From contig NZ_BAFR01000107.1 of the NCBI RefSeq assembly GCF_000308435.1, forward strand, positions 1 to 64,000: a stretch of 64,000 nucleotides of DNA, given 5' to 3'. The notes under the pieces are model-generated. The model saw nothing but the letters and a program-made list of their open reading frames with translations. It was not told where the DNA came from and did not search any database. A program made the translations under genes and the position numbers. This stretch comes from Nocardia araoensis NBRC 100135. Its GTDB lineage: Bacteria; Actinomycetota; Actinomycetes; Mycobacteriales; Mycobacteriaceae. This document shows positions 1 through 64,000 of this stretch, piece by piece. The stretch's first letter is position 1. Each line of letters opens with the position of its first letter.

Positions 1-88
1 ATTCCTTCCGTGCGGAGTGATCCTTCGAACGTTCTACATCTCACCGGAACGCTTCCGCGAACGAGTGGTGCAGGTGTAGACGAGCATG

Positions 89-1696
89 TCAAAGCGTGGC
101 CTTCTCCGGTTGGGTGGTCACCACGATCACTGTGGTGGTGCCGGCTTCCAGTGCGAGCTGGACTTCCTTTTCGAGGTCTCCGGTGGAGGTGACGTCGACG
201 GCGTGGCAGCCCAGTCCCCGTGACACCGAGGCGATGTCCAGGCCGGGTAGGTCGAGCCCGGGCACACCTGGTGTCTGTTCCAGGTCGGCGAAGGATTTGA
301 GGATCGAGTACTCGTGATTACGCATCACGACATACACGATCGGCAGGTTGTGCTGTGCCGCGGTCCACAGCCCCTGGACCGAGTACTGGAACGACCCGTC
401 CCCGATCAAACCGATGACCGGACGACTCACACCACGGTTTCGGTCGCCGAACGCGACGCCGACGGCGGCAGGCACAGCCCAGCCGATTCCCCCACTGGCG
501 GTGGCGAAGAACGAGTCGGGTTCGATGGTGGGCAGCCACTCGGCGTGTTGGGCCATCGTCGAGGTGGACTCGTTGACGTAGACGGCGTGCTCCGGACGGA
601 CCATGCTCAGCGCCGCGTACACCTCGGCCGGCGTCAGCGGACTGCTCGGGTTTTCCGGCAACTCCCTGGGACGTGGCAAGGGCTTGGGCTGCGTACGGCC
701 GCTGCCGTCACCGACCAACTCGGTGAGGAGTTCGATCGACAGCCGGGCATCGCCGAGGAGGCTGTTCCCGGTCCGGGCGGCTGCGGCGACCGCTGGGTCG
801 TCGGTGATCTGCAGCAGTTCCGTCCCAGCGGGGAGGATGTCGCCGGGCACGTAGGGGTAGTAGCGGAAGACCTCGGCCCCGATGACCACCACGAGATCGT
901 GTCCGGCCAGCCGCTTGCCGACCGCCTTGACCGACATGCCGACCGAAACCTGGTACAGGGGTGGTCCTCGGGGAACGAGGCGGTCCGGCAGTGGCAGGCT
1001 GTAGACCGCGGCCCGTAATTTCTCGGCCAGCGCGATGCCGGCCTGCCATCCTCGAGCGCGGTCGACGTCGGGCCCAAGAATCAGGGCCGGCCGCTGACTG
1101 CCGCTGATGCGCGCGGCGAAGCGCCGCAGCCGCTCGGGATCAGGCGCGTAGACCGTGCTGACATCGCGCACGACCGCTGGCCCTTCCAGCGGTTGGTTCC
1201 AGTCGTCGAGCGGAATGGACAGAAACACCGGTCCCGCGGGCGGTTGCACCGCCATCGCGTAGGCGCGCATGAACGCCTCGGGGACGGCCTCGGCGCGCGC
1301 GGGCTCGTAGGACCACTTCACCCACGGCCTCGGCATGTTCGCGGCGTCGCGGTTGGCCAGGTAGGGCTCGCCGATCAGCAGTTCGCGGTGTTGCTGGCCG
1401 ACGGTGACGATCAGTGGGGTGTGCCCGTGGTAGGCCGCGACCAGGTTGCCGAGGCAATTGCCGAGACCCGCGGAGGAGTGCAGGTTCACCAGTGCCGGAC
1501 GCCGGGTGGTCTGGGCGAAGGCATCGGCCATGGCGATAACGGATGCTTCTTGCAGACCCAGCACATAGGTGAAGTCGTCCGGGAAGTTCTTGAGGAAGGT
1601 CTCCTCGGTGGATCCTGGATTACCGAAGATGGTCGTTAGATCCAGCGACCTCAACAATTCGTATGTCACGCTGTGCACGGTCGATTTCTCGGTCAT
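89..1696 (-). CDS. mdlC: Benzoylformate decarboxylase-like ThDP enzyme
   Basis: This 535-residue protein has the length and layout of thiamin-diphosphate-dependent benzoylformate decarboxylases, which convert benzoylformate to benzaldehyde and CO2 in the cytoplasm (mandelate pathway). The N-terminal pyrimidine-binding domain contains TIFGNPGSTEE and the LQEASVIAMADAF segment with the conserved Glu. The middle NAD-like domain follows. The C-terminal PP domain has the GDGSFQYSVQGLWTAAQ diphosphate/Mg motif and NHEYSIL. The ATG at 1696 follows a GGGAG element. It stands alone: the divergent neighbour is a decayed TetR gene, so its local regulator may be lost. Other ThDP decarboxylases (acetolactate-synthase-like) are possible, but the N-terminal signature favours this family. 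No other mandelate-pathway gene is visible, so the true substrate is unproven. Confidence 0.85.
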   Translation of the reverse strand: MTEKSTVHSVTYELLRSLDLTTIFGNPGSTEETFLKNFPDDFTYVLGLQEASVIAMADAFAQTTRRPALVNLHSSAGLGNCLGNLVAAYHGHTPLIVTVGQQHRELLIGEPYLANRDAANMPRPWVKWSYEPARAEAVPEAFMRAYAMAVQPPAGPVFLSIPLDDWNQPLEGPAVVRDVSTVYAPDPERLRRFAARISGSQRPALILGPDVDRARGWQAGIALAEKLRAAVYSLPLPDRLVPRGPPLYQVSVGMSVKAVGKRLAGHDLVVVIGAEVFRYYPYVPGDILPAGTELLQITDDPAVAAAARTGNSLLGDARLSIELLTELVGDGSGRTQPKPLPRPRELPENPSSPLTPAEVYAALSMVRPEHAVYVNESTSTMAQHAEWLPTIEPDSFFATASGGIGWAVPAAVGVAFGDRNRGVSRPVIGLIGDGSFQYSVQGLWTAAQHNLPIVYVVMRNHEYSILKSFADLEQTPGVPGLDLPGLDIASVSRGLGCHAVDVTSTGDLEKEVQLALEAGTTTVIVVTTQPEKATL

Positions 1697-2016
1697 AGAA
1701 CTCGACAGCTCCCTTCGCCAGCAGGCGCCAGCAAGCCGAGCGAGCTGTCATCGTGTGCGCACAGGAATTCGGCCTATCGCCATTTCTCCAGCCGAAGGCC
1801 ACACAATCCACAGCAGGCTGCTGGCGGCGGGTAGTAAGCGCAATGACGAAGGAGACACTACTCATCGCGCTGCAACACCGCGCGCACTTCCACCGAATCG
1901 GTCGAGCACTAACGATCCGTCCGCCACACCAGCCGTCAACTGCGGCTTCTCTCGTCACGGCGGGTCTTCCGGAACCCCTTCGAACTCGAAAACGAACGCC
2001 ACCCGCGCCGTCAGTC
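1697..2016. other. Non-coding stretch between mdlC and the TetR remnant
   Basis: About 320 bases with no open frame that looks like a protein family on either strand. It would hold the promoter of the decarboxylase gene, but I cannot point to clear -35/-10 boxes. Confidence 0.4.
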
Positions 2017-2480
2017 CTACCAGAGGGGCGCACAGGCGGTGGCCGCGTCGACCAGGTCCGCCTTGGTGGCGGTGTCGTCGGCGAGCCATGCCGTGATCGC
2101 GCCGGCAAACCGTGAGCAACGAACTTCGCCATCAGGTGCCGGTTGGTTGACAGAAGGCTGGGATGGTCGCAGTGGGCGATATGAGCCATCGCATACTCGG
2201 TGAAGTTGCTGTACCAGAGCCTCGTACACGATACGATCGGCGGGATCACCGAGTGCTCGCCGATAGATCGCCTCGAACGCAGCACGTGCTCGATGACTTC
2301 GTCGGTGGCCATCCGCGTCAACTCGGCGGCCGAATACCGGTCTTCGGAGCGCTGGGCCGCCTCGAGCCGATGTCCGCGCTCGAGATCTGCGTACAGCACC
2401 CGGACGAGCAGTTCGGTGGGGCCGTCGCAATGGTTGTAGACCGTGGCCCGAGTAATGCCCGCTCGTACATCTGTCAAATA
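2017..2480 (-). pseudogene. TetR-family regulator, truncated and frameshifted
   Basis: Recognisable TetR pieces are spread over two reading frames. The recognition-helix motif GITRATVYNHCDGPTELL and the following helices lie in one frame (about 2480-2280). AFEAIYRRALGDPADRIVYE lies in the other (about 2290-2205). LWYSNFTEYAMAHIAHCD returns to the first frame (about 2217-2100), and AITAWLADDTATKADLVD to the stop at 2017 is in the second again. At least three frame switches are needed to read one TetR protein. The N-terminus before the HTH is missing because the divergent SnoaL-like gene starts there. It probably once regulated the decarboxylase or the SnoaL-like gene. Sequencing errors are an alternative, but truncation plus several shifts favours a dead gene. 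Confidence 0.75.
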
Positions 2481-2508
2481 GTGCTTCGCCAGGCAGGAAG
2501 GGAACCTC

Positions 2509-2976
2509 ATGGGCGTGCATCCCACGATCTCGACGCAGGAAGCGGCGGACCGCCTCGCCATCGGCGAACTGATCGACGCCTACGCCCACTGCGCCGACCG
2601 CCGTGACTCCAAAGGACAGTTGGCCCTGTTCACCCCTGACACCCACTTCGTGGTGTATATGGACGCCACATCCTCCGAACCGGCGCAGGACCTGCGTGGA
2701 CGCGACGCCATCGTCCCGGTATTCGACAACCTGAACACCTATGCGACGACCACGCACTTCAACGGACAGAGCACGATCGAGCTGGACGGTGATCGCGCCA
2801 CCGGAGAAAGCTACTGCCTGGCGCACCACATCTCGTTCGACGAAGCGGGCCAACGCAGCCTCATGATCGCCTCCATCCGTTACCTCGACCAGTTCGTAAA
2901 GCAAGCAGACGAGTGGCTCTTCGCGGAACGCCGACTCATGGTCGACTGGACCGAAACGCGTCCGTCCACACCGTGA
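2509..2976 (+). CDS. SnoaL-like / NTF2-fold protein
   Basis: A 155-residue single-domain protein of the SnoaL-like (nuclear transport factor 2 fold) superfamily, which covers small cone-shaped hydratases, cyclases and dehydratases and non-enzymatic members. The family start is visible as RLAIGELIDAYAHCADRRD, followed by the strand pattern FTPDTHFVVYMD, RGRDAIVPVFDNL, TTHFNGQSTIEL and SLMIASIRYLDQFV. The ATG at 2509 has a strong ribosome-binding site (GGAAGGGA, 2496-2503). It is divergent from the TetR remnant. The substrate cannot be inferred; such proteins often accompany oxidoreductases in aromatic or steroid metabolism. Confidence 0.8.
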   Translation: MGVHPTISTQEAADRLAIGELIDAYAHCADRRDSKGQLALFTPDTHFVVYMDATSSEPAQDLRGRDAIVPVFDNLNTYATTTHFNGQSTIELDGDRATGESYCLAHHISFDEAGQRSLMIASIRYLDQFVKQADEWLFAERRLMVDWTETRPSTP

Positions 2977-3064
2977 GCCAGCCCTCGCCGTCGCCCTCGT
3001 CGGATTCGGAGCCCGATGGACCTATCTGACTTCGTGCGTCACAGCGGGGCCGGAGCTCGCCTCG

Positions 3065-3515
3065 TCAGTTAGGCTCTGTCGGCCATCCGAGGGCTCGGAA
3101 GACGGCGACGGGGTCGAGATAGTCGCGCCAGTGCGTCACCTGGCGGTCCTTGATGGTGATGGCGGAGACGAAGTGGTTGTCGTAGGCGTGTCCGGTGTGG
3201 ACGGTCAGCCCGTGCACGGCGTACTCCAGCACGACCATTGACTTATCGTGGTCGTGATGGACTGCCAGCTCGTCCGCGCTGGTCAGGGCTATCGCGTCGC
3301 CGTACCCGCGGTAGAGGTCGGCGACCGCGCGGCGTCCCTCGACTCGGCGTGGTTAGCCGGGGACGGAGACCACGTATTCGACAACGACGTCCTCTGCCAG
3401 GAGGTCGAAGAAGTGCTCCCCATCGACCAGGCCCGCGAGGCCCTGCTGGATGATCCGGAAGAACGGGTCGAGGGCCGCGAAATCCTCGGGGTGGTGCTCG
3501 CCTGGTGGCCGGTGA
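3065..3515 (-). pseudogene. Second SnoaL-like protein with nonsense codon
   Basis: Read on the minus strand, the frame gives PEDFAALDPFFRIIQQGL, then HFFDLLAEDVVVEYVVSVPG, a stop, PRRVEGRRAVADLYRGYGD and AITIKDRQVTHWRDYLDPVA. This is a SnoaL-like fold interrupted by an in-frame TAA at 3355-3353. A single C-to-A change in a TAC tyrosine codon (VPG-Y-PRR) would explain the stop. The gene overlaps the end of the NmrA remnant upstream. A downstream restart would give only the C-terminal half, so I treat it as non-functional. Confidence 0.7.
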
Positions 3516-3868
3516 CTTTCTCGATGTCGTCATTGGGTGTGGAGCCGTGGCCGGTGCGGATGGTGGCGGTCAGCCACCGCAGCATCACCGCGTAGTCGGC
3601 GGGCACGATCCCGGCGGCGACGGCACCGCCGATCCAGGCCTCGGGGTCGAGGTCCTGGTGCGTGACCGACTGTCCGGTCACGGCGGTGATGATGTCGGCG
3701 ACTTCGCCGACCGTGAGGGCCTGCGGGCCGGTGGGCGCGTACCGGGCCCCGCATGGACCTCGGGGGCGAGTAGCGTCTCGGCCACGACCGCAGCGATGTC
3801 GGCCGCGTCCACGAAACTGGCCACCCCCGGGTTTCGCGCCGCGGCGAGCTCTGCGGTCGACATCGGCG
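3510..3868 (-). pseudogene. NmrA-like NAD(P)-binding protein, C-terminal remnant
   Basis: The C-terminal part of an NmrA/SDR-type protein is visible in two frames: ARNPGVASFVDAADIAAVV with AETLLAPEVHAG (about 3830-3755), then ARYAPTGPQALTVGEVADII onward (about 3755-3510). A lost G in the G run near 3752 would join them. The Rossmann N-terminus is absent, and the remnant abuts the tail of the LuxR-type ATPase remnant at about 3868, apparently through a deletion. It is not expected to be functional. Confidence 0.7.
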
Positions 3869-4871
3869 AGGTAGTACGACGCCAACGCCTGATGGACTGG
3901 CCGCGCCGCACGGTCAGGGATGGAATCGGCTATCGCGTTCCGGACCAGATCATGGCGACAGACCAGGGTCTCGCCGGCCACGCTGAGCAATCCGGATTCG
4001 AGGGCATCGCTTATCAACCGTTCATAGTCGACACTCCCGGGGAGCAGCGCCGCGATCTCGCCCACCCGCAGCGGTTTGTCGGCGATGGCCAGCAGGCGCA
4101 CTACGTCTCGAGCCGCCTCATCCGTTTGGGCGATTCGACCGGCGACGGCGGCGGCGAATTCAGCGGGGACGGAGTCGGATTCCCCACGGGCTACACGGTC
4201 GATTAGCCGACACGCCAGTCCAGGGTTGCCACCGGTCGCTTCGAGGTATCGAATCAGGCTTCCCCCGGGTTCATGCCCGAGACGGTCGGCAGCCAGCGCG
4301 ATCAGGTCGGGGGTGGTAAGCACCGACAGACGCAGCTGCTCGACCCGGATGGAATCGGGCCCGACGAGATCGTCCAGGACTGCGTCGTCGCGACCCGCAA
4401 GCACCCAGACGATCGGTATCGAAGCGGTACGGGGGATCAGCGCGCGCAACAGGAATCGACTTGTGGCGTCGGCATTGTGAAGATCGTCCACCGATATGAG
4501 CAGCGGTCCGCTCTCGGTAGCTTGCTCCAGGTGATCGGCGATGTGATCAGCCGCCAGCAGCGGCTCCTGCGCCGCACGGATCAGCTGCGCGTACGCCGAC
4601 CGGCTGATCAGCGGATCTCGTCCGGTCCGGAGCATCGCGATCAGGGAGCTCCCGGCGAAACCTGCTGTATTTCGTCGCATCGCCCGTCGATGACTCGCAG
4701 ACCGGTGCGTGCGGCTTGGCGGCAGATCTCCGCTGTCAGCGCGGTCTTGCCGATCCCGGCCGGCCCGCCGATCGTCACCACTGCGCCCAGCTCGTGCCGA
4801 CGGGCACTGCGGACGACAGCAAGTGCGCGGGTCATCAGTTCGGTCCGTCCCCACAACGATCCCGGTCGCAT
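3869..4871 (-). pseudogene. LuxR-type (LAL) ATPase regulator, truncated remnant
   Basis: The start at 4871 follows a good GGAGGAGG ribosome-binding site. The N-terminus has the Walker A motif GGPAGIGKTAL; a frameshift near 4643 ends this frame after QQVSPGAP. The other frame continues with MLRTGRDPLISRSAYAQLIR, the Walker B-like LLISVDDLHNAD and AAA-like helices up to AARPVHQALASYYLAD. The TPR-like middle and the C-terminal LuxR HTH are missing, replaced by the NmrA remnant. Full-length members have about 900 residues, so roughly two thirds are lost. It may once have regulated the neighbouring oxidoreductase genes. Confidence 0.75.
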
Positions 4872-4978
4872 CGCGCCTCCTCCGGTTCGACCGTCGCTGA
4901 ACGGAGCCCGACCGGTGTCGGCCGGTCATGTACGACGTCAACACCTGCTATACCAATATTGCAGATTCGATCACCGCT

Positions 4979-5371
4979 CTAAGCCTTTCCATCGAGTCGC
5001 GCGACCTCGTCGCCGGTGGGGTGGATCGCCGCCGCAGCGACGTTCTCGCGTAGGTGGGCTTGCGATGACGTGCCGGGGATCGGCAGCACCACCGGCGAAG
5101 CCGCCAGCAGCCAGGCCAACGCCACCTGCGACGGCGATACACCGCGGTCGCGGGCAATCGCACCCGCAGCGCTGTCACCGCCGGTGAGGTTTCCGGTGGC
5201 CAGCGGGAACCACGGGATGAAGCCGATCTCGTGCTTTTCGGCGTATTCGAGGACATCCTGTGAGCGCCGCTCGCTGAGGTTGTACAGGTTCTGCACACTG
5301 GCGATCTCGACAATCCGCGCCGCGGCCGCGAGCTGGGCGACCGATACTTCGCTCAACCCGACCAGCCACAT
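4979..5371 (-). pseudogene. Aldo/keto reductase, C-terminal half only
   Basis: These 130 codons match the second half of an aldo/keto reductase barrel: VGLSEVSVAQLAAA, VQNLYNLSERRSQDVLEYAE, GFIPWFPLATGNL, the cofactor loop LPIPGTSSQAHLRENV and a normal C-terminus. Family members have about 280-330 residues. The catalytic Asp/Tyr/Lys region of the N-terminal half is absent, and no matching sequence lies upstream of 5371. It sits just outside the left end of the putative mobile element. Confidence 0.75.
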
Positions 5372-5613
5372 AAACGCGTGATGCGGGGCCGCATCTCAAG
5401 GGAGGGTCTCGACCGATATCCGGAGAGCTGGAAAGACATCCGCGATATGACTACCCATGATCCGCCGGTCCACGCGCCGCTTCTTTGGCTTTTCTCAGTT
5501 GAACCCGAATTGAACCCCCACAGGGCCTCTACCTGCGGTTCTGCACTAATGCGACTCAAAGCCATTCGCACCCTTCCTGCATAAGCGCAGGTAGAGCGGG
5601 CGACGTAACGCAA
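5372..5613. other. Non-coding junction region left of the putative att site
   Basis: There is no convincing coding sequence on either strand. The segment separates the truncated aldo/keto reductase from the 20-bp repeat. A short TTGAACCCCCAC stretch near 5507 resembles the T-arm of a tRNA gene in sequence only; no tRNA can be folded here. Confidence 0.4.
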
Positions 5614-5633
5614 TGTCTGTGTCCGGAGGGGGA
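5614..5633 (+). repeat. Left copy of 20-bp direct repeat (candidate attL)
   Basis: TGTCTGTGTCCGGAGGGGGA, identical to 43910-43929 at the 3' end of tRNA-Leu. Here no tRNA follows, as expected for the displaced end of an att core. An exact 20-mer in the same orientation is unlikely by chance in 64 kb. Confidence 0.65.
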
Positions 5634-5777
5634 GTCGACCACTACCCACACGTGCTTCATCAACGACAGATCCTGCCCCTGGCGTGAGGGCTAGACGGCG
5701 GTGTCTTCCGTCGGAATGGTGGGCCGCCGACAACCGTCGGGCAAGAAGGTGGTCGGAACCGAAAACCGGATCGGCTG

Positions 5778-6083
5778 CTATTCGAAGACTTCCGCGTGCC
5801 ACCAGCGATCGGGGTCGCTGAACCAGGGGCCGACCCGGTCCGCGTCGAGGACCCGTAATTCCTTCAGATTGATGTTGTACCTGCGGTAGAGCGCTACGAG
5901 CTCGCGCAACCCGTCTTCATCGACCGCATCGAGGTCTACGGTGAGGTACAAGGTGCGCACCCGTCCTTGGTAGGACTCGATGCAGGAGATCTTGTCGAGC
6001 CACCCGAAAAACGCCGCCTCGTCTTGCGGCGAGTAGTAGGTGACGCCGGTGGCCTCGATGACCACGGTGCCGGTGCTGTTCAT
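5778..6083 (-). CDS. Putative immunity protein for the upstream WXG toxin
   Basis: A 101-residue acidic protein (TYYSPQDEAAFFGWLDKI, TLYLTVDLDAVDEDGLRELV, PWFSDPDRWWHAEVFE) with no signal peptide or membrane segment. Its ATG at 6083 overlaps the toxin stop codon in an ATGA arrangement, so translation is coupled. Position directly after a polymorphic-toxin gene, small size and acidity are what is seen of cognate immunity proteins, which bind and neutralise the toxin in the cytoplasm of the producer. I do not recognise a named immunity family. The pairing is inferred from context. Confidence 0.6.
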   Translation of the reverse strand: MNSTGTVVIEATGVTYYSPQDEAAFFGWLDKISCIESYQGRVRTLYLTVDLDAVDEDGLRELVALYRRYNINLKELRVLDADRVGPWFSDPDRWWHAEVFE

Positions 6084-7330
6084 CGCGCCTTCCCGCCTGG
6101 GTACACGTTCGTATAACCACCTTTCTTCTCTTGCACGTCCCAGTGCGGGCCGCCGTGCGCTGTCGAGCCTTGACCGGTTGGCACCCACACACGCCCATCC
6201 GCGTCGAGCCAGCCGGACCCCTTACCGTTCGGGTTGGGGACCCACTTGTCACCGTCTTTAGGTGGCACGAATCCTTCCGCCTCGCCCGGACGGCCCGGGG
6301 CCTTCGGCCCATTAGGGTCATACGCATTGGCTGGCGGCTTGTAGTTGGAATTGAACGTCGCGTCACCGGCGATGGACAGGATAGTCAGTCCAGTGATGGT
6401 GGCCAGCGCGGTCGTAGCCAGTGCTGCCGCGCTGAACTTGATTCCGCTCAACGCCGTGAAGAACGTTCCGATTACACGTGCGATGGCCGTCGCGGCGCTG
6501 TCGAGGGCGGGGCCTTCCACCGTTGCGGCTCTGGGATTGCGAATCCACACCACGGTTACAGCGATCACGACCGATGCGGCGACTAGCGTCGCCGCCACCT
6601 GGGTGTTGATGTCCGCACGGACGCCGACAAGCGCTGCGTGGTGGCTGGCAGTTGCACCGGCGAGATCGTCGGCCGCCAGCTTGATCTCGCCGGCGTTCTT
6701 CGACAATGTCCTGAGGTGGTCGGTCAGGTTCTGTATATCGGGTGCGTCGAACTTGGCCAACCCGTCGGCGACGGCGCGCAGCCGGGCTTCCGCTCCGAAG
6801 ATCGTGTTGTCGCCAGCGAATGCTTTCCATGCTTTGGCGGCACGATCCAGTTTGTCGGTGTCGCCGTCGGGGATCTCACCGCCCGCAAGCTTGGCGATGA
6901 CCTTCTCGTACAACTCGGGGAATTCGGACTCGAGACCACTACCGTTGTCTCTCGATGACGCCACACCGACGACAATCCCAGCGCCATAGGGCAGTTCGGA
7001 CGGAATCGTTCGCGGACACGATGGGCCGACCCCCTTGTTCGGATCACGATTGGCCGCATAGTTGGCGCATTCCCAGTTGTAGCCGGACGCGATGAGGATA
7101 TCGCCGAAATGCTGCAGGGCCCTGGCGAAGTTGGTTGCCGCGGTGGTGAAGGCGCCGGCGCGTTCGTCATAGCTGACGGACCACGCCTTCACAGCTTGGT
7201 AGCTTCCGGCCATACCGCCGGTTTCCAGAAGAGCTGTCTGCAACGGGTTATAGGCGGCCTGAAACTCCTTTGACAGCTTGTAACAAGCGTCCGCAGCGGT
7301 GTAGTACGACTGCGGTGCGACAACGGCCAT
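6080..7330 (-). CDS. WXG-type polymorphic toxin (T7SS-associated)
   Basis: 416 residues. Residues about 1-100 form a helical WXG/ESX-like targeting region ending in YNWECANYAANRDPNKG. The middle is helical, with hydrophobic stretches around residues 235-260 and 285-325 that could insert in membranes. After a Pro/Gly-rich linker (YDPNGPKAPGRPGEAEG) comes a short C-terminal domain with KWVPNPNGKGSGWLD, VWVPTGQGSTAHGGPHWDVQ and GGYTNVYPGG. That tail resembles the polymorphic-toxin 'type 37' families as I remember them, a tentative assignment. It follows two WXG100 genes with a 1-bp gap and is coupled to the putative immunity gene. The secretion machinery itself (EccC and others) is not in the window. 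Confidence 0.7.
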   Translation of the reverse strand: MAVVAPQSYYTAADACYKLSKEFQAAYNPLQTALLETGGMAGSYQAVKAWSVSYDERAGAFTTAATNFARALQHFGDILIASGYNWECANYAANRDPNKGVGPSCPRTIPSELPYGAGIVVGVASSRDNGSGLESEFPELYEKVIAKLAGGEIPDGDTDKLDRAAKAWKAFAGDNTIFGAEARLRAVADGLAKFDAPDIQNLTDHLRTLSKNAGEIKLAADDLAGATASHHAALVGVRADINTQVAATLVAASVVIAVTVVWIRNPRAATVEGPALDSAATAIARVIGTFFTALSGIKFSAAALATTALATITGLTILSIAGDATFNSNYKPPANAYDPNGPKAPGRPGEAEGFVPPKDGDKWVPNPNGKGSGWLDADGRVWVPTGQGSTAHGGPHWDVQEKKGGYTNVYPGGKAR

Positions 7331-7331
7331 G

Positions 7332-7631
7332 TCATCCCCCCGTCATTCGCCGGTTCACATCCAGCGCGTTCGCGTAGGAATCGCGGGCTGCCTGTGCCGC
7401 CTGCTCCATCTGCTCCAGTCCGTCGAGCAACTCACGCGCCGCGGCCATCCAGTCCTGATGCTCCTCGGCGTAAGCTGCTGCTGCTTCACCCGTCCATCGC
7501 CCGGCGTTCACCAGGTCCTGCACGCGGCTTTCCAATTGATCGAGATGGTCGGCGAAGAACTCCTTGAAGCCGCGGGCGCGGGCGGTCACCTGGTCGATGT
7601 GATCGAGGTCGAACTCGAACTGGGCGGACAT
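7332..7631 (-). CDS. WXG100 / ESAT-6-like protein
   Basis: A 99-residue helical-hairpin protein starting at the ATG at 7631. The turn motif RWTGEAAAAYAEEH has the W-x-G followed by the small-residue pattern typical of WXG100 proteins, which are exported as dimers by type VII secretion. Heptad-like helices (FDLDHIDQVTARARGFKEFF and MAAARELLDGLEQMEQAAQA) flank it. It sits between the other WXG100 gene (4-bp gap) and the toxin gene (1-bp gap), suggesting that the pair helps load or deliver the toxin. Confidence 0.85.
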   Translation of the reverse strand: MSAQFEFDLDHIDQVTARARGFKEFFADHLDQLESRVQDLVNAGRWTGEAAAAYAEEHQDWMAAARELLDGLEQMEQAAQAARDSYANALDVNRRMTGG

Positions 7632-7635
7632 GTCG

Positions 7636-7950
7636 TCAGTCCAACTGCAGAGAGCTGAACGACGACGCGTTCGCGTCGTCCCGGTTCTGAAACGCCGAGG
7701 AGGTGACACCGAGCTTCGCTGCCAGGTCGGTGAGTGCGTCCCACGCTTTCAGCGCGCCGTCCTGCATGTCGTCCCAACCGGCGCGGTACGCATCGGCGGC
7801 GCTGCCCTTCCAACTACCGAACAGCGCCTGAACTTCACGGTCCAACGACACCGAGCCCGACCTCAGCTGCTCGGCCACGTCATAGGCGAACCTGCCGACC
7901 GCCTTCACTTCCTCTGGCACCACATGCAGCGGTGTGTCACCTGTCGTCAT
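7636..7950 (-). CDS. WXG100 / ESAT-6-like protein, first gene of toxin operon
   Basis: 104 residues with the WXG motif in SWKGSAADAYRAGWDDM and two predicted helices, LHVVPEEVKAVGRFAYDVAE before it and LKAWDALTDLAAKLGV after it. It is the first gene of a four-gene minus-strand operon (WXG100, WXG100, toxin, immunity), and the second WXG100 probably forms its heterodimer partner. The promoter should lie in 7951-8237, which has no other visible feature. Confidence 0.85.
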   Translation of the reverse strand: MTTGDTPLHVVPEEVKAVGRFAYDVAEQLRSGSVSLDREVQALFGSWKGSAADAYRAGWDDMQDGALKAWDALTDLAAKLGVTSSAFQNRDDANASSFSSLQLD

Positions 7951-8237
7951 GATCTCCCCCTCCGGCTACCGCGGACGCGTCGAGAGTATATCGATAGGTT
8001 CTGTAGTTTCTGCCAATGGCGCCGAGTCGGTCGGCGAGGTGAGCGTCAGCGCGCGGCAGGCGCGGTCGATCATCGAACGGGCGATGCGGATTGAGCTGGA
8101 TGGGTAAATGGCCCGGCTCCGAACTCACCGGCTACCGGCCGCTTCGGGTCCGCGACACTTCTACCGATCTCCTCGCCTGTGGTCGGCTGTAGGTGGCGTC
8201 GTGACCGGCATGCTTGTCGCGGAGTGTTCCGCCGGAT

Positions 8238-10154
8238 TCACTCGAGTTGTCGCCAACCTGTTGCCACCTGAATGTGCGTGCCGTGCTCGGTGATATCGGA
8301 CCAATCGGCCAGGTCGCCGAGGGGCAGGTGGGACGAGGTGCGTCGGGTGACCGTGGTGTACCAGTCGCCCTCCGCGCGGCCGTACTTGTCGATATTGAGG
8401 GCGGCCAGGTAGTTCGAGCCGATCGTGAAGCGCACGACGGCAAGGTGTTCGCGGACTCGTGCGTCGCCGTGCTTTCCGACCGGCGCCCAGTCAGTCGCGA
8501 TGTCGAACGTGCGGACTCGGGATGTCAGTTCCGGCCAGTCCATCACCTCGTCGATCGGACCGCCCATCGATGAGGTTGTCTCCCAGTGGCTTCCGCGGCG
8601 GACCGCGACGTAGGTGTAGTGCCCGCCTCTTGTGAAGCGGACGACCGCACCGTCCGGGGGCTCGAGCGGAATCGGTCTCGGCGGAGGCGGTGGTGTGGGC
8701 GGTAGCGGCGCGAGGTGGGCGAGCATGGCTGTCAGGTCGTAAGCACGGGGATCGCGCAACGCGGGGAGCAGGCGGGGGACAGTGACCGGTGGTCCGTCCA
8801 GGACGTCCGGACTCGCTTCGTTCGCCTTGATCGCGTCGATTCGCACCGTGGCAGCGACCGCCGATCCGGTGATCTCGCCCCAGCACGTGGTGAGCAGCCC
8901 CCGCGACTCCAGATGCCGGATCATCGGCAGGAAGCGCTGGCTCATCTGCGGAGTCAACTGCCCTATCCGGTCCCCGTCGATGCGTACTTCGACATGCGGT
9001 TTGGCTCGGCTGCCCTCCGCGGAATTCTCGTGCAAGGTGACGAAGAGCAGTCCGATTCCGCCCTCGGGTACGAATTTCAACAGCGCGTCGAAGTGTTCGT
9101 GCTCCTTGGTCACCTGGACGATTCCCGAACGAGGCAGCAAGGTATAGGCGACGTTCGGCGGATCGTTCACAGGGATCGCCAGGTCCGGGTCTTCGATCCC
9201 AATCAGCACATTCGCGTGAAGTTCTGGCCCGCCGTCCCAGTCGTCGTACTCGCGGACCCAGATCTTGCTCGATGTCGTGGGAAGGAACCCCGATGCGATG
9301 ATGCGGTTGAGGACCGCCGCCCAGTTCCGTGCGTCGTCGGCCTGAAGGTATCCGATGGTCCGGCCGCCGGTCCGAACGGACACCGCCCACGCCCCTCGGG
9401 GGCTGTCCGGTTCGGGGATCAGCTGAACCTCAGGGGAGAGGCGACCGTCGTGGTCGGTAAGCTCCGGCGGATACAAGCTGCGGAGCGCCGGCAGGAACTC
9501 CTTTTCTATAGTCAACTCGTAGCTCTGCCAGCTCCGGTTCTGTCCCCACAGTCGATAAGCCGAGCCGACAGGGTGCTCGGGATGCGACTTCGGCGTTCCC
9601 TTCGGGACGGCTTCCGAGTCGGCATCGTCGTCGATCGACACACCGAAGTCTGTAGCCAGACCTGCCAATCCGGAGTCCCAGCCCTGCCCGACAGCACGGA
9701 CCTTCCACGCGCCCGCGCGGCGGTAGATCTCGCCGAACAGGAACGCGGACTCGGTGGTGGCCTCGGAGGTGACGAACCGAGCCAGTGGCATGCCTGTGTC
9801 GTCGAGGATGGTCAACGACAGCTTGCCGAGTGCGCCGAAATTGCCGGAATCCATGCTGCCGACGAGCGCAATGGTGTGCACGTCTTCGGGTACCGCGGGC
9901 AACTCGATCTCGATCCGCGCCTGGTTGCCCGATCTCGCATCGGTGCCGTGGAACCGCACGGAGCCATCGACCGAGCGTGGCTGGTTGTAGAAGACGAAAT
10001 CGGTATCGGATCTGACCTTCTGGTCGGCTCCGAGTAGCAGTGCGGAAGCGTCCACCTCGGCGGTGGAGTCGGCCCAGCCGATGATCACGTCGACACGGCG
10101 TGCGGCTGCGGGCAGGGTGAGGTTCTGTCCGCGCGAGAGCATCGGAGACGTCAC
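8238..10154 (-). CDS. TerD-domain protein with long C-terminal extension
   Basis: 638 residues from the GTG at 10154; an ATG at 10142 is an equal alternative. The first 190 residues are a TerD-type domain (RGQNLTLPAA, VIIGWADSTAEVDASALLL, DFVFYNQP, IALVGSMDSGNFGALG, AFLFGEIYRRAGAWKVRAVG). TerD domains bind calcium and belong to stress/tellurite-resistance and biosynthesis systems. The remainder contains a region with GGRTIGYLQADDARNW, a proline-rich linker (PLPPTPPPPPRPIPLEPP) and a C-terminal beta-rich part. Standalone TerD proteins have about 190 residues, so this is a fusion whose extra domains I cannot name. No other ter gene is nearby. Confidence 0.75.
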   Translation of the reverse strand: MTSPMLSRGQNLTLPAAARRVDVIIGWADSTAEVDASALLLGADQKVRSDTDFVFYNQPRSVDGSVRFHGTDARSGNQARIEIELPAVPEDVHTIALVGSMDSGNFGALGKLSLTILDDTGMPLARFVTSEATTESAFLFGEIYRRAGAWKVRAVGQGWDSGLAGLATDFGVSIDDDADSEAVPKGTPKSHPEHPVGSAYRLWGQNRSWQSYELTIEKEFLPALRSLYPPELTDHDGRLSPEVQLIPEPDSPRGAWAVSVRTGGRTIGYLQADDARNWAAVLNRIIASGFLPTTSSKIWVREYDDWDGGPELHANVLIGIEDPDLAIPVNDPPNVAYTLLPRSGIVQVTKEHEHFDALLKFVPEGGIGLLFVTLHENSAEGSRAKPHVEVRIDGDRIGQLTPQMSQRFLPMIRHLESRGLLTTCWGEITGSAVAATVRIDAIKANEASPDVLDGPPVTVPRLLPALRDPRAYDLTAMLAHLAPLPPTPPPPPRPIPLEPPDGAVVRFTRGGHYTYVAVRRGSHWETTSSMGGPIDEVMDWPELTSRVRTFDIATDWAPVGKHGDARVREHLAVVRFTIGSNYLAALNIDKYGRAEGDWYTTVTRRTSSHLPLGDLADWSDITEHGTHIQVATGWRQLE

Positions 10155-10394
10155 GATGTGAAACCTTACAAACTCGCCGATTACATTGTCCCGGAATTGC
10201 CTCAGCGCCAAGAGGACGCCACGAGAAGCGACGTATCGGCTCGCCGATCGACTCGGCACCGTCGACGAAGAAGGCCCCGCGCCGCGGTCGGCACTGGCAG
10301 CCGACCGATCGAGATCTGTGGCAGATCACGGCATGGGTCCGGGAGGCACGGATTCAACCACGACCAGTCCGTCGGCTATGGGATAGGGGGCAGG

Positions 10395-10705
10395 TAACGC
10401 ATCAGAACCACTTGATTCGTGTGCGGTGCCATGACGTGATCCATCCGCAGTTTGCCGCCTACTATCTGGATCCACTGGAGAGCGCAGGCCCTTCTCCGCT
10501 CGGCGAAGACAATGTCGGGACTGAACACGATCAGTGCAGCGCAGGTGGGGGCCTCAATTGTAGTGCTACCAACAGAAGTCTAGGGTCAGTTCGTGCAAAC
10601 CCCGGAAAGCGTCGTGTCGATGGGTACGTGCCACCGCACCACCCTCGCTGAACTCGACTCCCTCTTCGCATCCCTCCAATTCCGCGCCTTCCGAGGCGAG
10701 CTGTG
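10395..10705 (+). pseudogene. Type I restriction specificity subunit (HsdS) remnant
   Basis: Two pieces of a type I specificity subunit remain. Around 10397-10480 the plus strand reads HQNHLIRVRCHDVIHPQFAAYYL, a common segment at the end of an HsdS target-recognition domain. Around 10640-10705 it reads LAELDSLFASLQFRAFRGEL and stop, the classic HsdS C-terminus. The frame between them is broken and nearly everything upstream is absent, including HsdM and HsdR. The remnant ends exactly where the Mrr-like gene begins, suggesting that Mrr was once part of, or adjacent to, a type I restriction locus. Confidence 0.7.
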
Positions 10706-11629
10706 ACCGCGCCGGTATCGGCGATGCCGGTGTGGTCGGGCTTTCTCACGCCGGTACTGGAAGTCCTTGCCGACGGCGATATCTGGCGTAAGCGCGACCT
10801 GCATACGGCGGTGGAGAACCATGTCGGGCTGACGGCCGAGCAGCGGGCCGAGGTGCTGCCGTCGGGGCAGGGGCGCGCTGACAACCGGATCGGGTGGGCG
10901 CTCAGCGGGCTGTACCGCGCGAAGCTCGTCGACAAGCCAGCCCGCGCTACCTTCGTCATCACCGATGCGGGCCGAGCACTGCTCGAAGCTCACCCCGCAG
11001 GGATCACCGAGAAGATCCTGAAAGCGCTACCCGAGTATCAGGACTACACACCGGTGCGGACAGGCTCCTCGAACGGCGACGCCGTAGCCGCCGCGCAGGT
11101 CGCCGACGAAGTAGTCGACCCACTCGAGCAGATCGAGCGTGGTGTCGAACGCCTCCATGCCGAGGTCGCCGCCGACCTGCTGGCACGGCTCCGCAGTCAG
11201 GATCCGGCGTTCCTCGAACATTCGGTACTCGACGTTCTCGTCGCCATGGGATACGGCGGCACCGAAGGCCGGGCCGCCCGGATCGGCGGGTCCGGTGACG
11301 GGGGAGTGGACGGCGTCATCGATCAGGACCCGCTCGGCCTCGAACGCATCTACGTGCAGGCCAAGCGCTACGCCGCGGAAAACACCGTCGGTCGGCCGGA
11401 GATCCAGGCATTCGTCGGCGCGTTGCACGGCGTCGGAGCCGCCCGCGGCGTCTTCATTACCACGAGCGCCTTCACGTCGGGTGCCCGCGAGTACGCGCAG
11501 AACATCGGCACCCGCATCATCCTCATCGACGGCAGGCGCCTCGCCGAGCTGATGATCCGCTACGGCGTCGGCGTCCAAACGCGTCAGACCTTCACGGTCG
11601 TCGAGGTCGACGAGGACTACTTCGAGTGA
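10703..11629 (+). CDS. mrr: Mrr-family restriction endonuclease
   Basis: 308 residues starting at a GTG that overlaps the stop of the HsdS remnant; an ATG at 10724 is an alternative. The N-terminal 100 residues form the Mrr N-terminal winged-helix domain (TPVLEVLADGDIWRKRDLH, GWALSGLYRAKLVDKP). The C-terminal 150 form a PD-(D/E)xK Mrr catalytic domain with the acidic residue in GDGGVDGVID and the Q-A-K triad in YVQAKRY, followed by VFITTSAFTSGAREYA. Such enzymes cut modified DNA in the cytoplasm. It fits the defence character of the island. Whether it conflicts with the methylation laid down by the BREX PglX is not predictable from sequence. Confidence 0.88.
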   Translation: MTAPVSAMPVWSGFLTPVLEVLADGDIWRKRDLHTAVENHVGLTAEQRAEVLPSGQGRADNRIGWALSGLYRAKLVDKPARATFVITDAGRALLEAHPAGITEKILKALPEYQDYTPVRTGSSNGDAVAAAQVADEVVDPLEQIERGVERLHAEVAADLLARLRSQDPAFLEHSVLDVLVAMGYGGTEGRAARIGGSGDGGVDGVIDQDPLGLERIYVQAKRYAAENTVGRPEIQAFVGALHGVGAARGVFITTSAFTSGAREYAQNIGTRIILIDGRRLAELMIRYGVGVQTRQTFTVVEVDEDYFE

Positions 11630-11642
11630 CCCCAGGACTCCC

Positions 11643-11786
11643 ATGAACACACTCCACCCCTCCGCCAGCGACGAGAACTTCGCCGAGTTACAGCAGGACC
11701 CGTTCTTCGATTCCGCCGTCGACCTCATCGCCGACTACCTCGCCGAGGCGTTCGACGACGCCGCCAGCGGGGAGGTCGACCAGTAG
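11643..11786 (+). CDS. 47-aa acidic small protein (or 5' part of a split gene)
   Basis: Starting 13 bases after the Mrr stop, the frame from the ATG at 11643 encodes a very acidic peptide (SASDENFAELQQDPFFDSAV, DLIADYLAEAFDDAASGE) ending at TAG 11784. The same frame stays open after the TAG straight into the next gene, so this may be the N-terminus of one protein broken by a nonsense codon. I do not recognise a family. Codon use is coding-like (GC-rich wobble positions). Confidence 0.5.
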   Translation: MNTLHPSASDENFAELQQDPFFDSAVDLIADYLAEAFDDAASGEVDQ

Positions 11787-11843
11787 ACACTGAGTGCGCT
11801 CCCCGCCACGAACAGGACCGCCGCGCGGCAGCGTCTGTTCACG

Positions 11844-12221
11844 TTGAACGTCGGGCCGATGGAAGTGCTGTATGTCGAGCAGTTCCTGGGAAGCAACGAC
11901 ATCGTGGACTACCGCATCGCGATGTACGTGTCGGAGTCCGCGCTCACCGCAGAGACCCTTCGCACCCTGGATCAGTTGGAAATTACCCTTCCACTGTTGC
12001 ATTTTCAGCGCTCCGGACTGGCTTCTGCGGGCGGCGACGGGATCGTCGTCGACTGGTTCGTCTCCGACGAAGGCGCCGCCGAGCAGTTCTTCGGCCTACC
12101 CCTCGCCGCAGCGATCCGACGCCTCGCTGAACTCCTTGTAACCAAGGGGCGTGGACCGTACGCGCCGTATCACAATCGCGCCTTCGCCGCCGCCGTCCTC
12201 GGGCGCATCGGCGGCGCCTGA
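11844..12221 (+). CDS. Hypothetical protein following Mrr
   Basis: A 125-residue frame from a TTG start (ATG at 11859 is possible). It shows MEVLYVEQFLGSNDIVDYRI and, later, GIVVDWFVSDEGAAEQFFGL and AAAIRRLAELLVT, giving an alpha/beta pattern without a known motif. The frame is continuous upstream to the TAG at 11784, and no ATG or GTG lies in frame between them. It is therefore either a gene with a weak TTG start or the 3' part of a gene disrupted by that TAG. It is probably co-transcribed with the Mrr gene. No function can be assigned. Confidence 0.5.
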   Translation: MNVGPMEVLYVEQFLGSNDIVDYRIAMYVSESALTAETLRTLDQLEITLPLLHFQRSGLASAGGDGIVVDWFVSDEGAAEQFFGLPLAAAIRRLAELLVTKGRGPYAPYHNRAFAAAVLGRIGGA

Positions 12222-12335
12222 GGATCAGTATCTACTGATTCTCGTACGCCCATACCAATTTTCGAGCATACTTTCGAACGGCGGTATCGGCGGATCTGGT
12301 TGACGGGGCCTCGCAGACGAACTCCGCGGGCTGTC

Positions 12336-12356
12336 CCGACAGGGCGAACCTGTCGG
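12336..12356 (+). terminator. Hairpin downstream of the Mrr operon
   Basis: CCGACAGG and CCTGTCGG form a perfect 8-bp stem around a GCGAA loop. It lies 115 bases after the last Mrr-side gene and 34 bases before the ISL3 terminal repeat. No U-tract follows, so a termination role is only plausible. Confidence 0.4.
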
Positions 12357-12389
12357 CCCCTTAATATTCGCAGAGGGAGTGTCGGATAG

Positions 12390-12413
12390 ACGGCTCTGGC
12401 TCACTTCCGGTGG
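12390..12413 (+). repeat. Left terminal inverted repeat of the ISL3-type element
   Basis: Exact reverse complement of 13995-14018 over 24 bases. Confidence 0.85.
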
Positions 12414-12421
12414 TGACCCAG

Positions 12422-13958
12422 CTATGCCAGCAAGATCCGGTGTCGGAGTAGTTCGAAGCTGGCCCGGCCATATATTTGTCGCTTGATCAGCTTTGTCTTC
12501 GTGTTCACGCCCTCGATCGGGCCGTTGCTGTAGGCCACGGTCAGGCCGGCGACCGCCGCGTCGTGGTCCTGGTCGAGGCCGCGCAGGAACGGGTCGAGTT
12601 CGGTCAGCCCGGCCTCGCGGACCTGTTTCATCCAGCCATCCAGGTCGCTGCCGCGGCGTTCGGCCAGGATCGAGGCGAACTCACCGAGGAGCCGGACCAG
12701 GTCCGTCATCTCGGGGCAGGCGGAGACAAGTTCGTCCAGGTGAGTCCGGCGCCCGGCGGGTAGATCGTGGGGCCGACTCATGATCCAGGAGGTGAGCCGC
12801 CTCGGCGAGGGGCTGATCCGGTCGTTTTCGGCGCGGCCTTGGTTGAGATATTTGTGCAGCAGGTTCAGGCCGCCGGTATAGCCGAGGGCTTTGATCTCGT
12901 GGAACAGATGCAGCACCGCGACGCCGGGCTCCTCGGTGCGGCGGTGGCGCAGGTGGTCGCGGTAGGGGTCGACCAGGCAGGCGCGGTATTGCGGTGGGCG
13001 GCGCAGCTGGTCCGGCTCACGAACGCGGGAATAACGCTTTACCGTGTTCAGCGACAATCCCAGACGTCGGGCGCAGTCCAACAGTCAGACACCCTGATCG
13101 AGCAGCTCATCCACCGCATGCCAGCGTTGCAATGTCGTCGTCTCACGGGTGAGCGTTTGCCGTTCAGGGCCGGACGCAGCCCAGCACCGGCCGTGCGCGG
13201 CGACGACCTCTCTCACCGATCGGGCCAAGCCGCGGCCACAGGTGCCAGCGGTCGCTGACCTGCAACGCGCCGGGCAGGGCCCGGCGGATGGCTTCGGCGT
13301 AGGTCGCCGATCCGTCACGAACGACGATGTCTACGCCGGGATGCTCGCGCAACCACGCTTCGAAGGTTTCGGACTTACGATCGCCCAGAACATCGACCCG
13401 TTCGTGGGTGACCGCATCGATCACCGCTGTGCCGTAGCGATTTCGACGCCGCAGCGCGAAGTCGTCCACGCTGACTACCCGAGGAGTCGGCCGGTGTGGG
13501 AGGGGGATCCGCAGCAGTACCCGAACTGCGGTGTGGCGGGACAACCGAACCGGCAAGGTAGCCAGGAGCCGGACCGGGGCTCGTCCGGCCAGTTCTCCCA
13601 CGACTGCCCGCACCTGACCGGTCAGCCGGGTGGTGCGCCGCTGGTACCGTTCGAGCAGGCCGGGAACCTGCTCACGAAAGGTCCCCCAGCAGTGCGGCGT
13701 CGGGCAGACCAGCCGCCGAACCCGCACCCGCACCCGCACCCGCACCAGGCGGCCATCGACCGGCAGATCGGCGACGGTCCGACGGTGATAGCTGTGGAGC
13801 TTCGCCGACGCCGCGCCGCAGCGCGAGCACACCGCAGGGCCCGGCGCCGTCCTGGCCCGAACAACGACCCTCGAACCCTCATCGACAACGTCGTCGAGCA
13901 CCAGCGCCGACAAACCCGAGAATGCAAGCCCGACAGCAATATTCACCACACCCACCAA
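12422..13958 (-). pseudogene. ISL3-family transposase, frameshift and stop
   Basis: The N-terminal part (from 13958) has the zinc-binding cysteines of ISL3 transposases (CSRCGAASAKLHSYHRR and LVCPTPHC), then the DDE-type catalytic start (VVSVDDFALRRRNRYGTAVID) and VDIVVRDGSATYAEAIRRAL. After VSDRWHLW near 13225 the frame is lost; the continuation SVREVVAAHGRCWAA is in another frame. That frame ends in TGA at 13085 and resumes in phase with CARRLGLSLNTVKRYSR and the C-terminal GLTVAYSNGPIEGVNTKTKL. One frameshift plus one nonsense codon make it inactive. A hexamer repeat encodes alternating Arg-Val near residue 75. Confidence 0.85.
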
Positions 13959-13994
13959 GGCATCGTGCTCGTGCCGTCAGACCATCACGCTGAG

Positions 13995-14018
13995 CCACCG
14001 GAAGTGAGCCAGAGCCGT
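13995..14018 (-). repeat. Right terminal inverted repeat of the ISL3-type element
   Basis: Exact reverse complement of 12390-12413 over 24 bases. Confidence 0.85.
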
Positions 14019-14035
14019 TTACCCGACAGTCCCGG

Positions 14036-15105
14036 TCAAGCTGCTGAGGCGAGCCATGCTCGGTATATGTTGGCGAATTGGTCGTCATAGGATTGGCCGC
14101 GTTCGAGGCGGGACAGAGTGCCGGGGCAGACGCCGAGGTGTCGTGCGGCGGCGGTGAGGGTGATGTTGCGGCTCTGCCGGGCCGGGCACAGTTCACCATA
14201 GTCGGGGATGCAGACGGTGCGGGTCAGCAGTCGATAGATCTCGCGAGCGATCGCGCGTTTGAGCAGTCGCAGAATTTCCGGTTTGGAGCGGCCAGCCTGA
14301 CTCTGTCGTGCGGCATATGCTCTGGTTGGTTCGTGCCGGGACATGCGGCACAACGCAATACGATGCAGTGCATTGTTGGCAGCACGGTCACCGCCGCGCG
14401 AGAGCCGATGCCGCACAGTCTTTCCTGACGACGCTGGGACTGGTGCAGCACCGCACAATGCGGCAAACGAGCCCTCGCTCCTGAGCCGGGCCGGGTTGTC
14501 GCCCGCAGTGACCAGCAGCTGGGCAGCGGTGTCGGGACCGACGCCATAGGCCGACCGCAACGCCGGACACAGCACCGCGGTCAGCTCGTCCAATTCGGCG
14601 GTCAGCGAGGCGACCTGCTCGTCCAGGAAGGCGACTCGCTCGGCAAACCTCTGCAGCCGTGAGGGTCCCGGCCGTCAACGAGTCGGCCTGAGCTCCGGGA
14701 CGGATTCGCGTCAGTGCTGCAATCAGCTGTTTGGTGGCGAGTCTGCGGAATCGGTCACGCACCGAATCCGGCGCGGTCACCAGCAGGGCCTTGATCTGGT
14801 TGATCGAAGCGGTGCGCGCCTTCACCGCCGAGCGGCGCGCACCCAGCAAGGCCCGCACGACACCGATCCGCTCAGCCTGCGGCTCGGACACCCCGTGGCC
14901 GGACAGCGCGGCCCCGGGCTGCCGAATACGCGTGCAGCGCATCGGACTTGCCGCGTCGACGCCGTGTCGCCTTGTCTTGCCCGCAGACCTCGACGACCGG
15001 AATTCCCTCCGCCGCCAGCGCTCTGGTGAATCCGGCACCATAGCTACTGGTTCCTTCCACGCCGACGACACGAACAACGCCGTGGCCGGTGTGAGGTTCC
15101 CCCGC
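14036..15105 (-). pseudogene. IS110-family transposase, truncated and frameshifted
   Basis: Fragments of one IS110-type transposase occur in three frames: VVGVEGTSSYGAGFTRALA and VVEVCGQDKATRRRRGKSD (about 15080-14960), IGVVRALLGARRSAVKART (about 14870-14700), and GVGPDTAAQLLVTAGDNPAR with the catalytic-serine-type domain GDRAANNALHRIALCRMSRH to the stop at 14036. The DEDD-containing N-terminus is absent. The C-terminal tail TLTAAARHLGVCPGTLSRLE looks like an HTH extension seen in some actinobacterial IS110 proteins. Two or more frameshifts plus truncation make it dead. Confidence 0.8.
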
Positions 15106-15124
15106 TGATCCGGAGAGCGGATTG

Positions 15125-15290
15125 TCAGGTTCCGGCGGGAACCTGTTGATAGTAGCTGGCTTCGTACTCGTCCGGTGACCGCCAGTCGAGCTTCTTTTGG
15201 ATGCGCTGGGTGTTGCACCAGCCGTCGATGTACGCAAACAATGCGTTCTCCGCGTCTTCTCTTGTGCGCCAGGCATTCCCGTATGCAAGC
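15125..15290 (-). pseudogene. IS3-family integrase-domain C-terminal remnant
   Basis: The minus strand reads AWRTREDAENALFAYIDGW, then CNTQRIQKKLDWRSPDEYEA and a stop at 15125. This is the typical last 50 residues of an IS3-type DDE transposase (the YI..WYN..R.H..L...P.E pattern). It lies between the IS110 remnant and the BREX promoter region. Confidence 0.75.
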
Positions 15291-15337
15291 TCGGTCCTAT
15301 AGCCTGATCTACTGCCCGAAAACAGGAAGGACGCCCT
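15291..15337 (+). promoter_or_regulatory. Leader and ribosome-binding site of the BREX operon
   Basis: Between the IS3 remnant and brxA lies a 47-base leader. AGGAAGGA (15324-15331) sits 6 bases before the GTG start at 15338. A TATAGC stretch at 15298-15303 could be a -10 box, but no convincing -35 box is seen. The operon promoter therefore lies inside or next to IS-derived DNA. Confidence 0.5.
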
Positions 15338-15976
15338 GTGGCCGTGACCGACCAGCCACGAGCACGCTATGCATTGTCGTTCACGAGTGGCGGCCTCTTG
15401 GTCCGTGAGGGCGAGGTGGTCGCCGAGGTATATCTGGGTTGCCGTTCCTGGGACGAGACTCGCACCCGGATCGTAGAGGGAAACCGGCTACAAGCACGCA
15501 CGTCCTCATCGAGCACTCGTGTCACCCGCGAGACCGTTCAACGTCTGTCGGTGCTGAGCGACAGTGAACTCGAGCTGCTCATCGACGCAAGCCCCACCGA
15601 GCAGCGTCATCTCATGTGGGTTGCGGCCTGCCGTCGCTACGACTTCATCGGCGACTTCGCCGAAGAAGTTCTCCGCGAACGTTTCCTGCTGATGATCTTC
15701 ACCTTGAGCACCGAGGACTTCGACCGTTTCCTGACCGGCAAGAGCCTGTGGCACCCGGAACTCGACGAGCTGAAATCTTCGACCAGTCAGAAGCTCCGCC
15801 AGACCCTGTTCCGGATGCTCCACGAGGCAGGACTGCGCACCACGAGTGGGGACATCGTCCCTGCGGTGCTCTCCGCGCGTGTCGCCGAGCTACTCGGCCG
15901 CCGGACCCCTAGTGACCTCCGGTTCTTCCCGACCATGACGCCGATCAGCGAGTTCGACCACGAGGTGCAGCTATGA
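15338..15976 (+). CDS. brxA: BREX protein BrxA (DUF1819)
   Basis: 212 residues, usual BrxA length, with the family pattern YALSFTSGGLLVREGEVVAE at the N-terminus and RYDFIGDFAEEVLRERFLLM in the middle. BrxA is a small helical DNA-binding protein of the type 1 BREX anti-phage system; its exact role in modification or exclusion is unsettled. It is the first gene of a seven-gene plus-strand operon. Its stop overlaps the brxB ATG (ATGA), so translation is coupled. The GTG at 15338 is chosen for its strong ribosome-binding site; a second in-frame GTG follows at 15344. Confidence 0.92.
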   Translation: MAVTDQPRARYALSFTSGGLLVREGEVVAEVYLGCRSWDETRTRIVEGNRLQARTSSSSTRVTRETVQRLSVLSDSELELLIDASPTEQRHLMWVAACRRYDFIGDFAEEVLRERFLLMIFTLSTEDFDRFLTGKSLWHPELDELKSSTSQKLRQTLFRMLHEAGLRTTSGDIVPAVLSARVAELLGRRTPSDLRFFPTMTPISEFDHEVQL

Positions 15977-16581
15977 GTCCCACCCAAAGGGACCTCGTCA
16001 GCGACGAGAAGCACGTCTACGACGTGCTGCGCAGTGAGCGGTTCCTGAAGATGGAAGGCCTGTCCAAGGAAGTCCCGTTCTTCATCTACCACTTCCCGCC
16101 GTCATGGGCACTCGACGTCGACGACATGCGTGACCGTGTGCAGACGAAGCTGCAAAGCGACGAGGGGCGCAGTGTCGTGGAAATCAATCTCTACGACCTT
16201 ACCGTGGAGCTGTTGAAGGCCCGCGGTGTCTGGGAACGCGTCCTCGACCTCGAGCCAACGATGGACAAGTCGGAGTTCCGTGGGGTGTTGCAGGGCATGC
16301 TCGATCCGCATGACCACCTCGCACCCGCCATCCGGGCACGGCTCGATCAGCAGCCCAGCGACATGGTCTTCCTCACCGGCATCGGCGAGGTATTTCCCTT
16401 TATCCGCACCCACACGGTGCTGGAGAACCTGCAAAGCGTCGTGGTCGGGCGTCCGATGCTCGTCTGGTTCCCGGGCACCTATGAGTTCACTCAGACAGCC
16501 GGTCACCAGCTGCGCGCACTGAACCTCGGTGCCAGCGACAGCTATTACCGGGCCAAGGACATTCTGGAGCAAGAAGCATGA
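15973..16581 (+). CDS. brxB: BREX protein BrxB (DUF1788)
   Basis: 202 residues with the DUF1788 signature: PFFIYHFPPSWALDVDDMRD, then VFLTGIGEVFPFIRTHTVLE and PMLVWFPGTYEFTQTAGHQL. BrxB is a core component of type 1 BREX, and comparative studies link it to the modification complex. It is coupled to brxA (4-bp overlap) and to brxC (ATGA at 16578). No truncation or odd codon use is seen. Confidence 0.92.
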   Translation: MSPTQRDLVSDEKHVYDVLRSERFLKMEGLSKEVPFFIYHFPPSWALDVDDMRDRVQTKLQSDEGRSVVEINLYDLTVELLKARGVWERVLDLEPTMDKSEFRGVLQGMLDPHDHLAPAIRARLDQQPSDMVFLTGIGEVFPFIRTHTVLENLQSVVVGRPMLVWFPGTYEFTQTAGHQLRALNLGASDSYYRAKDILEQEA

Positions 16582-19500
16582 GCGTGCGCACGATCAACGA
16601 GATCTTCGCTAAGCGGATCGACCGAGCAATCGAGGGTGTCATCAAGGCCGATGACACCTCCCAGCTCGCCACCGAGGTGGAGGAGTATGTCCTCACGAAC
16701 GAGGCCGCCAAGGGCGTAGAGCATGTGCTGGAGGCCTACACCAACTACACGAACGCCAACGGCGTGTGGATCTCCGGCTTCTTCGGCTCCGGTAAGTCAC
16801 ACCTGTTGAAGATGCTCGCCCACCTGCTCGGTGATACCGACGGCCACGAGTATCCACGGGACCGGGTCTCGGAACAATTCCGGGCCAAGGCCGATGACGC
16901 CTTCCTGCCTGCCCTGATCGCGAAGGCCGACCGGATCGCAGCCAAGAGTCTTCTGTTCAACATCGACCAGAAGGCCACGCTGATCTCGAAGGACCAGAAC
17001 GACGCGTTGCTCAAGGTTTTCGTGAAGGTCTTCGACGAGTCCCGCGGCTACTACGGCAATCAAGGGCACATCGCCCGTTTCGAACGCGACCTGGACTCCC
17101 GTGGTCAGTACGCCGAGTTCAAGGCCGCCTTCGAGCGCATCGCAGGGATTCCGTGGTCGCAGGGCCGCGAACAGGCGGCACTGGAAACCGGGAACATCGA
17201 CAAGGCATTCGCCGAGGTCAACGGCTCCGAGAGCCCGGGCATCATCCGCCAGTACAGCCAGACCTACAAGGTCTCGATCGAGGACTTCGCTGACGAGGTC
17301 GCTGCCTGGCTGGGTCGGCAGCCCGAGGGCTACCGACTGAACTTCTTCGTCGACGAGGTCGGCCAGTTCATCGGCACCAACACCCAGCTCATGCTGAACC
17401 TCCAGACCATCGCGGAGTCCCTTGCGACGAAGTGCAAGGGGCGCGCGTGGATCTTCGTCACCTCGCAGGAGGACATGGAGAAGGTCGGCGGAGACCGCAC
17501 CAAGCAGCAGGCCAACGACTTTTCCAAGATCCAGGCCCGCTTCAAGAACCGGCTCAAGCTCACCAGTCAGGATGTCGAAGAAGTCATCCGGAAGCGACTA
17601 CTCGCCAAGACCGCGTCCGCCACAGGTGAGATCGCGGCGATCTACAGCGCCGAGCACGCGAACTTCAAGACGCTTTTCAACTTCGTCGAGGGACGTCACT
17701 ACCCGAACTACCGGGATGAGTCCCACTTCGTGGGCACTTACCCATTCGTGAGCTACCAGTTCCCGCTGTTCCAGTCCGCGATCGAAGGCATCAGCGACCA
17801 CAACATCTTCGAAGGCCGCAACAGCTCCGTCGGTGAGCGCTCCATGCTCGGCGTTGTTCAGCAGGTCGCCACCGAACTGGCCGACAAACCCTTGGGGACG
17901 CTCGCTTCCTTCGACCAGATGTTCGAGGGCATCCGCGCCTCGTTGAAGTCCGCAAACCAGCGGGCCATCAACGACGCCGAGCGCAGCCCCTCGCTTCCTC
18001 CACTGGCCGTCCGGCTGCTGAAGGCCCTGTTCCTGGTCAAGTATGTGGACACCTTCAAAGCCACCGCCCGGAACCTCACCGTGCTCGTCTATGACCACTT
18101 CGGCACGGATCTCGGTCAGCTGGGCAAAGACGTCAACGCGGCCCTCAATGCACTGGAGGCGCAGACCTACATCCAGCGCAACGGCGACCTGTACGACTAT
18201 CTGACCAATGAAGAGCAGAAGATCGAGCAGGAGATCAAGAATGTCGACATCGACAACTCCGAGGTCTCCGGAAAGCTCAACAAGCTGCTCGCCGAGTCCG
18301 TGGTCAAGCTGACCAAGAGCACCTACAAGAACGGGCAGAACTTCCCCTTCGGATACAAGCTCGACGGCACGCCGTATGGCAAGCAGTACGAGCTGTCGCT
18401 CCACTTCACCAGCCCTGAAAGCGAATTCAGCCTGGATCAGATCAAGGCCCACAGCGCCGGGCTGGACGAACTGCGCGTTGTTCTCCCGGCCGAGGCCAAC
18501 CGTATCCTCGGCGACCTGCGCCTGCTGCTGAAGACGGAGAAGTACGTCAAGCGTGCCCAGGGGTCGAGCCGCACGGCGATCGAGCAGACGATCCTGCAAG
18601 CAAAGGGAACTCAAAACGCGGAACGGGAAAAGGAAATCGTCGAACGGTTGCGCACCGCGGTCGGCGACTCGACGCTGATCCACAACGCCGGCGTCCTGGA
18701 CGTCAGCTCGTCCGGCGCACAGGTCCGGATCAACGAGGGGTTCCAGCGGGTCATTGCCGCGACGTACAAGAACCTCGGGATGCTCGCTGGCAAGACCTTC
18801 AACGAGCAGAGCCTGGGTGGATTCGTGAACCCCGCCGGTGACGGCTTGTTCCAGCAGACGGCGAGCATCCTGGAGGTTCCCGGCGGAGACGTGCTCGGTC
18901 ACCTGGAGCTGCGCCGCAAGCGCCATGAGCAGGTCACCATGCGGCAGCTCATCGATCGGTACACGGCGAAGCCGTTCGGCTGGGATCAGTGGTCTGTCGC
19001 CGCGGTGGTCGCATACCTTGCCGGGCAGTCGAAGATCGAGATCCAACTGAACGGGAAGGTCCTGGCCCGTACCGAGATCACCGGTGCGCTGCGGAACACA
19101 CAAAGCTACTCGGCCATAGTCGTCGCGCCGCAGCGGGTGTTCGATGCCAAGATCGTGAATGCGTTCCGCAAGTTCGTCGTGGAATTCACCGATGACGGAG
19201 GGGTCACCAAAGACCCGTTGGAACTCGCGCGGGCCGGCAAAGAACGCCTGGAAGCCAAACTCGCAGAACTGAAGACTCTGCGTACAGCTTCACCGTTCGC
19301 GTTCATCGATCAGCTGGACGAGCCGATCCAGATGCTCGCCGAGCTGTGTGAACACAAGGCGGACTGGTTCATCACCGACTTCAGTGACGCTGATGACCTG
19401 CTCGACGCGAAGGGCAACGTGATCGACCCGATCAAGGCCTTCCTGAACGGCAGCCAGTGCGGCATATTCGAAAAAGCCCTGGCCTTCATGCAGAACAACC

Positions 19501-20099
19501 AGTCCAACATCGCATACCTGGTCCCCGGCGCCACCGACGCCGTCGAATCCGCCCTGGAAGACCCACAGATATTCCGTGGCAACAAGACCCGGCAGCTCGG
19601 TGCCGCGGTGGAGGATCTGGAACAGCAGTTGCACAGATTGATCGACTCGGAACGTACCGCCGCCACCGACAAGATCAACGACTACTGGCTTCAAGTGCCG
19701 CAAAGCAGGGCATACGCCGACGCAACCGATACCGCCCAGCATTCGGTGACGAGCAAAACGCAGGCCGTGCTCGACCGGGTGCGGCAGGAGACACAGATCC
19801 CGGCCATCAGGAACCTCGCAGCCCACTTCGCCGACACGATCTACCCGGAGATCATCGACGAACTGGAAGCCGCCAAGCCCGCGCCTGAGCCGAACTCCGA
19901 GCCGAACCCCCAGCCCGGTACCGACCCAGCCCCAAAACCCGCTCCGGCGCCGACCAAGCAGACCGTGTCGATCAAGAAGCTGACGCTGCCCGGAAACGGG
20001 CAGGTCCTCGAAACCGCGGACGACGTCGACGCCTACCTCGACCGGCTCCGCGCGACACTGCTCGCCACAATCAACGACAACAAGCGCATCACGCTCTGA
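16578..20099 (+). CDS. brxC: BREX ATPase BrxC
   Basis: 1,173 residues, typical for BrxC, a large P-loop ATPase needed for both BREX methylation and phage exclusion. The Walker A motif is SGFFGSGKSHLLKML near residue 70, followed by LLFNIDQKATLI. A Walker B-type FFVDEVGQFIG segment lies near 260 and a sensor-like FVTSQEDMEKVGG near 295. The centre is largely helical, and the C-terminus has a Pro/Glu-rich linker (PAPEPNSEPNPQPGTDPAPK) before a short terminal domain (DDVDAYLDRLRATLL). Start ATGA overlaps brxB. The gene is intact. Confidence 0.93.
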   Translation: MSVRTINEIFAKRIDRAIEGVIKADDTSQLATEVEEYVLTNEAAKGVEHVLEAYTNYTNANGVWISGFFGSGKSHLLKMLAHLLGDTDGHEYPRDRVSEQFRAKADDAFLPALIAKADRIAAKSLLFNIDQKATLISKDQNDALLKVFVKVFDESRGYYGNQGHIARFERDLDSRGQYAEFKAAFERIAGIPWSQGREQAALETGNIDKAFAEVNGSESPGIIRQYSQTYKVSIEDFADEVAAWLGRQPEGYRLNFFVDEVGQFIGTNTQLMLNLQTIAESLATKCKGRAWIFVTSQEDMEKVGGDRTKQQANDFSKIQARFKNRLKLTSQDVEEVIRKRLLAKTASATGEIAAIYSAEHANFKTLFNFVEGRHYPNYRDESHFVGTYPFVSYQFPLFQSAIEGISDHNIFEGRNSSVGERSMLGVVQQVATELADKPLGTLASFDQMFEGIRASLKSANQRAINDAERSPSLPPLAVRLLKALFLVKYVDTFKATARNLTVLVYDHFGTDLGQLGKDVNAALNALEAQTYIQRNGDLYDYLTNEEQKIEQEIKNVDIDNSEVSGKLNKLLAESVVKLTKSTYKNGQNFPFGYKLDGTPYGKQYELSLHFTSPESEFSLDQIKAHSAGLDELRVVLPAEANRILGDLRLLLKTEKYVKRAQGSSRTAIEQTILQAKGTQNAEREKEIVERLRTAVGDSTLIHNAGVLDVSSSGAQVRINEGFQRVIAATYKNLGMLAGKTFNEQSLGGFVNPAGDGLFQQTASILEVPGGDVLGHLELRRKRHEQVTMRQLIDRYTAKPFGWDQWSVAAVVAYLAGQSKIEIQLNGKVLARTEITGALRNTQSYSAIVVAPQRVFDAKIVNAFRKFVVEFTDDGGVTKDPLELARAGKERLEAKLAELKTLRTASPFAFIDQLDEPIQMLAELCEHKADWFITDFSDADDLLDAKGNVIDPIKAFLNGSQCGIFEKALAFMQNNQSNIAYLVPGATDAVESALEDPQIFRGNKTRQLGAAVEDLEQQLHRLIDSERTAATDKINDYWLQVPQSRAYADATDTAQHSVTSKTQAVLDRVRQETQIPAIRNLAAHFADTIYPEIIDELEAAKPAPEPNSEPNPQPGTDPAPKPAPAPTKQTVSIKKLTLPGNGQVLETADDVDAYLDRLRATLLATINDNKRITL

Positions 20100-20115
20100 G
20101 GCGGAAGAGAAACAC

Positions 20116-23100
20116 ATGGATACCAAGCCCCTGGAGCGATTCGCCACCCGGGCCCGCCGAGAACTGCTTACCGCCGTCGAAGCTCAGGCTTCGGCGGTGC
20201 TCGGTGCTGGCTCGGTCGCGCGGAGCGAGCGCGGGAAAACGGTGCGGCGCCTCGAAAGGGAGATCGCCGAGCACGGTCGGAAGCACGTGATCGACAAAGT
20301 CGCATACACATGGTTCAACCGGCTCATCGCACTGCGCTACATGGATGCCCGCGGATACACGAGTGCCGGAATCGTCTCGCCGGCACACGGTCACGACCAC
20401 GGACAGCCGGAGATCCTTGCCGACGCCAAGCGGGGACACCTCGACACCGACGTAGTCACCAACGACCGCATGGCCGATGCGATCCTGGGGCTGCTCGACG
20501 GAACCCGTCGCAGCACGGACGCCGAAGGGGAGGCCTACGCGCTGCTCTTGACCGAGTACTGCCGGTACTGGAATAATGCCATGCCCTTCATGTTCGAGCG
20601 TGAAGGCGATTACACCGAACTCCTCGTCCCGTCAGGGCTTCTCGCCGACGGTGGGATTCTGTCGCGTGCCCGCGAGGTGCTCACGGAGGACGTCTGCAAG
20701 GACGTCGAGGTGATCGGATGGCTCTACCAGTTCTACATCTCCGAGCGAAAAGACGAGGTCTTCGCCGGTTTCAAGAAGAACAAAAAGGCCGGCGCCGACG
20801 AGATCCCGGCGGCAACCCAGCTCTTCACGCCACACTGGATTGTTCGCTACCTGGTTGAGAACTCGCTCGGCAGGCTGTGGATGCTCAACAGGCCGACCTC
20901 GCGCCTCGTCGACCAGATGGATTATTACATAGCCCAGGTCGACGAAATAACCGACTTCCTCAAGATCAACGGCCCCGAGGAGCTGACGGTGATCGACCCG
21001 GCCTGCGGGTCGGGCCATATGCTCACCTACGCCTTCGACCTGCTCTACGCAATCTACGAAGAAGAAGGTTGCGCCCCCTCGGAAATCCCAAGCCTGATCC
21101 TCGCCCACAACCTCCATGGCACCGAGATCGATCCCCGCGCAGGATCACTGGCAGCCTTCGCGCTCACCATGAAGGCACGCGACAAGGATCGGCGCTTCTT
21201 CACTCGTTCGCAGGTGAAGCCTAAGATCTGCGTGACCGAACCGATCTCATTCGGACCCGATGAACTGGACTTCCTGGTGACCGCGGACTGCGACCGGCAC
21301 GCGGAGGAGGCGTTCTGGAATCAGTTCCACAACGCCGACCGGCTCGGTGCACTGATACAGCCGGACGCCGACGAGGCCAATCGGGCAGCTGGCGTACTCG
21401 AAGATTTGAAGGAGCAGGAAGGGACGCTCCTTTTCGAGACGCTGGATCAGGCACGCAAAGTCGTCGTGCAGGCCGCGATCCTCAGTCGCGAGTACGCGAT
21501 CGCGGTGGCAAACCCGCCCTACATGGGCGGCAAGAACATGGACACTCGGCTTGCCGAATTCGCCAACACCGAGTTCGAAGAATCGAAGGCTGACCTCTAT
21601 GCCATGTTCATTCAGCGATGTCTGACTTTGACGGCAAAGCACGGCGCTACCGCCATGGTCACCATGCAGTCCTGGATGTTTAATTCGTCCTATGAGGCTC
21701 TGAGACAGAGGATTGTCCGCTCCAGCCCGCCAGTTTCTATGGTCCATCTCGGCGAACGAGCTTTCGATTCAATCGGCGGTGCAGTCGTTTCTACGACCGC
21801 CTTCGTGCTCGAACCTGGCCGGGAAACCATGCGCGCAGCAGATTTTGTGCGTGCGGTTGATGGGCAGAACGAAGCCGAAAAAAGGGCGGCCGTGCTCGAG
21901 GCGGCGAAGAGGACCGACTGTGAGTGGCGATTTACGAAATCCTCCGAAGATTTCGCCAAAGTACCTGGCTCACCGATCGCGTACTGGCTCTCCGATGCCG
22001 TGCAGGCAGCCTTCACGGCGGGACAACCATTGCGAATGAGCGCGGAACCGCGGAAGGGAATGGACACCGGCGACAACGCCAGGTTTCTGCGCTGTTGGTG
22101 GGAAGTGTCGCAACGAGCGACATCGTTGACCGAGTTTCGGAATGGCACCTGGAACCCTTACAACAAGGGTGGCGGATTTCGCAGGTGGTACGGCTACCGT
22201 GAGTTCTTGGTGGACTGGCGACATGGCGGGGCCGAGATGCGAACGCGCAGTGGAAGCCGCTACTTCGGACGGCCTGGTTGGACCTGGGGAACAGTGACAT
22301 CCGGCGGGTTGTCGATACGGTTCACTCCTGAGGGTGCCGCATTCGATAATGGCGGTTGTACACTGTTTTCTGACCGAGATTTATCTGTTCCGGCCTTGAT
22401 TCTAAATTCAACAACTGCGGACGCCATTCTCGCGGCAATTTCGCCTACGCTCAATTTCCAACCGATCAATATAGGGGCAGTCCCGATCGTGGACTCTGAG
22501 TCGATTAAGCTTGCCGCAAGTGAGTCGATTCAGAGCCTGGTTGATACCTCACGGAGCGATTGGGATGACTTCGAAACATCGTGGGATTTCGAACGCCCTT
22601 CGTGGTTGGATTCCACTCTCGCACGCGGTTGTCTTGCCAAGCGCTATGCGACATGGTCGCTGACCCAATCTCAGATTGCTCGCGAGCAACAGGTCCGAGA
22701 GATGGAGAACAACCGCGTTGTCGCTGAAGCGTACGGATTATCAGACGAGGTGCCGGTCGGCGTTCCGCTTCATCGCGTTTCATTGATTCGCAATGTTGAA
22801 TTCCGGTACGGCCCTGGTAAGTCAGGCGCTGAGTACGAGGCTTTGGAACGTGCTGATTTCGTTAAAGAGTTGATTTCCTACGCTGTAGGTTGCGTATTCG
22901 GTCGCTACAGCCTCGACGAGCCGGGTCTGATCCTCGCCGACCAGGGCGCGACGCTTCAGGACTACCTCGCGAAGGTGCCGTCGCCCACGTTCCTGCCAGA
23001 TGCCGACAATGTCATCCCGTTCGTCGACGACGGCTGGTTCGAGGATGACATCGTGGAGCATTTCCGCAAGTTCTTGCGTACGGCCTTCGGTCCGGAGAAC

Positions 23101-23610
23101 TTCGCGGAGAACCTGCGTTTCGTGGAGGAATCTCTGGGCGTCAAGACGATTCGGGACTACTTCATCGCGAAGTCGAACCCAGCCGGTAAGAACGTCGCGA
23201 GATCGAAGTTCTACGAGGATCACGTGCAACGCTACAAGAAGCGCCCGATCTATTGGATGTTCTCCTCTCCCAAGGGATCCTTCAACGCGCTGGTCTACAT
23301 GCACCGCTACACTCCGGCGACGGTGTCGACGGTCCTGAACGAGTACCTCCGTGAATACCGAGCAAAGCTCGAGGTCGCGCTCCAGCGCGCTGAGGAAGCC
23401 TCTGCCGGTGGCGCATCGGCGAAGGCACAGAAAGAAGCTGATCGCCTGCGCGCGATCCTCACCGAGCTGCGCGACTACGAGCATGACGTCCTCTACCCGT
23501 TGGACATCCAGCGAGTAGAGATCGACCTCGATGATGGTGTGAAAGTGAACTACCCGAGGTTCTACCCAGCTTTGAGGAAGATCACCGGTCTGGAGGCATC
23601 GGATGGGTGA
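20116..23610 (+). CDS. pglX: BREX-1 adenine-specific DNA methyltransferase PglX
   Basis: 1,164 residues. The methyltransferase core has the SAM-binding motif I DPACGSGHMLTYAFDLLY near residue 295 and the catalytic motif IV AVANPPYMGGKNMD near 465, as in N6-adenine methyltransferases. The region after it (residues about 510-900) is the target-recognition part that sets the methylated site, and it has visibly lower GC than its neighbours. PglX marks host DNA so that unmodified phage DNA is excluded. A helical C-terminus ends with EASAGGASAKAQKEADRLRA. No homopolymeric phase-variation tract was seen. The start is 16 bases after brxC. Confidence 0.93.
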   Translation: MDTKPLERFATRARRELLTAVEAQASAVLGAGSVARSERGKTVRRLEREIAEHGRKHVIDKVAYTWFNRLIALRYMDARGYTSAGIVSPAHGHDHGQPEILADAKRGHLDTDVVTNDRMADAILGLLDGTRRSTDAEGEAYALLLTEYCRYWNNAMPFMFEREGDYTELLVPSGLLADGGILSRAREVLTEDVCKDVEVIGWLYQFYISERKDEVFAGFKKNKKAGADEIPAATQLFTPHWIVRYLVENSLGRLWMLNRPTSRLVDQMDYYIAQVDEITDFLKINGPEELTVIDPACGSGHMLTYAFDLLYAIYEEEGCAPSEIPSLILAHNLHGTEIDPRAGSLAAFALTMKARDKDRRFFTRSQVKPKICVTEPISFGPDELDFLVTADCDRHAEEAFWNQFHNADRLGALIQPDADEANRAAGVLEDLKEQEGTLLFETLDQARKVVVQAAILSREYAIAVANPPYMGGKNMDTRLAEFANTEFEESKADLYAMFIQRCLTLTAKHGATAMVTMQSWMFNSSYEALRQRIVRSSPPVSMVHLGERAFDSIGGAVVSTTAFVLEPGRETMRAADFVRAVDGQNEAEKRAAVLEAAKRTDCEWRFTKSSEDFAKVPGSPIAYWLSDAVQAAFTAGQPLRMSAEPRKGMDTGDNARFLRCWWEVSQRATSLTEFRNGTWNPYNKGGGFRRWYGYREFLVDWRHGGAEMRTRSGSRYFGRPGWTWGTVTSGGLSIRFTPEGAAFDNGGCTLFSDRDLSVPALILNSTTADAILAAISPTLNFQPINIGAVPIVDSESIKLAASESIQSLVDTSRSDWDDFETSWDFERPSWLDSTLARGCLAKRYATWSLTQSQIAREQQVREMENNRVVAEAYGLSDEVPVGVPLHRVSLIRNVEFRYGPGKSGAEYEALERADFVKELISYAVGCVFGRYSLDEPGLILADQGATLQDYLAKVPSPTFLPDADNVIPFVDDGWFEDDIVEHFRKFLRTAFGPENFAENLRFVEESLGVKTIRDYFIAKSNPAGKNVARSKFYEDHVQRYKKRPIYWMFSSPKGSFNALVYMHRYTPATVSTVLNEYLREYRAKLEVALQRAEEASAGGASAKAQKEADRLRAILTELRDYEHDVLYPLDIQRVEIDLDDGVKVNYPRFYPALRKITGLEASDG

Positions 23611-23839
23611 CTTGAAGTCCGCCGGTGGACCGAGCGCGGCAGGCCCGTTCGGGCAGGGCTCTGCGCTGATCGAGACGGCCGGGTCGGCTGTCGCGCCGCC
23701 AGCGAACGCGGCGTTGGCGCTGATGAATTGGCAAATCAGACACCTGATCGACACCAAGAGGCTCCAGCAGCAGCGCGCGGAGTACGGGCTTGCGCGTCGC
23801 GAATTCGGCAGCCGCCGAGATGACGAGGACCACGAATGA
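23603..23839 (+). CDS. 78-aa protein between pglX and pglZ
   Basis: The ATG at 23603 overlaps the end of pglX by 8 bases, and the stop overlaps the pglZ start (ATGA at 23836), so the gene is locked into the BREX translation chain. The protein begins Gly/Ser/Ala/Pro-rich and continues with a helix NAALALMNWQIRHLIDTKRL and a charged tail RREFGSRRDDEDHE. No known motif is visible and it is not one of the six core BREX proteins. Coding-like codon use and double coupling suggest that it is real. It could be a small accessory subunit or a linker ORF that keeps ribosomes coupled. Confidence 0.65.
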   Translation: MGDLKSAGGPSAAGPFGQGSALIETAGSAVAPPANAALALMNWQIRHLIDTKRLQQQRAEYGLARREFGSRRDDEDHE

Positions 23840-26337
23840 GCAAGACGCCCACGATCTCCAGCCATCTCGTGGACCGCTTCGCCGGGCAACGCATCGTCGT
23901 GTGGCACGACCCTGACGGCGGATACGCGGCTGACCTCGACAGCCACTTGCCGAGTGACGTCACCGTGCTGCGCATCGAGGACAATGAGTTCGCCGTCAAG
24001 CATCGTGTGCTCCGCGAGGATAGAACGACTCGGTTTCTGCTCTACCGCTCTGGACCCGTCGCTGAAGGGCCAGGGAACTGGTTGCTCGACCTCGAGATGG
24101 CCTATGGACCCGTGTTCACGGCAGATCGTGGTGAGCTCATGCGGGCCGGCCTAGGGCTGACCCAGCCTGGTGCCGACGCGCTCATCGCCGAGCATGCCTC
24201 GTTCTTCGCTGACGCCACGTTGGTCGACAAACTGAAGGCGTTGCTCGCTCCGAGCGATGATCTCGTGATGGTGCGGGCGAAGATGTGCGCTGTCGCGATC
24301 GGGCAGAAGGAGCACAGCTTCTCCGAGCTCACACGTACCCTGCTGGTTCAACAGGCACAGGACAGCTCGGTCGGTTTCGACGCCCTCTCCCAGTATGGGC
24401 TCGCCGACTTCCACTGGACCGGCGCGAAGCACATCTATGGGTACCGATCGGAGTCACCGACAGTGCCGGGCTTCATTCTGTGGATGTTCCGGCAGGCTCG
24501 CGATGGCTTCGACGTCACCTCGTCGAAGCGTGCCCGCAACCTCGCAATCGATTTCCGTAGCTTCCGGGACTCCAAACGCAGCGCGACCGCGATCAAGGTA
24601 CTCGCCCGCAAGGCCGAGGAGGACCTCGGTTACCAGGAGGGAGTCGCTGAAATCCCGTGGGACGCACTCAGGGACGCCGATATCTTCGAAGCCGCTGAGC
24701 GGGAGACAATCCGCCGTCTGGTCGATGGGCTCGTCAACCAGACGATGCCGCAACGCGATGTTCTCGAAGCCATCAGCACCCGCCGTCGTGACAGCTTCTG
24801 GTTCGAGGACTACGCCATCCTCTACGAGGCATTGGCGGCGGCCGCCGAGCTTCTGCCCGCGATCCGCACCGGCCGACTGGGTTTCACCAGCTTCGACGAG
24901 GGGATCACACGGTACTGTGACGAGCTGTTCCGTATCGATCAACGCTACCGCCAGTTCACCCACGCCTACCTGACGGCCGAGTTCAAGCAGCCGCTCGATG
25001 AGTTGGCGGGCCGGGTCGAGGCTGCCTACGTCACGAACTTCCTGGCCCCGCTCGGCATAAGCTGGCAGCAGCAGGTCGACGCGATCGAGCAGTGGCGTAC
25101 GCCCGCCGTGACCTCTCAATCCTCGTTCTACGACCAGTACGTCGCGCAACTCACCAAAGGTGGTCACAAGAAGGCCGTCGTCGTGATCTCCGACGCGATG
25201 CGTTACGAGATCGCCGAGGAGTTGACCTCAAAGATCCGTGGTGAGAACAAGTTCGAAGCCAAGATCGAGGCACTGCTGGGTGTGCTGCCGAGCTACACAC
25301 AGCTGGGCATGGCGGCGCTCCTACCGCACAAGACCCTGGCGCATTCTCCGGCTGGTGATCCGGTTCTGGTCGATGGGCTGAAATCCGATGGTTCGGCAAA
25401 CCGCAACAAGATTCTGAACGCAGTGGGGGGCGTGGCTGTCCAAGCGAAAGACTTCGTGGAGATGAAGCCGGCCGAGCGGCGAGAACTGTATTCATCCCAC
25501 CAGGTACTCTACGTCTATCACGACACGATCGACGCCACCGGAGACAGCGCGAAATCGGAACACCGCACCTTTTCAGCAGTGGCAGAAGCACTCGATCAGC
25601 TGGTCGATATCGTGAAGAAGCTCGCCAACGCGAACGCCACGAACATCTTTGTCACCGCGGATCACGGCTTCCTCTATCAGCGCTCCAAACTGGCGCCGCA
25701 GTTCAACCTCACCGTCGAGCCGCAAGGTGATGAGATCGTTGCAGAGAAGCGCCGTTACGTGCTGGGCCGTGGTCTGAAGGAGGATGCCGGATTCCGGACC
25801 TTCCAACCGGATCAGCTGGGGCTGTCCGGCGATCTCGAGGTGCAGATTCCGAATTCGATCCACCGGATCGTCAAGGCAGGTGCCGGGTTCCAGTTCGTGC
25901 ACGGGGGAGCATCGCTCCAGGAGATCGTGGTGCCGGTCGTCTCGATCAACAAGAGACGCAACAACACAGTCGAGCCAGTCAACGTCGACATCCACCCCGA
26001 GTCCGACAAGATCACTACGGGTCAGATTGTTGTCAAGCTCTACCAGTCGATGAAGGTCGAACCGCACCGCACCGCACGACGGTTGCGTGCCGGGCTGTAC
26101 TTCGGGGACCAGCTGATCTCGAACGAACAAGAGATGATATTCGACTCGGCGAGCGACCAGGGGCGCGACCGATTCCAGAGCGTTCGGCTCCTGCTGAGCA
26201 AGGACGCGGACGATGCGAACAACCAAGGTGTGGAATTCCGCCTGTCGGAGCCGATTGAGGGCACCGACCAGTGGAAGAAGTACAAGAGCGTGCCGTACAC
26301 GATCAAACGTTCCTTCACAACGGACTTCGACTTCTAA
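23836..26337 (+). CDS. pglZ: BREX-1 alkaline-phosphatase-superfamily protein PglZ
   Basis: 833 residues, typical of type 1 PglZ. The alkaline-phosphatase-like domain appears as KAVVVISDAMRYEIAEELTS (metal-binding Asp plus following residue) near residue 445 and IFVTADHGFLYQ near 605, with SIHRIVKAGAGFQFVHGGAS and QEIVVPVVSIN near the C-terminus. PglZ is essential for BREX and is proposed to act as a metal-dependent nuclease or phosphatase. It is coupled to the 78-aa ORF (ATGA) and followed by brxL after 7 bases. Confidence 0.93.
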   Translation: MSKTPTISSHLVDRFAGQRIVVWHDPDGGYAADLDSHLPSDVTVLRIEDNEFAVKHRVLREDRTTRFLLYRSGPVAEGPGNWLLDLEMAYGPVFTADRGELMRAGLGLTQPGADALIAEHASFFADATLVDKLKALLAPSDDLVMVRAKMCAVAIGQKEHSFSELTRTLLVQQAQDSSVGFDALSQYGLADFHWTGAKHIYGYRSESPTVPGFILWMFRQARDGFDVTSSKRARNLAIDFRSFRDSKRSATAIKVLARKAEEDLGYQEGVAEIPWDALRDADIFEAAERETIRRLVDGLVNQTMPQRDVLEAISTRRRDSFWFEDYAILYEALAAAAELLPAIRTGRLGFTSFDEGITRYCDELFRIDQRYRQFTHAYLTAEFKQPLDELAGRVEAAYVTNFLAPLGISWQQQVDAIEQWRTPAVTSQSSFYDQYVAQLTKGGHKKAVVVISDAMRYEIAEELTSKIRGENKFEAKIEALLGVLPSYTQLGMAALLPHKTLAHSPAGDPVLVDGLKSDGSANRNKILNAVGGVAVQAKDFVEMKPAERRELYSSHQVLYVYHDTIDATGDSAKSEHRTFSAVAEALDQLVDIVKKLANANATNIFVTADHGFLYQRSKLAPQFNLTVEPQGDEIVAEKRRYVLGRGLKEDAGFRTFQPDQLGLSGDLEVQIPNSIHRIVKAGAGFQFVHGGASLQEIVVPVVSINKRRNNTVEPVNVDIHPESDKITTGQIVVKLYQSMKVEPHRTARRLRAGLYFGDQLISNEQEMIFDSASDQGRDRFQSVRLLLSKDADDANNQGVEFRLSEPIEGTDQWKKYKSVPYTIKRSFTTDFDF

Positions 26338-26344
26338 GGGAGCG

Positions 26345-28474
26345 ATGATGAGCGAAAACATCGACCTGAACCAGGCCGCGCCCATCGAGGACGTTCTGGA
26401 AGCCGAGGCGCCGCACGCAACGGGGCAGCCCAGCGACCTGGATCGCAAGATCAACGAGCACTTCGCTGGCGCCGTGGTCCGCAAAGACCTGGTCAAGGCG
26501 GTCAAGGGCAACGCGATCGTGCCCTCCTACGTGTTGGAGTACCTGCTCGGTCAGTACGCGGCCTCCGACGATGAGGCCACGATCCGGGCAGGCATCGACA
26601 AGGTGCGAGAAATCCTGGCCCAGCATTACGTGCACCGCAACGAGTCCGAACTGGTCAAGTCGCGCATTCGTGAAAAGGGCCGCTTCCGGATCATCGACAA
26701 GGTGAGCGTCACCCTCAACGAGAAAGATGACGTCTACCAGGCATCCTTCGCCAACCTCGGAATCAGCGGAGTTCTCGTAGACCCGGGCACCGTCAACGCG
26801 AATCAGAAGCTGCTCGTCAGTGGCGTGTGGTGCCTGTGCGACATCGAATACTTCCACAGCGACGACCCCCGTGCCGTGCCATGGATTCTCGGCAGCTTGA
26901 AGCCGATCCAGATGTCGAACTTCGACTACCAGAATTACCTGGATGCGCGGGCGAAGTTCACCACGGACGAGTGGATGGATCTGCTGATCCAGTCTATCGG
27001 CTTCGACCCGGAGAAGTTCGGCCGTCGCGCCAAGCTACTCCAGCTCATTCGCCTCATCCCGTTCGTTGAGCGCAACTACAACCTTGTCGAGCTCGGCCCG
27101 AAGGGAACCGGCAAGTCGCACATCTACTCGGAGTTCTCGCCTCACGGCATGCTGATCTCCGGCGGAGAGGTCACCGTACCCAAGCTGTTCGTCAACAACG
27201 CCAACGGCCGCCTCGGGCTCGTCGGTTACTGGGACGTAGTTGCCTTCGACGAGTTCGCGGGCAAGAAGAAGCGCACCGACAGGGCGCTCGTCGACATCAT
27301 GAAGAACTACATGGCGAACAAGTCGTTCTCCCGTGGAGTCGAGACCCTCGGCGCAGAGGCATCGATGGTGTTCGTGGGCAATACCTCGCACACCGTGCCG
27401 TACATGCTCAAGCACTCCGACCTTTTCGACGAGCTCCCCGAGAGCTACCACGACCCGGCCTACCTCGATCGGCTGCACTGCTACATCCCTGGCTGGGAAT
27501 TCGACACGATCCGTGGCGACATGTTCTCCACCGGTTATGGATTCGTCGTCGACTACATCGCCGAGGTGCTCAAGTCGATGCGGGACCTCGACTATTCCGA
27601 CCGCTACCAGCCGCATTTCACGCTTGGCTCAGACATCTCGAGCCGCGACCGCGACGGCATCCACAAGACCTTCTCCGGTCTCATGAAGCTGCTCTACCCG
27701 CATGAGAAAGCCACCGCTGAGGAGATCGAGGAGATCCTGCGCTTCGCGATCGAGGGGCGTAAGCGTGTGAAAGACCAGATCCTGCGTATCGACGACACCA
27801 TGGTCGCCGTGAATTTCGGCTACCGGCCGCTGGCCGGCGAATGGACGGCCGTCACCACGCTGGAGGAAGACGAGTACCCGGGGCATTATCACCGTGGACG
27901 ACCGAGTACAGGGGACGTCGATGAGGGAGCTGCGGATCCGGCTACGCCGGCGACCGCGGCTGCTTCGGCTACGGTCAAGGAGGAGTTGTATCAAGGGCAG
28001 CGGGACTTCGTCGAGAACCAGCGCGGAGTCTCCTACGAGACCCTTCTCATGCCGTACCTGCGTGGTGCGACGGAGATCGAGTTGCACGACCCGTATATCC
28101 GGATGAGTCACCAGGGCCGGAACCTGGTCGAGTTGCTGGCTTTGATCGCGTCGGCGAAGGACCCTGCTGACGAGGTGTTGTTCAAGCTGTTCACCCTCCT
28201 CGAAGATGATCCTGACAAACAGAAGAAGCAGTTGCAGATGCTCCACCAGATCGTTCAGGGATCCGCCCAGCAGGGGATAAAGGTAGAAGTGGCCAAGGAC
28301 CCCGGGGGTCACGACCGCTGGATCCGCACCAACAATGGATGGCGCATCAACCTCGGTCGTGGTCTGGACATCTTCCAGAAGCAAGAAGGCGGCTGGTTCG
28401 ACTTCGGTAGTACCCGTCAGGAGTTCCGCCAGGTTCGCGCCTTCGGAGTGACGTACATCCGAGATGACGGCTGA
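26345..28474 (+). CDS. brxL: BREX AAA+ Lon-like protein BrxL
   Basis: 709 residues from the ATG at 26345 (a second ATG follows at once), preceded by AAGGGAG. The AAA+ domain has Walker A LGPKGTGKSHIYSEFSP near residue 255 and Walker B GYWDVVAFDEFAGKKK near 300, followed by ALVDIMKNYMANKSFSRG and VFVGNTS. The C-terminal half contains the Lon-like region and a low-complexity Asp/Ala/Thr linker near 520-545. BrxL is the type 1 hallmark and forms DNA-encircling rings needed for phage exclusion. It is the last gene of the operon. No BrxR-type regulator is obvious upstream, and the IS3 remnant lies there instead. Confidence 0.92.
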   Translation: MMSENIDLNQAAPIEDVLEAEAPHATGQPSDLDRKINEHFAGAVVRKDLVKAVKGNAIVPSYVLEYLLGQYAASDDEATIRAGIDKVREILAQHYVHRNESELVKSRIREKGRFRIIDKVSVTLNEKDDVYQASFANLGISGVLVDPGTVNANQKLLVSGVWCLCDIEYFHSDDPRAVPWILGSLKPIQMSNFDYQNYLDARAKFTTDEWMDLLIQSIGFDPEKFGRRAKLLQLIRLIPFVERNYNLVELGPKGTGKSHIYSEFSPHGMLISGGEVTVPKLFVNNANGRLGLVGYWDVVAFDEFAGKKKRTDRALVDIMKNYMANKSFSRGVETLGAEASMVFVGNTSHTVPYMLKHSDLFDELPESYHDPAYLDRLHCYIPGWEFDTIRGDMFSTGYGFVVDYIAEVLKSMRDLDYSDRYQPHFTLGSDISSRDRDGIHKTFSGLMKLLYPHEKATAEEIEEILRFAIEGRKRVKDQILRIDDTMVAVNFGYRPLAGEWTAVTTLEEDEYPGHYHRGRPSTGDVDEGAADPATPATAAASATVKEELYQGQRDFVENQRGVSYETLLMPYLRGATEIELHDPYIRMSHQGRNLVELLALIASAKDPADEVLFKLFTLLEDDPDKQKKQLQMLHQIVQGSAQQGIKVEVAKDPGGHDRWIRTNNGWRINLGRGLDIFQKQEGGWFDFGSTRQEFRQVRAFGVTYIRDDG

Positions 28475-28995
28475 CATCATTCCGAGATCAGAAACCGGAC
28501 TGGCCTAAACCGTGCAGGTTAGCCGTCATCGCTACCGGCTGTCTTTCAACAGATTTCTACAGAAGCGCGTGATTTGCCGCGTGCTCGGGCTGTTGAGCCG
28601 GGTGTCCGGCTGGGCTGCTCACGCTCGCCGAACTTCGTCGAGCGTGGTCACACCGGCGACCTCAAGGTGCTGGGCCGTCCCCCAAAGATGTTGGGCCCGT
28701 CCCCAATAGATCAGACCGATCGGTATTATAATTCTTGTTTGCCGGTGACCAGGATTTTCATCTGACCTGCACTTCCATGGCGAGTAGGCGGTCGTGGATG
28801 GTGTGTTTGTGTGCGCGGAAGTGGTCTTCGGGGCTTTGGCGGCGTGCGCTGCCGGTCCAGCAGGTGATGCGTTCCCAAGCGCGCCGCTTCACCGTAGTCA
28901 CGTTGCCTGATTCAGTGTGACATTAAGCCAGCTATGAACTCGGTGTCAGTGGCAGAGCCAGGTGGGCTGCGTCGCTCGGAGCTGCACTATGGGAT
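28475..28995. other. Region after BREX with no convincing gene
   Basis: About 520 bases without a credible complete gene. On the minus strand near 28890-28765 a short frame (WERITCWTGSARRQSPEDHF then AHKHTIHDRLLAMEVQ) looks coding-like, and may be a 45-codon remnant of an unknown gene. Two imperfect copies of a 20-base GGGCC-GTCCCC-AA motif lie near 28668-28712. GC drops around 28715-28740, perhaps an old insertion junction. Confidence 0.4.
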
Positions 28996-29196
28996 TCATT
29001 CCCACAATCGGGTGCACGGCAGTAGCGGCAGCAAGTCGTTGACCTCGTCGTCGATTGTGACGCTGAGTTTCGAGTCGGGGTAGCTGGCCGCGAGTGCGTC
29101 TGCGATATCTTGCGCTTGTTCGGCGGGTGCGCGGTAGTGCAAGTCGAGGCTGCCGGTTTCGATGTGGATGTGCCGGTATTCCCGGGTCTGATCCAT
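28996..29196 (-). CDS. 66-aa hypothetical protein
   Basis: From the ATG at 29196: MDQTREYRHIHIETGSLDLH, then APAEQAQDIADALAASYPDS and a C-terminus ending PCTRLWE. The pattern suggests two beta-strands followed by a helix and another strand, with no known motif. Its start lies 8 bases after the stop of the 69-aa gene upstream, so the two probably form an operon. No function can be assigned. Confidence 0.5.
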   Translation of the reverse strand: MDQTREYRHIHIETGSLDLHYRAPAEQAQDIADALAASYPDSKLSVTIDDEVNDLLPLLPCTRLWE

Positions 29197-29204
29197 GCGT
29201 CGAC

Positions 29205-29414
29205 TCACCGGGGCTTGGTGGTTGAGGCGATGACCCGGCCGGCTTCGATGAGAGTTCGAAGCGCCGCGTCCTTTCTGGGGCAGTGCTTGGCCCGGCAGGC
29301 CCGGTGGATCTGCATGACCTGGTGTGCTTGGTACACGGTGAAGGGAACTACGGGCGCCTGGTGCGCCTGATCCTGGCACATGGCGATCAGCTGGTACATG
29401 GCGAGGGTGTGCAT
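29205..29414 (-). CDS. 69-aa Cys-containing hypothetical protein
   Basis: The frame from the ATG at 29414 encodes MHTLAMYQLIAMCQDQAHQA, then HQVMQIHRACRAKHCPRKDA and LRTLIEAGRVIASTTKPR. Three cysteines, several histidines and a basic second half might bind metal or nucleic acid, but no known family is recognised. It is followed at once by the 66-aa gene and is divergent from the Nudix gene. Upstream in-frame codons exist, but the ATG at 29414 gives the most coding-like protein. Confidence 0.45.
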   Translation of the reverse strand: MHTLAMYQLIAMCQDQAHQAPVVPFTVYQAHQVMQIHRACRAKHCPRKDAALRTLIEAGRVIASTTKPR

Positions 29415-29713
29415 GCCGGTGCTCCGTTCGGGTCGCAATGAGAAGATGCACCCGGCACCGAGGGCTTTCGCCACCGGTGCACCCCTGTGGTGGACCAGTG
29501 CGCCTTCGCGAGCGGAGGGCGTCACCTGGGTACCGGGTGCAAGGCAACAGTCGCGGGTCCTGTGCTGCGGAGGTATTTCGATTCCTTCTGAGCCGATATG
29601 CGTTCGGCGTATGCCCGATCACGAGCCGCCGCAATAGGCTTCGGTTTCTTTCACCGACTATGTCGTTGAACTACCAGGTCAACCGATGGTTTGACGGAAA
29701 GGGGCATACCGTA

Positions 29714-30178
29714 ATGAGCGTGACGGCAGATTCCGATCACACTGCCAGGATGGAGCGGCACAAGGTCACCGGCGATGTTCATCTGTTGCTTCGCCGCGCC
29801 GATGAGGTGTTGTTCGGTCGACGCGAGAACACGGGATTTGAGGACGGGGCGTGGCATCTCCCGTCGGGGCATCTCGAGGCCGGGGAGTCGGTGGTCGAGG
29901 CGGTGGTGCGCGAAGCCGCGGAGGAGATCGGCGTACGAATCGAGCTTGCCGATGTGCAGTTCAGTCACGTCATGCACAACTCGTCCTCGGGCGGGCGTAT
30001 GGCTTTCTTCTTCACCGTGCGCTCGTGGCGGGGAGAGCCGACGAACCTGGAGCCGGACAAGTGCAGTGGACTCGACTGGTTCGCTATGGATGCGCTTCCG
30101 GACCGCATGATCAGCTACTGCCGGACCGCGATCCAGCACATTGCCAAGCAGGATCCATTCTCGACCTTCGGCTGGTAG
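29714..30178 (+). CDS. Nudix hydrolase
   Basis: 154 residues from the ATG at 29714, chosen for the GGAAAGGGG element just upstream; an ATG at 29660 would add 18 residues. The Nudix box is complete: GHLEAGESVVEAVVREAAEE followed by I-G-V matches GX5EX7REUXEEXGU. The fold is framed by VHLLLRRADEVLFGRRENTG and the C-terminal DWFAMDALPDRMISYCRTAI. Nudix enzymes cleave nucleoside diphosphates linked to other groups, using Mg2+ in the cytoplasm. It lies beside the radical-SAM/kinase-like cassette, convergent with it across a strong hairpin, and may clean up a nucleotide made there. Substrate unknown. Confidence 0.85.
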   Translation: MSVTADSDHTARMERHKVTGDVHLLLRRADEVLFGRRENTGFEDGAWHLPSGHLEAGESVVEAVVREAAEEIGVRIELADVQFSHVMHNSSSGGRMAFFFTVRSWRGEPTNLEPDKCSGLDWFAMDALPDRMISYCRTAIQHIAKQDPFSTFGW

Positions 30179-30376
30179 GTCCGAGCGTGCCGACGCAGTG
30201 GCTGTTTTGGAAGCCCGCGGCAAACGCTCCGCTCAGTTGTTCGCCCCATCAGCTGCGAATGTGACCGGATGAGCGGCCACTGCCCTTCGGACTCCAGCAG
30301 ACGACCGTGGCGGTGTCGCGGTCGGTTAACAGCGGAGGCGCTGGATAGGGCGCAGCGCGGTCGCTTGTGTCGGCAG

Positions 30377-30407
30377 GTGGGGTGTCGTGGTGTTCACGAC
30401 ACCCCAC
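30377..30407. terminator. Strong hairpin between convergent operons
   Basis: A perfect 13-bp stem (GTGGGGTGTCGTG, then its complement) around the loop GTGTT. It lies between the ends of the Nudix gene (30178, plus) and the cupin gene (30453, minus), so it can serve both strands. It lacks a U-tract, as is common in actinobacterial terminators. Confidence 0.65.
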
Positions 30408-30452
30408 AGCCGATTCTGACCAATGTTGTTCAGGGTGTCGGGCCTCGCGCTG

Positions 30453-31118
30453 TCAGAACAGTTGCCAGCCGTTCAGCTGTCCGATCAGTTCCTGGAGCCG
30501 CTGGGCACTCATTCGTTTCCGCTGGGCTTCCTCAGCGGTTTCACGGTTCGCGCCGGTTTGCCACCATGTGTGGCTGGTGTTGCGGTCCATGACGAGGAAG
30601 CGGTCTTTGACGGCGGGGCCGCGGATGACGAGTGAGACGGTGTACGGTTCGGCGACTACGGCGTGGACCATGCTGTGATGGAGGGCGTAGCTGGTGCCGA
30701 CGGGTTCTTCGCGCGCGTGCAGGACAGGCAATGTGTTGGGGTTGATGTGTTCGTCGAGTTCGGCGTTGCCGAACAGGTAGTGGCGGTAGTGGCCGCGCAG
30801 GATACGGCTGGCGTAGGACCAGCGGTGGTTGTGGGGGCGGTCGAAGTAACCGGGCAGAAAGACATGCAGCCGGACACGGACCCCAGATTCGCGATCGTCG
30901 AAGAGCACGATTTTGTCGAGAATGTCGTAGGCTTCGCACAAGGCCATCAGCTCTGTCCGGTTAGGTAGGTCGGTGAGCCGATGACGGATGGCCACCGGGT
31001 CGGTAGCGAGGGTGTCGAGTGCTGCGCGGCAGGTTTGTTCGACTTCGTCGATGTCTTCCCAGTCGATCTCACGCAGCTGGCCGACCGCGTGGTCCAGCGC
31101 GTCGGTGGGTCTACGCAT
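30453..31118 (-). CDS. Cupin-fold protein, last gene of radical-SAM cassette
   Basis: 221 residues from the ATG at 31118, which is preceded by GGAGGA inside the end of the radical SAM gene. The cupin core has VRVRLHVFLPGYFDRPHNHR with an H-x-H metal pair, SRILRGHYRHYLFG with further histidines, and the second-motif histidines in SYALHHSMVHAVVAEPYTVS. The shape recalls cysteine-dioxygenase-like cupins (metal-dependent oxygenases or isomerases), but the substrate residues cannot be judged. The N-terminal 60 residues are helical. It is tightly coupled to the radical SAM gene, so it probably acts on the same substrate or product. Confidence 0.7.
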   Translation of the reverse strand: MRRPTDALDHAVGQLREIDWEDIDEVEQTCRAALDTLATDPVAIRHRLTDLPNRTELMALCEAYDILDKIVLFDDRESGVRVRLHVFLPGYFDRPHNHRWSYASRILRGHYRHYLFGNAELDEHINPNTLPVLHAREEPVGTSYALHHSMVHAVVAEPYTVSLVIRGPAVKDRFLVMDRNTSHTWWQTGANRETAEEAQRKRMSAQRLQELIGQLNGWQLF

Positions 31119-31120
31119 GA

Positions 31121-32266
31121 CTATTCCTCCGGTTTGGCGCTGGATTTCCACAGTCGGCACACGGGCACGATGTCGTCGTAGGCGGTGCAGGAGGCTTGGC
31201 CCATAACGAGTTCTTCGGCGGGGCAGCCGCCGAGGCAGGCGGTGGCTTTGCATCCGCCGCAGGAGCTTTCGGCCAGAGCACTTGTGAACAGGTCGAATTC
31301 GTTGACGCCGTGGTTGAGTTGCACTTGGCCATCGACCATTTGGGCGAAGTGCAGGTCGGTGTCGAACAGGTAGGAGCAGATGTAGCAGCGGCCGTCGGGA
31401 AAGATTGAGATGCGGTCGAGCGTGCGGCCGATGCAGCCTTTGTAGCCCTCTGCGGCGTAGCGATCCATTTGGTCACGGCGGGCGTAGGTCGGCTGATACC
31501 AGACACGTGTCTTGAACTGGGTGGCGATGTCGGTGAGGCGGTCGCAGAAACCCACCCATTCCGGCGGGGTCATGGCCATGTCAGGGTTACCGTGGCCGGT
31601 GCCGATGGTCGAGAAGACGTGGAATTTGACCAGGCTGACACCAAGGAAGTCTGCGATGTCCAGCAGCTGCAGCACGTCGGGTTCGTTGGCATTGTTGACA
31701 GTGCAGATGATGCGGGTGTCGAAGCCGCGCTCGACCAGCTCGGCGGTTGTCGCCAGCGCGGCAGCGAAGGTCCCTTCGCCGCGGATGGCGTCATGGGAGG
31801 CGGCAGTGCCGCCGTCGAGGCTGACTTGGATGTAGGCGAAGTCGTCGGGCTGCAGTTGCCGGAAGCGGCGCAGGGCGGGTTTCTGGGCGTTGGTGGTGGT
31901 AATGACGTGCTCGTACCCCAGTTTCTTACTGAGCCGGATGACGTCGCAGTAGTGCGGGTGCAGGGTGGGTTCGCCGCCGAGTATGGTCAGTTTGCTGCCG
32001 CCGAGGCGCCGCCAGGTGGTGAGGGTGTCGACGATCTTCGATAGCGGCATCTTCAATGCTCGCTCCAGTCTTTCGCCCATGTAGCAGTGCTCGCAGCGCA
32101 GTTGGCACGCTTCGGTGATGTAGAGGTAGACGTTGCGGAACCGGCCATAGTTCACACGGTCGATGCGGTCGGGTTCGGGCACACCCGCGTTGCGATGCAT
32201 GCGGCCGTGGCCGTAACCGTCACCACTTCCGCGTGGGGTGGGGTTGGGCAGATCAACAGCGGTCAT
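31121..32266 (-). CDS. Radical SAM enzyme with SPASM-like C-terminus
   Basis: 381 residues from the ATG at 32266, overlapping the stop of the P-loop gene (ATGA). The [4Fe-4S]/SAM motif CxxxCxxC is in EACQLRCEHCYMGERLERAL. Further radical SAM elements are LTILGGEPTLHP (GGE), ITTTNAQKPALRRF and AYIQVSLDGGTAASHDAIRG. The C-terminus has extra cysteines of SPASM/twitch type (GCIGRT, GRCYICSY, SSCGGCKATACLGGCP), which would hold auxiliary clusters. Such enzymes often modify peptides (RiPPs) or make cofactors. No precursor peptide is obvious nearby. It is the central gene of the kinase-like/radical SAM/cupin operon. Confidence 0.88.
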   Translation of the reverse strand: MTAVDLPNPTPRGSGDGYGHGRMHRNAGVPEPDRIDRVNYGRFRNVYLYITEACQLRCEHCYMGERLERALKMPLSKIVDTLTTWRRLGGSKLTILGGEPTLHPHYCDVIRLSKKLGYEHVITTTNAQKPALRRFRQLQPDDFAYIQVSLDGGTAASHDAIRGEGTFAAALATTAELVERGFDTRIICTVNNANEPDVLQLLDIADFLGVSLVKFHVFSTIGTGHGNPDMAMTPPEWVGFCDRLTDIATQFKTRVWYQPTYARRDQMDRYAAEGYKGCIGRTLDRISIFPDGRCYICSYLFDTDLHFAQMVDGQVQLNHGVNEFDLFTSALAESSCGGCKATACLGGCPAEELVMGQASCTAYDDIVPVCRLWKSSAKPEE

Positions 32267-32943
32267 CGCACAGGACTCCGGGAAATGAGCAGCGGCGCAA
32301 GCAGGTCGGCTGCGCCGTTGATGGTGTGGGTAGTGTCGAGTTGGGTGAGTGGGATGTCGGCGCTGCGGAATGCGGCACGGATCCCAGCGGCGGTTTGGTG
32401 ATACCGCTGCGTCCTGGCGCGCAACAACCGCGGTGAATCCCCACGACGCGGATGCAACAGTCCGCCACAACGAGCACACGTCCACGGGTCATCCGCGGCG
32501 GCGATCGCCGGCAGGCGGGGATCGTTGATCGGATCGCGTTCGCAGTGATGGCACACCCTCCGGTTGCGGGCACGTTGAGTCAGCGTCTTGAGATCTGTCA
32601 CCACCTCGATGGCCTCGATATGACACGGCGTCAACGCCCACACCTTCGCCAAGAGCTGATCGACCTGCGCGGCCGAACCAGGGAAGTTGTCCAACAACAC
32701 CGTGTGGACGTCCGGGTCCTTGTCGATGGTGTCGAGATACGCCCGCAGCGCCGCTGCCACGGCGCGTTCATCGATCCAGCCGAGACGATCCGGACGCGCA
32801 GCGGTCGCTTCCAGCACCTCCGGGGAGACGTGCTCCCGCAACCGGAACACCTGACGCCCAGGTGCTGATCCGAGGCGCAGCGTGAGGGTTGTCTTGCCCG
32901 CGGCCGGCGGGCCGAAAATGGGAACGACTAGGGACAATGCCAC
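32263..32943 (-). CDS. Adenylate-kinase-like P-loop protein with zinc LID
   Basis: 226 residues from a GTG with a GGAAAGGGG ribosome-binding site. Walker A is IFGPPAAGKTTLTLRLG. LLDNFPGSAAQVDQLL matches the adenylate kinase DGFPR region. The LID-like part has four cysteines (VCHHCERDP and TCARCGGLLHPRR) followed by SPRLLRARTQRYHQ, as in zinc-bearing adenylate kinases. The order and spacing suggest a nucleoside-monophosphate-kinase-like enzyme whose catalytic arginines are partly changed. It is the first gene of the operon with the radical SAM enzyme and the cupin, which suggests a nucleotide or phosphorylated intermediate as substrate. Confidence 0.75.
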   Translation of the reverse strand: MALSLVVPIFGPPAAGKTTLTLRLGSAPGRQVFRLREHVSPEVLEATAARPDRLGWIDERAVAAALRAYLDTIDKDPDVHTVLLDNFPGSAAQVDQLLAKVWALTPCHIEAIEVVTDLKTLTQRARNRRVCHHCERDPINDPRLPAIAAADDPWTCARCGGLLHPRRGDSPRLLRARTQRYHQTAAGIRAAFRSADIPLTQLDTTHTINGAADLLAPLLISRSPVR

Positions 32944-33131
32944 GGCTTACCCCTTTCCTTAGCGGCGTTTTCGTGACCGAACCAGCGTCGGATCAGCACG
33001 GGAAAACGACCACGACTAGCAGGTATGCGGGATATGCATCGGACGTATAGTCGAAGCTGTCGAGTGGTTGGTAGATTCACGCGATCAAGCAAGGCGACAA
33101 CCCCAAAGTCGAACCTCGGGAGCGGCCCCCC
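32944..33131. promoter_or_regulatory. Divergent promoter region of cassette and HTH regulator
   Basis: 188 bases between the start of the P-loop/radical SAM/cupin operon (minus) and the HTH regulator (plus). A TATACG box lies on the minus strand near 33048-33053. Two-way arrangement suggests control of the operon by the regulator. No long palindrome was recognised. Confidence 0.45.
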
Positions 33132-34559
33132 ATGAGTCGGGTACCAGTGGCACGGCGCTACTGCGCCCGATGCGGAACCAGACTCAATGGTTACAACACT
33201 GATTCCCTCTGCGGTCCCTGTGAGGTCACTACGCGTAGCGCGCGCCTCGAGCCACCCGGTGTGCCCACCACGTTCTGGCAGACCGACCAGATACGCGATG
33301 CCCTCGCCACCTGGCATATGGGTCGCGTCATCTACGCGTATCGAACGCATCCCTTCCACGGTCGGCAGCTGCCCCAAGAGCAGGTAGCGAGCTGGCTCGG
33401 CCTCACTCAGGCGCAGCTGAGCCGGATTGAGAAAGGTCCGGCGCCTGAACAGCTATCGAAGTTGACCCGCTGGGCGCAGACGTTGAAAATCCCGGCCGAA
33501 CTGCTGTGGTTCCGTCTGCCGGACGGCGATGCGATGTCTGCGGAGGCAACCGACGGTGCCCGTCACAGCGCGATTGCGTTGGCGCGTTGGTTGATGTCGA
33601 ACGGCACTGGTTCGCTGCCAGTAGGCCTTGCCGGGGATTTGCAGCGAGTCGGTGAGGCTCTGGAGGATGCTCGTCGCTATTTCGACGGGTCAGTCGTGGA
33701 CTTCTTCCGCATGCAACTGACCCGATGCAAGACCGATGACGGATCGCTTGGACCGGCGGATGCATTGCCTCTGACCCTTTCCGTTCTCGAGGTGATCCGA
33801 CGACACTCCCGGGAGGTACGCCCGGACGTTCAGCGTGAACTGCTAACCGTCGGTGCGGACGCGGCGGAATTCGCAGGCTGGTTGTACCGGGATCTGCACG
33901 ATCCGGTAGCAGCTACCGTGCTGTACGACCGTGCGATGGAATGGGCCCAAGCGTCGGGCAACCTGCCCATGCAGGGCTACGTCCTGTTGAAAAAATCCCA
34001 GATGGCATACGACAGCCGCGATACCGGCACGCTGTTGACCCTGGCGCAAGCCGCCAAAGACGGGCCATGGCAGTTGCCCGGACGCGTGAAGGCTGAAGTC
34101 GTGCAACAGGAAGCGTTGGGCCTCGCTATGGTCGGCGAACCCCTCCGCGTGGTCGCTGAAACGCTCGATGAAGCCCAGCACCTCTTGAGCAGTGCACGAA
34201 ATATCGCTGATGAGCGTTTTACCAGCTATTTCAACGAGGCCACGTTGTTGGTTCGCTCGGCGTGCTGCTATACAGAGGCGGGCAAGCCGTCGATAGCCAC
34301 ACAACTGTTCAGCAAGGTGTTGGCCGGTGACGTGTTGTCACGTCGGGACGCAGGATTGTTCGGTGCCAGGCAGGCGAAAGCCTTCGCGTTGAGCGGAGAA
34401 CCGGACGAAGCCGCCCGGGTCGCTGTCGAATCAGTGGTCATCGCCCGCGAAACCCGCTCGGAGCGGACAATGAACGTCATCGTCGATGTCGTCCGTGCCC
34501 TCGACCCTTGGAACCACCGACCACAGGTGCGTCAACTGCACGACGCGCTACTGTCGTGA
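33132..34559 (+). CDS. Zinc-ribbon HTH (XRE-like) regulator with TPR-like C-terminus
   Basis: 475 residues. A small zinc-ribbon-like element opens the protein (YCARCGTRLNGYNTDSLCGP with the last Cys after it). Residues about 70-120 contain an XRE-type HTH (LPQEQVASWLGLTQAQLSRI, then EKG). The long C-terminus is all helical with TPR-like repeats (AATVLYDRAMEWAQASGNLP, TLLTLAQAAKDGPW, EARSACCYTEAGKPSIATQL). Large XRE-TPR regulators of this type are common in actinomycetes and respond to unknown signals. The divergent position suggests that it controls the kinase-like/radical SAM/cupin operon. Its 3' end overlaps the convergent hydrolase gene by 12 bases. Confidence 0.8.
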   Translation: MSRVPVARRYCARCGTRLNGYNTDSLCGPCEVTTRSARLEPPGVPTTFWQTDQIRDALATWHMGRVIYAYRTHPFHGRQLPQEQVASWLGLTQAQLSRIEKGPAPEQLSKLTRWAQTLKIPAELLWFRLPDGDAMSAEATDGARHSAIALARWLMSNGTGSLPVGLAGDLQRVGEALEDARRYFDGSVVDFFRMQLTRCKTDDGSLGPADALPLTLSVLEVIRRHSREVRPDVQRELLTVGADAAEFAGWLYRDLHDPVAATVLYDRAMEWAQASGNLPMQGYVLLKKSQMAYDSRDTGTLLTLAQAAKDGPWQLPGRVKAEVVQQEALGLAMVGEPLRVVAETLDEAQHLLSSARNIADERFTSYFNEATLLVRSACCYTEAGKPSIATQLFSKVLAGDVLSRRDAGLFGARQAKAFALSGEPDEAARVAVESVVIARETRSERTMNVIVDVVRALDPWNHRPQVRQLHDALLS

Positions 34560-35396
34560 GACGACTCCAGTGGTCAGCCACTCGGCAACGAGGCTGATCA
34601 CCTCGGCCTGATACTTCTGGCTTCTGGGATTCAGGTATTGGGGGTCGTCGTGCACCGCAAAGCCGTGTTGAGATCCCTCGATCTCGACCAACTCAGCAGG
34701 TGCCGTGAACTCGGCTACAGCCGCACGAGATCCCTCGATCGGAACCAAGGTGTCCGCGTTGCCGTGCACGACCAGTGTCGGCATCTTGATCTCATCCAGA
34801 ACCTCGTTCGGCTTCAGCCAAAACACTTCATTCAGCAACGGTCGGCCGTGCTTCAGCGTAGGAGTGAACTGGACGGCGCCAGTCTCATTCAGCTCTCTGG
34901 CCTTCTCATCATTGATGACGTCACCGTTCCAATAATCGCGGCTGTCGATGGTGCGCTTCTTGTAGTCCAGCTGGGGGTTCAGTAGGACGAGGCGGCTTAG
35001 GTCATCGCTCCGCTTTGCGCAATAATAGGCGCAGACGCCGCCACCGAAGCTGGCGCCCAGCAGGCTGATCTGTCGCACACCGCTCGCCTCTCGCAAGGAG
35101 GCAACTGCGACGCGGATGTCGTTGAGGATCATCGACAGCGTGAGTTCTTCCTGTCGTCCTTCGCTTTCGCCGTGACCGCGTAGATCGAAACGGAGCGACG
35201 CGACCCCAGCCTCAGCTAGGCCATCCGCGAGGCGAGTGAAGAAACCACCCTCCTCTCTAGTGACCCCTCCGCCGTGTACCAGGACGATGGCGCGGTTTTC
35301 CAGGCGTTCGGGAGTAACCACGGTAGCGGCGAGGTGGAGACCATCCAACGTGCGGATTCGAGTAACGGTACTAGACGAGGGCACCGCACCAGTCAA
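34548..35396 (-). CDS. Alpha/beta hydrolase
   Basis: 282 residues, a single alpha/beta hydrolase domain. The oxyanion region is IVLVHGGGVTREEGGF, followed by SLRFDLRGHGESEG. The nucleophile elbow is SLLGASFGGGVCAYY (Ser), with the acid in LVVHGNADTLVPIEG and the His in EGSQHGFAVHDDP. All triad members are visible, so it should be an active serine hydrolase (esterase, lipase or peptidase type). The start is uncertain: TTG at 35396 or GTG at 35384. It converges with the HTH regulator and may belong to the cassette or to the mobile-element backbone. Confidence 0.82.
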   Translation of the reverse strand: MTGAVPSSSTVTRIRTLDGLHLAATVVTPERLENRAIVLVHGGGVTREEGGFFTRLADGLAEAGVASLRFDLRGHGESEGRQEELTLSMILNDIRVAVASLREASGVRQISLLGASFGGGVCAYYCAKRSDDLSRLVLLNPQLDYKKRTIDSRDYWNGDVINDEKARELNETGAVQFTPTLKHGRPLLNEVFWLKPNEVLDEIKMPTLVVHGNADTLVPIEGSRAAVAEFTAPAELVEIEGSQHGFAVHDDPQYLNPRSQKYQAEVISLVAEWLTTGVVSRQ

Positions 35397-35616
35397 TCAG
35401 ATTCGCCCATGTTCCCGTCGTATCGTCATGCGTGCTGACGAGCGACGCCACCCGACACTGACTACCGTGGCGGCACGTATCCGGCGATGACCACCGTGCC
35501 GCAGCGCAACTCTCGATCAAGCAGCGCTGGCCTGGTATTTGATGTCGGCCAATGAGCAATCTAATGGCGCGCCAGGTGTCGACGGATCTGGCGTGCTTGG
35601 CGCAGAAGCAGCAATA
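35397..35616. other. Non-coding stretch downstream of the relaxase
   Basis: About 220 bases without a convincing gene, between the hydrolase start and the relaxase stop. Confidence 0.4.
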
Positions 35617-38600
35617 CTACAGTTCGTAGTCGTAGCTGTATTCGTAGTCAGTGCCTGTTTCGGTTGCTTCAAAGGGCTCTTCGCAGCTTGCCCAGGTATC
35701 GGTGGGGGCTGTTGGTTGCGCAGAGGCCGGGTCGTGGTGCGTATCCAAATCGAGATGGCGTCGAGCCCGGTCTTCGAGGTCGCGTTGCGGCGGTGTCAGC
35801 TGCGTGCGGCGTTGCTGTTCGGTGAACGCGTCGTCGAGTTGGCGCTTCTCGTGAAGCCAGCGCTGTTCTGCCTGCGCCAGTTCGTGTGCAAACGCGCTGT
35901 CGCTCTTGTCTGCGGTCGCCAGCTCGGCGGCGCGCGCGGCATGGTTGTCGGCACGGTGAAGGATTGAGTCCCAGTTGTCCTGCGCTGTGCGCACTGCGGC
36001 TTGGGCGCGGCGGCTGGTCTCGCGGGCCGCAAGGAGATCCTTTTCGGCATCGTTGAGGACTTGGCGCAGGTGCTCGAGGCGGGATGCGTGCTCCGTGCGG
36101 GCGGTGCGTGCGGAGTCGGTGTTAGTGCGCCACCAGGGGATCTTTGGTGGGTTCTTCTGCGCGGTTGCCTGTTGCCGGTGAGCGCGGGTGAGGGCGTGTT
36201 CGGCGGCCGCGACTGTGGCCTGTACGGTGCGGGCGGCGCGGATCGCTGCCGCTTGTTGATCGAGTTCGGCGTGAGCGCGGCGTACAGCGTCGGCGTCGCT
36301 GCCGCGCTGATATCGCTGGCTGCGTTCGATGATGAGACCCATGTCCAGGATCGGGTCGAGATCGAAATCGCTCCGAGCAGATCGGATCTCGTCTTCCAGT
36401 TCCCTATCGCTCATGCGGCGCCACTGGTCGACTCGGAGTTCAGAGACGGCGCGGGCGAGTTGGTCGGCGTGGCGGCGCTGCGCGTCGTCGAGCGTTTCGA
36501 CCAGTCGCCAGCGCAGCGCGGCGGCGGGCTGTTCATCCGGTAACGGGCGCTGCGCGGCGGCGGTGCGGACGGCAGTCGGTACGTCCAGGGCGGTGTCGGC
36601 GGCGTGGGACAACTCCTCGGCCAGTTGTGGCCAGTACGGGTCGGTCGTTATCCGTCTGTCGACTTCTTGGGCGAGCGCTGCCCAGCGGCGGGTGTTTGTG
36701 TCGACATCTCTCAGACGCGACCGCACTGCGTCATCCAGCTGGAACTGGGTGCGGCGTTCGTCGACTGGGTATTGCACCGGTCCGGTCAGGCGGCGGTCGT
36801 GGTCGGGGACCGCGTGTGCTGCCCGCCAGATGGCGAGTGAGGCGGTGAGGTTCAGGTCGCGTTCGACGAGCTGCCGCGCCCACACTGGTGCAGTTTCGGA
36901 TGTCCAGGTGTGGGTCGTAGCGCCGATTTGGGCGGCAAGGTCCTTGATCTGCGCCGCGCGTACCCGCAAGTGTTCGCCGAAGTCGGAGTCGTCGCGCAGC
37001 ACCGGCGGCATCACCGGTATCCATCCCAGCGGGCCGCCGTCGATGGTTCGATTGCCGATGCGCCACACCAGCACGGCGGCTTTGTCGTCGGCAGTGTCGA
37101 GTTCCCGCGCGGTGATGGCGTCGCTGAGCGTCGTGATCGGGTCGCGCCCGGCCAGGGCGACCATGGCCAGGCGCTGGCGCAGCACTGGCCACGCCTCCTC
37201 ATCGGTGAGACCGGGCACCAAGCGTTCGGCGGCCGCGGCGACGGCGGCGTGGTGCTCGTCGCCGAGCACTGCGTCGGCGGCCGTGGTAAGTGCCTCGAGG
37301 TAGGCGTCGACGACTCCGGCGAACTGCCGCTGCGGGTCGGCGGCTTGGCGGGCCTGGGTAGTCGCGGAGACTTGGCCCCCGTCGCGGCCGAGGATCTTGG
37401 TCAGCAGGTCGATCGCGGTTGGTGGATGCAGCGCGTTCCACGTCTCGGCGGGAGCGTCCTGGCCGTCGCCTGCGGTGGCGAGGTAGAGGTGTCCGCCGGC
37501 GCGGGCGCGGGTGGCCAGCACATACAGCTGGAAGCAGTCCTCGCTGCCGGTCAGCACGCCGTGGCAGGTGTCGGTGGTGAGCCCTTGCGCGGAGTTGATC
37601 GTGCGGGCGTAGCCGAGCTCGACGCATTCACGCACGTAAGCGGTGGGCAGGGTGACTTTGCGGCCGGATCCGATGTGGGTAGCCGTGATCCGCCCGTCCG
37701 GGTAGACGGCACGGACCTTCCAGCGGTAGCCGTTGCGGACGTGATCGGTTTGGGAGATCCGCAGCCGATAGTTGTTCTCCCTGGTCGTGATGATGTCCCC
37801 GACAGATGCCGAAAGCCCATCCGACAGCAGCATTTCCGGTCCGTGCAGGCCTTCGCGGCGGAGGCGTTCGTCGCGGGCGAGGGCGTTGAGCTGGCGCACC
37901 AGTTCGTTGGTCGGCGCCAGCAGCGCGACGTCGCGGCCTTGGGCGTAGTCGAGTCGCCAGGCCCGGTACGCGGCGTGGACGGCGGCGCCGAGGGTGCCGA
38001 CGTGGACGCGGCCGTGGTCGGTGTAGAAGGCGATCGCGGCCGTATCGCCGTGGCGTAGGGCGAGGCTGGCGGCGCGCTCGCTCGGGTTGTCGAAGCGGAC
38101 GACGCTGGTGAGGGTGGCGGCTCCGGCGTGGTGGACGATGTCGCGGATCACGCCTCCGGCCTGCACGGAGGACAGTTGCCGGTCATCACCGACCGCGCGC
38201 ACGCTGGCCCCGCGTTCGATCAGCCAGGACACGGCCGCATCCAGTTTCAGGGTGGGTGTTTTCGCGGCCTCGTCCAGTACGACGAGGGTGCGGGGTCCGA
38301 TCACCCGCACCCAGTCCGGTGCGTCGTCGAGGGCCCGCTCGCCCGACCGGATGTCGTTGATCACCGTGACGAGCATGTCTACGGTCTTGGAGTCCGCGCC
38401 GATCTCGCTGCCGAGGACACCGGCGGCCGGTCCTTCCGGTGCCAGCCCGAGCACGGTGCCGCCCTCGGCGGTCCAGGCGCGCACCAGCGCGGCCATGGCG
38501 GTGGTCTTCCCGGTCCCGGCCGGGGCGACCGCGACATGGAACCGGCGTCCGGAGGTGGCGAACTCGCGCAGCAACTGGACCTGGCCGTCGTTGAGCACCT

Positions 38601-40365
38601 GGCCGTTGTTGTTGGCGGCGTGCTCGATGATCGCGGCATCCACCGCGGCCGCCGCAATGGTGCGCCCGCCTTCGAGCAGGCTCGCCGCGATCAGGCGTTC
38701 CTCGGCCGCGAGGATCTGTGGGCTGGTGTAGAGCTGGGAGCCGGAGGTGGTGAACACGCTGGTTCCGTCGCGGCGGGTCAACGCCTCAACGGTGGGTGCG
38801 ATGTCTTCGGCCTCTGGTGTGCCGCGGGGGATCGACCGGGGCTCGCTCAAGGCGGTGTCGGTGACCTGGGTGATGAGGGTGTGCCAGTCTGCGGGGTTGA
38901 TGCTGCCGCGTAGCTGGCGGGTGGCTTCGGCGCGAATGTGGCGGAATTGCCAGGTCGCCCGGGAATCGGATACGACCTCCACCACTCTCGCGGCGGTCGC
39001 GGCGACCCACGCGGCGTCGGCGACCTCCCGCTGCGGGATCGGCTGTCCCAGGGCGGTCGCGACCATCGCATCGACCGCGCTCTCACCACCCAGCAGCTGC
39101 ACGCCATCACGTCGCCAATCAGCGCGTTGCTCAGCACGCGAACGTGCCGCCACCTTGTGGCCCCTGGTTTTCAAGGTGGCTTCTTGGGCGAGGTCGTGCA
39201 GCTCACCCGGTGTCGGTTCGCGGCCACGCTCGGCCTGAAACCGCGTCGTGCGGGTGGTCAACTCGGCATCCACCGCAGCCGATCGCTTCGACCATTCCTC
39301 GGCCAAGCGCTCTTCGACGCCGACGATCTCCCGCACCGGCCGCTTCCCGCGCCGGCGTCGGCTGCTGCTGTGGCGTTCGGCGAACTGCACGCCGACCGAC
39401 TGCTCGAGGTAGTGCTCCAACCGGGTGTTGAACAGCTCGGAGGCGGCGACGTTGTGCTGGTAGATCATCCTGCCGTCGAGTGCACCCCACTGCCCGTCAT
39501 GGCGTTTGACCGCGTTCGAGATCACCACGTGGACGTGCAGATTCGGGTCACCCGCGCGACTATCGCGGTGCTGGAAAGCGGTGGCGATCAGGCCACCGAC
39601 GACGTCGACCTGGCGGCGACTGTGCCGCCCGACCCGGGTGAACACCGCGTGCTCCTCCAGATAGGCCAGCACATCCTGCAGGGCGGCATCGACGGCGGCC
39701 TCGATCTTCTCCGACACCTCGCGAGGCGCCAGCGCCCACAACGTCGACACCGACTTGACCGGCGAGAACGTGAGGTCGAACCCGGCGACCCGCTTCGACG
39801 GCGCCCGGCTGGCGCGAGCCACCCAGCCCGACAATTCCCGGTCATCGCGGGGTGGGCGGCCATATTCCTCGGCGAACATGCGCCCAGCAACGTCGGTGGC
39901 GATGCGGCTGCGCTCCTCAGCGGGGATCGGGGCGTAGTGGACGCGGCCGTGCTCGGCGTTGTAGGCGGCATACGCGTGGGCCCGCTCGTAGCGGTAGGAG
40001 TACTCCGCGGCCACGTGTTTCGTGAACGGAGCACCCAGCCTTACCAGGCGTACCGCGTGCGCCCGCGCCGTGCGTCGCGAGATGCCGTCTGCGGCGCGGG
40101 CTTCTACTTCGGCGGCGATCATCACCTCGGCGTTCGGATGCAGGCCGTGACCGAACAACGCCCGCATCTGCGCTTCGGTCACCACCTCACCGACCTCGAT
40201 ACCGACGTTCGGCAGGCCGGAACCCAGCCAGCGGCCCGGGGATTCGCCGCGCTCGCTGTAGTAGGTCGAAAGGTCCTGCGGACCGCGATCGTTCACGTCC
40301 TGCGTGGCGATCGAACGAAGGTAATACTGGTAGCCGTCGCCACTGCCGAGCTTCGCCAGTGACAT
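35617..40365 (-). CDS. MobF-family conjugative relaxase-helicase (TrwC/TraI-like)
   Basis: 1,582 residues from the ATG at 40365 (a GTG at 40377 is possible). The N-terminus is a TrwC-type relaxase: MSLAKLGSGDGYQYYLRSIA, GFDLTFSPVKSVSTLWALAP and the three-histidine metal motif NLHVHVVISNAVKRHDGQWG. The middle has a superfamily-1 helicase with Walker A VAPAGTGKTTAMAAL, LVVLDEAAK and YARTINSAQGLT. The C-terminal 500 residues are charged and coiled-coil-like. MobF relaxases nick oriT, stay covalently bound and unwind DNA for transfer through a type IV system. This marks the island as mobilizable. No coupling protein or mating-pair genes are present. Confidence 0.92.
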   Translation of the reverse strand: MSLAKLGSGDGYQYYLRSIATQDVNDRGPQDLSTYYSERGESPGRWLGSGLPNVGIEVGEVVTEAQMRALFGHGLHPNAEVMIAAEVEARAADGISRRTARAHAVRLVRLGAPFTKHVAAEYSYRYERAHAYAAYNAEHGRVHYAPIPAEERSRIATDVAGRMFAEEYGRPPRDDRELSGWVARASRAPSKRVAGFDLTFSPVKSVSTLWALAPREVSEKIEAAVDAALQDVLAYLEEHAVFTRVGRHSRRQVDVVGGLIATAFQHRDSRAGDPNLHVHVVISNAVKRHDGQWGALDGRMIYQHNVAASELFNTRLEHYLEQSVGVQFAERHSSSRRRRGKRPVREIVGVEERLAEEWSKRSAAVDAELTTRTTRFQAERGREPTPGELHDLAQEATLKTRGHKVAARSRAEQRADWRRDGVQLLGGESAVDAMVATALGQPIPQREVADAAWVAATAARVVEVVSDSRATWQFRHIRAEATRQLRGSINPADWHTLITQVTDTALSEPRSIPRGTPEAEDIAPTVEALTRRDGTSVFTTSGSQLYTSPQILAAEERLIAASLLEGGRTIAAAAVDAAIIEHAANNNGQVLNDGQVQLLREFATSGRRFHVAVAPAGTGKTTAMAALVRAWTAEGGTVLGLAPEGPAAGVLGSEIGADSKTVDMLVTVINDIRSGERALDDAPDWVRVIGPRTLVVLDEAAKTPTLKLDAAVSWLIERGASVRAVGDDRQLSSVQAGGVIRDIVHHAGAATLTSVVRFDNPSERAASLALRHGDTAAIAFYTDHGRVHVGTLGAAVHAAYRAWRLDYAQGRDVALLAPTNELVRQLNALARDERLRREGLHGPEMLLSDGLSASVGDIITTRENNYRLRISQTDHVRNGYRWKVRAVYPDGRITATHIGSGRKVTLPTAYVRECVELGYARTINSAQGLTTDTCHGVLTGSEDCFQLYVLATRARAGGHLYLATAGDGQDAPAETWNALHPPTAIDLLTKILGRDGGQVSATTQARQAADPQRQFAGVVDAYLEALTTAADAVLGDEHHAAVAAAAERLVPGLTDEEAWPVLRQRLAMVALAGRDPITTLSDAITARELDTADDKAAVLVWRIGNRTIDGGPLGWIPVMPPVLRDDSDFGEHLRVRAAQIKDLAAQIGATTHTWTSETAPVWARQLVERDLNLTASLAIWRAAHAVPDHDRRLTGPVQYPVDERRTQFQLDDAVRSRLRDVDTNTRRWAALAQEVDRRITTDPYWPQLAEELSHAADTALDVPTAVRTAAAQRPLPDEQPAAALRWRLVETLDDAQRRHADQLARAVSELRVDQWRRMSDRELEDEIRSARSDFDLDPILDMGLIIERSQRYQRGSDADAVRRAHAELDQQAAAIRAARTVQATVAAAEHALTRAHRQQATAQKNPPKIPWWRTNTDSARTARTEHASRLEHLRQVLNDAEKDLLAARETSRRAQAAVRTAQDNWDSILHRADNHAARAAELATADKSDSAFAHELAQAEQRWLHEKRQLDDAFTEQQRRTQLTPPQRDLEDRARRHLDLDTHHDPASAQPTAPTDTWASCEEPFEATETGTDYEYSYDYEL

Positions 40366-40803
40366 CACACAGTCCACCGTACGCGCTCTTACTGCGAAGT
40401 GACCGTGATGTTTCCGCGACCAGGGAGCATGAGGTGTGGCAGATTCTTGTTCATATGTGCTGGTAGTGGCCGGTTTTGAGTTTAGCGGAAGGGCTGGCTA
40501 GAGGTTGGTTGGATAGCGGTGGGAGCAAATGCTAGTTGCGAGTTGAGCATTCGAATATTCTGTGAGATCGAATGAATTGAGGGTTGCATGGCCCTGGCTG
40601 GCTCTGTTCGCGAACTGTGACGTCAGTTGTTCGCCGATCCTGGCGGCGTGTCGCGACCTACACCTCGTCGGAAGTGTTCATGAATGCCGACGGCAGAGCA
40701 GGTCAAGGACTCGGCCGAGCAGCCATCACGTGCCGAGACACGCGGTAGTGCCGGTGTGCGGGTGGTCGGCGTCACGAGATCGACTGCGGCGCAGGATCTA
40801 CGC
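40366..40803. other. Intergenic region upstream of relaxase; candidate oriT
   Basis: About 440 bases, AT-richer than the flanks. CATTCGA (40549-40555) and TCGAATG (40569-40575) form a perfect 7-bp inverted repeat around a 13-base spacer. The oriT of MobF elements usually lies beside the relaxase gene, so this is the best place to look. I see no known nic sequence and no convincing gene here. Confidence 0.35.
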
Positions 40804-41508
40804 TCATGCCGATTTCCGCGCATCCAGCGGGATCGGTCTCGAGTGTGGATCTATCGATCGGGGCAGCTCGTCGCGGATGGCTGGTATCGCCCCAGCGGCT
40901 ACGCACTTCTCGGTGATCTCCCTACTCGGGGAAGTCGGCTGGCCGACGCCGTCTCGGTCGGAGTCGATGCCCCGTGTCGGCTCTTCGGGTAATGCCGGCT
41001 CGGAACGGTCGGTAAGTGCGCGCGACGCCCACAGATGTCGTGAGAGCTGGCCCGCCAGGCATGCACCGGCCGCGTTCAACAGCACGTCGTCGACGGATGA
41101 GTGACGGCCGATAGCGAGGGCGAACTGTGCAGCCTCCACCGCGATCGAAGCTGCTGCTCCCACCAACAGGATGCGGTACGAGCGGGCGAACCAGGGTCGG
41201 CGCACGGGCAACAGGAAGCCGAGTGCGGCGAAGACCAACAGATTCCCGCCGAACTGCTCGATTACCCGGTCGTGGGCCAGTTGCTCGGCCAGATCACGCA
41301 GCGGCACGAGATTCAGCGAACGACCTCTTCCGGTCGGCGTGAGGATCATCCACAACCACGGCGCCGTACCCGTCACCATCCCGACATCGCACAGCGCCGC
41401 CCGCCACCCGCGCCGCCCAACCAGCTGCCAGGCCACGAGACCGGCTACCGGTATCGCGGCGATCGCGGCCACCACGACCCCACCCCACGCCTCCCATGTC
41501 CCGTTCAC
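40804..41508 (-). CDS. VanZ-like membrane protein
   Basis: About 234 residues from the GTG at 41508 (TTG at 41526 is possible). Four or five hydrophobic segments are visible (VVVAAIAAIPVAGLVAW, MVTGTAPWLWMIL, NLLVFAALGFLLPV, ILLVGAAASIAVEAAQFAL), then the VanZ signature GRHSSVDDVLLNAAGACLAG. A polar tail of about 60 residues follows. VanZ-like proteins are named for low-level teicoplanin resistance, but most actinobacterial members have unknown roles. No other van gene is near, so a glycopeptide link should not be assumed. Confidence 0.75.
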   Translation of the reverse strand: MNGTWEAWGGVVVAAIAAIPVAGLVAWQLVGRRGWRAALCDVGMVTGTAPWLWMILTPTGRGRSLNLVPLRDLAEQLAHDRVIEQFGGNLLVFAALGFLLPVRRPWFARSYRILLVGAAASIAVEAAQFALAIGRHSSVDDVLLNAAGACLAGQLSRHLWASRALTDRSEPALPEEPTRGIDSDRDGVGQPTSPSREITEKCVAAGAIPAIRDELPRSIDPHSRPIPLDARKSA

Positions 41509-41526
41509 CCCGCCAGTATCACCCAA

Positions 41527-42273
41527 ATCACCAGCGCCACAGACCTGGCCGAAATCCCATCCACAGGCTGCACTTATCGCCGCCCACGCGCATCCATTGA
41601 GAGCTAACGGAGCATGGAGCTCGAGTGCGCACCTGTCGGCGCTCTGACGGACCCTCGGCTACAGGTGGTGGCGAAATCGCCGTGTTTCGGCTTTCATGGA
41701 AGGCGGGAGAATCGGCAGGCATGGAGGAGCCATGCCTTTCGATCTCCACGGTGAGCCCTCTACCGGCCATCTCGGCGCCCGAGCTCGTCCTGGGCCTTTG
41801 TCTCCCGCGGCGGCGCGCTCATCGTTCACCTCTACTCGCACCAACACACCGGTCTGCCGTTCTTGGCGGAGGGATTGCCACGACCGAACGCGCGCGGCTC
41901 GTGATTGGTACAGAACGAGGTGCCGGTCGTCATCGGTCAGCTACCAGTCGGCCAGCGTAGCCGAGGACGTGTGCCGTGTGCCCTGATGGCAGCAACGCGC
42001 ATGATCAGGCTGCCAGAAGCCGCACGAACGATGTCACTGTCGTCGCTGCAGAGGACCCGCCTCAGCTCAACGCCATGGCCGCTAAAGTGTTGCTGGAGAT
42101 CATTCTCCGACATGTCCGCGAGACTCGTGTCGAGACCGTCGATAGTCCCGGACCGAGTCCAGCATTAACACCACGGCCGACTCCCTCCAGCTCAACTTCC
42201 GAAGAGGAGGCAGTTCGGCCAGGTCACCACCGAACGCCGATGTCTTTCTCACCCAGTAGGAGGAATCGCAGCA
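41527..42273. other. Region upstream of the recombinase, no convincing gene
   Basis: About 750 bases. Several short frames exist, but none shows a recognisable domain or is clearly preferred. The stretch near 42010-42150 reads in one plus frame as TVVAAEDPPQLNAMAAKVLL and IILRHVRETRVETV, which is coding-like, but this frame runs into the recombinase gene without its own stop. It may be the remnant of a small gene that once preceded the integrase. Confidence 0.35.
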
Positions 42274-43974
42274 ATGATCAGGTTCGCTTTCGCCGGGCGG
42301 GTCTCCACCGAGGACCAGCAAGATCCGGAAGCGTCTCGCAACTGGCAGCTCGGGCGAGCGAACGCCCTGGTCGGTCAGCACGGGCAGATCGTCGCGGAGT
42401 TCTTCGACATCGGGCAGTCGCGGTCGATTCCGTGGAAGCGCCGCCCCGCAGCCGGGCGGCTGCTCGCGCTGCTCAAAGAGCCCGAGCGAGGGTTCGACGC
42501 GGTCGTGATCGGCGAACCGCAGCGTGCGTTCTACGGCAACCAGTTCGGGCTGACGTTTCCGGTGTTCGTCCACTACGGCGTGCAACTGTGGGTGCCGGAG
42601 GTCGGCGGCCCGATCGATCCGGACTCCGAAGCGCACGATCTGATCATGTCGGTGTTCGGCGGTATGTCCAAAGGCGAACGCAACCGCATCAAGATCCGCG
42701 TCCGCGCCGCCATGGCCGCGCAAGCGCAAGTCGAGGGCCGCTACCTCGGCGGCCGGCCACCCTACGGGTACCGTCTCGCAGACGCCGGGCCTCATCCGAA
42801 TCCGGGCAAAGCCGCCGACGGTAAACGGCTGCATACCCTTGAACCCGACCCTGTCACCGCGCCGGTGGTGCAACGGATCTTCAGCGAATACTTGTCCGGC
42901 ATAGGGATTTTCGCTATCGCGCAACGCCTCACCGCCGACAACATCTTGTGCCCGTCGGCCTACGACCGCAGGCGCAACAGCCATCGCTCCGGCGCCGCGT
43001 GGTCCAAGAGCGCGGTGCGCGCCATCCTGGGCAATCCGCGCTACACCGGCTACGAGGTATGGAACAAACAACGCAAGCAGGAGTCCCTCATCGACGTCGA
43101 TGACGTCGCCTTGGGCCATCACACCCGAATGGCGTGGAACGCGAAGACGGAGTGGGTCTACTCCGACCAACCTGCCCATGGCGCGCTCATCAGTAAGGAC
43201 GTCTTCGAGCAGACGCAACTTCGGCTTGCCGCTCGAGGCCCGCAGTCGACGGGCAGGACCACGACCCGTCGTCAGCACCCGTACGCCTTCAAGGGGCTGT
43301 TGTTCCATGACGCCTGCGGTCGGCGGATGCAAGGCAACTGGAACCACGGGCTGCCGCACTACCGCTGCCGGTATCCCTCCGAGTACGCCCTCGCCAATAA
43401 GCTCGACCACCCGACAACCGTCTACCTGCGCGAGGACCAGCTCAGCGGCCCGATCGATTCATGGTTGGCCGAGATATTCCACCCCGACCGGATCGAGCAG
43501 TCGCTGACCATGCTCGAGGACGCGCAGACCGACAACACGTCCGCCATCGAGAGTGCACGACGATCGCTTGCCGAACACGACCGCAAGCTGTCCCGGTATC
43601 GAGCAGCCCTGGAAGCGGGCACCGAGCCGGCCCTTGTGGCGAGCTGGACCCAACAAGTTCAACGCGAACGCCACGCCACCGCGGCACAGCTCACCGCGCT
43701 CGAAGCCGAACAACGGTCGGATCACCACATGAACAAGGAGCAGATCCACCAGCTTGTGACCTCGCTGGGCGGGCTGGTTCACATACTGAAGGCAGCTGAC
43801 CCCACCGACAAACTCGAGGTCTACCGGCAACTCGGCCTGAAGCTCACCTACGACCACGAAAAACGGGTGGTCGTGGCAGAAACTGCTCCACAACCACCCG
43901 TGTGCGTAGTGTCTGTGTCCGGAGGGGGACTTGAACCCCCACGCCCGATAAAGGGCACTAGCACCTCAAGCTAG
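42274..43974 (+). CDS. Serine recombinase / integrase ending inside tRNA-Leu
   Basis: 566 residues. The resolvase-type catalytic domain starts FAFAGRVSTEDQQDPEASRN with the nucleophile Ser at residue 11, and continues with DAVVIGEPQRAFYGNQ and SVFGGMSKGERNRIKIRVRA. A recombinase DNA-binding domain follows (YLGGRPPYGYRLADAG, AVRAILGNPRYTGYEVWNKQ), then a zinc-ribbon-like area and a coiled-coil-like region (residues 415-480). The last codons (SVSGGGLEPPRPIKGTSTSS) are read antisense through the tRNA-Leu gene and stop within its anticodon stem. This is expected of an integrase whose coding end lies at attR. It probably excises or integrates the 38-kb element. Confidence 0.9.
   Translation: MIRFAFAGRVSTEDQQDPEASRNWQLGRANALVGQHGQIVAEFFDIGQSRSIPWKRRPAAGRLLALLKEPERGFDAVVIGEPQRAFYGNQFGLTFPVFVHYGVQLWVPEVGGPIDPDSEAHDLIMSVFGGMSKGERNRIKIRVRAAMAAQAQVEGRYLGGRPPYGYRLADAGPHPNPGKAADGKRLHTLEPDPVTAPVVQRIFSEYLSGIGIFAIAQRLTADNILCPSAYDRRRNSHRSGAAWSKSAVRAILGNPRYTGYEVWNKQRKQESLIDVDDVALGHHTRMAWNAKTEWVYSDQPAHGALISKDVFEQTQLRLAARGPQSTGRTTTRRQHPYAFKGLLFHDACGRRMQGNWNHGLPHYRCRYPSEYALANKLDHPTTVYLREDQLSGPIDSWLAEIFHPDRIEQSLTMLEDAQTDNTSAIESARRSLAEHDRKLSRYRAALEAGTEPALVASWTQQVQRERHATAAQLTALEAEQRSDHHMNKEQIHQLVTSLGGLVHILKAADPTDKLEVYRQLGLKLTYDHEKRVVVAETAPQPPVCVVSVSGGGLEPPRPIKGTSTSS
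43910..43929 (+). repeat. Right copy of 20-bp direct repeat (candidate attR)
   Basis: TGTCTGTGTCCGGAGGGGGA, identical to 5614-5633. It covers the last 14 bases of tRNA-Leu and the six bases after its 3' end, a classical att location. Confidence 0.65.
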
Positions 43975-44000
43975 CGCGTCTGCCATTCCGCCACCCGGAC
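43916..44000 (-). tRNA. tRNA-Leu (anticodon GAG)
   Basis: The minus strand from 44000 folds as a class II tRNA of 85 nt without encoded CCA. Acceptor GTCCGGG pairs with TCCGGAC. The anticodon stem CTAGC/GCTAG encloses the loop TTGAGGT, so the anticodon is GAG. The variable arm is GCCC-TTTATC-GGGC and the T-arm is GGGGG-TTCAAGT-CCCCC. The discriminator is A. The gene is intact, so integration restored its 3' end. Confidence 0.93.
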
Positions 44001-44133
44001 CGGTGTGCTCCGCAAGATTATCCGATCTCCTCCGCGTCGACCAAATCGGGTCTTGACCTGCGGATCCTCGAGGGCTTGCGGGAGGTGGGCGTGCGGGCCG
44101 CACGGGCGGGAGGAGTGCGGCCCGCACGAGGAA

Positions 44134-45003
44134 TCAGATCAACTCTTCGAAAGTACGTTCGAAGCCCAGGGCGCCTCGACCATCGGCCACCTGGCGGTCG
44201 AGGAGGGTTTTCAACGGGGCGACGAAGTCGAGGGTGACGTGGGCGTCGCGGCTGGCGCGGTTGATCGCGTCGAGTGCGGCCTTGTGGAAGGCGATGGACT
44301 GGACGGGGTCGGTGTAGGCGGCGGTATCGATGACGGCGCCCTGGTGCGGCAGGGACTGGGCCATCGCGCTGACCCATGCGGCGGCTCGTTCGCCGAATGC
44401 GGCAGCGGGGACGCCGACCGACCGCATCATGGCGGCGCCGTGCAGGAAGCCGCCGAACATGGCGTACATGGCGGCGAGCAGGGCGAAGTCGTAGGTCGAG
44501 GCCAAGCCCGCGTCGTCGCCGAAGTATTCTGCGGCAGCGAGCAATTCGAGGGTCTCGCGGTGTGCGTCGAAGACCGCCCGCGAGCCACTGTAGAGGATGG
44601 AGGCGCCGGGCAGGCCGATCATGGGCGGCACCGCCATGATGCCGCCGTCGAGGTAGTCGCAGTCGTGCCGGGCCGCCCAGGCGGCGAGTTCGCGGGCCTC
44701 GTCGGGGGCGGTGCTGGTGAGGTTGACCAGTTGACGCCCGGCCAGTCGGTCGGCTACCGGGTCGAGGGTCGCGTGCACCGAAGCGTGGTCGAGCAGTACG
44801 GCGATGATCGGGCCGTCGGTGTCGATCGCCTCGGCGACGGTGGCGGCGCTTACGGCTCCGGCGGCGAGGAGTTCGGCGTCTTTGCCGGGGGTCCGGTTCC
44901 ACACGGTGGTCGGCAGGCCCGCCTTCAGGAAGGTGGCGGCGAGCGCCTGTCCCATCGCTCCGAGTCCGAGGATGGTCACCGGGGTCTTCGTGGTCTCCGC
45001 CAT
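44134..45003 (-). CDS. NAD(P)-dependent beta-hydroxyacid-DH / imine-reductase-like oxidoreductase
   Basis: 289 residues. The N-terminal Rossmann fold shows VTILGLGAMGQALAATFLKA, then TVWNRTPGKDAELLAAGA; the Arg after WN favours NADPH. LVNLTSTAPDEARELAAWA and CDYLDGGIMAVPPMIGLPGA follow the family pattern of 6-phosphogluconate-DH-like and imine reductases. The C-terminal helical dimerisation domain starts near residue 165. The substrate is unknown. It is divergent from the HxlR regulator, with an operator candidate between them, so the redox or substrate signal sensed by HxlR probably controls it. Confidence 0.85.
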   Translation of the reverse strand: MAETTKTPVTILGLGAMGQALAATFLKAGLPTTVWNRTPGKDAELLAAGAVSAATVAEAIDTDGPIIAVLLDHASVHATLDPVADRLAGRQLVNLTSTAPDEARELAAWAARHDCDYLDGGIMAVPPMIGLPGASILYSGSRAVFDAHRETLELLAAAEYFGDDAGLASTYDFALLAAMYAMFGGFLHGAAMMRSVGVPAAAFGERAAAWVSAMAQSLPHQGAVIDTAAYTDPVQSIAFHKAALDAINRASRDAHVTLDFVAPLKTLLDRQVADGRGALGFERTFEELI

Positions 45004-45082
45004 TGCGGGTTCAGCTCCTTGGTATCGAGAAGGTCCTGGTCAGCGCGCCGAACCAAGACTGCTCGGTAACCGCCTTGTAGAC

Positions 45083-45109
45083 AAGTACCTACTATTTTGT
45101 GGGGTACTT
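45083..45109. promoter_or_regulatory. Inverted-repeat operator candidate for the HxlR regulator
   Basis: AAGTACC (45083-45089) and GGTACTT (45103-45109) form a perfect inverted repeat with 13 bases between, in the 140-base divergent intergenic region. HxlR-type regulators bind GTAC-containing inverted repeats of this shape. It overlaps the likely promoters of both genes. Confidence 0.6.
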
Positions 45110-45143
45110 ACCGAATGGTTTGTGAGCAGGTGGAGGGCCAGAG

Positions 45144-45494
45144 ATGGGCGAGAAGCGGTCGGGGCCGTACTTCTGCGGGATCGATGCGGCGATGGATGTC
45201 GTCGGCGGCAAGTGGAAGGCGCTGATTCTCTGGGAGCTGGAGAATCACGGGGTTCGGCGCTTCGGCGAACTGCGCAAGGGGTTGCCGGGCGTCTCGGAGA
45301 AGATGCTCATCCAGCAGCTGCGGGAGCTGGAGGAGGACGGCATCGTCAGCAGAATCGTCTATCGCGAAGTGCCGCCGCGGGTGGAGTACCGGTTGACCGA
45401 GATCGGCGCCGCGCTCAACGCCGCGTTGGAGCCACTGGGCGCGTGGGGGCGCGACCGGATCGATCGGATCGGGGCGCGGCGGGTGCATCAGTAA
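45144..45494 (+). CDS. HxlR-family winged-helix regulator
   Basis: 116 residues with the HxlR pattern GIDAAMDVVGGKWKALILWE, ELRKGLPGVSEKMLIQQLRE and the wing YREVPPRVEYRLTEIGAALN. A Cys at position 11 (YFCGID) matches the redox- or electrophile-sensing cysteine of HxlR/HypR-like regulators. It is divergent from the oxidoreductase gene, the usual arrangement for this family, and probably autoregulates through the GTAC inverted repeat. Confidence 0.9.
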   Translation: MGEKRSGPYFCGIDAAMDVVGGKWKALILWELENHGVRRFGELRKGLPGVSEKMLIQQLRELEEDGIVSRIVYREVPPRVEYRLTEIGAALNAALEPLGAWGRDRIDRIGARRVHQ

Positions 45495-45654
45495 CCCGAA
45501 AGTGAATCCTTCAAAAGTGAATGTTTCACTCGGGCAACATAGTTGAGCGGAAGATCAAGCTACTAGTTGGTAACTTGAGTTAATTTTGTGCACACCGCAG
45601 GCAATTGACGCCTAACCGGGCCCGTCGTATGTTCCACGTCACAACTTTTGCAAG
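45495..45654. promoter_or_regulatory. Upstream region of the PKS gene
   Basis: About 160 AT-rich bases. AGTGAA (45516-45521) and TTCACT (45525-45530) form an inverted repeat. TAACTTGAGTTA (45571-45582) is a perfect palindrome. Both could be operators. No sure -35/-10 pair was identified. Confidence 0.45.
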
Positions 45655-45672
45655 ATGTGGGTGGCTTCGCAG

Positions 45673-48600
45673 ATGTCGGATGATGGGTACGACCTACGGG
45701 TCTTGCTGACGCGGGCACTCCGCCGGATTCAGGAGTTGGAGGCCACGCCGCAGCGCGAGCCGATCGCCATCGTGGGGATCGGCTGTCGCTTTCCTGGCGG
45801 CGCGGAATCCCCGCAGCAGTACTGGGAACTGCTGTCCTCGGGCCGCGACGCCATCGTCGAGGCGCCGGAGAGCCGTTGGCCCGTAACGGATTCCGCGCCT
45901 CGACGGGCGCGGCGGCGGGCGGGGTTGCTGGCCGGTCCGATCGATGCCATGGACGCGGAGTTCTTCGGGATCGCACCGCGCGAAGCGGCGTCGATGGACC
46001 CGCAACAGCGGCTGGCGCTCGAAGTCGCCTGGGCGGCAATGGAGGACGCCGCTCTGGTGCCTGGCAGCGCGGCCGCGGCGCGCACCGGGGTGTTCCTCGG
46101 CGTCAGCTGGCAGGAGTACCAGCGCACGATCACCCCGGACTGGGTGAGTTCGGTGGATGCGCACACGCTGACGGGGACGATGTCGAGCATCGTGGCCGGG
46201 CGGGTGTCCTACGTGCTCGGGTTGCGCGGGCCTGCGGTGGCGATCGACACGGCGTGCTCGTCGTCGCTGGTAGCCGTGCATCAAGCGTGTGGCAGTCTGC
46301 GTGCGGGGGAGTGCGACGTCGCGTTGGCGGGCGGAGTGAACCTGCTGCAATCCGAGCTGACATCCGAGGCGCTGGCCCGCATGGGCGCGCTCTCTCCGGA
46401 CGGGCGCTGTCGTCCCTTCGATGCGCGCGCGAACGGGTATGTGCGTGGTGAGGGTGCGGGTGTCGTTGTGCTGAAGACGCTTTCGCGGGCGATCGCCGAC
46501 GGTGACGAGATCAGGGCGCTCGTCCGAGGCTCGAGCGTGAACCACGACGGTCGTTCCATGGGGCTGACCGCACCGAACCCGACGGCACAACGCGAGCTGC
46601 TGCGCGCCGCGTTGGTCGACGCGGGGTGCGAAGCCGATCGGATCGGCTACGTCGAGACGCACGGCACGGGCACGCCACTGGGTGATCCGATCGAAATCGA
46701 GGCGCTCTCACAGGTTCTCGGTGCGCCGCGGGTGGACGGTTCGGCGTGCTTGCTGGGTTCGGTGAAGTCGCAGATCGGGCACCTGGAGGCGGCCGCGGGC
46801 ATCGCCGGGCTGATCAAGGTGGTGCTGCAACTGGAGCACGAACGCATCCCGCGTCAGCATGAGTTCGCCACGATGAACCCGAAGATCAGGCTCGACGGCA
46901 CGGCGCTGGCGGTGCCGACCGACGATGTCACTTGGCCGAGCGCGCGGCAGCCGCGCATGGCAGGGGTGAGTTCGTTCGGTTTCGCGGGCACCAATGCACA
47001 TGTGATCGTGGAGGAGGCACCCGAGCCGGCATCGCGTCCCGCAGTCAATGGCCCTGTGTTACTTGCGCTTTCGGCACGCACGCCGTCGGCCCTGGACGCG
47101 CTGGCCCGCCGCTACGCGGAGCAGTTGGACCGGCAGGGTATGCCGCTCGCCGATGTGGCCGCCACCGCGGCACTGGGACGCACGCATTTCGCCCACCGCC
47201 GAGCGGTCGTGGCGGGAATGGCCGAGGAGGCGGCGCGCAAGCTGGCGACACCTCTGGATCGGTCGGCCGATCCGAATTCGGGGACGCCACGGGTCGCGAT
47301 GCTGTTCACCGGGCAGGGCGCCCAGTACGCGGGGATGGGCGCGACGCTCGACCGCAAATATCCGGTCTTCCGCGCGGCGCTCGACCGTTGCGACGAGCTG
47401 CTCGGACCGCTGTCCGGCGGGATGCGTCTTCGGTCGGTGCTGTTCGACGGGCACGAAGACATGCTTGCCCGTACCGAGTACGCGCAACCAGCCCTGTTCG
47501 CGTTCGAATGGGCCTGCGCCGAGATGTGGTCGGCGTTCGGGATCCGCCCCGATGTCGTGCTGGGGCACAGCCTCGGTGAACTGGTCGCGGCGACCGTCGC
47601 GGGGGTGTTCGATCTCGCTACCGGCTTACGTCTGGCTGCCGAACGTGGCCGGTTGATGCAGGCCGTGGCGCGACAAGGGGCGATGGCGGCGGTGTTCGCC
47701 GCGCCCGGGCAGTTCGAAACGCTGCTGAACGAACTCGCGGCAAGTGTGTCGGTGGCCGCGGTCAACAGCCCTGGACAATTCGTCGTGTCCGGAACCGCGG
47801 ACGCGGTGCGTCGAGTTGTGCGCGCTGCCGAGGAACGGTCCATCCGTGCCGTGCGGCTGCCCGGGTCGACGGCGTTCCATTCACCCCTGTTGGATCCGAT
47901 GCTGGACGACTTCGAGTCCAGGGTCGCCGAATTGGTGCCCGTCCCGCATGCGGCGGCGATTCCGCTGGTGTCGAACGTCACCGGCGCGCTGATCGACGGT
48001 CCTATGGATGCCGCGTACTGGCGCGCGCACGCCCGAGGCACCGTTCGCTTCGCCGAAGGTGTGCGCTCGGCCGCCGAGTCGGGCGTGGATGTCTACCTCG
48101 AGGTGGGACCGCATCCGGTGTTGCTGGAATTCGGACGGCAGGCAGACCCCGACGCCTTGTGGGTACCGAGTATCCGCCGGACCTCCGTCGACGACGAACT
48201 GCTGCTGACCGGGCTCGGCGAAATGTATTGCGCCGGCGCCGAAATCGACTGGAACGCAGTGATTCCCCGGGATGCGCGCAGACGCAACGGCCTGCCCACC
48301 TACCCCTTCGAACGAGAGCGGGTCTTTGTGCCGATCGAGAGCGCCTCGCCGAGCACCGGATACCTCGCCGAGCATCGATTCCGCGACCGTGCGGTGGTGC
48401 CCGCGGCGGAACTCGCGCTGCGCGCGGTGCGTGCGGCCGGAGGCGCCGACCATGAGCTGATCGACTTCGTCGCCGCGCGACCGGTGCCGCTGGAGGAATT
48501 GGCCGAACCGCTGATGTCCGATGCGGGCGACCGCACCGAGGTGCGGTTCCAGATCGACGACCCGGCGGTCACCGCGGTGTCCGCGGCGGTTCGAGCCGCC

Positions 48601-51600
48601 ACGAACCGACCCCGCGATTCCGATGAACTGTCCACGGCTCGGCTCGCGCTGTCCACCGAGGCGAATGCCGCTGATTTCTACCGCCGCTGTGCGGACGGCG
48701 GACTGACCTTCGGCCCGCGATTCCGCTGGATCACGCGGCTGCAATCCGGTGAAGGCCGCATTCTCGCCGAACTGCGGCGCCCGGCGGAACTCGCCGACGA
48801 ACCGGACGCCTGGCTGCCGTGTCTGCTCGACGCCGCGATCCAGACCGGTCTGGCGCTGGTGGCCGGAGACGGCGACGCGGCTCGACTGCCGGTGGGCATC
48901 GGCCGTCTGCGCCTGTCCGGCCGGGACGCGGGTGCAACGGCGTGGGCGCTGGCCGAGAGCACCGGCCGCACGGTCCGTCTCACGGTCTTCGATACCGCCG
49001 GTGCGGTGGTCTGCGAGATCGACGACGTATGGTTCGCCGAATCCGGCACTGCCGAGCGGTCGCGGGATCGAGATCGCCTGTCCGGCCTCACTCACCGTCC
49101 GACCTGGGAACCTGCCGCGCTGTCGCCGAGCGGACGGGCGCCCGCCGCCGCGCTGGTGGTCGGCGTCGGGCAGCAGGCGGACCTGCTCGCCACCGCGTTG
49201 CGCGCCGCGGGCACCGACGCGGTGGCGGTGGATCGGACGACGGATCCCGGCGTGTGGCCCGACGGCAACCGGGCGGTGATCTATCTCGCCGACATCGAAG
49301 CGGACGACAGCGCCGAAGCGGCGCGGGTGGAAACGCGATTCGCCCTCGCCGTGGTGCAACGGATGGCCCGGACGGTGTCCGACGCACCGTTGTACCTGGT
49401 GACCATGGGGGCGACCGGCGCGCTGCCCGGGGAAACCATGCGCCCGGCCGCCGCGACACTGTGGGGGCTGGGCGCGGTGGCGCGCACCGAACTGCCCGAA
49501 TTGCGCTGCCGCTTGATCGATCTGCCCGCGGGCGCCCGCTGCGATGACCACCGCCTGGTGCACGAAATCCGCTCCGGCGCTGCGGAATCCGCAGTCGCTC
49601 TGCGCGGGCGACGCCGTTACGCGATGCGGATGCAGCCCTCCGACGATCTGGGCGCTGCGCCGGAGCTGGATCGTGGCGGTGCGTATCTGGTCACCGGCGG
49701 GCGCGGAGCGCTGGGGTTGACCGCCGCACGCACGCTGGCCGAAGCCGGTGCGGGCACGGTCGTCCTGGCCGGTCGCAGCGACGCCACCCCGCGAGACGAG
49801 CGGGAGATGGCGCGGATCGCCGCCCTCGGCGCGCGTGTGGAAACCGTGGTGGTCGACGTCGAAGACCGCAATGCGTTGTCCCGCCTGCTCAGCCGCTTCG
49901 GCGCGGAGTTGCCGAGGCTGGCCGGGGTCGTGCACTGCGCGGGTGTTCTGGACGACGCCCTGCTGTTCGAGCAGACTCCCGCGCACATCGACCGGGTCTT
50001 CGCCGGAAAGGTCGCGGGCGCATGGCACCTGCACGAGCTGACCGCGGACCGGCCGCTCGATCTGTTCGTGCTGTTCTCGTCGGTCAGTGCCGTGGTGGGC
50101 ACCGCCGGGCAAGGTAATTACGCCGCGGCGAACGCGTATCTCGATGCCCTCGCCCGCCTGCGGTCGGCGCAGGGACTGGCTGCCGTGAGCATCGCGTGGG
50201 GGCCGTGGGCGGGCACCGGCATGGCCGAAGGGCTGAGCGACGCTGCCCGCCGGGCATGGAAACGCCACGGCGTCGGCGAACTGGCCGCCGAGGACGGTGC
50301 CCGAGCGCTGCGCTCGCTGCTGTCGGCGGAGAGCGTCGTCGCGGTGTTCCCCGCCGCTACCGAGGTTCCCGCGGAGCCGGAGACGATCGCCCGAGTGGAG
50401 GGCCAGGAAGCGCGCGATCCGGCGGAGCTGCTGGAACTGGTACGCACCCACGCCATGACGGCACTCGGCCGCACGACAACGGTTTCCGACCGCACGCCGC
50501 TGCGCGAACTCGGACTCGATTCGATGATGGCGGTCGAGCTGCGCAACGCGCTGTCCGCCGATCTGGGCGTGCGACTTCCCGCGACGCTGCTGTTCGATCA
50601 TCCGACCGTCGCCGCGGTATCCGAGGAGATCGCCCGGCTCGGAGCGACATCGGCCCTCCGCCCCACGGCACGCGAGCAGGCCGAACGACGACCGACCACG
50701 CGCACCTCCGAGCAGCTCACAGCCCCGGTGTACCCAACCGAACTCCCGGTTACACCTAGTACACCGAACGTGTCCCAACTCACATCCCGCGAATCCGCCG
50801 CTGGCCCGGATGATTACGCCGACGCGATCGCGATCATCGGCGTCGGCTGCCGCTATCCCGGCGGCGTCAACGGGCCCGCCGATCTGTGGCGACTGCTGGC
50901 CACCGAAACCGACGCGGTGACCGAGGTACCCGCGCACCGCTGGGACGCGGAGGCCTTCTTCGATCCCGACCCTGATGCCGACGGCAAGACCTACACGCGC
51001 TGGGGCGGGTTCGTCGACGGCGTCGAGGATTTCGATGCCGGATTCTTCGACATCTCGGTCGGCGAGGCGCGCATGCTGGACCCGCAGCAGCGGCTGCTGC
51101 TGGAAACGGCGTGGGAGGCGCTCGAACACGCCGGTTATCCGGCGGGCCGCCTGGAGGGCAGCCGGACCGGCGTTTTCGTCGGACTGATGTCCAACGATTA
51201 CGCCGAGCGGATGGCGCGGGCCGATGTCGCGCCGGATGCGTGGTTCGGCACCGGCAATCTCTCCAGCGTCGCGTCCGGTCGGCTGTCGTATTTCCTCGGC
51301 GCGCAGGGGCCGAGCCTGACCATCGACACCGCGTGCTCGTCATCGCTGGTGACCGTGCACACGGCGGTGCGCAGCCTGCGCAGCGGCGAATGTGATCTGG
51401 CTCTGGCCGGCGGAGCGACCGTGGTGTTGACGCCCTCACTCGACATCTATTTCGCGCGGGCGCGGGGCTTGGCCGCCGACGGCCGGTGCAAGAGCTTCGA
51501 CGCACGCGCCGACGGCGTCGTCTGGAGTGACGGCGCGGGAATGCTCGTGCTCAAGCGACTGGCGGACGCGCGGCGCGACGGTGATCGGGTGCTGGGGCTG

Positions 51601-54600
51601 GTACGCGGCTCGGCGGTGAATTCCGACGGCCGCAGCCAGGGGCTGAGCGCACCCAACGGCCCGGCGCAGGAAAGGGTCATCCGCGCGGCGCTCGCGGACG
51701 CGGCGGTCGAGGCGGAGGACATCGACTACGTCGAGACACACGGCACCGGCACGGCGCTCGGTGATCCGATCGAAGTGAATGCCCTGGCCGCAGCGCTGGG
51801 CCAAGGGCGAACCGACTCCACGCCGCTGTGGATCGGATCGGTGAAGTCCAATCTGGGGCACACCCAGGCGGCGGCGGGCATCGCGAACATCATCAAGGTG
51901 ATCGAGTCGATGCGGCACGAGCGCATTCCCGCCTCGCTGCACTTCCGCTCGGGCAATCCGCACATCGACTGGGATTCGGTCGCGATCCGAGTGGCCGCCG
52001 AGGAGCGGCCGTGGCGGCGTTCACGGCGGCCGCGGCGGGCGGGGGTGAGCGCGTTCGGGATCAGCGGGACGAACGCGCACGTGGTGATCGAAGAACCGCC
52101 GCAGGTGTCGGAGACCGATGCCGACGACGATGCCGGGCCCTACCTGCTGGTCCTGTCGGCGAAGAACGCCGCTGCCCTGCGTGAGCTGGCGGCTCGCTAT
52201 CGAGATCTCCTGGTCGCGCACCCCGAGACCGTGTTGGGGGATCTGTGCGCGTGCGCCGCGGTGGGCCGCACCCACTTCGGCGAGCGTGTGGCGATCGGTT
52301 TCGACACTGCCGCGCAGTTGCGCGCCGCGCTCGAGAACATCGCCTCCGGAGTCACCGCGAGCGGGTCGGTCGCCGAGATTGCGAGCGGGCCGGTCGAACT
52401 GGCTCGCCGGTACGTCGATGGCGCTGAGATCGACTGGGCGGCGGTCTATTCCGGTCGCCGGTGGCGTCATGTCGATCTGCCGACATACCCGTTTCAGCGC
52501 AAACGGCACTGGCTGGAGCTGGCGTCGCGCCCGGACGACGCTGACTTGTCACACACCGTCCGGCTTGCCCCGGAGATGTTCGCAGGGCATCGGCTGAGTG
52601 GTGTGGCGACGGTGCCCGCAGCGTGGCTGTGCGCTCAGCTGAACGAGATCGCCACTCGACTCCCCGGCGCATGGGACGTCACGGGGCTGCGGCTGATCAC
52701 GCCGCTGCAGGTCACCGCCGAAGCGGTGGTGCGGGTCACGGTCGAACCCGGCCCGGACGGCCACGACGTGCGCTTCGTTCGCTCCGATGATGCCCAGCGG
52801 GGCTTCGCTCAGGCGAAACTCGCCGTCGCTCAGGCGGATTCGGTGCAGTCGTATGAGGCTGTGGTCGCTGCTTCCGACGCGCGCGTGTGGCCTGCCTACT
52901 ACGACGCTCTCGCTCGGCTGGGCCTGGACCTGGGTCCGGACTACCGCTGTGCCCTCGAATTCCGGCGGATCAGCGACACCGAGGCGGAGACGGTGTTCCG
53001 TTCCTCCGGGGACGGCACCGTACTCGATCCGATCCTGCTCGACGCCTGTCTGCACAGCATCGTGGTGACAGCTACCGGGGGCGGGGAGTTGTTCCTGCCC
53101 TCCGAGATAAATCGTGTTCGATTCCTCGGCAACCCGACGGCTGGGGATACGACCGTACGGTGCCGGGTGCGGGTGACCGAACGGGGGACGCGGGTCATCG
53201 TCGGCGACGCCACGCTGTACACGTCCTCCGGGCGACCGCTCGCCAGTGTGCAAGGTGCGAGTCTCCTGGCGGCCAAGGTGGACGTCGCGCCGAAACCCTC
53301 TGCTGCGGAGGCCGACTCGACGAGGCTCGCACGTCTGATGCACCACGTGGAGTGGATTCCTGCCGAGGGTGGCGTACGGGACGAACACGCAGGGCACTGG
53401 CTCGTCTTCGGTGACGGGCCGGTCGGTGACGCCGTCGCCGCCGGACTGAGCGCCCGCGGCGCCGAAGTCGTGGTCGTTCGCCCGGAGGACGGGCTTGCGG
53501 ACGATTCGTTCGCATCCTCTGCGGCAGCCCGTTCGTTCCAGGGCATCGTCTTCGCATGGACGGAAGCGTCGGCCCGGACTCGCATCGAGGCCGCCCTGCG
53601 GTTGACGCGCGCTCTGGACTCGACAGCGCAGCGGCCCGGCGCGTTGTGGTTGCTCACCGTGAACGCCCAGCACGTCGGCTCGGCCGACCGGCCGGATCCC
53701 GATCAAGCTCTGCTCTGGGGATTCGGACGCACGCTGGCCACCGAGCACCCCGAGTTCGGGTGTCGATTGCTGGACCTGCCCGCGCAGCCCGTTGGGGATG
53801 GCGCGTCGATCGCCGACGGATTGCTCAGCGGCCGCGCCGCCGGCGAGTTCGCCCTGCGCGACGGTCGGTGGCTGACCGCGCGCATCGCCGAAGGACTCGC
53901 CTCCTCCGGCGACTACCGATTGGTCGCGGATCGTTCCGGCGATTTCGAACGGATGCGGTTGGCGCCGGGCGCCCGGCGCGCACCGGCGGACGGCGAGATC
54001 GAGATCAGCGTCGCCGCTACCGGTCTCAATGCCCACGACCTCTGGGTGGCCTCCGGCATTCATCCGGACGGGGCCGTGCCGATGGGTTCGGAATGCGCGG
54101 GCCGGGTCACCGCGGTCGGTGCCGGGGTAGAGCAGTTCGCGGTCGGTGACCGCGTCGTCGCCTTGGCGGCTGACAGTTTCGCCCGCCACGTGACGGTGAA
54201 CCAGGGCATGGTGGCCCGGCTACCGGACGATCTGTCCTTCGCCGACGGCGCAACCGTGCCGTACGCCTTCACCGCCGCCTGGCACGCGCTGTTCGACCTC
54301 GGTGGACTGCGCGCCGGGGACCGGGTGCTCGTCCACGGTTCCGCCGACGGCATCGGCATGGCCGTGGTCCAGCTCGCCGCGCACGCGGGTGCGCAGGTGT
54401 GCGCGACCGCCGCCCTGTGTCGCTGGGCGCGGAACGTGGGTCTTCCGGTCACGCAGATTCACACTTGGCGTGGCCACGAGTTGAGCGAACGGGTCCGGGC
54501 GGTGACCGAGGGGCACGGGGTCGATGTCGTCGTGCACACCTCGGGTGACGGCTTCGCCGGACAGGTCTCCGAAATATTGCACCCGGGTGGGCGATTCGTC

Positions 54601-57600
54601 GAGATCGTCGACCCGGTGCAGACCGGCGCACTGCGTCGGCAGGCGGATGTCGACCATCGGACGTTCGATCCCGCCGCTGTCGACCGGGGTCGGTCGGGCG
54701 CGATCCTGCGGAGCGTCATGGCGCTGTTCGAGCAGCGTGCCTTGACCGCGCTGCCGCACGCGGCGCATGGGATCGATCGTGCCGCCGAGGCGTTCCGCGC
54801 CATGTCGCAACGGGATCATCCCGGTCGCGTCGTCCTGCTCGGCAAAGATGTCCCGGTCGCCGCGCGCGACGACCGGTTGCCCGATGGCACCTACCTGGTG
54901 ACCGGAGGGTTCGGCGGGCTCGGCGCGGCGGCCGCGCGCTGGCTGGCCGATCGTGGGGCCCGGCATCTGGTGCTGGTCGGCAGGCGCGCGCCGGATTCGG
55001 CAGGCGAACGGCTGCTGGAATCGCTGCGTGCCACCGGCGTCCGGGTGACGGCGCGGCAGGCGGATGTCGGCGACCGCGCGGCCGTCGCGGCACTGCTGCA
55101 CGGGATTACGGAATCCGGATCGCCGCCTCTGCGCGGCGTGGTGCACTGCGCGGGAGTGCTCGACGACGGTGTGGTGAGTGAGCAGAGCTGGTCGCGGTTC
55201 GAGACGGTGCTCGGACCCAAATATCTTGCGGCGCGTCACCTCGACGAGCTCACCCGCGACCAATCGTTGGAACTCTTCGTCACCTACTCCTCCGTGGCGG
55301 GCGTGCTCGGCACCCCCGGCCAGGCGAACTACGCCGCGGCGAACGCGGCATTGGACGCGCTGGCCTGGCGGCGGCGTGCGGAGGGGCTTCCCGCGCTGAG
55401 CATCGGGTGGGGACCGTTCGCCGATGTCGGAATGGCCGCCGACCGGCCGGAGGTCACCGCGCGGCTCGTGCGACGCGGGCTGCCTCCGCTGCACGCGAGC
55501 GACGCCGCCGCGGCGCTGGACCACCTCCTCCGGCATGACAGCACTGCCCCTGGCGTCTACGAATTCGTGCCGGAGCGGTGGTACGGGCAGCGCGCGCCGC
55601 AGGTTGCGACGGCCGCGCCTCGGCCGGTCCGGCCGGAGACCACCATGGCGCCACGAACGGGGCTCCCTGCGGATGATCTCGCTCCGTGGGAGGCGCTCGT
55701 CCAACGCGTCGCCATGCGGGTGCTCGATCGGCCCGCAGAACTGGACCCGGAGCTGCCGCTGCACGATACGGGGGTCGACTCCCTGACGGGAATGGAGTTG
55801 CGGGCGGCACTCGCCGCCGAAGTCGGAATGCCGCTGCCCGCCGGGCTCGTCTTCGACTACCCGACCGTGCGTGAGATGGCGCGGTTCCTGCACCGCAAGG
55901 GCGCTTCCGCTCGCACCGGAGACGCGGTGGAGACCGCCGACCGCGTGCGCTCGGCCGCTGCGGACGTGTCCTCTTTCGCGGCGGCTGCCGTTGCAGCGGA
56001 AACACTTTCACTCTCGACGGACGCACCTTCGTTTTCGACAAGCACGCCCTCGTTCGCGGCTGATGTGCCCTCGTTCGCGGCGGACGCACCCCCGCTGGCG
56101 ACCGACGTGCCCTCCTCCGCGGCCGATGTGCGCTCGTTTGCAGCGGATGCACCCCCGTTCGCGACCGACGCGCCCCCGGCCGCGACCGACCTGCCCTCGC
56201 TCACCGCCGTTACATCCCCGCTCTCCGCCGACACGCCCTGGCTCGCGCCGCAGTCCCCCTTCCCGGTGGCGACTTCGCCGGAACAGCCCGCGAGACAAGA
56301 TGCTTCGACCGGTACCGACACCGGAAGCGACCAGCACGACGACCCGATCGTCATCGTCGGGATGAGCTGCCGCTTCCCCGGCGGGGTGCGCACACCGGAG
56401 GACTTCTGGGACCTGCTGTGGCACGGACGAGACGCGATCACCGAAGTGCCGCCGCAGCGCTGGGATATCGACGACTACTACGACCCCGACCCGGCAGCCC
56501 TGGGCACGATGTACACCCGCTGGGGCGGTTTCGTCGACGGCGCCGACGAATTCGATCCCGCGTTCTTCGGGATCGGCGCGGCGGAGGCACGCGCGATGGA
56601 CCCGCAGCAACGGCTGCTGCTGGAGACCAGCTGGGAGGCGCTGGAGCGCTCGGGCCGCGCGCCCGGTGCGCTGGCGGGCAGCCGTACCGGTGTGTTCGTC
56701 GGACTGTGTTTCAGCGAGTATCCGGCGACGCCGATCCGAGCCGACGATCCGACCGCGATCGGGGCGTACTCGGTGATCGGTTCGGCGCCGAGCGTCGCGG
56801 CCGGGCGCTTGGCCTACGTTCTCGGGCTGCAAGGCCCGGCGATGACGTTGGACACGGCATGCTCGTCGTCGCTGGTGGCGCTGCAGGCCGCCGCGGACGG
56901 GCTACGTGCGGGCCGTTGCGATCTGGCGCTGGTGGGCGGGGTGAATTTGCAGCTGGCTCCGGAGACGACCATCGGTTTCTGCCGCCTGGCCTCGCTGTCG
57001 CCCGACGGACGCTCGCGCGCGTTCGACGCCGACGCCAACGGCTACGTTCGTGCCGACGGCTGCGGCGTGCTGGTGCTGACCCGGTTGTCGCAGGCCCGGC
57101 GCAACGGCGATCGGGTGCTGGCGATCGTGCGCGGCGTCGCGGTGAACCACGATGGGCGGTCCAATGGCCTCACCGCGCCCAACGGCCCGGCCCAGCAGCG
57201 CGTCATCACCGACGCGCTGGAACGGGCGGGCCTGCGGCCGGACGCGGTGGACTACGTCGAGACCCACGGCACCGGCACCCCGCTCGGCGACCCGATCGAG
57301 GCCACCGCGCTGGCCGAGGTATACGGCGCGAACCGCGCACAGCCGCTGCTGATCGGGTCGGTCAAGACCAATATCGGGCACACCGAGGCGGCGGCCGGTG
57401 TCGCGGGAGTCATCAAGGCCGTGCTCATGTTGCGGCACCGCCGAATCCCACCGAGCCTGCACTTCCACACCCCGAACCCGCTGATCGACTGGGCCGGACT
57501 GCCGTTGGAAGTCGTGCGCGAGGCGCGGGACTGGCCGCGCACCGAGCACGCACCGGCGATCGGAGTCAGCTCCTTCGGGATGAGCGGCACCAACGCGCAC

Positions 57601-60600
57601 GTCATCCTGGCCCAGGGCGATCCGGCGCCCGCGCCACGACCGGAATCGCCGGCCGCGCAGGTGCTCGTCCTCTCCGCACGCGACGAGACCGCCCTCGCCG
57701 ACATCGCGCGCCGCTGGGCAGACGAAATCGAGTCGGCGCGCGCGGCATTCGGCGACCTGGCCTACACCGCCGCGACCGCGCGCACCCACTTCGAAGAACG
57801 ACTCGCGGTGGTCGCCGACAGCGGCGCCGCCGCGGCGCGAGACCTGCGTGCGCCGATTCCGATCCGCGGCCGGGTGGAGCGAACCGCGCGCGCGAAGGTG
57901 GCGCTGCTGTTCACCGGGCAGGGATCGCAGTACCCGGGCATGGCGCGGGAGCTGTTCGACTCCGAACCGGTCTTCCGGGACGCGCTGCGGCGCTGTGACG
58001 CGGTGCTGGGCCCGATCGCGGACGGTGTCGGGCTGATCGACGCCGTCTACGGCGATCACGGTCCGGAGTCGCTGCGTCGCACGGTGTTCACCCAGCCGGT
58101 GTTGTTCGCGGTCGAGTGGGCGTTGTGGGAGCTGTGGCGGGCGTGGGGGATCGCCCCGGCGGCGGTGCTCGGCCACAGCGTCGGGGAATACGTCGCGGCC
58201 TGCGCCGCGGGCGCGATGACCGTGGAGGACGCCCTGCGGCTGGTCGCCGTGCGTGGTCGCCTGATGCAGCGCCTGCCGGACGGAGGCGGGATGATGGCCG
58301 TCGACGCGTCCGCCGAGCAGGTCGCGCCGCTGGTCGCGCGGCATGAGCCCGCGCTGTCGATCGCGGGGTACAACGGACCGGCTCAGGTGGTGGTCGCCGG
58401 ACCGCGAGCCGCACTCGATCTGCTGCGCGAGCAGTTGTCGGCCGACGGTATACGGTCCGCCGATCTCACCGTCTCGCATGCCTTCCATTCCGCGGCGATG
58501 GACCCGATCCTCGACGACCTCGCCGTGGCAGCGTCCCGCGCGACGATGACCGATCCCGCGATTCCGCTGATCTCCAACCTCACTGGTGCGCCGCTGCGGC
58601 CGGGCGAACTCGGCCCGCGGTACTGGGCGCGGCATGCGCGTCAGCCGGTGCGGTTCGCGCAGGGCCTGCGGGCGATGGCCGAGCTGGGGATCGACCAGTT
58701 CCTCGAAATCGGACCGCATCCGACGTTGTCGGCGCTCGGCGGGCGGGTACTGGGCGACTCCGCGCGGTTCATCGCGTCGCTGCGACGAGGCCGTGGTGAT
58801 CGAGAGACGATGATGACGGCGCTGGGCAACCTGTATGTCGGGGGCGTGGCGGTGGACTGGGAGCAAGTGCACCGGCCACACGATCGTCGGCGGGTGCCGG
58901 GCCCGACGTATCCCTTCCAGCGGCAACGCTATTGGGTCGAGTCGCACCTCGCGGCGGTGCCGCCGTCGGTCGACGTGGATGCCGTATCCGAGGCGAGTCT
59001 CCGGGTACGACGCGGGATCGCTGCGGCTGCCGACGAACAGGAAGAAGACCCTTCTTCACCTGAAGGCACAACCTATTTCAACCTGACACTCGGGCCGGAC
59101 TCTCCGTCGTACCTGGCCGACCATGTCGTGGATCGGACTGTTGTCGTGCCGGGCGCCTGGTTCGTCGCCACCATCGCCGACATCGCGCGCGGACTGCTCG
59201 CCGATGACGTCGTCGCCATCGAAGACCTCGTGATCACCAGCGGACTCGCGCTGACCGGCCCGCAGCCGGTACGGATCGTCTTCGAGCCGACCGGGGACGG
59301 ATTCGCGGTGCACGTGCAGACGGAAAGCTCCGGTACGCACGCGCGTGCCCAGGTCCGCACCGGAACGCACCGGCTTCCGGACGGTGCCGGTCTCGCGGAA
59401 ATTCTCGACCACTGCCCGGAACACCTCGCCCCGGAGGACTTCTACCAACGGCTGGCCCGCGCTGGGCTGCCTTACGGACCGGCGTTCCGCCGTGTCGTCG
59501 GCCTGCGCCTGGGTCGGCACGAAGCCTTGGCCACACTGTCGGATTTCGACACCGATACCGGGACGGTGCATCCGGCCCTGCTGGACGCGGCGTTCCAAGC
59601 CACCTACGCGGCGATGTCGCCGCGGGCCGACGAGCAGACGTGGGTGCCGTTCGCGGTGGACCAGGTCCTCGCCTCGGCCGCGGTGGGCACCGTTCGATTC
59701 GGCCATGTGCGCGTCCTCGAGCAGACGCCGCAGCTGTGTGTCGCGGATGTTCGACTGCTCGATGAGGAGGGTTCTCCGGTGCTGGTCGCGAACGGATTGC
59801 GAGTGATGCCCGCGCCTACGCCGAACTCGGCCGGGCCGTCGTCCCACGAACGATCGGTCGCGCACACCTACCGCATCGACTGGCGGGAGACCGGCTCGGC
59901 GGCGCCGGCCTCGGCGGCCGGGCGCTGGCTGATCATCGGTGCGCCAGGAAGCTTCGCCGACAGCCTCGCGGAGGATTTGCGGGCGCGCGGCGGGGAGTGC
60001 GTGATCGCCAGGCCCGGAACCGGTTTCACGTTCCGCGCCGCGAACGAGTTCGAGATCGACCTCGGCGTGCCCGCGGCGGTGCGCGCGCTGCTCGGCGCGG
60101 TGGACGACGGTCGCGCGCCGCTGCGCGGAATCGTCTCCGCGGTCGCGCTGTCGGAGCGGAACGCGCCCGCACCTGTGGCCGCGGAACGTCTGGTGGTGGG
60201 TGCACTGCACCTCGTGCAGGCCGCTGCGCTGGCCGGGGAACCGGCGGTGTGGCTGCTCACCCGTCACGGCCAGCGGGTCGAGCCCGCCGATCGGGTCGCG
60301 CCGCAGCAATCGGCGCTGTGGGGTTTCGCCCGCAGCGCGCAGCTGGAACATCGCGCGATCGGCTGTCACGTGATCGATATCGATCAGGTGACCGATGTTC
60401 GTTCCGTGGTCGACGCGCTCGTGACGCCCTCGGCGCCGCGGCAGCTCGCGCTGCGCCAGGGACGTCGTCGTGTGCCGCGCCTCGTACCGTTGACCGTCGT
60501 GCCCGGCGAGCCGACGGCCACGGGCGGGACGGTGCTGATCACCGGCGGTCTCGGTGGCGTCGGCTTGCGGCTGGCCCGCTGGTTCGTCGACCGCGGTCGG

Positions 60601-63600
60601 CCGGACATAGTGCTCGCCGGGAGATCCGCACCCGATGCCCGAGCGCAGGCCGTCATCGCCGAATTGCGCGGGCGCGGCGCTCGGATCGAGGCGCGGTCGC
60701 TCGATGTCGCCGATCGCGCCGCCGTAGCGGCCACACTGGATTGGATCGACCGCGAGTTGCCGCCGCTGGCTGGCGTGGCGCATCTGGCCGGGGTGCTCGA
60801 CGACGGCGTGATCGCCGAGCAGACGGCCGCCCGGGTCGGGCGGGTGCTGGCGCCGAAGACGTTCGGGGCATGGCACCTGCACGAGCTGACCGCGGGTCGG
60901 GCCTTGGAATTCTTCCTGCTGTTCTCCTCGGCCGCGGCGGTGGTCGGCTTGCCGGGTCAGTCCGGCTATGCCGCCGCCAACGCCTTCCTCGACGGTATGG
61001 CCGAGTCGCGCGGGGCGTCGGGCTCGCCCGCGCTGTCGATCGCGTGGGGCCCGTGGGCGGACACCGGAATGGTCGAGCGGCTCGACAGCGCCGCGGTGCG
61101 GCGGCTGAACCGACGCGGCTACGGCCTGCTGCGTCCCGAGCACGCTTTCGACACGCTCGACCGCCTGATCGGCTCCGGGCCGGCGACGGTCACCACGATG
61201 CCGCTCACCTTGTCGGGAGTGTCCGACGTCGACGTGCCGGACGTGTTGCTGGATTCGGTAGCGACCACTGTCGAAAAGGATTCCAGCACAGCCGCTTCCG
61301 CTGATCTGTCCGCGAGGATGGAAGCGCTCGTGCGGCGCTGCCTCGGGTTGGCGCCCGGGGATGATCTCGATCGGCCGCTGCACGAACTCGGGTTGGACTC
61401 GGTCGCGGCACTCGAGATTCGCGACGAGTTGTCGCGCTCCAGCGGTCACCGCCTGCCCGCCACATTGGCTTTCGAGTATCCCACCCCGCGCGCGGTGGTC
61501 GGCCTGCTGGTGCGGCTGGGCTCCGCGGATGCGCCGTCCGTGCCGCCGACGATCGATAGACATGGCGATTCCTCCGATCGGACGGCGGCGCGGACGCCCG
61601 CTCCCACGCTGAAGGCCGAGGTGCCCGTGGGGATTGCCGTCTCTACCGGCGGCTCTCCCGCGAACGACCGGCAGCCCGTGACTCCACGCGCGTCAGCCGA
61701 CCCGTCCGCGCCGATCGTGCCCAGCGCCCGCCAGCGGGCGGCCGGAAACACGTCGGCCGACTCTTCCGCATCGCTCGACACACCGACCGCGGCCGCCATC
61801 CCGAACACCGATCGCCACGCCGACGCGGCGGGGGACATCGCGATCGTGGGTGTCAGCGGACGCTATCCGGGCGCGGACGGGCTCGACGAGTATTGGCGGG
61901 TGCTGGTCGAGGGACGCGACTGCGTCACCGAGATCCCGTCGGACCGCTGGGACCACGCCCGCTATTTCGTCCCGGACCGGCACAACCCGTTCACCGCCTA
62001 CACCAAGTGGGGCGGGTTCCTCGACGACGTCGACTGCTTCGATCCGCTGTTCTTCGCCATCTCCCCGCGCGAAGCGGAAATCCTGGACCCGCAGGAGCGG
62101 CTGTTCCTGCAAACCGCCTGGGCCGCACTGGAAGACTCCGGACATTCCCGGGCCGACCTCGCTCGCGGCGGCCTGCGCCCCGAGCAGGCCGGTGTGTTCG
62201 TCGGCGTCATGTGGGGCACCTACCAGATGTTCGGGGCCGAGGAGTCCCGCCTCGGGCGCGGCACGCTGCCGGGGTCGACGTTCTGGAGCATCCCGAACCG
62301 CGTCTCGCACGCCTTGGACTTCCAAGGACCGAGTATGGCCGTGGACACCGCGTGCTCGTCCTCGCTCACCGCGCTGCACCTGGCCTGCCAGAGCATCCGC
62401 ACCGGCGAATGCAGGCTGGCGGTGGTCGGCGGCGTCAACCTGTCGTTGCACCCGTACAAGTTCGTCGCGCTGAGCCAGGGGCAGTTCGCCTCTACCGACG
62501 GCCGCTGCCGCTCCTTCGGCGCAGGGGGCGACGGGTATGTGGCCAGCGAGGGTGTCGGGGCGCTGGTGCTGCGGCCGCTGGCCGACGCCGAAGCCGACGG
62601 CGACACCATCTACGGCGTCATCAAGGGCACCGCGATCAATCACGGCGGCCGGGTCAACGGGTTCACGGTGCCCAATCCCGACGTGCAGGCGGCGGTGATC
62701 CGCTCGGCGCTGCGTGTCGGTGGCGTGGACCCGGCGTCGGTGTCCTATGTCGAAGCGCACGGCACCGGCACCGCGCTGGGTGACCCGATCGAAATCGCCG
62801 GTCTGGCGAAGGTTTTCGGTTCGTCCGGCGTGGCCGAGTTGCCGATCGGTTCGGTGAAGTCGAATGTCGGCCACCTCGAGGCGGCGGCCGGCGTCGCGGC
62901 GCTGACGAAGGTGCTGCTGCAACTGCGCCACGGCACCATCGTGCCGTCGCTGCACGCCACGCCGCCCAATCCGAACATCGACTTCGCGGCCACACCGTTC
63001 CGGATCCCGACCCGGCCGCTGCCGTGGCCCGGCGGAGATCCGGCGCGTCCGCGCCGGGCGACGGTGAGTTCGTTCGGAGCGGGTGGGGCCAACGCCAACG
63101 TGGTGATCGAGGAGTACGTGGACCGCAGGCCGCAGACGCCGTTCAGCGGCGGTCAGGTCGTCCCGGTCTCCGCGCGCGACCGCGATCGGCTCGCGGAGTA
63201 TGTCGCCGCGCTGGACCGTTTCCTCGCCGGGCAGGAGCCGAACCTCGCCGATCTGGCCTACACCATGCAGGTGGGTCGGCAGGCGGGCGGTGCGCGCGCC
63301 GCGTTCGTCGCACGCGACATCGGCCGGTTGCGCGCCGCCGTCCGCGCCTGGGTCGATGACGTACCCGGCGCCAGGTCGTGCCGTGATGCGGCGGAGGACT
63401 CTCGGATCGCGCGCTGGCTCGACGGTGCGGACATCGATTGGGCCACCGTCCGCGACCCGGGGCCTCGGCGCCGTATTCCCGCGCCGACCTATCCGTTCGC
63501 CCGTGAGCGGTACTGGATTCCGGACGTCGCGCCCGGCCCGCAGCCCGATGCCGCCGCGGGGCATCAGTCCGCATCAGGGGCGGACAACACCTGGACCCCG

Positions 63601-64000
63601 CAGCCCACGTCGACGCCAGGATCCGGCCCGATCACGCAACCTACGCTGAATGGAAAGGCCACGCTCATATCGGAATCCATTCCACCGCAACGGGTATCAG
63701 CACAATCGTTGGCACTCGAGCCGTTGTCGCCACGTCCATCGGGCGGATCCGCAACGAAGGCCGGACTGCCGGAGTCTGCCTCGGCCCCCCGACCCACAGC
63801 AGCCCAACGGTTGCTGGTTCCGGTCTGGCGAGAGGCTCCGCTGCCCAGCGGTGACCTTCGTTCGCGCCGCGCCCTGCTGGTGTACGACGCGCGGACCCCG
63901 CAGCACCTGGTGGAGGCATTGGAGGCCGCCGCAGGCGATCCGGGTCGTCTCGTGCGGCTCTCGGAGCTGCCGGGCGATCTGCACCGCGACGACTTCGGGG
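45673..64000 (+). CDS. Giant modular type I polyketide synthase (partial at 3' end)
   Basis: One frame stays open from ATG 45673 to the window edge, over 6,100 residues; ATG 45655 is an in-frame alternative, but 45673 has a GGTGG upstream. Module order: KS-AT-DH-KR-ACP, then KS-DH-ER-KR-ACP with no AT, then KS-AT-DH-KR-ACP, then KS followed by a linker and a KR start with no AT. All four KS have the Cys-His-His triad. There is no loading domain: the N-terminus is a short helical docking-like segment (YDLRVLLTRALRRIQELE), so it extends a chain made by another PKS. Both ATs have malonyl-type motifs. All three complete KRs have the LDD motif of B-type ketoreductases. The product is unknown. Confidence 0.93.
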   Translation, partial: MSDDGYDLRVLLTRALRRIQELEATPQREPIAIVGIGCRFPGGAESPQQYWELLSSGRDAIVEAPESRWPVTDSAPRRARRRAGLLAGPIDAMDAEFFGIAPREAASMDPQQRLALEVAWAAMEDAALVPGSAAAARTGVFLGVSWQEYQRTITPDWVSSVDAHTLTGTMSSIVAGRVSYVLGLRGPAVAIDTACSSSLVAVHQACGSLRAGECDVALAGGVNLLQSELTSEALARMGALSPDGRCRPFDARANGYVRGEGAGVVVLKTLSRAIADGDEIRALVRGSSVNHDGRSMGLTAPNPTAQRELLRAALVDAGCEADRIGYVETHGTGTPLGDPIEIEALSQVLGAPRVDGSACLLGSVKSQIGHLEAAAGIAGLIKVVLQLEHERIPRQHEFATMNPKIRLDGTALAVPTDDVTWPSARQPRMAGVSSFGFAGTNAHVIVEEAPEPASRPAVNGPVLLALSARTPSALDALARRYAEQLDRQGMPLADVAATAALGRTHFAHRRAVVAGMAEEAARKLATPLDRSADPNSGTPRVAMLFTGQGAQYAGMGATLDRKYPVFRAALDRCDELLGPLSGGMRLRSVLFDGHEDMLARTEYAQPALFAFEWACAEMWSAFGIRPDVVLGHSLGELVAATVAGVFDLATGLRLAAERGRLMQAVARQGAMAAVFAAPGQFETLLNELAASVSVAAVNSPGQFVVSGTADAVRRVVRAAEERSIRAVRLPGSTAFHSPLLDPMLDDFESRVAELVPVPHAAAIPLVSNVTGALIDGPMDAAYWRAHARGTVRFAEGVRSAAESGVDVYLEVGPHPVLLEFGRQADPDALWVPSIRRTSVDDELLLTGLGEMYCAGAEIDWNAVIPRDARRRNGLPTYPFERERVFVPIESASPSTGYLAEHRFRDRAVVPAAELALRAVRAAGGADHELIDFVAARPVPLEELAEPLMSDAGDRTEVRFQIDDPAVTAVSAAVRAATNRPRDSDELSTARLALSTEANAADFYRRCADGGLTFGPRFRWITRLQSGEGRILAELRRPAELADEPDAWLPCLLDAAIQTGLALVAGDGDAARLPVGIGRLRLSGRDAGATAWALAESTGRTVRLTVFDTAGAVVCEIDDVWFAESGTAERSRDRDRLSGLTHRPTWEPAALSPSGRAPAAALVVGVGQQADLLATALRAAGTDAVAVDRTTDPGVWPDGNRAVIYLADIEADDSAEAARVETRFALAVVQRMARTVSDAPLYLVTMGATGALPGETMRPAAATLWGLGAVARTELPELRCRLIDLPAGARCDDHRLVHEIRSGAAESAVALRGRRRYAMRMQPSDDLGAAPELDRGGAYLVTGGRGALGLTAARTLAEAGAGTVVLAGRSDATPRDEREMARIAALGARVETVVVDVEDRNALSRLLSRFGAELPRLAGVVHCAGVLDDALLFEQTPAHIDRVFAGKVAGAWHLHELTADRPLDLFVLFSSVSAVVGTAGQGNYAAANAYLDALARLRSAQGLAAVSIAWGPWAGTGMAEGLSDAARRAWKRHGVGELAAEDGARALRSLLSAESVVAVFPAATEVPAEPETIARVEGQEARDPAELLELVRTHAMTALGRTTTVSDRTPLRELGLDSMMAVELRNALSADLGVRLPATLLFDHPTVAAVSEEIARLGATSALRPTAREQAERRPTTRTSEQLTAPVYPTELPVTPSTPNVSQLTSRESAAGPDDYADAIAIIGVGCRYPGGVNGPADLWRLLATETDAVTEVPAHRWDAEAFFDPDPDADGKTYTRWGGFVDGVEDFDAGFFDISVGEARMLDPQQRLLLETAWEALEHAGYPAGRLEGSRTGVFVGLMSNDYAERMARADVAPDAWFGTGNLSSVASGRLSYFLGAQGPSLTIDTACSSSLVTVHTAVRSLRSGECDLALAGGATVVLTPSLDIYFARARGLAADGRCKSFDARADGVVWSDGAGMLVLKRLADARRDGDRVLGLVRGSAVNSDGRSQGLSAPNGPAQERVIRAALADAAVEAEDIDYVETHGTGTALGDPIEVNALAAALGQGRTDSTPLWIGSVKSNLGHTQAAAGIANIIKVIESMRHERIPASLHFRSGNPHIDWDSVAIRVAAEERPWRRSRRPRRAGVSAFGISGTNAHVVIEEPPQVSETDADDDAGPYLLVLSAKNAAALRELAARYRDLLVAHPETVLGDLCACAAVGRTHFGERVAIGFDTAAQLRAALENIASGVTASGSVAEIASGPVELARRYVDGAEIDWAAVYSGRRWRHVDLPTYPFQRKRHWLELASRPDDADLSHTVRLAPEMFAGHRLSGVATVPAAWLCAQLNEIATRLPGAWDVTGLRLITPLQVTAEAVVRVTVEPGPDGHDVRFVRSDDAQRGFAQAKLAVAQADSVQSYEAVVAASDARVWPAYYDALARLGLDLGPDYRCALEFRRISDTEAETVFRSSGDGTVLDPILLDACLHSIVVTATGGGELFLPSEINRVRFLGNPTAGDTTVRCRVRVTERGTRVIVGDATLYTSSGRPLASVQGASLLAAKVDVAPKPSAAEADSTRLARLMHHVEWIPAEGGVRDEHAGHWLVFGDGPVGDAVAAGLSARGAEVVVVRPEDGLADDSFASSAAARSFQGIVFAWTEASARTRIEAALRLTRALDSTAQRPGALWLLTVNAQHVGSADRPDPDQALLWGFGRTLATEHPEFGCRLLDLPAQPVGDGASIADGLLSGRAAGEFALRDGRWLTARIAEGLASSGDYRLVADRSGDFERMRLAPGARRAPADGEIEISVAATGLNAHDLWVASGIHPDGAVPMGSECAGRVTAVGAGVEQFAVGDRVVALAADSFARHVTVNQGMVARLPDDLSFADGATVPYAFTAAWHALFDLGGLRAGDRVLVHGSADGIGMAVVQLAAHAGAQVCATAALCRWARNVGLPVTQIHTWRGHELSERVRAVTEGHGVDVVVHTSGDGFAGQVSEILHPGGRFVEIVDPVQTGALRRQADVDHRTFDPAAVDRGRSGAILRSVMALFEQRALTALPHAAHGIDRAAEAFRAMSQRDHPGRVVLLGKDVPVAARDDRLPDGTYLVTGGFGGLGAAAARWLADRGARHLVLVGRRAPDSAGERLLESLRATGVRVTARQADVGDRAAVAALLHGITESGSPPLRGVVHCAGVLDDGVVSEQSWSRFETVLGPKYLAARHLDELTRDQSLELFVTYSSVAGVLGTPGQANYAAANAALDALAWRRRAEGLPALSIGWGPFADVGMAADRPEVTARLVRRGLPPLHASDAAAALDHLLRHDSTAPGVYEFVPERWYGQRAPQVATAAPRPVRPETTMAPRTGLPADDLAPWEALVQRVAMRVLDRPAELDPELPLHDTGVDSLTGMELRAALAAEVGMPLPAGLVFDYPTVREMARFLHRKGASARTGDAVETADRVRSAAADVSSFAAAAVAAETLSLSTDAPSFSTSTPSFAADVPSFAADAPPLATDVPSSAADVRSFAADAPPFATDAPPAATDLPSLTAVTSPLSADTPWLAPQSPFPVATSPEQPARQDASTGTDTGSDQHDDPIVIVGMSCRFPGGVRTPEDFWDLLWHGRDAITEVPPQRWDIDDYYDPDPAALGTMYTRWGGFVDGADEFDPAFFGIGAAEARAMDPQQRLLLETSWEALERSGRAPGALAGSRTGVFVGLCFSEYPATPIRADDPTAIGAYSVIGSAPSVAAGRLAYVLGLQGPAMTLDTACSSSLVALQAAADGLRAGRCDLALVGGVNLQLAPETTIGFCRLASLSPDGRSRAFDADANGYVRADGCGVLVLTRLSQARRNGDRVLAIVRGVAVNHDGRSNGLTAPNGPAQQRVITDALERAGLRPDAVDYVETHGTGTPLGDPIEATALAEVYGANRAQPLLIGSVKTNIGHTEAAAGVAGVIKAVLMLRHRRIPPSLHFHTPNPLIDWAGLPLEVVREARDWPRTEHAPAIGVSSFGMSGTNAHVILAQGDPAPAPRPESPAAQVLVLSARDETALADIARRWADEIESARAAFGDLAYTAATARTHFEERLAVVADSGAAAARDLRAPIPIRGRVERTARAKVALLFTGQGSQYPGMARELFDSEPVFRDALRRCDAVLGPIADGVGLIDAVYGDHGPESLRRTVFTQPVLFAVEWALWELWRAWGIAPAAVLGHSVGEYVAACAAGAMTVEDALRLVAVRGRLMQRLPDGGGMMAVDASAEQVAPLVARHEPALSIAGYNGPAQVVVAGPRAALDLLREQLSADGIRSADLTVSHAFHSAAMDPILDDLAVAASRATMTDPAIPLISNLTGAPLRPGELGPRYWARHARQPVRFAQGLRAMAELGIDQFLEIGPHPTLSALGGRVLGDSARFIASLRRGRGDRETMMTALGNLYVGGVAVDWEQVHRPHDRRRVPGPTYPFQRQRYWVESHLAAVPPSVDVDAVSEASLRVRRGIAAAADEQEEDPSSPEGTTYFNLTLGPDSPSYLADHVVDRTVVVPGAWFVATIADIARGLLADDVVAIEDLVITSGLALTGPQPVRIVFEPTGDGFAVHVQTESSGTHARAQVRTGTHRLPDGAGLAEILDHCPEHLAPEDFYQRLARAGLPYGPAFRRVVGLRLGRHEALATLSDFDTDTGTVHPALLDAAFQATYAAMSPRADEQTWVPFAVDQVLASAAVGTVRFGHVRVLEQTPQLCVADVRLLDEEGSPVLVANGLRVMPAPTPNSAGPSSHERSVAHTYRIDWRETGSAAPASAAGRWLIIGAPGSFADSLAEDLRARGGECVIARPGTGFTFRAANEFEIDLGVPAAVRALLGAVDDGRAPLRGIVSAVALSERNAPAPVAAERLVVGALHLVQAAALAGEPAVWLLTRHGQRVEPADRVAPQQSALWGFARSAQLEHRAIGCHVIDIDQVTDVRSVVDALVTPSAPRQLALRQGRRRVPRLVPLTVVPGEPTATGGTVLITGGLGGVGLRLARWFVDRGRPDIVLAGRSAPDARAQAVIAELRGRGARIEARSLDVADRAAVAATLDWIDRELPPLAGVAHLAGVLDDGVIAEQTAARVGRVLAPKTFGAWHLHELTAGRALEFFLLFSSAAAVVGLPGQSGYAAANAFLDGMAESRGASGSPALSIAWGPWADTGMVERLDSAAVRRLNRRGYGLLRPEHAFDTLDRLIGSGPATVTTMPLTLSGVSDVDVPDVLLDSVATTVEKDSSTAASADLSARMEALVRRCLGLAPGDDLDRPLHELGLDSVAALEIRDELSRSSGHRLPATLAFEYPTPRAVVGLLVRLGSADAPSVPPTIDRHGDSSDRTAARTPAPTLKAEVPVGIAVSTGGSPANDRQPVTPRASADPSAPIVPSARQRAAGNTSADSSASLDTPTAAAIPNTDRHADAAGDIAIVGVSGRYPGADGLDEYWRVLVEGRDCVTEIPSDRWDHARYFVPDRHNPFTAYTKWGGFLDDVDCFDPLFFAISPREAEILDPQERLFLQTAWAALEDSGHSRADLARGGLRPEQAGVFVGVMWGTYQMFGAEESRLGRGTLPGSTFWSIPNRVSHALDFQGPSMAVDTACSSSLTALHLACQSIRTGECRLAVVGGVNLSLHPYKFVALSQGQFASTDGRCRSFGAGGDGYVASEGVGALVLRPLADAEADGDTIYGVIKGTAINHGGRVNGFTVPNPDVQAAVIRSALRVGGVDPASVSYVEAHGTGTALGDPIEIAGLAKVFGSSGVAELPIGSVKSNVGHLEAAAGVAALTKVLLQLRHGTIVPSLHATPPNPNIDFAATPFRIPTRPLPWPGGDPARPRRATVSSFGAGGANANVVIEEYVDRRPQTPFSGGQVVPVSARDRDRLAEYVAALDRFLAGQEPNLADLAYTMQVGRQAGGARAAFVARDIGRLRAAVRAWVDDVPGARSCRDAAEDSRIARWLDGADIDWATVRDPGPRRRIPAPTYPFARERYWIPDVAPGPQPDAAAGHQSASGADNTWTPQPTSTPGSGPITQPTLNGKATLISESIPPQRVSAQSLALEPLSPRPSGGSATKAGLPESASAPRPTAAQRLLVPVWREAPLPSGDLRSRRALLVYDARTPQHLVEALEAAAGDPGRLVRLSELPGDLHRDDFG
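45760..50640 (+). other. PKS module 1: KS-AT-DH-KR-ACP
   Basis: KS about 45760-47020 (Cys codon at 46255, DTACSSS; ETHGTG and QIGHLEAAAG hold the histidines). AT about 47290-48130 with GHSLGE and TAFHSP, a malonyl-like motif. DH about 48355-49060: the catalytic His is in AEHRFRDRAVVP (the motif Gly is missing) and the Asp in LLDAAIQ. KR about 49680-50240 with VVHCAGVLDD and YAAANAYLD. ACP about 50430-50610 with phosphopantetheine Ser in LGLDSMMAVEL. The module should add a C2 unit reduced to an alkene if the DH is active, or a hydroxyl if not. Confidence 0.85.
50815..55890 (+). other. PKS module 2: KS-DH-ER-KR-ACP, AT absent
   Basis: KS about 50815-52100 (DTACSSS near 51333, ETHGTGTALG, NLGHTQAAAG). 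Then only AT-flanking linker remains (YLLVLSAKNAAALRELAARY, later YVDGAEIDWAAVY and VDLPTYPFQRKRHW); no GHSxG or AT core exists in 52100-52545. DH about 52555-53280 has a perfect HRLSGVATVP motif and LLDACLH. ER about 53910-54835 has NADPH loop HGSADGIGMAVVQLA. KR about 54885-55435 has VVHCAGVLDDG. ACP about 55685-55875 has TGVDSLTGMEL. The domain set predicts full reduction, with malonyl supplied in trans. Confidence 0.85.
56335..61510 (+). other. PKS module 3: KS-AT-DH-KR-ACP
   Basis: KS about 56335-57610 (LDTACSSS, ETHGTGTPLG, NIGHTEAAAG). AT about 57895-58790 with GHSVGE and HAFHSAAM, the malonyl-CoA signature. DH about 59070-59810 with catalytic His in LADHVVDRTVVVP (motif Gly replaced), LPYGPAFR and LLDAAFQ. 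KR about 60520-61080 with VAHLAGVLDDG and YAAANAFLD. ACP about 61310-61505 with LGLDSVAALEI. It is preceded by a 140-residue Ala/Pro/Ser/Thr-rich linker. Confidence 0.85.
61830..64000 (+). other. PKS module 4 (partial): trans-AT-type KS, no AT, KR start
   Basis: KS about 61830-63110 begins IAIVGVSGRYPGADGLDEYW and carries TEIPSDRWDH, FFAISPREAEILDPQERLFL, NRVSHALDFQGPSMAVDTAC, LSQGQFASTDGRCRSFGAGG and FTVPNPDVQAAVIRSAL, a wording typical of trans-AT ketosynthases. A post-KS linker with ARWLDGADIDWATVRD and PAPTYPFARERYW follows directly, with no AT. From about 63800 a KR-like structural subdomain begins (LLVPVWREAPL, RRALLVYDARTPQ). The window ends inside it. Confidence 0.8.

Follow-up and report, generated by a model that had tools for sequence, protein, structure and literature searches.

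A probable NOCAP-type hybrid cis/trans-AT polyketide synthase in Nocardia araoensis, with a conserved AT-less cis-type module

Domain organisation of the locus

The window analysed here is a stretch of 64,000 nucleotides (positions 1 to 64,000 of contig NZ_BAFR01000107.1 of Nocardia araoensis NBRC 100135). It ends within a large modular polyketide synthase (PKS) gene, in which the following features were delineated.

45655-63999, + strand: PKS gene (modules 1-4 plus KS5), 5' part; the whole gene spans contig positions 45655-67071 and encodes 7138 aa
45757-46866, + strand: KS1, cis-AT type (Pfam; KS tree)
47302-48144, + strand: AT1, with GHSLGE and TAFHS (Pfam Acyl_transf_1; motifs)
48316-49035, + strand: DH1 (Pfam)
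49678-50211, + strand: KR1 (Pfam)
50440-50628, + strand: ACP1 (Pfam)
50821-51945, + strand: KS2, cis-AT type, Cys-His-His intact, no AT behind it (Pfam; KS tree; AU test; motifs)
52141-52512, + strand: KS-AT linker fused straight to the post-AT linker (LPTYPFQRKRHW), the AT being gone at about 52400 (Pfam; linker alignment)
52492-53265, + strand: DH2 (Pfam; motifs)
53989-54837, + strand: ER2, probably inactive, having lost the F of NFRD, the Y of MYP and the K of KW (Pfam; motif comparison)
54886-55422, + strand: KR2 (Pfam)
55699-55890, + strand: ACP2 (Pfam)
56341-57468, + strand: KS3, cis-AT type (Pfam; KS tree)
57907-58851, + strand: AT3, with GHSVGE and HAFHS (Pfam Acyl_transf_1; motifs)
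59071-59814, + strand: DH3 (Pfam)
60526-61062, + strand: KR3 (Pfam)
61321-61509, + strand: ACP3, the final domain of the cis-AT half (Pfam)
61834-62958, + strand: KS4, trans-AT type, opening the trans-AT half (Pfam; KS tree; AU test)
63169-63516, + strand: linker after KS4, RhiE-like, running to APTYPFARERYW without an AT (Pfam; linker alignment)

The first-pass annotation had read modules 1 and 3 as AT-bearing and module 2 and the visible part of module 4 as AT-less. The Pfam profile search agrees, placing Acyl_transf_1 only after KS1 and KS3 (47302-48144 and 57907-58851) and returning no match between KS2 and DH2, including 52100-52545, or behind KS4. On the Pfam domain map, module 2 is thus KS-DH-ER-KR-ACP and module 4 is KS-KR-ACP, both without an AT. 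The malonyl-specific AT motif is given as HAFH (PMC11907408); AT3 carries HAFHS, whereas the TAFHS of AT1 is one letter off. No loading domain was seen upstream of KS1, which begins at residue 35.

The 7138-aa protein has KS5 at its C-terminus. A second PKS protein, encoded past the window, starts with DH-ACP-KR and carries further modules up to KS8, followed by a reductase; module 5 is therefore divided between the two. Together the two genes encode eight KS domains, with no AT profile match in modules 4-8 and no ninth module seen in either gene. The line ends with an MT, unreduced modules and a terminal reductase, and sugar genes adjoin the cluster. The early deduction that such a line needs a discrete AT was borne out by a search beyond position 64000, which located a stand-alone AT-thioesterase fusion (AT-TE) at contig positions 79022-80776, adjoining the PKS genes and 15 kb beyond the window end.

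The PKS gene occurs in 21 of 150 Nocardia genomes, carriers including N. abscessus, N. exalbida, N. gamkensis, N. arthritidis, N. pneumoniae and N. asiatica, and module 2 is AT-less in all 21. The AT-TE (E of 1e-100 or lower) was found in exactly those 21 genomes; in one draft (G018) the discrete AT sits on a separate contig.

Ketosynthase affinities of the two halves

KS phylogeny was used to place the ketosynthases, drawing on 18 sources (17 loci in addition to the window stretch), with KS pieces shorter than 380 residues left out beforehand. A first tree, which included two long rows (from residues 31 and 308 of locus L053), had an open backbone and left KS1, KS3 and KS5 unresolved. In the 57-row tree rebuilt from the same sources minus these two rows, KS4, KS5, KS6, KS7 and KS8 group within a set of 26 rows (support 100/99) that also takes in trans-AT references, namely KSs from plasmid pTML1 and from a Bacillus velezensis record. 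None of the 26 has an AT behind it, four of them (KS5 included) being the last domain of their own frame. KS1-KS3 fall on the opposite side among 31 rows, 24 with an AT in cis, six without an AT and one cut at the frame end. AU tests on this second tree, with groups named after seeing it, opposed forcing four KS2 rows onto the trans side (p 0.0068) and forcing four KS4 rows off it (p 6e-6). In the tree KS1 and KS3 are of cis-AT type and KS4 of trans-AT type, as had been proposed from the wording of KS4, which is present in the translation (FFAISPREAEILDPQERLF, GGRVNGFTVPNPDVQ).

The linkers behind the KS domains were also compared as a check for AT docking. The linker after KS4 fits the RhiE-like profile best; those after KS1-3, that of KS2 included, fit the CurL-like profile best. 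The test is soft, as the KS7 and KS8 linkers score slightly higher with the CurL-like profile too. When the second PKS protein was searched against the PDB, trans-AT KS structures were returned; no NOCAP or Nocardia label appeared among the matches listed (60 of 138), whose labels are molecule names without organism.

The first-pass annotation had further suggested that KS4 may have come from a trans-AT cluster by recruitment. Although KS4 is indeed of trans-AT type, KS5-KS8 share its AT-less tree set and modules 4-8 lack any AT profile match, which makes recruitment of KS4 alone into a cis-AT line very improbable. The back half (KS4-KS8) is entirely trans-AT, and KS4 is its first domain, not a stray recruit. 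Since KS2 lies on the cis side and has lost its AT, the AT-less module 2 is a separate case from the half that begins with KS4.

AT loss in module 2 and how the module may be loaded

Between the KS end motif and the post-AT motif lie 447 aa in module 1 and 450 aa in module 3, against 149 aa in module 2 and 144 aa in module 4. In the linker alignment, module 2 matches residues 1-109 and then 410-452 of module 1, and residues 1-107 and then 413-464 of module 3. Module 2, of cis type, has thus lost its AT while keeping the linkers on both sides of it. The catalytic motifs of KS2, DH2, KR2 and ACP2 are all retained; by motif comparison ER2 is probably inactive, for the three residues named above. 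A missing N in the NSL motif of the ER was also considered as a mark of a dead ER and was dropped, two of 20 rows still having N.

We regard it as about an even bet that module 2 is a natural AT deletion, with a clean cut between its KS-AT linker and its post-AT linker, and has been rewired to depend on the discrete AT brought in with the fused trans-AT half. A discrete AT can serve a cis-type module in an engineered setting, AT-null DEBS being complemented by the discrete ATs KirCII and Dsz AT in the account of PMC6164871.

A less likely reading, to which we give roughly half that weight, is that module 2 depends not on the discrete AT but on AT1 or AT3 within its own polypeptide dimer, or on the FabD of primary metabolism. 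ACP2 scores highest against ACP1 and ACP3 of the cis half (132 and 108, against a top score of 96 in the trans half), and the ACP comparison gave no sign of loading in trans. The genome encodes a likely FabD, judged by size alone (AT at 13931-14755 of contig C295, in a 367-aa frame), and an AT-deleted DEBS module is described as restored from a coelicolor source (PMC6164871). Moreover, two other Nocardia lines (G059 and G145), outside the 21 genomes having the AT-TE, contain modules in which a cis-type KS is followed by no AT, and one of these lines shows an apparent AT remnant; an AT-less module alone consequently does not require that AT. Co-inheritance of the discrete AT with the PKS gene in 21 of 21 genomes argues weakly against service by AT1, AT3 or FabD, because modules 4-8 alone would explain it.

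That module 2 is skipped, or is a mere pass-through unable to load an extender, appears improbable. The missing AT and probably dead ER would suit a silent module, but its KS2, DH2, KR2 and ACP2 motifs are kept and the module is retained in all 21 genomes. Skipping would moreover be expected to give a C20 chain, at odds with the 15-carbon tail reportedly present in the NOCAP aglycone. Lastly, an assembly or sequencing artefact, conceivable in a draft of 351 contigs, is refuted by the orthologs: 20 other Nocardia genomes, some listed as a single contig (e.g., G125 and G017), carry the same AT-less junction without a break.

Proposed assembly line and its relation to NOCAP

Taken together, we propose, with a probability of roughly 0.88, that the locus encodes a hybrid cis/trans-AT modular PKS of the Nocardia NOCAP type, in which a cis-AT line would be the source of modules 1-3 and a trans-AT line that of modules 4-8. 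The switch lies between ACP3 and KS4, within a single polypeptide. AT1 and AT3 would put malonyl on their own ACPs, while the AT-TE would load the ACPs of modules 4-8, which have no AT of their own, and would most likely charge ACP2 in trans as well. With ER2 dead, modules 1-3 are predicted to yield a triene and module 4 a hydroxyl; the split module 5 may iterate to give a second triene, and modules 6-8 would add a C-methylated unreduced triketide that could close to a resorcylaldehyde following reductive release. The predicted carbon count of the line is 22 backbone carbons (7 headgroup plus 15 tail), and the domain order would fit a resorcylaldehyde with a 15-carbon bis-triene tail provided that ER2 is inactive and that module 5 works through three rounds.

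In its anatomy this cluster matches what is described for the NOCAP (nocardiosis-associated polyketide) synthase. The NOCAP synthase is said to have been described by Kuo 2016 and Yuet 2020; its module 5 is reportedly split over two polypeptides and iterates, and its product is said to be a resorcylaldehyde with a 15-carbon bis-triene tail, the aglycone having 22 carbons, 7 of them in the headgroup. Our locus shares the Nocardia host, a trans-AT line with a discrete AT, the split module 5 and a predicted carbon count that agrees with the aglycone; its MT, unreduced modules and end reductase fit a resorcylaldehyde, and sugar genes are adjacent. The NOCAP synthase is named in PMC10394414, PMC10921412 and PMC11762266, where it is presented as a trans-AT line whose module iteration is programmed (PMC10921412) and as nonamodular and belonging to Nocardia strains of patients with nocardiosis (PMC10394414), unlike the eight KS domains counted here. 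As a system, this kind of line is real, rare and already known; what is least familiar in it is module 2, stripped of its AT and probably with a dead ER.

Other lines resemble it in part. The kirromycin synthase combines cis- and trans-AT modules with discrete ATs (PMC5818483); however, its cis-AT portion forms a protein of its own, KirAVI, and it is an NRPS hybrid, whereas here both kinds share one polypeptide and one cis-type module lacks its AT. The alpiniamide synthase joins AT-less modules to one AT-bearing module but, as portrayed in PMC6113372, has its AT in the loading module only and is also an NRPS hybrid. AT-null DEBS likewise has a cis-type module without a working AT, served by a discrete AT (PMC6164871); it is engineered, and module 2 would be its natural counterpart if loaded in trans.

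The rarity stated in the first-pass annotation is borne out by a catalogue of 8799 lines in which 122 PKSs and 351 PKS-NRPS hybrids, about 5%, contain both module kinds (PMC10394414). Whole-block recombination has been described as rare in cis-AT PKSs (PMC7930024) and was later reported in cyanobacterial cis-AT PKS/NRPS lines (PMC12184294). In the Nocardia PKS family, the cis/trans join is pinned to one linker, 61510-61833. An AT-stripped cis module beside AT-bearing neighbours lets the requirements of a discrete AT for a cis-type module, which are relevant to PKS engineering, be asked directly. If rewired as proposed, module 2 would be a conserved natural instance of a cis-AT module turning AT-less, and the AT-less modules with cis-type KSs in two further Nocardia lines suggest that such AT loss may have occurred more than once.

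Organization of the assembly line and its surroundings

The contig holding the window spans 193,364 bp, with readable DNA beyond position 64000, and the open frame of the polyketide synthase (PKS) was followed past the window end. PKS protein 1 was cut into ten pieces for Pfam searches, and it and the products of the next two genes are organized as follows.

Organization of the PKS line (contig coordinates; protein 1 domains from Pfam)
45655-67071, plus strand: PKS protein 1, 7138 aa
Module 1: KS-AT-DH-KR-ACP
Module 2: KS-DH-ER-KR-ACP
Module 3: KS-AT-DH-KR-ACP
Module 4: KS-KR-ACP
Terminal domain: KS5
67068-79025: PKS protein 2, 3985 aa; DH-ACP-KR, KS6-methyltransferase-ACP, KS7-ACP, KS8-ACP, terminal NAD_binding_4 reductase
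79022-80776: AT-thioesterase fusion, 585 aa, directly after PKS protein 2; AT reads GGHSLGEY

This map confirms the claim of the first-pass annotation that AT-bearing modules (1 and 3) and AT-less modules (2 and 4) are joined in one protein; the AT profile found no match in PKS protein 1 in the KS2-DH2 interval or downstream of KS4. The free-standing AT that it had proposed to look for beyond position 64000 is present, fused to a thioesterase. Since KS5 ends protein 1 while DH-ACP-KR opens protein 2, module 5 is split between them. Sugar genes follow the AT-thioesterase, coding for a family-2 glycosyltransferase, two GDP-mannose-dehydratase-like proteins, a C-methyltransferase, a MycE-like methyltransferase, an EryCIII-like glycosyltransferase and a GT87 protein.

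The upstream part of the window carries BREX defence genes, which together span 16578-28474 and are directly preceded by two short frames (15338-16581), and further genes closer to the PKS.

Upstream genes (window coordinates)
16578-20099: BrxC, BREX defence
20116-23610: Eco57I/N6 methylase, BREX defence
23836-26337: PglZ, BREX defence
26213-28474: BrxL, BREX defence
35617-40377, minus strand: TrwC-type relaxase with AAA domain
42274-43974, plus strand: large serine recombinase

At its C-terminus the BrxL frame has a further match, to the phospholipase-D-like domain PF16565. The relaxase and the recombinase, just upstream of the PKS, suggest that mobile DNA lies between the cluster and the BREX genes. 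A reductive-aminase-like gene and an HxlR regulator (44134-45494) lie directly upstream of the PKS.

The AT-less module 2 and its conservation

In module 2, 149 aa separate the end motif of the KS from the post-AT motif, against 447 in module 1 and 450 in module 3. By BLASTP, module 2 matched residues 1-109 and then 410-452 of the module 1 sequence, and residues 1-107 and then 413-464 of the module 3 sequence. As judged from these alignments, module 2 keeps both linkers that flank an AT (KS-AT and post-AT), fused to each other, and the AT is missing. Catalytic motifs are kept in KS2, DH2, KR2 and ACP2. Alignment with the SpnB ER (3slk) shows that in all 20 loci examined ER2 lacks three motif residues: F in NFRD, Y in MYP and K in KW. 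The tyrosine of MYP and the lysine of KW have a catalytic role in ER domains, and ER2 is probably dead.

A 500-aa query spanning the KS2-DH2 junction found some match in all 150 Nocardia genomes searched, among which 21 (the window's own counted) were set apart by best E values of at most 2.3e-126 versus 2.4e-69 for the next. In each of these the match spans KS2 through the junction without a large insert and reaches at least query position 294, past the end of the post-AT motif at 286, and module 2 therefore has no AT in 21 of 21. The AT-thioesterase, at E ≤1e-100, was likewise found in 21 of the 150 genomes, and these are the same 21. The order KS-DH-ER-KR-ACP was found in all 20 mapped loci, with gaps of 133-182 aa; two of the loci, L045 and L066, lie on equally long contigs and are probably from one genome. 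A pattern-seeded scan of an 84,980-species collection returned 18 loci, 12 at 67-80% identity, all from Nocardia, and six at 28-46% identity from other genera. A diverged version of the cluster (L059, genome G088) yielded no KR in module 1 by domain search.

Two further Nocardia genomes, G059 and G145, fall outside the 21 that carry the AT-thioesterase of this line. In G059, frame residues 984-2669 of locus L063 form a module that has a cis-type KS and no AT, and whose ER keeps the F, Y and K. In G145, frame residues 670-1349 of locus L065 hold a cis-type KS followed by a FVHSGHSM stretch, which looks like the remnant of a partly deleted AT; the next two modules have ATs.

KS affinities and linkers

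KS trees drew on 18 of the mapped sources, and KS pieces shorter than 380 residues were left out. Plasmid pTML1 (L053), which we take to carry the thiomarinol cluster, and a cluster headed by fabD in a Bacillus velezensis record (L054), presumably that of macrolactin, were taken as trans-AT references; other sources included the AT-less line of Micromonospora tulbaghiae (L047) and, from the window's own genome, the cis-AT lines L055-L057. Each row took its label from the domain after the KS, frame-final KSs being scored as AT-less. In the first tree, built from 59 rows, KS4, KS6 and KS8 fell within a 15-row AT-less set (100/99), KS7 grouped with KSs of pTML1 and Micromonospora in a four-row set (100/99), and KS2 joined cis-AT KSs of its own genome in an 18-row set (98/99); KS1, KS3 and KS5 were unplaced, and two rows were very long.

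With those two rows removed, the second tree (57 rows) gave one clean split (100/99). Its 26-row side holds KS4-KS8 and has no AT after any KS (four of the 26 are frame ends), which bears out the earlier reading of KS4 as a trans-AT type. The 31-row side holds KS1-KS3 and comprises 24 KSs with an AT in cis, six without and one frame end; KS2 is nested inside it (100/98). AU tests, on groups chosen after the tree had been inspected, rejected placing KS2 among the trans-side rows (p 0.0068) and moving KS4 out of them (p 6e-6). The Micromonospora line shows the same split module, a frame-final KS being followed by a frame that opens DH-ACP-KR-KS, and its end KS pairs with KS5 (100/100, second tree).

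The Pfam linker profiles fit the tree in part: the best one was CurL-like after KS1-KS3 and RhiE-like after KS6 and KS4, where the first-pass annotation had seen a linker and no AT. The linkers of KS7 and KS8 score slightly higher with the CurL-like profile, so linkers alone are not decisive.

Substrate supply and predicted product

Hybrid cis/trans-AT lines are already known as a system: of 8799 catalogued lines, 122 plus 351 combine the two module types (PMC10394414), and kirromycin is described as a model hybrid line with its cis-AT part limited to one protein (PMC5818483). Within the portions of the literature searched, which excluded the primary papers on the nocardiosis-associated polyketide (NOCAP), no description of the AT loss and the probably dead ER of module 2 was found.

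Because modules 4-8 lack an AT, the discrete AT would have to serve them. The simplest reading is that it would also serve ACP2, and discrete ATs are described as complementing AT-null DEBS (PMC6164871). ACP2 is most like ACP1 and ACP3, and may instead be loaded by AT1, AT3 or FabD.

The NOCAP synthase is described as a nonamodular synthase from Nocardia strains of nocardiosis patients (PMC10394414) and as a trans-AT line in which module iteration is programmed (PMC10921412), and its reconstitution in vitro and in E. coli is mentioned (PMC11762266). The module counts differ, with eight KSs here and nine modules stated for NOCAP (PMC10394414).

Judging from domain order, modules 1-3 would add dehydrated units, which with a dead ER2 would give a triene; module 4, with only a KR, would leave a hydroxyl, the split module 5 (DH, KR) would add double bonds, module 6 would methylate, and modules 7 and 8 would leave ketones. 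The reductase would release an aldehyde, the last units closing to a resorcylaldehyde. If the starter has two carbons and module 5 turns over three times, the backbone would reach 22 carbons (7 in the headgroup, 15 in the tail), the predicted tail having two trienes with CH2-CHOH between them. The NOCAP aglycone, as Yuet is said to have described it in 2020, is a substituted resorcylaldehyde with a 15-carbon tail of two trienes with a hydroxyl between, and NOCAP module 5 is reportedly (Guzman, in 2021) split and makes three turns. The predicted 22-carbon product would equal the aglycone so described, and a split module 5 making three turns would equal the one reported for NOCAP.
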